A DNA stretch of 23,438 bases, from the IMG/VR virus record IMGVR_UViG_3300043427_002219, positions 1 to 23,438 of that record. One strand, written 5' to 3'. The translations under genes and the position numbers were made by a program. Shown piece by piece: positions 1-23,438 of this stretch. This DNA comes from a virus. Positions within the stretch are counted from its first letter, which is position 1. Every line of letters starts with the position of its first letter. The notes below the pieces were generated by a model, which had not been told where the DNA came from, did not search any database, and worked only from the letters and a program-made list of their open reading frames with translations.

Positions 1-2
1 CA

Positions 3-773
3 AGAACTACACGTGAACCTCCAGCGGGCCGAGGAGCAGGACAAACAGGCAAAGGGCAAGGCCCCAGGGGCAATCAAGGGTCAGGCGGATCAGGTGGTGG
101 CACAGGAAGTTTTTCAAATGGACCCGGCGGAACATACGCAGAAGATTTGCCGCTTAGAAGTAGTGCGCCAACAACCAACTACTATTCTCACATGCCACGC
201 TACTATCACATGAATACGACAGTTAATGCTGACTCACAGCAAGGTGCGCTAAGTCAAGAAAATGCAATGGAGTTCAGTATCTATAAACAGCTAGGTAACA
301 GCCTTGGCGGAGGCGAAGCTGACATGAATACAATTAGCATGGAAGTTGTTGGTGATCCATACTGGCTGATGCAAATTCCAGGTTCGCCTCCATGGGAAGA
401 AGATGTATGGGAATACGAAGCAGGGCTAACAGAAGAAGTACTAGCAGTCAAGCGTAAAAAAATGTCTAGCCATAACTGGTTGCCCTTCATTTATTTTGAA
501 GCAGTTGTTCCAGCAGTTGACTGGTCAAGTAGCGATACAATGAACATTAGACACAGCGATACTATATCCGGAGTATACTCTGCAAAGAAAGTTACTAATA
601 AGTTTATCAAAGGTAAGTTTACAACAACATTAGATTGCTTTAGAGATAACTTAGGCAATCCTTATGGCGGCAAGAAATCACAGTCAAGCAGTTTCACTCC
701 AGCAAGTTCGGGAGCGGCATCTGGAAAAGGTCCGCAAAACGCTGGTATGAATAGCAGTGGAGATAAGAAATGA
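3..773 (+). CDS. Putative baseplate hub protein (gp27/gpD-like), C-terminal part
   Basis: The reading frame is open at the left edge, so the gene starts upstream and only 256 C-terminal residues are visible. The first 40 or so are a Gly/Ser/Asn-rich low-complexity linker. They are followed by a compact domain with the segments GDPYWLMQIPG and, near the end, SGVYSAKKVTNKFIKGKFT and TLDCFRDN. A 'G-x-Y-x-V-x-x-V-x-x-x-F-x-x-G-x-F-x-x-x-L-x-x-x-R' pattern is typical of the last domain of tail hub proteins of the gp27 / P2 gpD type, which form the ring the spike sits on. The tail is Ser/Gly-rich and probably disordered. The gene overlaps the gp5-like gene by ATGA, as expected for a hub-spike pair made together. 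The internal TTG at 147 could be read as a start, but the frame is open far upstream of it. The hub assignment is inference from the C-terminal pattern and position; 'virion structural protein' is the safe call. Confidence 0.6.
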   Translation, partial: RTTREPPAGRGAGQTGKGQGPRGNQGSGGSGGGTGSFSNGPGGTYAEDLPLRSSAPTTNYYSHMPRYYHMNTTVNADSQQGALSQENAMEFSIYKQLGNSLGGGEADMNTISMEVVGDPYWLMQIPGSPPWEEDVWEYEAGLTEEVLAVKRKKMSSHNWLPFIYFEAVVPAVDWSSSDTMNIRHSDTISGVYSAKKVTNKFIKGKFTTTLDCFRDNLGNPYGGKKSQSSSFTPASSGAASGKGPQNAGMNSSGDKK

Positions 774-2956
774 AATCAAACTCGAACGGTGGCCGCGCAG
801 ATCACATGAAAGCCGGCAGCGGCGGCACAAACAAACAACAAGGCATATTTCTTGGTAAGGTAAAAGATAACATAGATCCAGAAGGTTTAGGCCGTGTTCG
901 AGTATGGATCGCACAACTAGGTTCCGCTAAAGAAAGTGATGAATCAAGTTGGTATACAATGCGATACTGCTCTCCATTTGCAGGAGCCCAGGCTGAAAAG
1001 AAAGAATCAAGATCTACTTCTGCAACAACTTTACCAGAAACTAATCAAAGTTATGGTATGTGGATGGTGCCGCCTGATAAAGACATTTATGTTATTTGTG
1101 GATTTATTAATGGTGAAAGTCATCAAGGTATTTGGTGGGCATGTTTGCCGCACGATGGACATACTCACTCATTGCCAGGCATTGCCAGTGGAGCAACACA
1201 CCAAGGCGAAATTAAAGTTGTTAGCGAACGTAATAGATATAACTCAACTGATCCACAAAAGCAACATAGACCTAAGCACTTCCAGCAAGAAAATCTTGCT
1301 AGGCAGGGTATTGAAAAAGATTTAAGACGAGGACATACTAATGCAAGTCCGTTTAGAGCCAAAGACAAACATCCAGGTAATGCATATGGCCTAGTCAGTC
1401 CTGGACAGCACAGTCTATTGTTAGATGATGGTGCCAACGGCAAAGGTGGGCAGATTAGATTGCGTACACGATCTGGCAATCAAATTATCATGAATAACGA
1501 TGATGGCTTTATCTACATGATAAATGCCGCAGGTTCGTCTTGGTTTCAGATGGACCACGCTGGCAACGTAGATTTTTATTGTGCAGGTGACTTTAGCGTA
1601 CACGCAGAAGGAAGTGTAAACTTCCGTGCTGATAACAATATCAACTTTGAAGCCGACGGCGGCTTTAATTTGAAAACAGGTGGCGACAGTAGAATGGAAG
1701 CCACTGACGGTAAAGTACAGATTACAGGCAACCAAGCAGTTAATCTTACTTCTGAACAGAACATAAACTTTTACGCAGATAGTCAGCTTAAAATGACTGC
1801 CCAGCGAATTGACTTAAATGGTCCCGTAGCTGATCGTGCCGATTGCCCAGGAACAAACACTTTAGCAACAAATGCAACCATTGGTAGAAGCGTAGCCAGC
1901 CGCGTTCCTGAGCCCGAACCATACGGTGGACATAGTGTTTTAAATGGCGGTGAATCGATTAGTGTACCACCTGGTGTAGTTGACGAGGCTCTTGGAAATC
2001 ATAAAATTACTCCTGCGGATATTGAACCCCCGGAAGGCGGAGGAGGTGCAGGCGGAGACCCAGCAGTCCCACCTCTAACAAATGCTGAGGACTGTGTTCC
2101 AGACGTTACGCAAAATACTTTAAGCGAAGAAGGCTTTAAGTTAATGAAAAGTCGAGAAGCTTATCGCGGCATGATGTATAGCGACTTCCAAGGATATAGT
2201 GTTGGATACGGCACTCGCATTGACATTTTTGGTCCAGATAATTCTGCCAGTAAAATTGATGCAAACTTAAAACAAGCATTGTTAGCAGGGCCCAGCGAAG
2301 CAGAAGCACGTTTAGCAAGTAGACAAATTGTTGACAGGCATATGGCACCTGGTGTTATTGCCGCATTAGAAAAAGCAAAGAAAGAAGCAGGCCGACAAGT
2401 TTGTATTACTCAAGCACAAATCGACGCATTAATCATGGCGGCATACGGAAACCCATCGGTTGCAAGACAAATGGCAGCAGATTTAGTCAAAGATGCAGCC
2501 GCAAGCTCGGATGGTAAAGCAACCAAGCAAGGTATTGCTAAAATTTGGGCTAATGCTGGTTATTCAAATAGTGCTAGTCAGCGAAATAGTGAAGCAAACT
2601 ATGCCATTTATGGTAAGCCAAATGCTGATGCTCGTAATATGACCCAAGAACAGTTACGAACAAAAGGTGTAGCTTCTGACGAAGCGGCTATTAAAAATAA
2701 CAAAGCACGTAATCCACAAACTCCATGGACTCGTTCACTTGGAAACGGACCATCAACTGGTGAACGAGTGGATGCCGCTTATGGTCCACCAACGCCTACA
2801 CAAGCAGGACAATGGGAACGAAGTGCTTATTTGAACACTGGCAAGGTGCCAGTTGGCGTTAACTTGACATTACAACAGTTAAGAGACAAGTACGGCCCGC
2901 CACATACTGCTGGCAATTATCCACCAGGCAAGCCAGCGCCACCAATGCAGGCTTAA
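770..2956 (+). CDS. 5: gp5-like baseplate hub/spike protein with lysozyme domain
   Basis: 728 residues, the tail spike that pierces the envelope and opens peptidoglycan. Residues 24-140 form the gp5-type OB-fold (GIFLGKVKDN, GRVRVW, then the MWMVPP and GIWWACLPHDG segments). Residues 205-350 show short alternating polar/hydrophobic repeats (SVNFRADNN, INFEADGG, VQITGNQ, INFYADSQ) typical of a trimeric beta-helix needle. After a Pro/Gly linker, residues 450-620 form a phage-lysozyme-like domain: E463 and D472 have the nine-residue spacing of T4 lysozyme Glu11/Asp20, and GYSVGYGT (475-482) matches the GxxTIGxGH loop, with S477 where Thr is usual. The last 110 residues are Pro/Gly/Asn-rich. The ATG is preceded by GGAG at 759-762 and overlaps the upstream stop. 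In T4 gp5 the lysozyme precedes the beta-helix; here it follows it. The OB and beta-helix assignments are firm; muramidase activity is inferred. Confidence 0.9.
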   Translation: MKSNSNGGRADHMKAGSGGTNKQQGIFLGKVKDNIDPEGLGRVRVWIAQLGSAKESDESSWYTMRYCSPFAGAQAEKKESRSTSATTLPETNQSYGMWMVPPDKDIYVICGFINGESHQGIWWACLPHDGHTHSLPGIASGATHQGEIKVVSERNRYNSTDPQKQHRPKHFQQENLARQGIEKDLRRGHTNASPFRAKDKHPGNAYGLVSPGQHSLLLDDGANGKGGQIRLRTRSGNQIIMNNDDGFIYMINAAGSSWFQMDHAGNVDFYCAGDFSVHAEGSVNFRADNNINFEADGGFNLKTGGDSRMEATDGKVQITGNQAVNLTSEQNINFYADSQLKMTAQRIDLNGPVADRADCPGTNTLATNATIGRSVASRVPEPEPYGGHSVLNGGESISVPPGVVDEALGNHKITPADIEPPEGGGGAGGDPAVPPLTNAEDCVPDVTQNTLSEEGFKLMKSREAYRGMMYSDFQGYSVGYGTRIDIFGPDNSASKIDANLKQALLAGPSEAEARLASRQIVDRHMAPGVIAALEKAKKEAGRQVCITQAQIDALIMAAYGNPSVARQMAADLVKDAAASSDGKATKQGIAKIWANAGYSNSASQRNSEANYAIYGKPNADARNMTQEQLRTKGVASDEAAIKNNKARNPQTPWTRSLGNGPSTGERVDAAYGPPTPTQAGQWERSAYLNTGKVPVGVNLTLQQLRDKYGPPHTAGNYPPGKPAPPMQA

Positions 2957-2960
2957 AGAT

Positions 2961-2973
2961 ATAACCCGCTTTA
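2961..2973. repeat. 13-bp motif, inverse copy at 17044-17056
   Basis: ATAACCCGCTTTA lies just after the stop of the gp5-like gene. Its exact reverse complement TAAAGCGGGTTAT lies just after the stop of the giant gene, 14 kb away. Both copies sit between a stop codon and a late-promoter-like TAAATA. Function unknown. Confidence 0.5.
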
Positions 2974-2982
2974 TTCCTACCT

Positions 2983-2990
2983 GGTAAATA
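2983..2990 (+). promoter_or_regulatory. Putative T4-type late promoter GGTAAATA
   Basis: TGGTAAATA sits in the 39-base gap before the gp25-like gene and ends 5 bases before its ATG. It resembles the -10 element of T4 late promoters (TATAAATA), read by the gp55-type sigma factor. It is flanked by a short inverted repeat, ACCT (2979-2982) and AGGT (2990-2993). With the usual start about 6 bases downstream of the element, the message would begin at or next to the start codon. Promoter function is inferred. Confidence 0.5.
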
Positions 2991-2995
2991 GGTGT

Positions 2996-3376
2996 ATGGC
3001 ACGTTTAACATCTACTTTCCGCGGTTATAGTAGCGTAGGGACTAGTTTTCTTAGTCCTGTTCGCTATGACTTAGATCTTGCTAGACAAGACTTACTAAAC
3101 CATTTCAATACTCGCAAAGGCGAGCGCATTATGTTACCTGAATTTGGTAGCATAGTATGGGACATGCTATTTGAGCCCCTAGATGAAAAAAATAAAAATC
3201 TAATTGATGAAGATGTTAGAACTATTATTGGTAATGATCCGCGTTGGACATTACAAAGTGTAACGATTACTGAAGCACCAAACTCGCTAAACATTGAAGC
3301 GGTATTAACGTACAATCCATCTTCAGAAACTGTAACATTGCCGTTGACATACGATAAAGGAACAACTACAACATGA
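2996..3376 (+). CDS. 25: gp25-like baseplate wedge protein
   Basis: 126 residues, close to the usual length of the gp25/GpW-like wedge family (T4 gp25 is 132). Members join the wedge to the central hub and help start sheath assembly in contractile tails and type VI secretion. Hallmarks are RYDLDLARQDLLNHF (23-37) followed by KGERIMLPEFGS (41-52), the family's 'T-x-x-GER-x-M-x-P-x-x-G' signature, then LFEPLD and a C-terminal beta segment. The order gp5-gp25-gp6 is that of other T4-like phages. The ATG lies 5 bases after a late-promoter-like TAAATA; only a weak AGGTG lies ahead of it, so it may be translated from a very short leader. The end overlaps the gp6-like gene by ATGA. Confidence 0.92.
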   Translation: MARLTSTFRGYSSVGTSFLSPVRYDLDLARQDLLNHFNTRKGERIMLPEFGSIVWDMLFEPLDEKNKNLIDEDVRTIIGNDPRWTLQSVTITEAPNSLNIEAVLTYNPSSETVTLPLTYDKGTTTT

Positions 3377-6300
3377 GCCAGACTCGACGCCTAGGACAAT
3401 TATACGCCGCTGAAAGTTGGCTGAATAGCTATCGCTATCTAGTTAATTCTAACTTCAAAGCATACGACTTTGATAGTCTTCGTACAGCGTTAATCAATCA
3501 CGTCCAAACAAACTACCCAGAAGATTTCAACGACTTTATCAACTCAAGTGAGTATGTTGCCCTTATCGACTTAATTTCTTACTTGGGACAAAACCTAGCT
3601 TTCCGCAGTGACTTGAACTTACGTGAAACATTCTTGGAAACAGCCGAAGTACGTGGCAACGTTTTAAACATTGCACGCCAGCTAGGATATAAAGCATATC
3701 GCAACGGTGCCGCCGCAGGCTTCTTACGAGTAACAGCAGTAAATTCAACACAAAACATTTATGATAGTAAAGGTGTTAACCTTGCCGGCCAAACAATTGT
3801 TTGGGGAGATCCAATCAACCCAGACTTCAATGAACAGTTTTCTGTTATTTTAAATGAAGTGTTAAGCAGAGCTAACCCTGTTGGCCGCCCAATGAGTAGC
3901 ATTACTACTCAAGGTACCGTACGTCAGTTATATCAAATTGCAGAACCCGACAACCGTACAATGGTACAGTCATTTAACTTGACTGCAAGAAACAACACAA
4001 CTTATAGTTGTGAAATCGTTCCTGTCTTTATTAACAATCAAACTAAGTCAGCCGTTGAAAGTGATCCAAATCCATACGGCTACCAAACAATGTTGTTTAA
4101 CAATGATGGCACAGGCTACTCAAGTCCTAACAATGGTTGGTTCTTTATGTTCAAGCAAGGTGTGCTTAAATTTGAAGATTACGTTTTATCTACAAAGGTT
4201 GAGAACCGTGTTATCGATATCCAAGGTGAAAACATTAACGAAACAGACGTTTGGGTGCAAAGCATTGATGGTGATGGTAAGGTTTTAACTGAATGGGAAC
4301 AAGTTCCAAGTACAGTTGGTAAGAACATTGCGTTTAACGCTATTGGCAAAGACACAAGAAAAGTTTACGAAGTTATCACTCGTGCCAACGATACTATCTC
4401 TATTAAGTTTGGCGACGATGTTTACTCTGATATTCCAACTGGTAACATTCGTATTTGGTATAGAGAAAGCGCCAATGAAGATTTGACATTTACACCAATG
4501 GATGTGGCTGGTAAAGAATTTGCAATTCGTTATGTTGACTCTCAGGGTCTTGAACAAGATGCTATCTTTACAGTTCAACTTTCAAGTAGTGTAAGCAGTA
4601 GCAGTGGTGAAACACTAGAACAAATTAAAAATCGTGCAAGTCGCACAGCGGCTAGTCAAGACCGAATGATTACTGCCAACGACTATAACCTATACCCTGA
4701 AGGCAAAGTTGCAGGCGTTGACAAGATTAAAGCAATTAATAGAACTTATGCTGGCCAAAGTTTATATGCTGACATTCAAGATCCCACAGGCACATACCGT
4801 CCTGTTATTTCGTTAGCAGGTGACGGCTTCTTATACACCAGCGAAGTCACTGAAGAAAAAACTTTGAGCATGAGCCAAAACAACAATGAAGTATTAACTT
4901 GGTTCCAAGACTTAATTCTAACTCGTGGCTTACATCAATTATATTACAATGCTTACAACGCAGAGTCTCAACGAGTTGAAGCGTTACCGGATGAAGAATT
5001 GACATGGCACAAGGTTGATTATCTAAATGGCAACACCCATGGATATTTCCACTTACGTACAGATCCAGATAAGGTTCCTGTTCGCCTAGGCAAGGGCTCT
5101 GTTGTTCTTGCCAATCGTGTACTAAGAAAAAATTCGTTAGTAAACGTTGGAACACAAGGGTGGACTCGTATTTTAGATGTTTATCGCGAAGGCTTTGGTG
5201 TTGCTGACAACAACGGCGATAATACAGGCTTACGTGCCAATGGTCAAGGTGCTGTATTTTTAAGTGGCTTGATTGAAGACAACACCGGCGCAGAATATTG
5301 GATGCCTTCGTTGCGTACATTGTTTACAGACAACGAGAAGGTTGAAATTGTAAAAGAAATTGAAAAGCAAAGTAACTTTGGTCTACGCTACGACCATAAG
5401 AAAGACCGTTGGATTGTTGTAAAACAAAACGAAATCAATATCAGCGGAGGATTAGATTTAACAACTGCTGGCACATCAAACGACAGTAGCTGGCTGATTA
5501 GGTTTGCTTATAATAATGGAGTTTGGGCCGTAGTAGTTAGAAAAGATCAAACAATTTTTGGTAGCGTATCTGAATTAATATTCCATAACCAAAGATTTGG
5601 CTCTGCACTTGATCAAACAACACGCCGCGTTATCAAAGATAGTGTTAAGTTCTTAAAAGTAAACGAAGGATTAAGCAAAGACATTGAATTAGATGTTGTT
5701 GACTACGTTAGATTAGATGATGGTCGATACGATCCTAAACGAGTAATTGTATTACTGCCAGGACTCGTTGATAACCTAGTTCCAAACGACCCAACATTGA
5801 TTAAATCAGTCATTGGCAATAGCAACATTCTGTTGGCACGTAAAGAATTCTTAGATGCACAAGGGCAATTTACATTGGCCCCAGCAATTGACGGAACTAT
5901 GGTAGTCACCGGACGTTCTGCATTAACTGTTCAATTCAATCATGTGCCTCTAAGAGATAATCGCGTAGATCCTACAACAACAAACATTATTGATATGTTT
6001 GTATTGACAACTGTTTATAACACAGCGTTTAGAAACTGGATTGCTTCTGGCGCAAAAGAAGATCAGCGTCCTATTCCTCTTACAAGTTATAGCTTGACTA
6101 AGCTAATGGAACCTATTGCTCCATATAAGAGTGTTAGTGATAGCATTATCTATCACCCTGTTACATATAAAGTATTGTTTGGTGAAGGCTCCGACAATAG
6201 AAACAAAGTTAAGATTCGTGTAACAAAGAGCGATGGCACAAGAATAAGTGATGCAGAAATTAAGTCAAGAGTTATAACTGCTATCAACAATTATTTTGAT

Positions 6301-6528
6301 GTAGGCTTATGGGACTTTGGTGAAACATTTTACTTTACCGATATGGCATCCTGGGTACACCAAAACGTTGGTGGTATCATTAGCAGTATTGCGCTAATCC
6401 CACGTCAAACTAATTTGACGTCCAATGATATGTTCCAAATCAAATGTGATGAGGATGAAATTTTTATTAGTAGTGCAACTGTAGCAGATGTTGAAGTCAT
6501 TACAGGTCAAGTCGCACCAACAAAATAA
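3373..6528 (+). CDS. 6: gp6-like baseplate wedge protein, enlarged
   Basis: 1051 residues; T4 gp6 has 660. gp6 (baseplate J-like) dimers tie neighbouring wedges into the inner baseplate ring and drive the change from hexagon to star on contraction. The N-terminus (about 20-120) has the family's helical start with FKAYDFDSLRTALINHVQ, the EYVALIDLISYLGQNLAFRS helix and VLNIARQLGYKAYR. Residues about 412-465 hold the J-like core (GETLEQIKNRA, RMITANDYN). Residues 936-1020 hold the C-terminal gp6 domain (ISDAEIKSRVITAINNYFD, WDFGETFYFTDM, ISSIALIP). Residues about 520-790, beta-rich with YDHKKDRWIV, look like extra material compared with T4. The ATGA overlap with gp25, preceded by AAAGGA at 3356-3361, suggests translational coupling. 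Confidence 0.92.
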   Translation: MSQTRRLGQLYAAESWLNSYRYLVNSNFKAYDFDSLRTALINHVQTNYPEDFNDFINSSEYVALIDLISYLGQNLAFRSDLNLRETFLETAEVRGNVLNIARQLGYKAYRNGAAAGFLRVTAVNSTQNIYDSKGVNLAGQTIVWGDPINPDFNEQFSVILNEVLSRANPVGRPMSSITTQGTVRQLYQIAEPDNRTMVQSFNLTARNNTTYSCEIVPVFINNQTKSAVESDPNPYGYQTMLFNNDGTGYSSPNNGWFFMFKQGVLKFEDYVLSTKVENRVIDIQGENINETDVWVQSIDGDGKVLTEWEQVPSTVGKNIAFNAIGKDTRKVYEVITRANDTISIKFGDDVYSDIPTGNIRIWYRESANEDLTFTPMDVAGKEFAIRYVDSQGLEQDAIFTVQLSSSVSSSSGETLEQIKNRASRTAASQDRMITANDYNLYPEGKVAGVDKIKAINRTYAGQSLYADIQDPTGTYRPVISLAGDGFLYTSEVTEEKTLSMSQNNNEVLTWFQDLILTRGLHQLYYNAYNAESQRVEALPDEELTWHKVDYLNGNTHGYFHLRTDPDKVPVRLGKGSVVLANRVLRKNSLVNVGTQGWTRILDVYREGFGVADNNGDNTGLRANGQGAVFLSGLIEDNTGAEYWMPSLRTLFTDNEKVEIVKEIEKQSNFGLRYDHKKDRWIVVKQNEINISGGLDLTTAGTSNDSSWLIRFAYNNGVWAVVVRKDQTIFGSVSELIFHNQRFGSALDQTTRRVIKDSVKFLKVNEGLSKDIELDVVDYVRLDDGRYDPKRVIVLLPGLVDNLVPNDPTLIKSVIGNSNILLARKEFLDAQGQFTLAPAIDGTMVVTGRSALTVQFNHVPLRDNRVDPTTTNIIDMFVLTTVYNTAFRNWIASGAKEDQRPIPLTSYSLTKLMEPIAPYKSVSDSIIYHPVTYKVLFGEGSDNRNKVKIRVTKSDGTRISDAEIKSRVITAINNYFDVGLWDFGETFYFTDMASWVHQNVGGIISSIALIPRQTNLTSNDMFQIKCDEDEIFISSATVADVEVITGQVAPTK

Positions 6529-6537
6529 GGCAAATAG

Positions 6538-9500
6538 ATGGCAAAGAATCCAAAAAAATTAAACCCAGTAACTACTGAGGTTAAAAACTATCCTGAACAA
6601 CGCGATGGAAGCTTTCTCGAACCGCATGTAACGGGACTGCTTCCTAACATCTTTAGAACAGACACAAACAAAAAAGTTTTAAGTGCTGTATTAGAAGATT
6701 TAATGCAACCAAGTTCAATGGAGGATTTAAACTATTCTGTTGGGCGTAAAACTACAAAAGCTCTGGTCACTGATTATCTTCCACACGCAACAGCAAAGCG
6801 TCAGCTTGAAGCCGGCGTAGTAGTGTTTACAGAAGACGGTCCTGAAACTATAAGTGCAGATGAAGTTGCTACTGCTTGGGGTTTTAATGACAGAACCACT
6901 GAACCTAAGGTTCCAGTTAGTATATTAGATTTACCAATTGATCCAGATAAGTTTATCAACTGGTCTGATTACTACTGGATCGAAGAAGGCATGCCGGTTG
7001 TGTATATCAACGGCAGTACCACAGAAACATTTAGTGTACAACGTGATATATTAGGAAAGCCTTTCTTTGAAACAGCACAGCAAGCACAACAAGACAATCG
7101 TCGTTTAAATTTGAAGAACGGCATGCGAGTTGTTTTTAGACAATTCCCTAATACTCTTCCAATTGATGGTGATTTGAATATTGAAATGTTATCAAATGGT
7201 CTTGCTACTCAAGCAATTCCATATGAACTTACAGCATATGATAAGAGCAATGTTGGATTAAGTGTTGATGGTGTTTTTCAAACACTTGGTGCAGACTATT
7301 CATTGTTAGGCAGTGAAATACAATGGAAGGATACTCCACCAATTGCAGGCCTAAACATCTACATTCATTTGCCAAATTATTTTATTACAACTGATGCTGA
7401 TACAGTAATTCGTCGCTGGCAAGTTGAAGGTGTAGGTACAGCTGGTGGTATTCGATTACTAGGTAGAACACATCAATATACAAATACATCTTATAGTAAA
7501 GCTACTCAGACACTATGGGATAAAACAGCGGTGCCTTGGGATAGTGTTGAATGGGACGGTATCTTACGAGGTATTAATGCCAAGCATTATATTACACAAG
7601 CACCAGGTGCTGAAAACAGAAACGCAAACAGTAGAACAAACGTATGGTATCATAAAGACACAATTAGTACTTTATCTGAATTCCTTGGCATTGACTTTAG
7701 TGACATTTCACTTTTGTCAAATCAAGCCATCAGACCAATTGTTGAGTTTGATAGCAGATTGGAAATGTTTAATCATGGAACCAAGTTTCGTGCTTGGCCA
7801 AACTTACTAATCAAAGATGGTGTAACACAAAGCGACTTTATTAACTTGTTATTATCGTCTGAGTATACAATCAGTGATTCACTAAAGACACCAGTGCTAG
7901 ACATTGCGTACACATCATTGCTTGATAAGCTACGTTTTGAGCCAAGTGTTCGTGTCAGAGTCAAATCAGGTTTCAATACACAAACGGCAATTAATAGAGC
8001 AGACTTTACTGACAGTGAAATTTCTAAATTGTATGAAGAACAAGCGGCAGCCACTGCGGCAAACCGCCCATTCAAGAAAATTTTATACTCAGTTGGTAAT
8101 AACAAAATTAACTGGTTAATCAACCCGCCGGCAAATGATGACAAAGTAACAATAACATATTTTGTCAACCAGGTACCGCTGTCAAGATTGCGTATTCTTT
8201 GGTTGGTCAACGATTCAAACGTTAACAAGATTTTAACATTATTAAACAACGGTGTACGTACAACAGCGGCAGTTTTTGAAACAGCAAATGACGGCGATGC
8301 AGTTGTTATTGACACTCCTATTGCGTCGGATGCAAATTATCTACAAGAGTACTACTGGAAAAATGGCGAAGCAGTTAAAGCTCAAACTCGCAAGAGTAGA
8401 ACACAATTGCCTAGGTTTGAACTATATGATGCTAACTTAGAGCGTCTAAGCAATAACCCAAAGAAGCCATTGATTATTAGTTCAACTATTATTGAACCAG
8501 TTGAAGGCACAGTAATGGATCCGGAGTCTGGATATAAACTAACATTCTTACCTAGCCAGTTTGATAATTTAACAGCTGACAATCCGATTAGAAATGCCAT
8601 GTTTGACATTGTGTTTAAGCACACGCTTCACGATTATTCATATTATACAGATGGCGATGCAACAAAGACTATTCAAGGTCCTTACAGCTTCCGTCGTATT
8701 TCTACATTCCCTGACGCACTTCATAATGAAGTAAGCACAGGTTATCAACGTGCATGGTTCCAACTAAAAAGTTGGGTAGTTAAAACTTTAAACAATGTTA
8801 CAAATCCAACAGTCGATCTGGATGCATCTGTTTGGCCAACTTACCATTGGTCATTGGAAGTAGACAAGGGCAAACTTAATGCTCTAGCTGTTGATTCATA
8901 TAGAACATCCCTGGCATTTGGCAGAATGGTTGGTGCTCGCGGAGAACCACTGAAGATAAATGTTCATGTTCCAGATGCACCTGGGTCGGCTAAGGTGTCG
9001 GGATATGGTATAGATGATATTGATTTAATATTCAGTGGTGATAGCATTTCCTTTGTAGTACCATCAAATGCCCCATCGCACCTAGTATTAACTTTAGGCC
9101 AGCGTTCGATTGGCATTGACGTCATTAACGTTAAGAGTGATCCGCGAAATGTAAAAGTTAAATTAAACGGTATTCCAGCAACTTATGAATATAACATTAC
9201 TCGTGATGGTTATACAACAACAGCAGTTTCATTAGAAGTAGTTGGCGCAGGTAACTTAGAAATTAGTCACCAAGGTGATGTACATGATGTCGAAGATCAT
9301 ATCACTGCATTACCAGGTTTAGAATTGAATCCCTTCCAGACACTAAGTCTTGGCGAGTTTAGTCCTAGTCGTTTGGTAACTGCGTTAACATCAGCAATTG
9401 AAACAACTAAGATTTCTGACAACCAAAGTTGGATTGACAGCTCAAAGGCCCCTGCGTTAAATGGAGCACTTATGGCTGATCACAGCTCGTTAAGAAGTGC

Positions 9501-12500
9501 TTGGGCCAGTTTGAAGCTTACACCAACAATTAACGATGTGATGATTGCACGTTCGTTGTCTGCTTGGAGATGGTACAGAAAGTTTATTGACAAGCTTGAA
9601 TCTAACTTTAACTTTTTAGATTATACTGCAAATACACCTAGAGCAAATCTAGATAGATTATTAAACGAAACACTAGTTGGTGTTACATATAGTTCAGCTG
9701 ATGCTTTAACAGGCATGGCAGTTCCAACAGATGCAATGAATCACGCTGAGTATCTTGCTGATGGTATAAAAAAACGTTTTGCTATCAACACTGGCGGCAA
9801 TGATTTATACTTAGGCTTTTATGGACCTGACATTGTTTATGTTTACATTAATCACGAATTGGTATCTAGAGATGATTATACATTTGATTTAGCTACTAAG
9901 TCTATTAATTTTAGTACTGCACCAGAAGCAGATGTTGTAGTTGAAATTTTTCATTGCAGTGAAGTAGAAGTATTTTCTAACATTCCTGCAAGTGTTGTAA
10001 GATTGGGCTTCAAAGGTGCAATTCGTCCAGGTATCCAAACTGAATCGTGGGGCGACTATTCTAAGAAAGTTATTGTTAGGCACGATGGTTCTCGCATTGC
10101 TATGTTTGGCGTTGACGAAGAAGACCCTCGTAATCAAATTATACTAGAATTAGAAAACAGAATTTACAATGGTTGCATAACCAAGTACCCATTATCAAAC
10201 GACTGGTATCCAGTCGAAAACAGAGCATGGAACGTTAACATGGTTCCAGCAACTGAGTCAGTTGTTCGCGCTCAGTTAGAATGGTTTGCTCTTAATAATA
10301 TTAATTATAGAGAACGCAACGACTACGTTAATACCAATCCATGGACATGGAACTACAATGGTAAGAGTTGGAAAAAGTTGTATGTTGATATGTTCAACAC
10401 ATATGAACTTGACAAAGCGCCATGGGTTGCACTTGGTTACATGTACGCCAAGCCCGCTTGGTGGGACACACACTATTCATGGACAAATGTAACTAAACGA
10501 GCCGCACTTGAATATGCCTTATACCACGGTATCATCAGCGAACCAGGAACACCGTTAACAGTTGATTCAACGGTGGCAAGAAAACGTTCAACTGACTCAA
10601 TCGTTAGCAGAATTAGTACTTTCCCAGTTGACGAAAACGGCAAACTAATGGATCCAATGGCATGGGGTTACCCACAGCCATCTGCTGATGTTGCAAGCTT
10701 ACCTTGGGAAATCGGTGCATGGGGTCCTGCTGAAATGGTTTGGAGAAACAGTATTGCAGGACAGTGGAACAATGCACTATTTGCAGTTGACAACAAAAAG
10801 TATTTTAACGAGTTCTTTGATGTTTCAGTGAATCCATATATTCAACCAAAGATTACAAACTCACCTAAGGCAAAAGGATACAATTCTATTGCGCCTAGCC
10901 AGTTTACACAAACACGACCAAGTATTGGTATCGGTGCATTACTATTTGAAGCATATCGAGAATTTAACCTAGACGGAGAAAAACCATTAGAGCAGTTACT
11001 ATCTGTTGATAGTAGATTACAATTTGGTCTCGGTGGCTTTAGCGATGGCATTAGCTTATTAAAAATGTACCATACAAAGTATCAATCTGGAAGCTATGTT
11101 CCAGAAGAAGACTTTATCATGACATTGAGCTCTGGTGTTCCGGTTAGCCAATTGCGCTATAGTGCTGTACGAATTGAAAGAGATGACGTAGGATTTAGAG
11201 TCTATGGTTTTGATCCTGGACAACGTTATTTTGAAGTGTTTACCCCAACTGCAAAAAGCATTACTTCTAGTTTCCCAAGCAGTCGTAGACAATTAGTTAC
11301 GCCATATGGTGAGTTTACGGAATACTTAGATTGGAACACTATTCCAGTTAAAGTGATGTACGGTGACTATATCGAAAACAGTCAAGCACTGATCACATTC
11401 CTATTAGGACTTGGAGAATTCCAAAAATCTAAAGGCATTGTATTAGACACAATCAATTCTCGCGGCACAATTACAGATTGGAAGCAAGCGGCACTTGACG
11501 CACTACAATGGATTAACGAATTCTGGGGCGACGATCATAACTGTGTCGTTGGCGTTGCTACACAAGACGGATTAAAATTCTCACATGAACGTGGTATCCT
11601 GGAACGACTAGATGCTGATCTGGGTCGAAGTGGTAAGGTTATCTTTGGCAATGGCAAGAGTGCGTTAGCTTCCGAGCTACTAATTACACGTGATTATGAA
11701 CCAAACATTGACAAGGTTGTTAGCTTAAACAACGAACAGCTTGTTTACGTTGACTTTAAACTAAGAGAGTATGAACACGTTATATTTGTTCGTAGAGAAA
11801 CCAAGTTCAAAGATTTAATCATCGATTTACAAACAGGGCACAGACTTGACGTTTTATCTTTATCAGCTAGACGCACCATGGATTGGACAGGTCGTCCACA
11901 CGCTCGTGGTGTTACATTAACTGAAACAGGATTGTTGCCAGGCTTTGATACATTAACGTCAGACATCATTGATGTACACAAACCTGAGCAAAATGCATTT
12001 GATGTTATAAAGTCTAGAATTGCAAAAAGTAATGTTGTACCTTCTAAGGCAACGGTCATCAACGAACTAATTCAAAACAGAACAATGTCTCATTTGTACC
12101 AACAAGGTTTACAAAGTTCGTCTGGCACTACACTTGCGATTGATGCGTTACTACGCAACGATAACATTGATATTCCAGGCCGTAAGCAAGACATTGAAGT
12201 CAACGAGCAATGGTTATTCACAACAGGAAACTTTGGTAACCTATTTGGTAGCCAAGTTTGGGAAGTTGAGTTAAGAAAACAAGATTTTAATACAAACAAG
12301 AAAATTATTAGATTCAGTGAAAACAATGTTGAAAACTTAAACGACAACATCATTGAATACAATAAGAAAGACAAGCGTTGGATTACTCGTCCATCGCTAA
12401 CATACGGCTTTGGCAAAATTAACAGAGAGAAACTAGGACTAAGCAACACTACTAATTGGTTGCCAAACGCTGGCGTTGCTAATTTAATTGATACAGATGT

Positions 12501-15500
12501 CCAGGTAGTTACAATTGATGAAGTGAACATTGATTCTTTCAAGAACATTGATCCTTTAAACAAGCCTATTAGCCTGAGTACAAGTGGTACACTCTCAACA
12601 TCGGATATCTTTAGTACAAACTCGTTTAGTCGTTATATTGATTATGACCCAGATGACCTAGCATGGAACGAAGGCAAGTTATACCGAGCAAAGGTAAAAA
12701 TTTCCGGATCGTCAACAAGTGCGTTTAGTGCAGACCAGTGGAATCTAGTTGAAGTTGATTCACGACTATTGCCAGCAATATGGATAAGCGACTTTGGTTA
12801 CATTGCTAATTCAAAATACAGAGGAACATGGATTCCAAATGGTACATTATATCGAGTTGGCGATTTAATTGAATATCAGTTGCAAAATTATGTGTGCTCG
12901 GTTGAACATACATCAACAAGCTCTTTTGTTAACAATCGTTTAACATCAGTTGCAGTCACACACGGTGGTAGCGGATACACAGACAATGAGACAATAAGAA
13001 TTACAGGCGAAGATGGACAGTTCTCAACTGGTAAGGTTAGAACTAAAGGCGGAAAAATCTCGTCAATTGTTAATGTTGTTGATAACGTCGGTGGCTTTGG
13101 TGCCAACACAATTGTAAAAGTATTGGATAGCAACGGACAAGAACATCCGTTGTCTTCGAGAGCAGTACTGCTGCCAATTATTTCTCCGATTGAAACAAAA
13201 GAAACCATTGGAGCAATTTTATCAGTAAGTGTTCCTTCAACATTTAACGGCGGCAACAATTATTTTGCTGATAACATTACTGTAACTATAAATGGTACAG
13301 GTACAGGTGCAGTTATTACTCCTGTAATTTCTGCACAGAAAGCAACAACACGCATTATTCGTGGAATTTATAAAGCCAAAGCAAGAGACATAACTGCATC
13401 GGGTACTGGTTATAAAGTTGGCGACAAAATGTTACTTTCAAATCTTGGCAATGAATCTGATGATGCCATCATCGAAGTAACAGCAATTGATCCAGCAGTT
13501 GCACCTGCTCAACCATTGGGTAGAATTATTAGTTTTACTGTAGCGGCAAACAGCCTTGGTAACAAGGGTGGTCATAGTTACAAAGTGGGAAAAGAATACT
13601 CTCTTACAAACATCAATGGAACTGGTTCTGGTGCTAAAATAACAGTACAGGAAACCATCAACTTTGATACAGGCGTTGTTATATACGACACAGGGGTAAT
13701 AACTGGATTTACAATTGCTTCTCCTGGTAAAGGATATGGAAATAACACAACCTTAACTGTTACTAGATCTAAACCACGTGCCACTGCAACAGTAGTCAAT
13801 GGTGTTGTTACTGCTATCACAGTTGACAACCAAGGTCGCGGCAAGAACATGGTATTTGGTAGTGTAGAAATAAACATTTTACCAAATGGTGGCGGCAGTG
13901 GAGCAGTGGCAAAAGCTAACATTATCAATGGACAGTTAAGCACAATTGATGTACTAAGTGGTGGCGGCGGATATAACAACGGAGCCAGAATTACAATTAC
14001 AGATCCTGAATGGAAAGAAGCAGTTACAACAACTCTGACATTATCTGCTGGTACTGGTAATGAAACTTTAACAAATGTTGTAACTGGTGTGACTATCATT
14101 GATGGTGGATATGATTACAATAAAGACACTGATACAATTGTAATCAGTGATACCAACAGAGACAGCTTATTGCCTAATGCAACCGCATCAATTGGTTCGG
14201 TGGTAGATGGTACCATCTATCAAGTTGATGTTGACCAACCCAATACTGCTAATTTCTACGGTACCCCGGAAATAACGTTTAATAGTGGAAACAATACAGC
14301 TACACTAACCCCAATAATTCAATCATACTGGAATCTAAGAGCAACAGGTTATGGCTGGAACGTATTGCAAACGTTTAATCCAATGTATGTTGAAGAAGCA
14401 TGTCCAAATGCATTGGACACCGGATTAAATGAAAGTAAAATTACTTTTTCTAATCCACATGGACTAACAACAGGTGACTATTTTGTATTGTCAGGCGCCA
14501 ATGACGGAAACTATGATAAAGTACACAAAGTAAAAACCAAAGTTGATGACTACAATGTGCTAATTGAAGCACGTAGTACCAGCGACCAGATTGTTTATAA
14601 TCTAGTTGCATTCAAGATGCAGTCAGTTAGATTTAGTTCTAAAGCAGACTATGAAAAGAGTAAGCTAACATATAACTGGCAACGTGGTATGAAAGCATAC
14701 ATTGACCAGGATCCTACAAATACCGACTTACCTCAAGGCAATAACTTTAACTATGAATTTACTGAGATTGAATTTGGGACAAATGTTGGCAGTACTGACA
14801 AGGTTATCAATCATTCAAGTTACTTGATCAATACACCAGCAATTTACAAAGCTTGGTTAATGGATATTACTAACCAAGAAATTTTAGCTACAGTTGAAAC
14901 ATACGATCCGTTCAAAGGCGTAGTAATTGATGACGTTGCTCAATATGTTGAGTACAAAACTTCCGTGGACCCATCAATTTATAACGTTGATGAAATAGGT
15001 ATTAAAGATCCTTTAATTGCCGAAGCATGGGGCGGTGTGCGCCTTGGAACATTGTGGTGGGACACTAGCAAGATACGTTACATTGAATACGAGCTAGGAG
15101 AACTAGAAGCACGAGCAAACAACTGGGGTAAGAAATTTGCTGATACTGAAGTTGTAATTTACGAATGGGTATCTAGCAAGGAAATGCCAACAGCTGAAAC
15201 TCCAGGTATTAGACTTGATACAAGTAGCGGCATTGGACAGATTCGTTTTGCTGAAATTGAAGAATTAAACGAATACAAAGTTCCAGAAACAGTTTACTAT
15301 TACTGGAAGCGTGGAGTTAACACACTTCCAGCGGCATCTACACGACCATATACGGCTTCAACAATTGAACAAGTACTTGACAATCCAGATGCTAATGCAG
15401 TAAGCTGGTTATCACCAATTGAAGTAACAAGCGATTCTGCTTCAATATTGATTTCAAACATTAATGATTATTTTACAACTAGAGATAGTGTAATCTTAAG

Positions 15501-17046
15501 AATTGAACAGAACTTCCGCCCTGAACAAAAACATACAACAGGTGTGTTAGTCACAGAAGGATTCAACGGCGGAACAATTCCCGAGTACCTGTATGGTCGC
15601 TTGCGTGATAGTTTAGTTGGCGAAGACAAGTACAGAACAATTGAACCTATTAGGTATATTGCACCCGGTACATCAACTACTGGCTTGAAGATTGGCGAGT
15701 TGGTTACATTTGTAAACTTGGATACAATTGAATTTAGTTTTGTAAACTCATATGGCGAAGATGATGTTCCTGTGTTAATTGATATTACAGAAGAACGTCC
15801 TGACGTTAAATTTGTTTGGGAAAGTACAGATGAGCCTACGTTTGGTGTTTATTGTGTTAAGAAAGATATTCCAAGTGGCACAGTTTTAAATCCATCGTTA
15901 TACTCATTGAAGCGTGTTCAGACAGCCATTAGTAAAAATGTCTTAAAAGACAATAAGTTTTATGCTGTAACTGAGCGCCCGCGCCAAGTACCTGATCCGT
16001 TGTTACATCCGCTTCGTCGATATGGTAACAATCATGTACCACGTGCTCAATCATGGTTCAAGAATGCAACAAATGCTCGTCGAACATTCATTGATTGTGT
16101 AAACGACTTCTTGTTGAAGATTGACATAGTAAGCAAAACAAATTGGGATGCGAATTTAAGAACATGGCAACCATTGTTAGGTGATAAGACACTTCACTTA
16201 GATCCAGATTGGCCAGGTCCAGTTGACGACTTAAATGGATATTACCAGTTATGGGATTATGCTGACTATAGTTTAAATGGTTATGTTCCTGGCAACGAAG
16301 ATATTAAACTTAGTTCACTAAGTGACTTGCCAGCGGCACTTGTTGAAACACCAGACTTGACCAGATTTGCGGTTGTTGATGTAGTTGGCGTAACAACAGA
16401 AGTTTACGATTACAATAACAAAAACCTAACAGTTGTTTATCGTAAAAACGGAACTATACAGATTAGAGATTTGTCTGATCCTGCAGGTTGGGACACTACT
16501 CGTTGGGACGCAAAGCTTTGGGATCCAAGCCGTTGGGATCTGGGACAAGTATTAAAAGCATTGCGTGAAAACATCTTTGTTGGAACTGATGCTGGCTACT
16601 TTAACTTGATGTTCTTTGCCATGGTTAAGGAAAGTTTATCACAAATATCAATGGCAGATTGGGTTTTCAAAACAGGTTACTTGAGTGTTGACCAAACGTC
16701 TGATAACGATTTACAACAAGTTGCTCTTTACTATGATAAGAAAGACGGCTTAATCAAAAATTACATCAATGAAGTTAAACCATATCACAGTAAACAGATT
16801 GACAAAGGCACGTACTCTAAGTCTACTCAAATTATTCCAGTAGGCATTGATGAAAGCGTAGTAATAACTTTCACTGAGCCTGAGTTTTTAACAACCGAAG
16901 TCACTGCAGATAGGCTAATTGACCGCCGACGTAACGGTACACCAGAAGTAGTTCAAATTCCTCAGCGAATTTTAACTCAAGCCGGTGAAAGATTAATGGT
17001 TCGAGACCATGTGCTTACACAAGTAATTGTTACTGAGGAAGGTTAA
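6538..17046 (+). CDS. Giant virion structural protein (3502 aa), in the gene 7 position
   Basis: A single uninterrupted frame with AAGG at 6527-6530, seven bases before the ATG. It follows gp6 directly, where T4 carries wedge gene 7 (1032 residues), so a baseplate-periphery role is inferred from position rather than clear homology. Visible landmarks: NWSDYYWIEEG near residue 141; a long Trp/Tyr/Asn-rich middle; two W-G-Y-type motifs at about 2042-2072 and 2094-2130 that resemble chitin-binding type 3 modules; a Gly-Tyr repeat region at about 2135-2580; NPHGLTTGDY at 2639; a cluster of four WD pairs at about 3318-3336; and INEVKPYHSKQ at 3410-3420, a motif I associate with very large structural proteins of marine T4-like phages. 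No signal peptide, transmembrane segment or catalytic motif was seen. It could combine wedge and tail-fibre roles. A structural protein is near certain; the exact role is unknown. Confidence 0.8.
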   Translation: MAKNPKKLNPVTTEVKNYPEQRDGSFLEPHVTGLLPNIFRTDTNKKVLSAVLEDLMQPSSMEDLNYSVGRKTTKALVTDYLPHATAKRQLEAGVVVFTEDGPETISADEVATAWGFNDRTTEPKVPVSILDLPIDPDKFINWSDYYWIEEGMPVVYINGSTTETFSVQRDILGKPFFETAQQAQQDNRRLNLKNGMRVVFRQFPNTLPIDGDLNIEMLSNGLATQAIPYELTAYDKSNVGLSVDGVFQTLGADYSLLGSEIQWKDTPPIAGLNIYIHLPNYFITTDADTVIRRWQVEGVGTAGGIRLLGRTHQYTNTSYSKATQTLWDKTAVPWDSVEWDGILRGINAKHYITQAPGAENRNANSRTNVWYHKDTISTLSEFLGIDFSDISLLSNQAIRPIVEFDSRLEMFNHGTKFRAWPNLLIKDGVTQSDFINLLLSSEYTISDSLKTPVLDIAYTSLLDKLRFEPSVRVRVKSGFNTQTAINRADFTDSEISKLYEEQAAATAANRPFKKILYSVGNNKINWLINPPANDDKVTITYFVNQVPLSRLRILWLVNDSNVNKILTLLNNGVRTTAAVFETANDGDAVVIDTPIASDANYLQEYYWKNGEAVKAQTRKSRTQLPRFELYDANLERLSNNPKKPLIISSTIIEPVEGTVMDPESGYKLTFLPSQFDNLTADNPIRNAMFDIVFKHTLHDYSYYTDGDATKTIQGPYSFRRISTFPDALHNEVSTGYQRAWFQLKSWVVKTLNNVTNPTVDLDASVWPTYHWSLEVDKGKLNALAVDSYRTSLAFGRMVGARGEPLKINVHVPDAPGSAKVSGYGIDDIDLIFSGDSISFVVPSNAPSHLVLTLGQRSIGIDVINVKSDPRNVKVKLNGIPATYEYNITRDGYTTTAVSLEVVGAGNLEISHQGDVHDVEDHITALPGLELNPFQTLSLGEFSPSRLVTALTSAIETTKISDNQSWIDSSKAPALNGALMADHSSLRSAWASLKLTPTINDVMIARSLSAWRWYRKFIDKLESNFNFLDYTANTPRANLDRLLNETLVGVTYSSADALTGMAVPTDAMNHAEYLADGIKKRFAINTGGNDLYLGFYGPDIVYVYINHELVSRDDYTFDLATKSINFSTAPEADVVVEIFHCSEVEVFSNIPASVVRLGFKGAIRPGIQTESWGDYSKKVIVRHDGSRIAMFGVDEEDPRNQIILELENRIYNGCITKYPLSNDWYPVENRAWNVNMVPATESVVRAQLEWFALNNINYRERNDYVNTNPWTWNYNGKSWKKLYVDMFNTYELDKAPWVALGYMYAKPAWWDTHYSWTNVTKRAALEYALYHGIISEPGTPLTVDSTVARKRSTDSIVSRISTFPVDENGKLMDPMAWGYPQPSADVASLPWEIGAWGPAEMVWRNSIAGQWNNALFAVDNKKYFNEFFDVSVNPYIQPKITNSPKAKGYNSIAPSQFTQTRPSIGIGALLFEAYREFNLDGEKPLEQLLSVDSRLQFGLGGFSDGISLLKMYHTKYQSGSYVPEEDFIMTLSSGVPVSQLRYSAVRIERDDVGFRVYGFDPGQRYFEVFTPTAKSITSSFPSSRRQLVTPYGEFTEYLDWNTIPVKVMYGDYIENSQALITFLLGLGEFQKSKGIVLDTINSRGTITDWKQAALDALQWINEFWGDDHNCVVGVATQDGLKFSHERGILERLDADLGRSGKVIFGNGKSALASELLITRDYEPNIDKVVSLNNEQLVYVDFKLREYEHVIFVRRETKFKDLIIDLQTGHRLDVLSLSARRTMDWTGRPHARGVTLTETGLLPGFDTLTSDIIDVHKPEQNAFDVIKSRIAKSNVVPSKATVINELIQNRTMSHLYQQGLQSSSGTTLAIDALLRNDNIDIPGRKQDIEVNEQWLFTTGNFGNLFGSQVWEVELRKQDFNTNKKIIRFSENNVENLNDNIIEYNKKDKRWITRPSLTYGFGKINREKLGLSNTTNWLPNAGVANLIDTDVQVVTIDEVNIDSFKNIDPLNKPISLSTSGTLSTSDIFSTNSFSRYIDYDPDDLAWNEGKLYRAKVKISGSSTSAFSADQWNLVEVDSRLLPAIWISDFGYIANSKYRGTWIPNGTLYRVGDLIEYQLQNYVCSVEHTSTSSFVNNRLTSVAVTHGGSGYTDNETIRITGEDGQFSTGKVRTKGGKISSIVNVVDNVGGFGANTIVKVLDSNGQEHPLSSRAVLLPIISPIETKETIGAILSVSVPSTFNGGNNYFADNITVTINGTGTGAVITPVISAQKATTRIIRGIYKAKARDITASGTGYKVGDKMLLSNLGNESDDAIIEVTAIDPAVAPAQPLGRIISFTVAANSLGNKGGHSYKVGKEYSLTNINGTGSGAKITVQETINFDTGVVIYDTGVITGFTIASPGKGYGNNTTLTVTRSKPRATATVVNGVVTAITVDNQGRGKNMVFGSVEINILPNGGGSGAVAKANIINGQLSTIDVLSGGGGYNNGARITITDPEWKEAVTTTLTLSAGTGNETLTNVVTGVTIIDGGYDYNKDTDTIVISDTNRDSLLPNATASIGSVVDGTIYQVDVDQPNTANFYGTPEITFNSGNNTATLTPIIQSYWNLRATGYGWNVLQTFNPMYVEEACPNALDTGLNESKITFSNPHGLTTGDYFVLSGANDGNYDKVHKVKTKVDDYNVLIEARSTSDQIVYNLVAFKMQSVRFSSKADYEKSKLTYNWQRGMKAYIDQDPTNTDLPQGNNFNYEFTEIEFGTNVGSTDKVINHSSYLINTPAIYKAWLMDITNQEILATVETYDPFKGVVIDDVAQYVEYKTSVDPSIYNVDEIGIKDPLIAEAWGGVRLGTLWWDTSKIRYIEYELGELEARANNWGKKFADTEVVIYEWVSSKEMPTAETPGIRLDTSSGIGQIRFAEIEELNEYKVPETVYYYWKRGVNTLPAASTRPYTASTIEQVLDNPDANAVSWLSPIEVTSDSASILISNINDYFTTRDSVILRIEQNFRPEQKHTTGVLVTEGFNGGTIPEYLYGRLRDSLVGEDKYRTIEPIRYIAPGTSTTGLKIGELVTFVNLDTIEFSFVNSYGEDDVPVLIDITEERPDVKFVWESTDEPTFGVYCVKKDIPSGTVLNPSLYSLKRVQTAISKNVLKDNKFYAVTERPRQVPDPLLHPLRRYGNNHVPRAQSWFKNATNARRTFIDCVNDFLLKIDIVSKTNWDANLRTWQPLLGDKTLHLDPDWPGPVDDLNGYYQLWDYADYSLNGYVPGNEDIKLSSLSDLPAALVETPDLTRFAVVDVVGVTTEVYDYNNKNLTVVYRKNGTIQIRDLSDPAGWDTTRWDAKLWDPSRWDLGQVLKALRENIFVGTDAGYFNLMFFAMVKESLSQISMADWVFKTGYLSVDQTSDNDLQQVALYYDKKDGLIKNYINEVKPYHSKQIDKGTYSKSTQIIPVGIDESVVITFTEPEFLTTEVTADRLIDRRRNGTPEVVQIPQRILTQAGERLMVRDHVLTQVIVTEEG
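12937..14280 (+). repeat. Degenerate Gly-Tyr beta repeat region within the giant protein
   Basis: Protein-level repeat covering about residues 2135-2580 of the giant protein. Units carry a G-x-G-Y or G-G-Y turn followed by N/D and an alternating I/T/V strand: HGGSGYTDNETIRITG (2142), ASGTGYKVGDKMLL (2287), SPGKGYGNNTTLTV (2394), GGGGYNNGARITIT (2475) and DGGYDYNKDTDTIVIS (2522), separated by segments such as GTGSGAKITV and VVNGVVTAITVDNQG. The DNA copies have diverged, so this is an old expansion. Such repeats are common in phage tail proteins and probably form a beta-solenoid or a string of small beta domains. Confidence 0.7.
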
Positions 17047-17056
17047 AGCGGGTTAT
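17044..17056. repeat. 13-bp motif, inverse copy at 2961-2973
   Basis: TAAAGCGGGTTAT begins within the stop codon of the giant gene and is the exact reverse complement of 2961-2973. AGCG (17047-17050) and CGCT (17065-17068) could also form a weak 4-bp stem here. Function unknown. Confidence 0.5.
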
Positions 17057-17066
17057 TAAAAAAACG

Positions 17067-17073
17067 CTAAATA
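17067..17073 (+). promoter_or_regulatory. Putative T4-type late promoter CTAAATA
   Basis: CTAAATA in the 33-base gap after the giant gene, ending 6 bases before the next ATG. It resembles late promoters of T4-like phages. No Shine-Dalgarno sequence lies between it and the ATG, so a transcript starting at the usual distance would be leaderless or nearly so. Function inferred. Confidence 0.55.
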
Positions 17074-17079
17074 TTAGAT

Positions 17080-17703
17080 ATGAACATCCAAGAAATTCCA
17101 GTCAGCGTTGAAGGTTTTGTTGTTATCAAAGACTTAACCAACGACAAAATATTGTACGAAGGCCGCAATGCTGTACATCAAGAAAATATGAGTGTAGCAT
17201 TGGCACAAGCCCTGTGCCATGGTGATGGTTCTTTTATCAGTGAAATGTGGTTTGGCTGTGGCGCCGCTATTATTTCTACTGACGGGACTATAACTTATAG
17301 AAAACCTAACGTTACTGGTGTTAATGCTGACCTATATCAGCCAACATACTTTAGAGTAGTCGACGAAACTGATTATAACAGAGCGCCGGAATCTGCTGAC
17401 AACATTACAATCAGCCATGTTTCTGGTACAAACTACGCAGATACAATTGTAACAGCTACACTAAGCAACACTGATCCTCTAAAAGGTGACAACGAATTTA
17501 ATCTATATGATTACACAAATGGTAGCTTAGAAGCTACCATTTACGATGGTGAGTTTGAGTTTAATGAAATCGGATTAAAAACCAAAGGAAGCAATGGTTT
17601 GAAATCTGGTAAGTTGCTAACACACTTTATCTTCCATCCAGTACAAAAGAACGCAGAGCAGACTATACAAATTGTGTATACACTCAGAGTACGTGCTGGA
17701 TAA
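17080..17703 (+). CDS. Conserved virion structural protein
   Basis: 207 residues with no signal peptide or membrane segment. The N-terminus carries VIKDLTNDKILYEGRNAVH and ENMSVALAQAL (35-45), followed by MWFGCGAA (56-63). The C-terminus carries FEFNEIGLKTKG (159-170) and LLTHFIFHPVQK (179-190), ending in a beta strand TLRV. This N-A-V-H...A-x-A-L...F-G-x-G...F-N-E-I-G-L...F-H-P pattern is one I associate with virion proteins of T4-like phages, located beside fibre genes. Its exact place in the particle is unknown; baseplate or fibre attachment is plausible from its position between the giant protein and the fibre genes. The ATG has no Shine-Dalgarno sequence and follows CTAAATA closely. A perfect 12-bp inverted repeat lies in the codons for residues 146-154. 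Confidence 0.75.
   Translation: MNIQEIPVSVEGFVVIKDLTNDKILYEGRNAVHQENMSVALAQALCHGDGSFISEMWFGCGAAIISTDGTITYRKPNVTGVNADLYQPTYFRVVDETDYNRAPESADNITISHVSGTNYADTIVTATLSNTDPLKGDNEFNLYDYTNGSLEATIYDGEFEFNEIGLKTKGSNGLKSGKLLTHFIFHPVQKNAEQTIQIVYTLRVRAG
17517..17542. repeat. Perfect 12-bp inverted repeat with 2-base centre
   Basis: AAATGGTAGCTT, then AG, then AAGCTACCATTT: the arms are exactly complementary. As RNA it would give a strong hairpin of 9-10 bp with a small loop. No T-run follows the right arm, so it is not a standard intrinsic terminator. It lies inside the coding sequence of the 17080-17703 gene. Confidence 0.85.
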
Positions 17704-17713
17704 ACGGATAAAA

Positions 17714-17720
17714 CTAAATA
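17714..17720 (+). promoter_or_regulatory. Putative T4-type late promoter CTAAATA
   Basis: CTAAATA in the 53-base gap before the fibre-like gene. Here 36 bases separate it from the ATG, leaving room for a leader with AAAGGA at 17741-17746. Function inferred from resemblance to T4-like late promoters. Confidence 0.6.
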
Positions 17721-17756
17721 GCATAATGGCAGTTTAGCCAAAAGGATACGAAGAAA

Positions 17757-18728
17757 ATGGCATATAATGTAAACAAAAGTGATGGTTACTCATTACTAAC
17801 TCTATTAGACGGTGAAGTTGACACTTCATATTCTAGTCTAGTACTGTTAGGGAAAAACTATCTAGGCTACGGCGAAATTATCGCTGAGAACTTTATCCAT
17901 CTAGTTGAAAATTTTGCAGGTAAAGACCGCGCAGAGTTAAACGCCCTTAACGGACAGTTATATTTTAATAGAACCAAAGGTGTTTTACAGATTAACACAG
18001 GCGACGATTACACTACCAACGCTAACGATTGGAGAAACATTGTTGCTTTCAACGACGGCACAGGCTTTGAGCAAGCAGACATTAAAGAAAAAGATACAGG
18101 TATCTATCACCGTTGTATCAAAATGTTTGTTAAGAATGTATTAGTTGGTATTATTAGCAGTGACGGCGAATTTGTTCCTGATGCAAGCGAAGGTTTACAA
18201 TCTTTCTGCGGTGGAAACCTCGATGGAACTGATGCTGATCTTGGTTCAGGCGACTACAATCAAACAGGCACAATTGGTAAAGGCTTAAACTTGAACTCAA
18301 GTAGCGACTTCAAGATCCGTGGTGTTGCAGTTGAAGCTGAGTTTGCTGACGTTGCTGAGATTTATGTAGGTGATGCCAGCTATGAGCCAGGCACATTAGT
18401 ATCACTTGGTGGTGATGAAGAAGTAACACAAACAACATTAACAGCAGATACAAACGTTTTTGGTATTGTATCTACTAGACCTGCGTACTTAATGAACGCA
18501 AAACGTAAAAAAGATAAGAACGCACTTCCAATTGCTGTGGCAGGTCGTATTCCTGTTAAAGTAGTTGGTGCAGTTAAGCGTGGCGATCGCTTGGTATCAA
18601 GCGATATTCCAGGGGTTGCTAAAGCCGCAACTGGAGACGAACCAGCATGGAGCATTGTTGGTCGTAGCTTAGGAAACTTTACAGGTAGTGGGGTTGGCAA
18701 GGTAGAAGCCACAGTCGGAGCTCGTTAA
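17757..18728 (+). CDS. Short tail fibre-like structural protein
   Basis: 323 residues. The N-terminal part (9-68) has the pattern DGYSLLTLLDGEVDTSYSSL, LLGKNYLGYGEIIAENFIHL, ENFAG and NGQLYFN, a recurrent attachment head in fibre proteins of marine T4-like phages. The middle (100-190) is Gly/Asp/Asn-rich. The C-terminus (195-323) holds ADVAEIYVGDASYEPGTLVS, VFGIVSTRPAYLMN and LPIAVAGRIPVKVVG, a beta-rich ending shared by many phage fibre proteins. It probably forms a trimeric fibre or a piece of one; it is short for a full long-tail fibre. AAAGGA lies 10 bases before the ATG and CTAAATA further upstream, so it can be made from its own late message. The next gene starts 4 bases after its stop. 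Fibre role is inferred from these patterns. Confidence 0.75.
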   Translation: MAYNVNKSDGYSLLTLLDGEVDTSYSSLVLLGKNYLGYGEIIAENFIHLVENFAGKDRAELNALNGQLYFNRTKGVLQINTGDDYTTNANDWRNIVAFNDGTGFEQADIKEKDTGIYHRCIKMFVKNVLVGIISSDGEFVPDASEGLQSFCGGNLDGTDADLGSGDYNQTGTIGKGLNLNSSSDFKIRGVAVEAEFADVAEIYVGDASYEPGTLVSLGGDEEVTQTTLTADTNVFGIVSTRPAYLMNAKRKKDKNALPIAVAGRIPVKVVGAVKRGDRLVSSDIPGVAKAATGDEPAWSIVGRSLGNFTGSGVGKVEATVGAR

Positions 18729-18732
18729 TCCA

Positions 18733-20118
18733 ATGGCAACTCCACGCGGTACAATTATCAGCGAAGGCTGTGTCCCAAATACATATACCTACCGTATTGT
18801 CAAGGCTGACGGTAATGGCGGCACCTATTACGTAGATACACACAAAAGAACAGAATGTGGATATGTACCACCTGAGCCTGCTGGCACACTATTAAGAACA
18901 GCTTGTGTTGGCTTTGACAAAATAGCTTATTATTCTGGCGGCACCGAAGGTCCAGAGTACACAGCAGTACTTGAAAGAAATAGCACAGACTGTGGATATG
19001 TCGCACCTGAACCTTTAGAGAGAACTCGTCGTTCAGATCTAATTACTGCTAGATACTTTAACACTTTAAAAGACAACGTGAATGAGCTATTTGGCGACAC
19101 TCACGCAGGCGAAGGCCCAAGTGATGACTCACAAATCCAAGATGACATTCGTTGGGGTTGGGGCGGCGAACACGTACAAACTGTAGAACGCGGCGAAATT
19201 GTTACTTCAGCATATACAAACGAACTTGTTAATCGCATCAACATTAGTACTTTAAGAACAAATAGCTCAGATCAGGAATTAGTTATTGTTTCTCAAGGAG
19301 ATAAGATTACAGCTGAATTTTTTAATACAGCAACAGGTTTGCTTGAAGGCGCAAGAAATGATCGCAACAAAGTTGATCCTGCATTAACAACAATTTCAAC
19401 ATTGGCCAGTAGCTATAACAGCGAAGATATTGAGTCATGGTATACTGTACTAAGCAATTCTATTGAATTAGATTTTGGCGGTTATGAAAGTGCTAGACAC
19501 TTCTTTAATGCTGGCGGAGACATTCGCTTATCTTTTAGCACAAGTGGTGGCTCGGGTGCTGGCTATAACATCTGGCGCAATATCTTTATTGATATGGGTA
19601 CACTAAAACTAAATGTAGCAGATACTGTGAGCTTGAACAATCGTGGTATTACCCAAGGCCGCGGCTTTGCTGAACTAACAGCAGTTGACGAGTTGCTATA
19701 CACTAGCCCAGCAGGCGGTGGCGGCGGTTATGGTGGCTATGGTGGCTATGGTGGCTACGGAGGTTATGGCGGCTACGGTGGCTATGGTGGTTATAACTGT
19801 AGCCCAGGAGGCTATGGAGGCTATGGAGGATATGGTGGCTATGGAGGATATGGTGGCTACGGAGGATATGGCGGTGGTGGCTACGGAGGTTATGGTGGCT
19901 ACGCATCTAGCCGTTTAAAACTATATGGCTATATTGATGGTAACAAATTGGTCCTACGTACTTTGTTAGACCATTTAGGACTTGGCTGTGTAGTTAATGG
20001 CGTTGTGAATATGACTGTTACAATGAGCCATCCAAATACAGTTACGGAAAACGGTGTAACACTTGCACTTCCAACTCCAACTGTAGCCCAAATTGTTCCC
20101 TGGTACATTGTTATCTAA
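18733..20118 (+). CDS. Adhesin-like structural protein with CGY repeats and a GGY tract
   Basis: 461 residues. Residues 10-95 contain two tandem units ending in CGYVPPEP and CGYVAPEP, each with an upstream Cys (C13, C58). Residues 100-200 are helical (LITARYFNTLKDNVNELF, ITAEFFNTATGLLEGA). Residues 250-285 carry YESARHFFNAGGDIRLSF, a motif seen in structural proteins of several phages. Residues 328-390 are almost only Gly and Tyr: 18 GGY triplets in blocks of 8, 7 and 3, broken by NCSP (355-358) and a GGGG run. A hydrophobic beta-rich ending follows. Gly-rich motifs of this type occur in tip adhesins of T4-like phages (gp38 type), where they pack as polyglycine helices and present host-binding loops; that role here is inferred. 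GGAG at 18717-18720 lies 12 bases before the ATG. Confidence 0.75.
   Translation: MATPRGTIISEGCVPNTYTYRIVKADGNGGTYYVDTHKRTECGYVPPEPAGTLLRTACVGFDKIAYYSGGTEGPEYTAVLERNSTDCGYVAPEPLERTRRSDLITARYFNTLKDNVNELFGDTHAGEGPSDDSQIQDDIRWGWGGEHVQTVERGEIVTSAYTNELVNRINISTLRTNSSDQELVIVSQGDKITAEFFNTATGLLEGARNDRNKVDPALTTISTLASSYNSEDIESWYTVLSNSIELDFGGYESARHFFNAGGDIRLSFSTSGGSGAGYNIWRNIFIDMGTLKLNVADTVSLNNRGITQGRGFAELTAVDELLYTSPAGGGGGYGGYGGYGGYGGYGGYGGYGGYNCSPGGYGGYGGYGGYGGYGGYGGYGGGGYGGYGGYASSRLKLYGYIDGNKLVLRTLLDHLGLGCVVNGVVNMTVTMSHPNTVTENGVTLALPTPTVAQIVPWYIVI
19714..19902 (+). repeat. 9-bp-period tandem repeat encoding GGY triplets
   Basis: Tandem GG(N)GG(N)TA(T/C) units coding residues 328-390 of the adhesin-like protein. 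Third positions vary, but an 18-base higher unit (GGAGGATATGGTGGCTAT) recurs with near-identity in the second block, so slippage remains possible. Confidence 0.9.
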
Positions 20119-20143
20119 TTGGTTAAAGTGAATTGTATGCGTT

Positions 20144-20151
20144 GGTAAATA
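20144..20151 (+). promoter_or_regulatory. Putative T4-type late promoter GGTAAATA
   Basis: TTGGTAAATA in the 64-base gap after the adhesin-like gene, 31 bases before the next ATG. It lies between inverted arms TATGCG (20136-20141) and CGCATA (20156-20161), so the element would fall in the loop of a 6-bp stem. It is the only promoter-like site seen ahead of the 20183-23438 gene group. Function inferred. Confidence 0.55.
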
Positions 20152-20182
20152 ACAGCGCATATAATAATTCTGGGACCAATGA

Positions 20183-20530
20183 ATGGACGATAAAAAACTA
20201 AATGAGGCTCTAGCCTTTGCTAATTACAGGCTCACCCTACAGGTACAGCGTCAAAACATTGAGGCTAGGGTTGAAGCAGCCTTATTAGTATCCTACAATG
20301 GTGCTCTTTTTAAAGCATCACAAACACTTATTAACTTTGTTTCATTACGAGTAATCCGTAATGAGCAAATCTTAATTGAAGATAACAGTACCAATGTTAT
20401 CACCATCGAAGATGGTAATGCTTTTTTAAAAGCACTATTAGATGCATACGATTCTGCTATGCAACTAAAACAAGAAGAACAAAAACGACTAAAGTCAGCA
20501 AGAAGCACAGCTAAAATTGTAGGACTCTAA
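20183..20530 (+). CDS. Small conserved phage protein of unknown function
   Basis: 115 residues, mostly helical, no membrane segment. It starts with a helix containing NEALAFANYRLTL and QRQNIEARVEAALLVS (8-37), has YNGALFKASQTLINFV in the middle, then EDNSTNVITIEDGNAFLKAL, and ends in a charged helix (QLKQEEQKRLKSAR). The pattern resembles small proteins placed beside structural genes in marine T4-like phages, but I know no function. A virion or assembly role is possible. GGGA at 20172-20175 is a weak ribosome site; an ATG four bases upstream (20179) runs into a stop after four codons, so 20183 is the start. It begins the second gene group, one base before the glycosyltransferase-like gene. 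Confidence 0.7.
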   Translation: MDDKKLNEALAFANYRLTLQVQRQNIEARVEAALLVSYNGALFKASQTLINFVSLRVIRNEQILIEDNSTNVITIEDGNAFLKALLDAYDSAMQLKQEEQKRLKSARSTAKIVGL

Positions 20531-20531
20531 A

Positions 20532-21410
20532 ATGAGTACCCGAGGCTTTATGATGTTCGCTTACAACAACGAACAATTAGATTATACTCAGCTAGCATTG
20601 GTAGCGGCATACGCTGTAAAAAAACACATGCCAGACTACCCAGTTGTTTTGGTAACAAATCAACAAAGTTTAGAGCATTGTAAAAATACACACGGCTCAC
20701 TAATGATGGCCGCGGCATTTGATGATATTGTTTTAACAAATCCAGAATACGAACGTAATATGCGTTTACATCACGATGGCGCATATCACAGCTTCAACGC
20801 ACAATTTACAAATACAAACAAACACGACATTTACAATCTAAGCCCGTTTGATGAAACTATTCTAATTGACACAGATTACTTGTGCGGCAACGACAACCTA
20901 TCAAAGCTGTTTGGTGGCCAACACGATGTTGCTATGTTTAGGGATGCTCGCAACCTAAGATGCGAAGAACCATTCACAACAGAACGTTGGCTACACTATG
21001 CTGGCATTCGCATGTGGTGGTCAACTGTGGTATACTGGCGCAAGAGCGAAGAAGCTGAACACTTCTTTAATGTTTGGTCAGCAGTTAAAAAGAACTGGGA
21101 GTATTATCGCTTCCTATATAAATTTCCTGGTACATTGTATCGCACAGACTACTCGGCTAGTATTGCCGCTCACATGTGCGATGGCTGGCATGATGGTGGC
21201 TTTATTGGCCAGATTCCTAACTTTATGCGCTACCAAGATCAGCGCGACGATATAGTAGACGTACTTGGACCAAACCACTGGGTAATGATGAGCAATCTAC
21301 CAGAAGAGTGGAAGAACATGGTTGTTGAAATCAAAGGCGAAGATGTTCACTTGATGAACAAGAAAAGTATACTTCGCAACTATGATAAGATCATGGAGAA
21401 TTTGGCATGA
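20532..21410 (+). CDS. Glycosyltransferase-like protein (GT-A fold, DTD motif)
   Basis: 292 residues, cytoplasmic by appearance. The N-terminus GFMMFAYNNEQLDYTQLALV followed by PDYPVVLVTNQ is a Rossmann-like nucleotide-sugar start. ETILIDTDYLCGND (108-121) gives D113-T114-D115, the DxD metal/nucleotide-sugar motif of GT-A enzymes. VAMFRDAR and the later GTLYRTDYSASIAAHM and GPNHWVM segments fit the acceptor half of GT8-like enzymes. The donor and acceptor cannot be read from the sequence. Its place after the fibre/adhesin genes makes glycan decoration of a virion protein or a host surface glycan the main options. AGGA (20521-20524) lies seven bases before the ATG, and the end overlaps the next gene by ATGA. 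Fold assignment is fairly sure; activity is inferred. Confidence 0.7.
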   Translation: MSTRGFMMFAYNNEQLDYTQLALVAAYAVKKHMPDYPVVLVTNQQSLEHCKNTHGSLMMAAAFDDIVLTNPEYERNMRLHHDGAYHSFNAQFTNTNKHDIYNLSPFDETILIDTDYLCGNDNLSKLFGGQHDVAMFRDARNLRCEEPFTTERWLHYAGIRMWWSTVVYWRKSEEAEHFFNVWSAVKKNWEYYRFLYKFPGTLYRTDYSASIAAHMCDGWHDGGFIGQIPNFMRYQDQRDDIVDVLGPNHWVMMSNLPEEWKNMVVEIKGEDVHLMNKKSILRNYDKIMENLA

Positions 21411-22108
21411 CATTCTTTGTAATTGTACCGCCGGGTAAAGATAACTTAGCTGAAGTTTCTAAAATTGATATTGGATTTGCGTTACCGGGTTCTCGAGTTG
21501 AATTTGTCAAAGTTGATGCGGTGCCATCATCACAACTTAAAATACTTGCATCTTTAAACTTAGAAGCAGGTGATGTTATTTGTTTTGCTGGACTATGTGT
21601 TAGACGTACCACTATTGATGCAATAGAGTTGTCTAAATCTACTAAGTTGAATTATATGCCCGGCGCTGGAGTTGATCATAGAGGTGTACATATTCCTGCT
21701 GGTAAAATTAGTCGTAGACAATCAATTGAAAAAAACTATCAAACAGCTTGGCCGTACTTGATGGTTATTGGCGACCCTGAAACTGCTAAAATTAGTTTTG
21801 AACTATTTGAACATCTAAGTCCTACGGATTATTGGCCTAACTATGTTCCAGACGTGCCAGAACTTATACACCTATTGGGTGTAATATCAATGACAGGATA
21901 TTGGCAGGTTCCAGAATGGTTCAAGTTAGTTGACCTTAGCATCAGAGACTTAGAAATTGCCCCAGTGATGTATGCTAGCCATACATGGCATGATTGGATT
22001 GCTTTCTATCCAGCTAACGGCAATTTTAAATTAGAAAATCACGCACAGCTATTTCCTGTATGGCTCGATGGAAGTGAAAAACCATTGGAGCATTGGAAAC
22101 GTGGCTGA
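21407..22108 (+). CDS. Unrecognised protein, possibly in a glycan-modification group
   Basis: 233 residues, not recognised. It starts with a hydrophobic strand (MTFFVIVPPGKD) and a second one, GDVICFAGLCVRR (55-67), a Rossmann-like beginning without a clear DxD. Later segments are aromatic-rich (YLMVIGDPETAKISFELFEHL, DYWPNYVPDVPELIHLL, SHTWHDWIAFYP). No signal peptide or membrane helix. GGAG (21395-21398) lies eight bases before the ATG, which overlaps the glycosyltransferase-like stop as ATGA, so the two are probably translated together. It could be a degenerate glycosyltransferase or a partner of the neighbouring enzymes; neither is shown. Confidence 0.7.
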   Translation: MTFFVIVPPGKDNLAEVSKIDIGFALPGSRVEFVKVDAVPSSQLKILASLNLEAGDVICFAGLCVRRTTIDAIELSKSTKLNYMPGAGVDHRGVHIPAGKISRRQSIEKNYQTAWPYLMVIGDPETAKISFELFEHLSPTDYWPNYVPDVPELIHLLGVISMTGYWQVPEWFKLVDLSIRDLEIAPVMYASHTWHDWIAFYPANGNFKLENHAQLFPVWLDGSEKPLEHWKRG

Positions 22109-23075
22109 CATTGAGTTCGAATTACGTAAGCGTAAAAAGGTACGCCAAGACTTTTGGTCCATAAAGTACAATGTACACAATGGTTACATTGAATCTATAG
22201 AAGCTGGCAACAAACTTTTACCAGATCATTTAATTGTATCATATGCCAAAGTAAAAGATATACTGGCTGGTAAACTAAACCAAAACGATTATCGTGTTGC
22301 GTTCAATGAAAAGCTAGGCGCCCTTGACTTGGTTGACATTAAGCGACCTAGAGAATTTAAAAAGAAACAAGTATGGGTTGGATGGTTAAGCGCAGGCGAA
22401 GCAGGCCTTAACATCTTTAGCCCATTGAGAATTATACTATTTGGCGACACTGGCATTATGCGTGTAGAAGCCAGTAGAGAATGGTCTACTAGTTTGCGCG
22501 AAACAATGGATAGACGCACAGACCTAGAAGATGTTCCATTCTTTATAAGTGATGTCGAAGACCCGCATCAACTGCTGGGCCATGATAAAATTAGACTAGT
22601 TGACATTGTAGAACGTGGATACTGGGAAAAACGCTTATGGGGATTCATGGATCATGATAATGTACAGCGAATACTTTACCAAGGGTTGCAAATACGCATA
22701 AACATGCCACCAGTGGCAAGCGAACTTTCATTGACACGTATGGCTCAGTATAGTCCGTTTACTGGTATCATCGATGAGTCATCTGTTATCAGTCATCGCG
22801 GCCGTGGCAAGCACATTTCTATTTTTACCAAAGACGGTGGCATTTGGGCACAAAGTCATTATGAAAAGGGTAATGCAATTGATCATTTAATTGGCAACTT
22901 ACGTGTAGCAGTTGTAAAAGGAGATGATCCAGAAGATTTTGTTGCCTGGGCAGAAATGCCAGCCTTAATGCTTAGGCAACCACAACCATTTGAAATTTTA
23001 CCAGATTGGCAGTACCAGAGCACTCCAAGTCTGTTATATAAAGCTAACAACATTGATATAGGAGTACTATCTTGA
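22101..23075 (+). CDS. Unrecognised protein in the glycosyltransferase-like group
   Basis: 324 residues from the GTG at 22101. This start gives an 8-base overlap with the upstream gene and has GGAG at 22087-22090. An ATG at 22068 would add 11 residues and a 41-base overlap without a ribosome site, so it is less likely. The N-terminus is basic (ADIEFELRKRKKVRQDFWSI) followed by KYNVHNGYIESIEAGN. The middle has KKQVWVGWLSAGEAGLNIF and FGDTGIMRVEASREWSTSL, the rest is mixed alpha/beta with GRGKHISIFTKDGG. No catalytic motif, signal peptide or membrane segment stands out. It ends with the TTGA overlap onto the next gene. Function unknown; context suggests a role linked to its neighbours. Confidence 0.75.
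   Translation: MADIEFELRKRKKVRQDFWSIKYNVHNGYIESIEAGNKLLPDHLIVSYAKVKDILAGKLNQNDYRVAFNEKLGALDLVDIKRPREFKKKQVWVGWLSAGEAGLNIFSPLRIILFGDTGIMRVEASREWSTSLRETMDRRTDLEDVPFFISDVEDPHQLLGHDKIRLVDIVERGYWEKRLWGFMDHDNVQRILYQGLQIRINMPPVASELSLTRMAQYSPFTGIIDESSVISHRGRGKHISIFTKDGGIWAQSHYEKGNAIDHLIGNLRVAVVKGDDPEDFVAWAEMPALMLRQPQPFEILPDWQYQSTPSLLYKANNIDIGVLS
23060..23064 (+). promoter_or_regulatory. Shine-Dalgarno AGGAG for a TTG start
   Basis: Strong ribosome-binding sequence seven bases before the TTG at 23072. It decides the start of the last gene, which has no usable ATG. Confidence 0.8.
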
Positions 23076-23438
23076 AAACCCCAATTACAGAATTTGACGT
23101 AGTGTTTATCAGCTACGATGAACCAAACGCAGACGAAAATTACGCTGACTTATTAGAGAAATGTCCATGGGCCAAACGTAGCCATGGTGTATATGGCAGT
23201 GATGCTTGCCATAAAGCGGCAGCAAAGTTAGCTGACACAGAACGTTTCATTACAATTGATGCTGACAACAAAGTGCGCCCAGACTTCTTTGAACTTGAGT
23301 TGGATTTACATAAGTTTGATCGCAGTGACGTATTAAGCTGGAGCGGCAAAAACGTCATCAATGGTTTAGTGTATGGTAATGGTGGTGTTAAATTATGGCC
23401 CAAAAAAGTTGTTGAACAAATGCGTACACACGAAGCAG
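23072..23438 (+). CDS. Glycosyltransferase-like protein, 5' part
   Basis: The gene runs off the right edge; 122 residues are visible. The start is the TTG at 23072: AGGAG at 23060-23064 lies seven bases before it and it overlaps the previous stop as TTGA, while no in-frame ATG exists nearby. The visible part has FDVVFISYDEPNADENYADL (8-27), KRSHGVYGSDACHKAAAKLA (35-54), FITIDADNKVRPDFF (59-73) with D63-A64-D65, and INGLVYGNGGVKLWPKK. This 'FISYDEP...HGV...AHK-like...IDAD...YGxGGVKL' order is that of a glycosyltransferase-like family I associate with marine T4-like phages; the DAD is the expected DxD metal site. Substrate unknown. Confidence 0.75.
   Translation, partial: MKTPITEFDVVFISYDEPNADENYADLLEKCPWAKRSHGVYGSDACHKAAAKLADTERFITIDADNKVRPDFFELELDLHKFDRSDVLSWSGKNVINGLVYGNGGVKLWPKKVVEQMRTHEA

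Follow-up and report, generated by a model that had tools for sequence, protein, structure and literature searches.

Glycine-Rich and Length-Variable Tail Proteins of Known Phages

Host-binding domains built as glycine-rich stems with variable tips have been described for the Pam3 tail fibre gp24 (PMC9608196) and the PP01 adhesin gp38 (PMC12892980). Pam3 gp24 consists of a helical N-domain and a TNF-like β domain, and each subunit bears six glycine-rich loops whose GGGGxGG motifs are stacked into a lattice; every loop emerges from the β domain along one glycine-rich motif, carries a variable tip, and returns along a second such motif (PMC9608196). The gp38 adhesin of S16 and PP01 has polyglycine-II stems with tip loops; its many short motifs are packed as a sandwich and separated by hypervariable loops (PMC12892980).

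Copy-number change in a tail gene has been described for EfV12-phi1, where 1.8-kb in-frame tandem duplications in the tail-fibre gene accompany changed infectivity (PMC6365445); duplications in a T4 adhesin are attributed to Tetart et al. 1996, as cited in the same paper (PMC6365445). Since the EfV12-phi1 duplications go along with altered infectivity, a change in tail-fibre length can be of consequence, which for the protein considered here serves as an analogy. Searching the literature for phage GGY repeats and for tail fibres with glycine-rich parts of varying length returned nothing relevant.

The Tail/Baseplate Gene Module

The DNA analysed (hereafter, the window) is a virus record of 23,438 bp that carries a tail/baseplate module of the jumbo myovirus type. 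Upstream of the gene under study are located genes for a gp5-like hub/lysozyme (770–2956) and a gp25-like wedge protein (2996–3376), followed on the plus strand by a gp6-like baseplate wedge protein (3373–6528; phrog_10646, E 2.9e-253). The nearest relatives of the latter by tblastn, at 33–35% identity, belong to jumbo phages of the RaK2/GAP32/Atu_ph07 type, including Serratia BF and Erwinia phages. An open reading frame for a giant protein of 3502 aa (6538–17046, plus strand) is the positional counterpart of gp355, a giant structural protein of the PA5oct virion, the two having been compared by position and size alone. Further along the same strand lie the genes for a 207-aa protein (17080–17703) homologous to gp357 of phage PA5oct (BLASTP 8e-25; phrog_11259) and for a 323-aa protein (17757–18728) homologous to gp359 (BLASTP 4e-33), with which it shares the N-terminus and a C-terminal cement-like domain; a PF22758 match of this protein (E 7.7e-4) falls below the cut-off. 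The gene under study (18733–20118, plus strand) comes next and encodes a tail-module protein of 461 aa with a long GGY tract, delineated by its open reading frame, its IMG/VR relatives, and a distant homologue, PA5oct gp360. The same gene order (giant structural protein, protein of about 205 aa, cement-like fibre protein, GGY-type protein) is found in the family of PA5oct gp360.

Four genes follow downstream (20532–21410, 21407–22108, 22068–23075, and 23072–23437), and their order is kept in two related loci, L015 and L021; the first three are without a Pfam match. A promoter/terminator scan gave a signal no higher than that of shuffled sequences.

The 461-Residue Protein and Its Family

Searches of Pfam, PHROG, PDB sequences, and cultured phages (tblastn) gave no match to the protein, and none of them links it by sequence to a known receptor-binding family. 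PDB matches at E 0.003–0.1 (e.g., DnaJ) were dismissed as due to low-complexity Gly-rich stretches. A single-sequence search of IMG/VR yielded 28 relatives, and 79 loci were kept out of the 340 found by a profile search. Distant members (L092–L108) have the helical core and an RHFFNAGG β domain in common with the GGY group, and hhalign joins the alignment of the GGY group (A1) to that of the distant group (A2) with a probability of 99.9% (E 9.5e-33). The distant group reaches cultured phages, namely PA5oct, Paride (Paride_0431), and their kin; A2 aligns with PA5oct gp360 (YP_010678854.1) at E 1.5e-27, so that two profile steps link gp360 to the GGY group. The helical core and β domain are homologous over most of their length, which places the protein in the gp360/RHFFNAGG family, and no public name for this family was found in the libraries searched. 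PA5oct gp360 and Paride_0431 resemble the GGY protein in their core fold, as judged by profile–profile comparison, in gene order, and in the position of the giant upstream gene; unlike it, these unnamed proteins lack GGY, have a short turn instead, and bear a longer C-terminal extension. In the PA5oct record, gp355, gp357, gp358, gp359, and gp360 are annotated with ESI-MS/MS virion evidence. Because of the homology to gp360, the matching neighbours gp357 and gp359, and these annotations, it is very probable that the GGY protein belongs to the virion. The cultured-phage search turned up no phage in which a protein of this type bears a GGY tract.

The N-terminal region (residues 1–97; 18733–19023) is variable, as seen from alignment A1 and the Pfam assignments of relatives: in the window, it comprises two Cys-containing repeats ending in CGYVxPEP, while in relatives it is missing or swapped, e.g., for subtilase domains. 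At least one copy of these short repeats (GTxLxxxCxGxxxxxYxxGxxGxxYxxxxExNSxxCGYxPP) precedes the core in the window (18733–19023), L002, L006, and L015, and the repeats of all four have no Pfam match. Several larger relatives (L003, L006, L014, L035, L054, L055, and L070; 820–1512 aa) have the GGY domain at the C-terminus and a subtilase (Peptidase_S8, E 4e-7 to 1e-29) at the N-terminus, often together with an InlB-type B-repeat; by domain content, such a fusion is possibly a virion-borne protease. L087 carries fibronectin/Ig-like domains N-terminal to the GGY domain. Two contigs of the Neomarinimicrobiota MAG RS350 (L106 and L107) encode an identical predicted distant-member protein, the same as L098 of IMG/VR, and are probably phage contigs binned into a bacterial MAG.

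The N-terminal region is followed by a conserved helical core (residues 103–211; 19039–19365), defined by conservation in A1 and by helices in the AlphaFold2 (AF2) models and marked by the motifs ITA..FN.L...NELFGDTHAGEGPS and NELVNRIN. The first part of the β domain (residues 219–326; 19387–19710) has a RHFFNAGGDIRL motif and ends with the strand ELLYTSP; its pLDDT is mostly 72–87, with one block at 61. The second part (residues 392–461; 19906–20115), SSRLKLYGYI...PWYIVI, is predicted mostly at pLDDT 80–90, with two blocks near 60. The GGY tract (residues 327–391; 19711–19905) lies between them.

A Loop in Place of a Hairpin Turn

Built from 21 sequences, the AF2 model of the protein in the window is poor overall (pLDDT 60), with the β domain mostly at 72–90 and the tract at about 26 between the strands 320–324 and 393–402. 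For this reason, the homologue L021, which has a short tract with 5 GGY, was modelled instead (45 sequences; pLDDT 86, pTM 0.85): here, pLDDT falls below 50 solely in the tract and the N-terminal tip, and the first part of the β domain reaches about 89–97. In both models, the predicted architecture is a helical core plus a β domain, and the tract scores 26–36. Distant relatives have a short turn where the tract sits, and the profile alignment gaps out the whole tract at the hairpin turn. Models and alignment alike show the tract as a predicted loop taking the place of a short β-hairpin turn in a conserved domain. As far as a monomer model tells, the tract leaves the hairpin as a loop and would not lie buried in a non-binding position. 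Foldseek searches with the window and L021 models gave no PDB match at E ≤ 0.001; in BFVD, the matches were A0A6J5TC84 from an uncultured phage (TM 0.90) and two proteins without a name.

The order of a helical part and then a β domain, as seen in the L021 model, and a Gly-rich loop leaving the β domain recall Pam3 gp24, which, in contrast, has six GGGGxGG loops rather than one loop of regular GGY. No match to Pam3 gp24 was seen among PDB sequences or, at E ≤ 0.001, among PDB folds; the out-and-back course with a non-glycine break at the tip, proposed below, would be a further resemblance.

The earlier note on this DNA had likened the tract to T4-like tip adhesins. Read in this way, the protein would be a polyglycine-II adhesin tip similar to gp38 of S16/PP01, binding the receptor directly, with host range tuned by slippage. 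Both are phage tail proteins with glycine-rich repeats; the tract does belong to a tail-module virion protein and changes length in 9-bp steps, glycine-rich stems do bind the host in Pam3 gp24 and PP01 gp38, and the EfV12-phi1 duplications do go with changed infectivity. However, a profile search of PDB sequences up to E 1 did not retrieve gp38 (6F45), nor did Foldseek at E ≤ 0.001, gp38 being absent among the 50 matches listed. The tract is also one internal loop, with two arms per chain and at a different position, in a domain that exists tract-free in distant relatives, and not a lattice of many motifs within a chain; outside the central break, its amino acids are conserved and not hypervariable. 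These results speak against the comparison with gp38, and the adhesin reading seems rather unlikely.

Composition and Repeat Pattern of the Tract

Of the 65 residues in the tract, 41 are Gly and 18 are Tyr, so that these two make up 59/65; it contains exactly 18 GGY, in agreement with the earlier count. The layout AGGGGGY(GGY)7-NCSP-(GGY)7-GG-(GGY)3-A includes both the NCSP break and the GGGG run (close to the end) by which the pattern had been said to be split. The first arm, AGGGGGY(GGY)7, occupies 19711–19794 and the second, (GGY)7-GG-(GGY)3-A, 19807–19905, with NCSP at 19795–19806. The periodicity of 9 and 18 bases was likewise borne out. Tandem Repeats Finder detects a single array in the whole window, with a period of 9, 19.2 copies, a 68% match, and a score of 130, and, family-wide, the wobble-base identity between 9-bp units peaks at lag 2 (18 bp), being 0.62 versus 0.50 in shuffled arrays (z = 9.2). 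At lags 1 and 3 (9 and 27 bp), it is lower than in shuffles, so that the repeat effectively comprises two GGY units whose codons alternate. A preference for even numbers of units was considered and dropped, since tracts without Cys show counts of both parities.

Among in-register triplets of the family tracts, 666/719 are GGY. Non-wobble positions of the unit are 96.5–100% conserved, while wobble positions are mixed. The register was fixed by requiring Tyr or Cys as the closing residue, and the 100% seen at the Tyr codon partly reflects this choice, unlike the values at the Gly positions. This amino acid conservation shows the pattern expected if selection maintains GGY while the DNA array changes. 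It also speaks against an explanation in which the loop is simply permissive and slippage has expanded a neutral, low-complexity stretch that serves no particular purpose. The high turnover described below, the existence of relatives with 0–5 GGY units, and the low model confidence, which fits disorder, would agree with neutral expansion. Not expected under drift, in turn, are a near-central Cys with co-varying arms (see below), though shared ancestry explains part of this, and the occurrence of GGY in the same loop of very divergent relatives. Neutral expansion appears quite unlikely.

The earlier claim that such regular GGY is unusual has to be corrected: runs of at least 5 GGY in IMG/VR fall mostly into this one protein family (54/75 newly fetched hits by the motif test), and about a dozen divergent relatives, recognized by eye, also have them at the same site. 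In L139, L145, L152, L153, L161, L166, L168, and L175, GGY tracts occupy the same loop with the same flanks, and some have GCY near the middle. Since these divergent proteins share the location, the loop type may be wider than the 54-locus family. In L094 (protein 3968–5080), a different Tyr-rich repeat, YAYAYAYVYVYG, is found about where the GGY tract sits.

Rapid In-Frame Length Change

Across 54 distinct IMG/VR loci, the tract at this site ranges from 15 to 91 residues and from 0 to 24 GGY, so that the repeat number is not invariant among relatives. In-frame change in 9-base steps, another earlier suggestion, is seen between near-identical contigs. The window and L001 differ by 4 substitutions outside the tract versus 13 substitutions and +18 bp within it; L011 and L012 differ by 1 mismatch in ~11 kb outside versus −54 bp inside; L070 and L071 differ by 1 substitution outside versus 2 substitutions and 9 bp inside. 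L021 and L022 have 5 substitutions outside and 3 in the tract with no length change, and in the L050/L051 pair, the tract is unchanged. All 13 tract substitutions between the window and L001, as well as those between L021 and L022, are synonymous. In L061/L063, 2 of 4 apparent mismatches were N bases and were taken out of the counts. Altogether, 21/995 bp of the tract versus 24/40,745 bp outside differ in seven close pairs, a ~36-fold excess (p 1.5e-22, a value that presumes independent sites), and these pairs contain 4 indel runs in the tract versus 0 in ~41 kb of flank. At a flank identity of at least 0.85, 32/36 length differences are multiples of 9 bp (3 residues).

Tract lengths derive from assemblies, in which collapse of short repeats and mixing of strains can occur, and the differences between near-identical contigs could be regarded as short-read artefacts, i.e., repeat collapse or strain chimeras. 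The L011/L012 difference does sit in a perfect 18-bp repeat, which is prone to collapse, and the L061 tract contains two N. Collapse alone, however, does not produce the 13 synonymous substitutions between the window and L001 or the L021/L022 substitutions without length change; moreover, the arrays are short (about 45–270 bp), and length varies steadily at 75–95% flank identity across different contigs. With artefact as the general cause being very unlikely, it is well supported, leaving some room for assembly error, that in nature the tract gains and loses length much faster than the surrounding DNA changes. Similarity is higher within arrays than between them (0.525 versus 0.448), so the data fit units being gained and lost locally, whether through slippage or through recombination of one copy with another, two mechanisms inseparable on these data.

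A Central Cysteine and a Proposed Out-and-Back Shape

The NCSP break holds a near-central Cys (codon 19798–19800). Among tracts of 38 residues or more, 29 have an internal Cys, whose mean position is at a tract fraction of 0.495 (sd 0.063), the more central one being taken in a locus with two candidates. It occurs in contexts including NCSP, YCGY, EDCN, GCPLPY, HCDS, and DNCHT. The lengths of the arms on either side correlate (rho 0.60, p 5e-4; 0.77 over 12 contexts). A central Cys is present in 18/18 tracts of at least 60 aa versus 6/36 shorter ones, and 16 tracts of 38–59 aa are without it. These statistics are non-independent because the loci are related: five changes on the tree suffice to explain the Cys state, and an independent-pairs test over 4 pairs gave 2 for and 0 against, which is not significant. 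Both ends of the loop are attached to strands of one domain, so the chain that goes out must return. From the Cys position and the arm-length correlation, it may be proposed with moderate confidence that the Cys break is the apex of an out-and-back loop.

Proposed Function

The reading that we favour, with a probability of roughly 0.57, is that the protein is a tail-fibre/baseplate virion protein of a jumbo myovirus in which GGY forms a permissive out-and-back loop, gaining and losing 9-bp units and acting as a projecting stem of adjustable length towards the host. The loop would take over a short β-hairpin turn and send two extended glycine-rich arms out and back, with a Cys-containing apex between them in the long versions. 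In polyglycine II, one turn takes about 3 residues, each with a rise of about 3.1 Å. Owing to the three-residue turn, a GGY chain packed in a similar way would have every Tyr on one face, and the full extension of an arm of ~29–30 residues would come to roughly 9 nm. The array would gain or lose 9-bp units, often two at a time (18 bp) and always in frame, through slippage or through recombination among the copies, while selection would preserve the GGY amino acids during this turnover. The tract is probably exposed on the virion, and its likeliest use would be that of a projecting stem setting the reach or contact surface of the tail tip towards the host. We infer the hairpin shape, polyglycine-II packing, virion exposure, and host contact from the observations above, and receptor binding and host-range tuning by the tract would follow by the same kind of reasoning.

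Another possibility is that the tract is a structural tail element (a trimer clamp, a spacer, or a folding aid packed on neighbours) whose length matters for assembly and not for host contact. The protein does belong to a conserved structural module, and the N-terminal subtilase, Ig-like, and fibronectin extensions of relatives look more host-facing than a C-terminal loop. Assembly parts, however, are not expected to vary so much in length among near-identical phages, and we regard this role as unlikely.

An extended form of the favoured projecting-stem reading would be a length-adjustable hairpin needle, in which every subunit of an oligomer (assumed to be a trimer) would supply two GGY arms to a small bundle of the polyglycine-II type, with Tyr on one face. 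In its long versions, a Cys cap, formed by a disulfide or by metal binding, would close the apex, and the 9/18-bp instability would dial its reach at the host surface. In this full form, the proposal is doubtful.

Implications for Tail Proteins of Jumbo Phages

The EfV12-phi1 duplications and the GGY array have in common an in-frame copy-number change in a tail gene, but the former have a far larger unit in an unrelated protein, while the latter is a 9/18-bp array at the codon level. Likewise, glycine-rich stems with variable tips are already known from phage host-binding proteins, whereas here a family left nameless by the libraries searched changes stem length in codon-perfect 9-bp steps between phages that are otherwise nearly identical. 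The near-central Cys offers a simple structural prediction that can be tested. If the loop is exposed, the family would exemplify variable repeat number in a virion protein and offer a natural length series (0–24 units) for relating tip reach to adsorption. The hairpin needle, if true, would represent a new kind of phage tip element together with a system that varies a virion protein in a microsatellite-like way.
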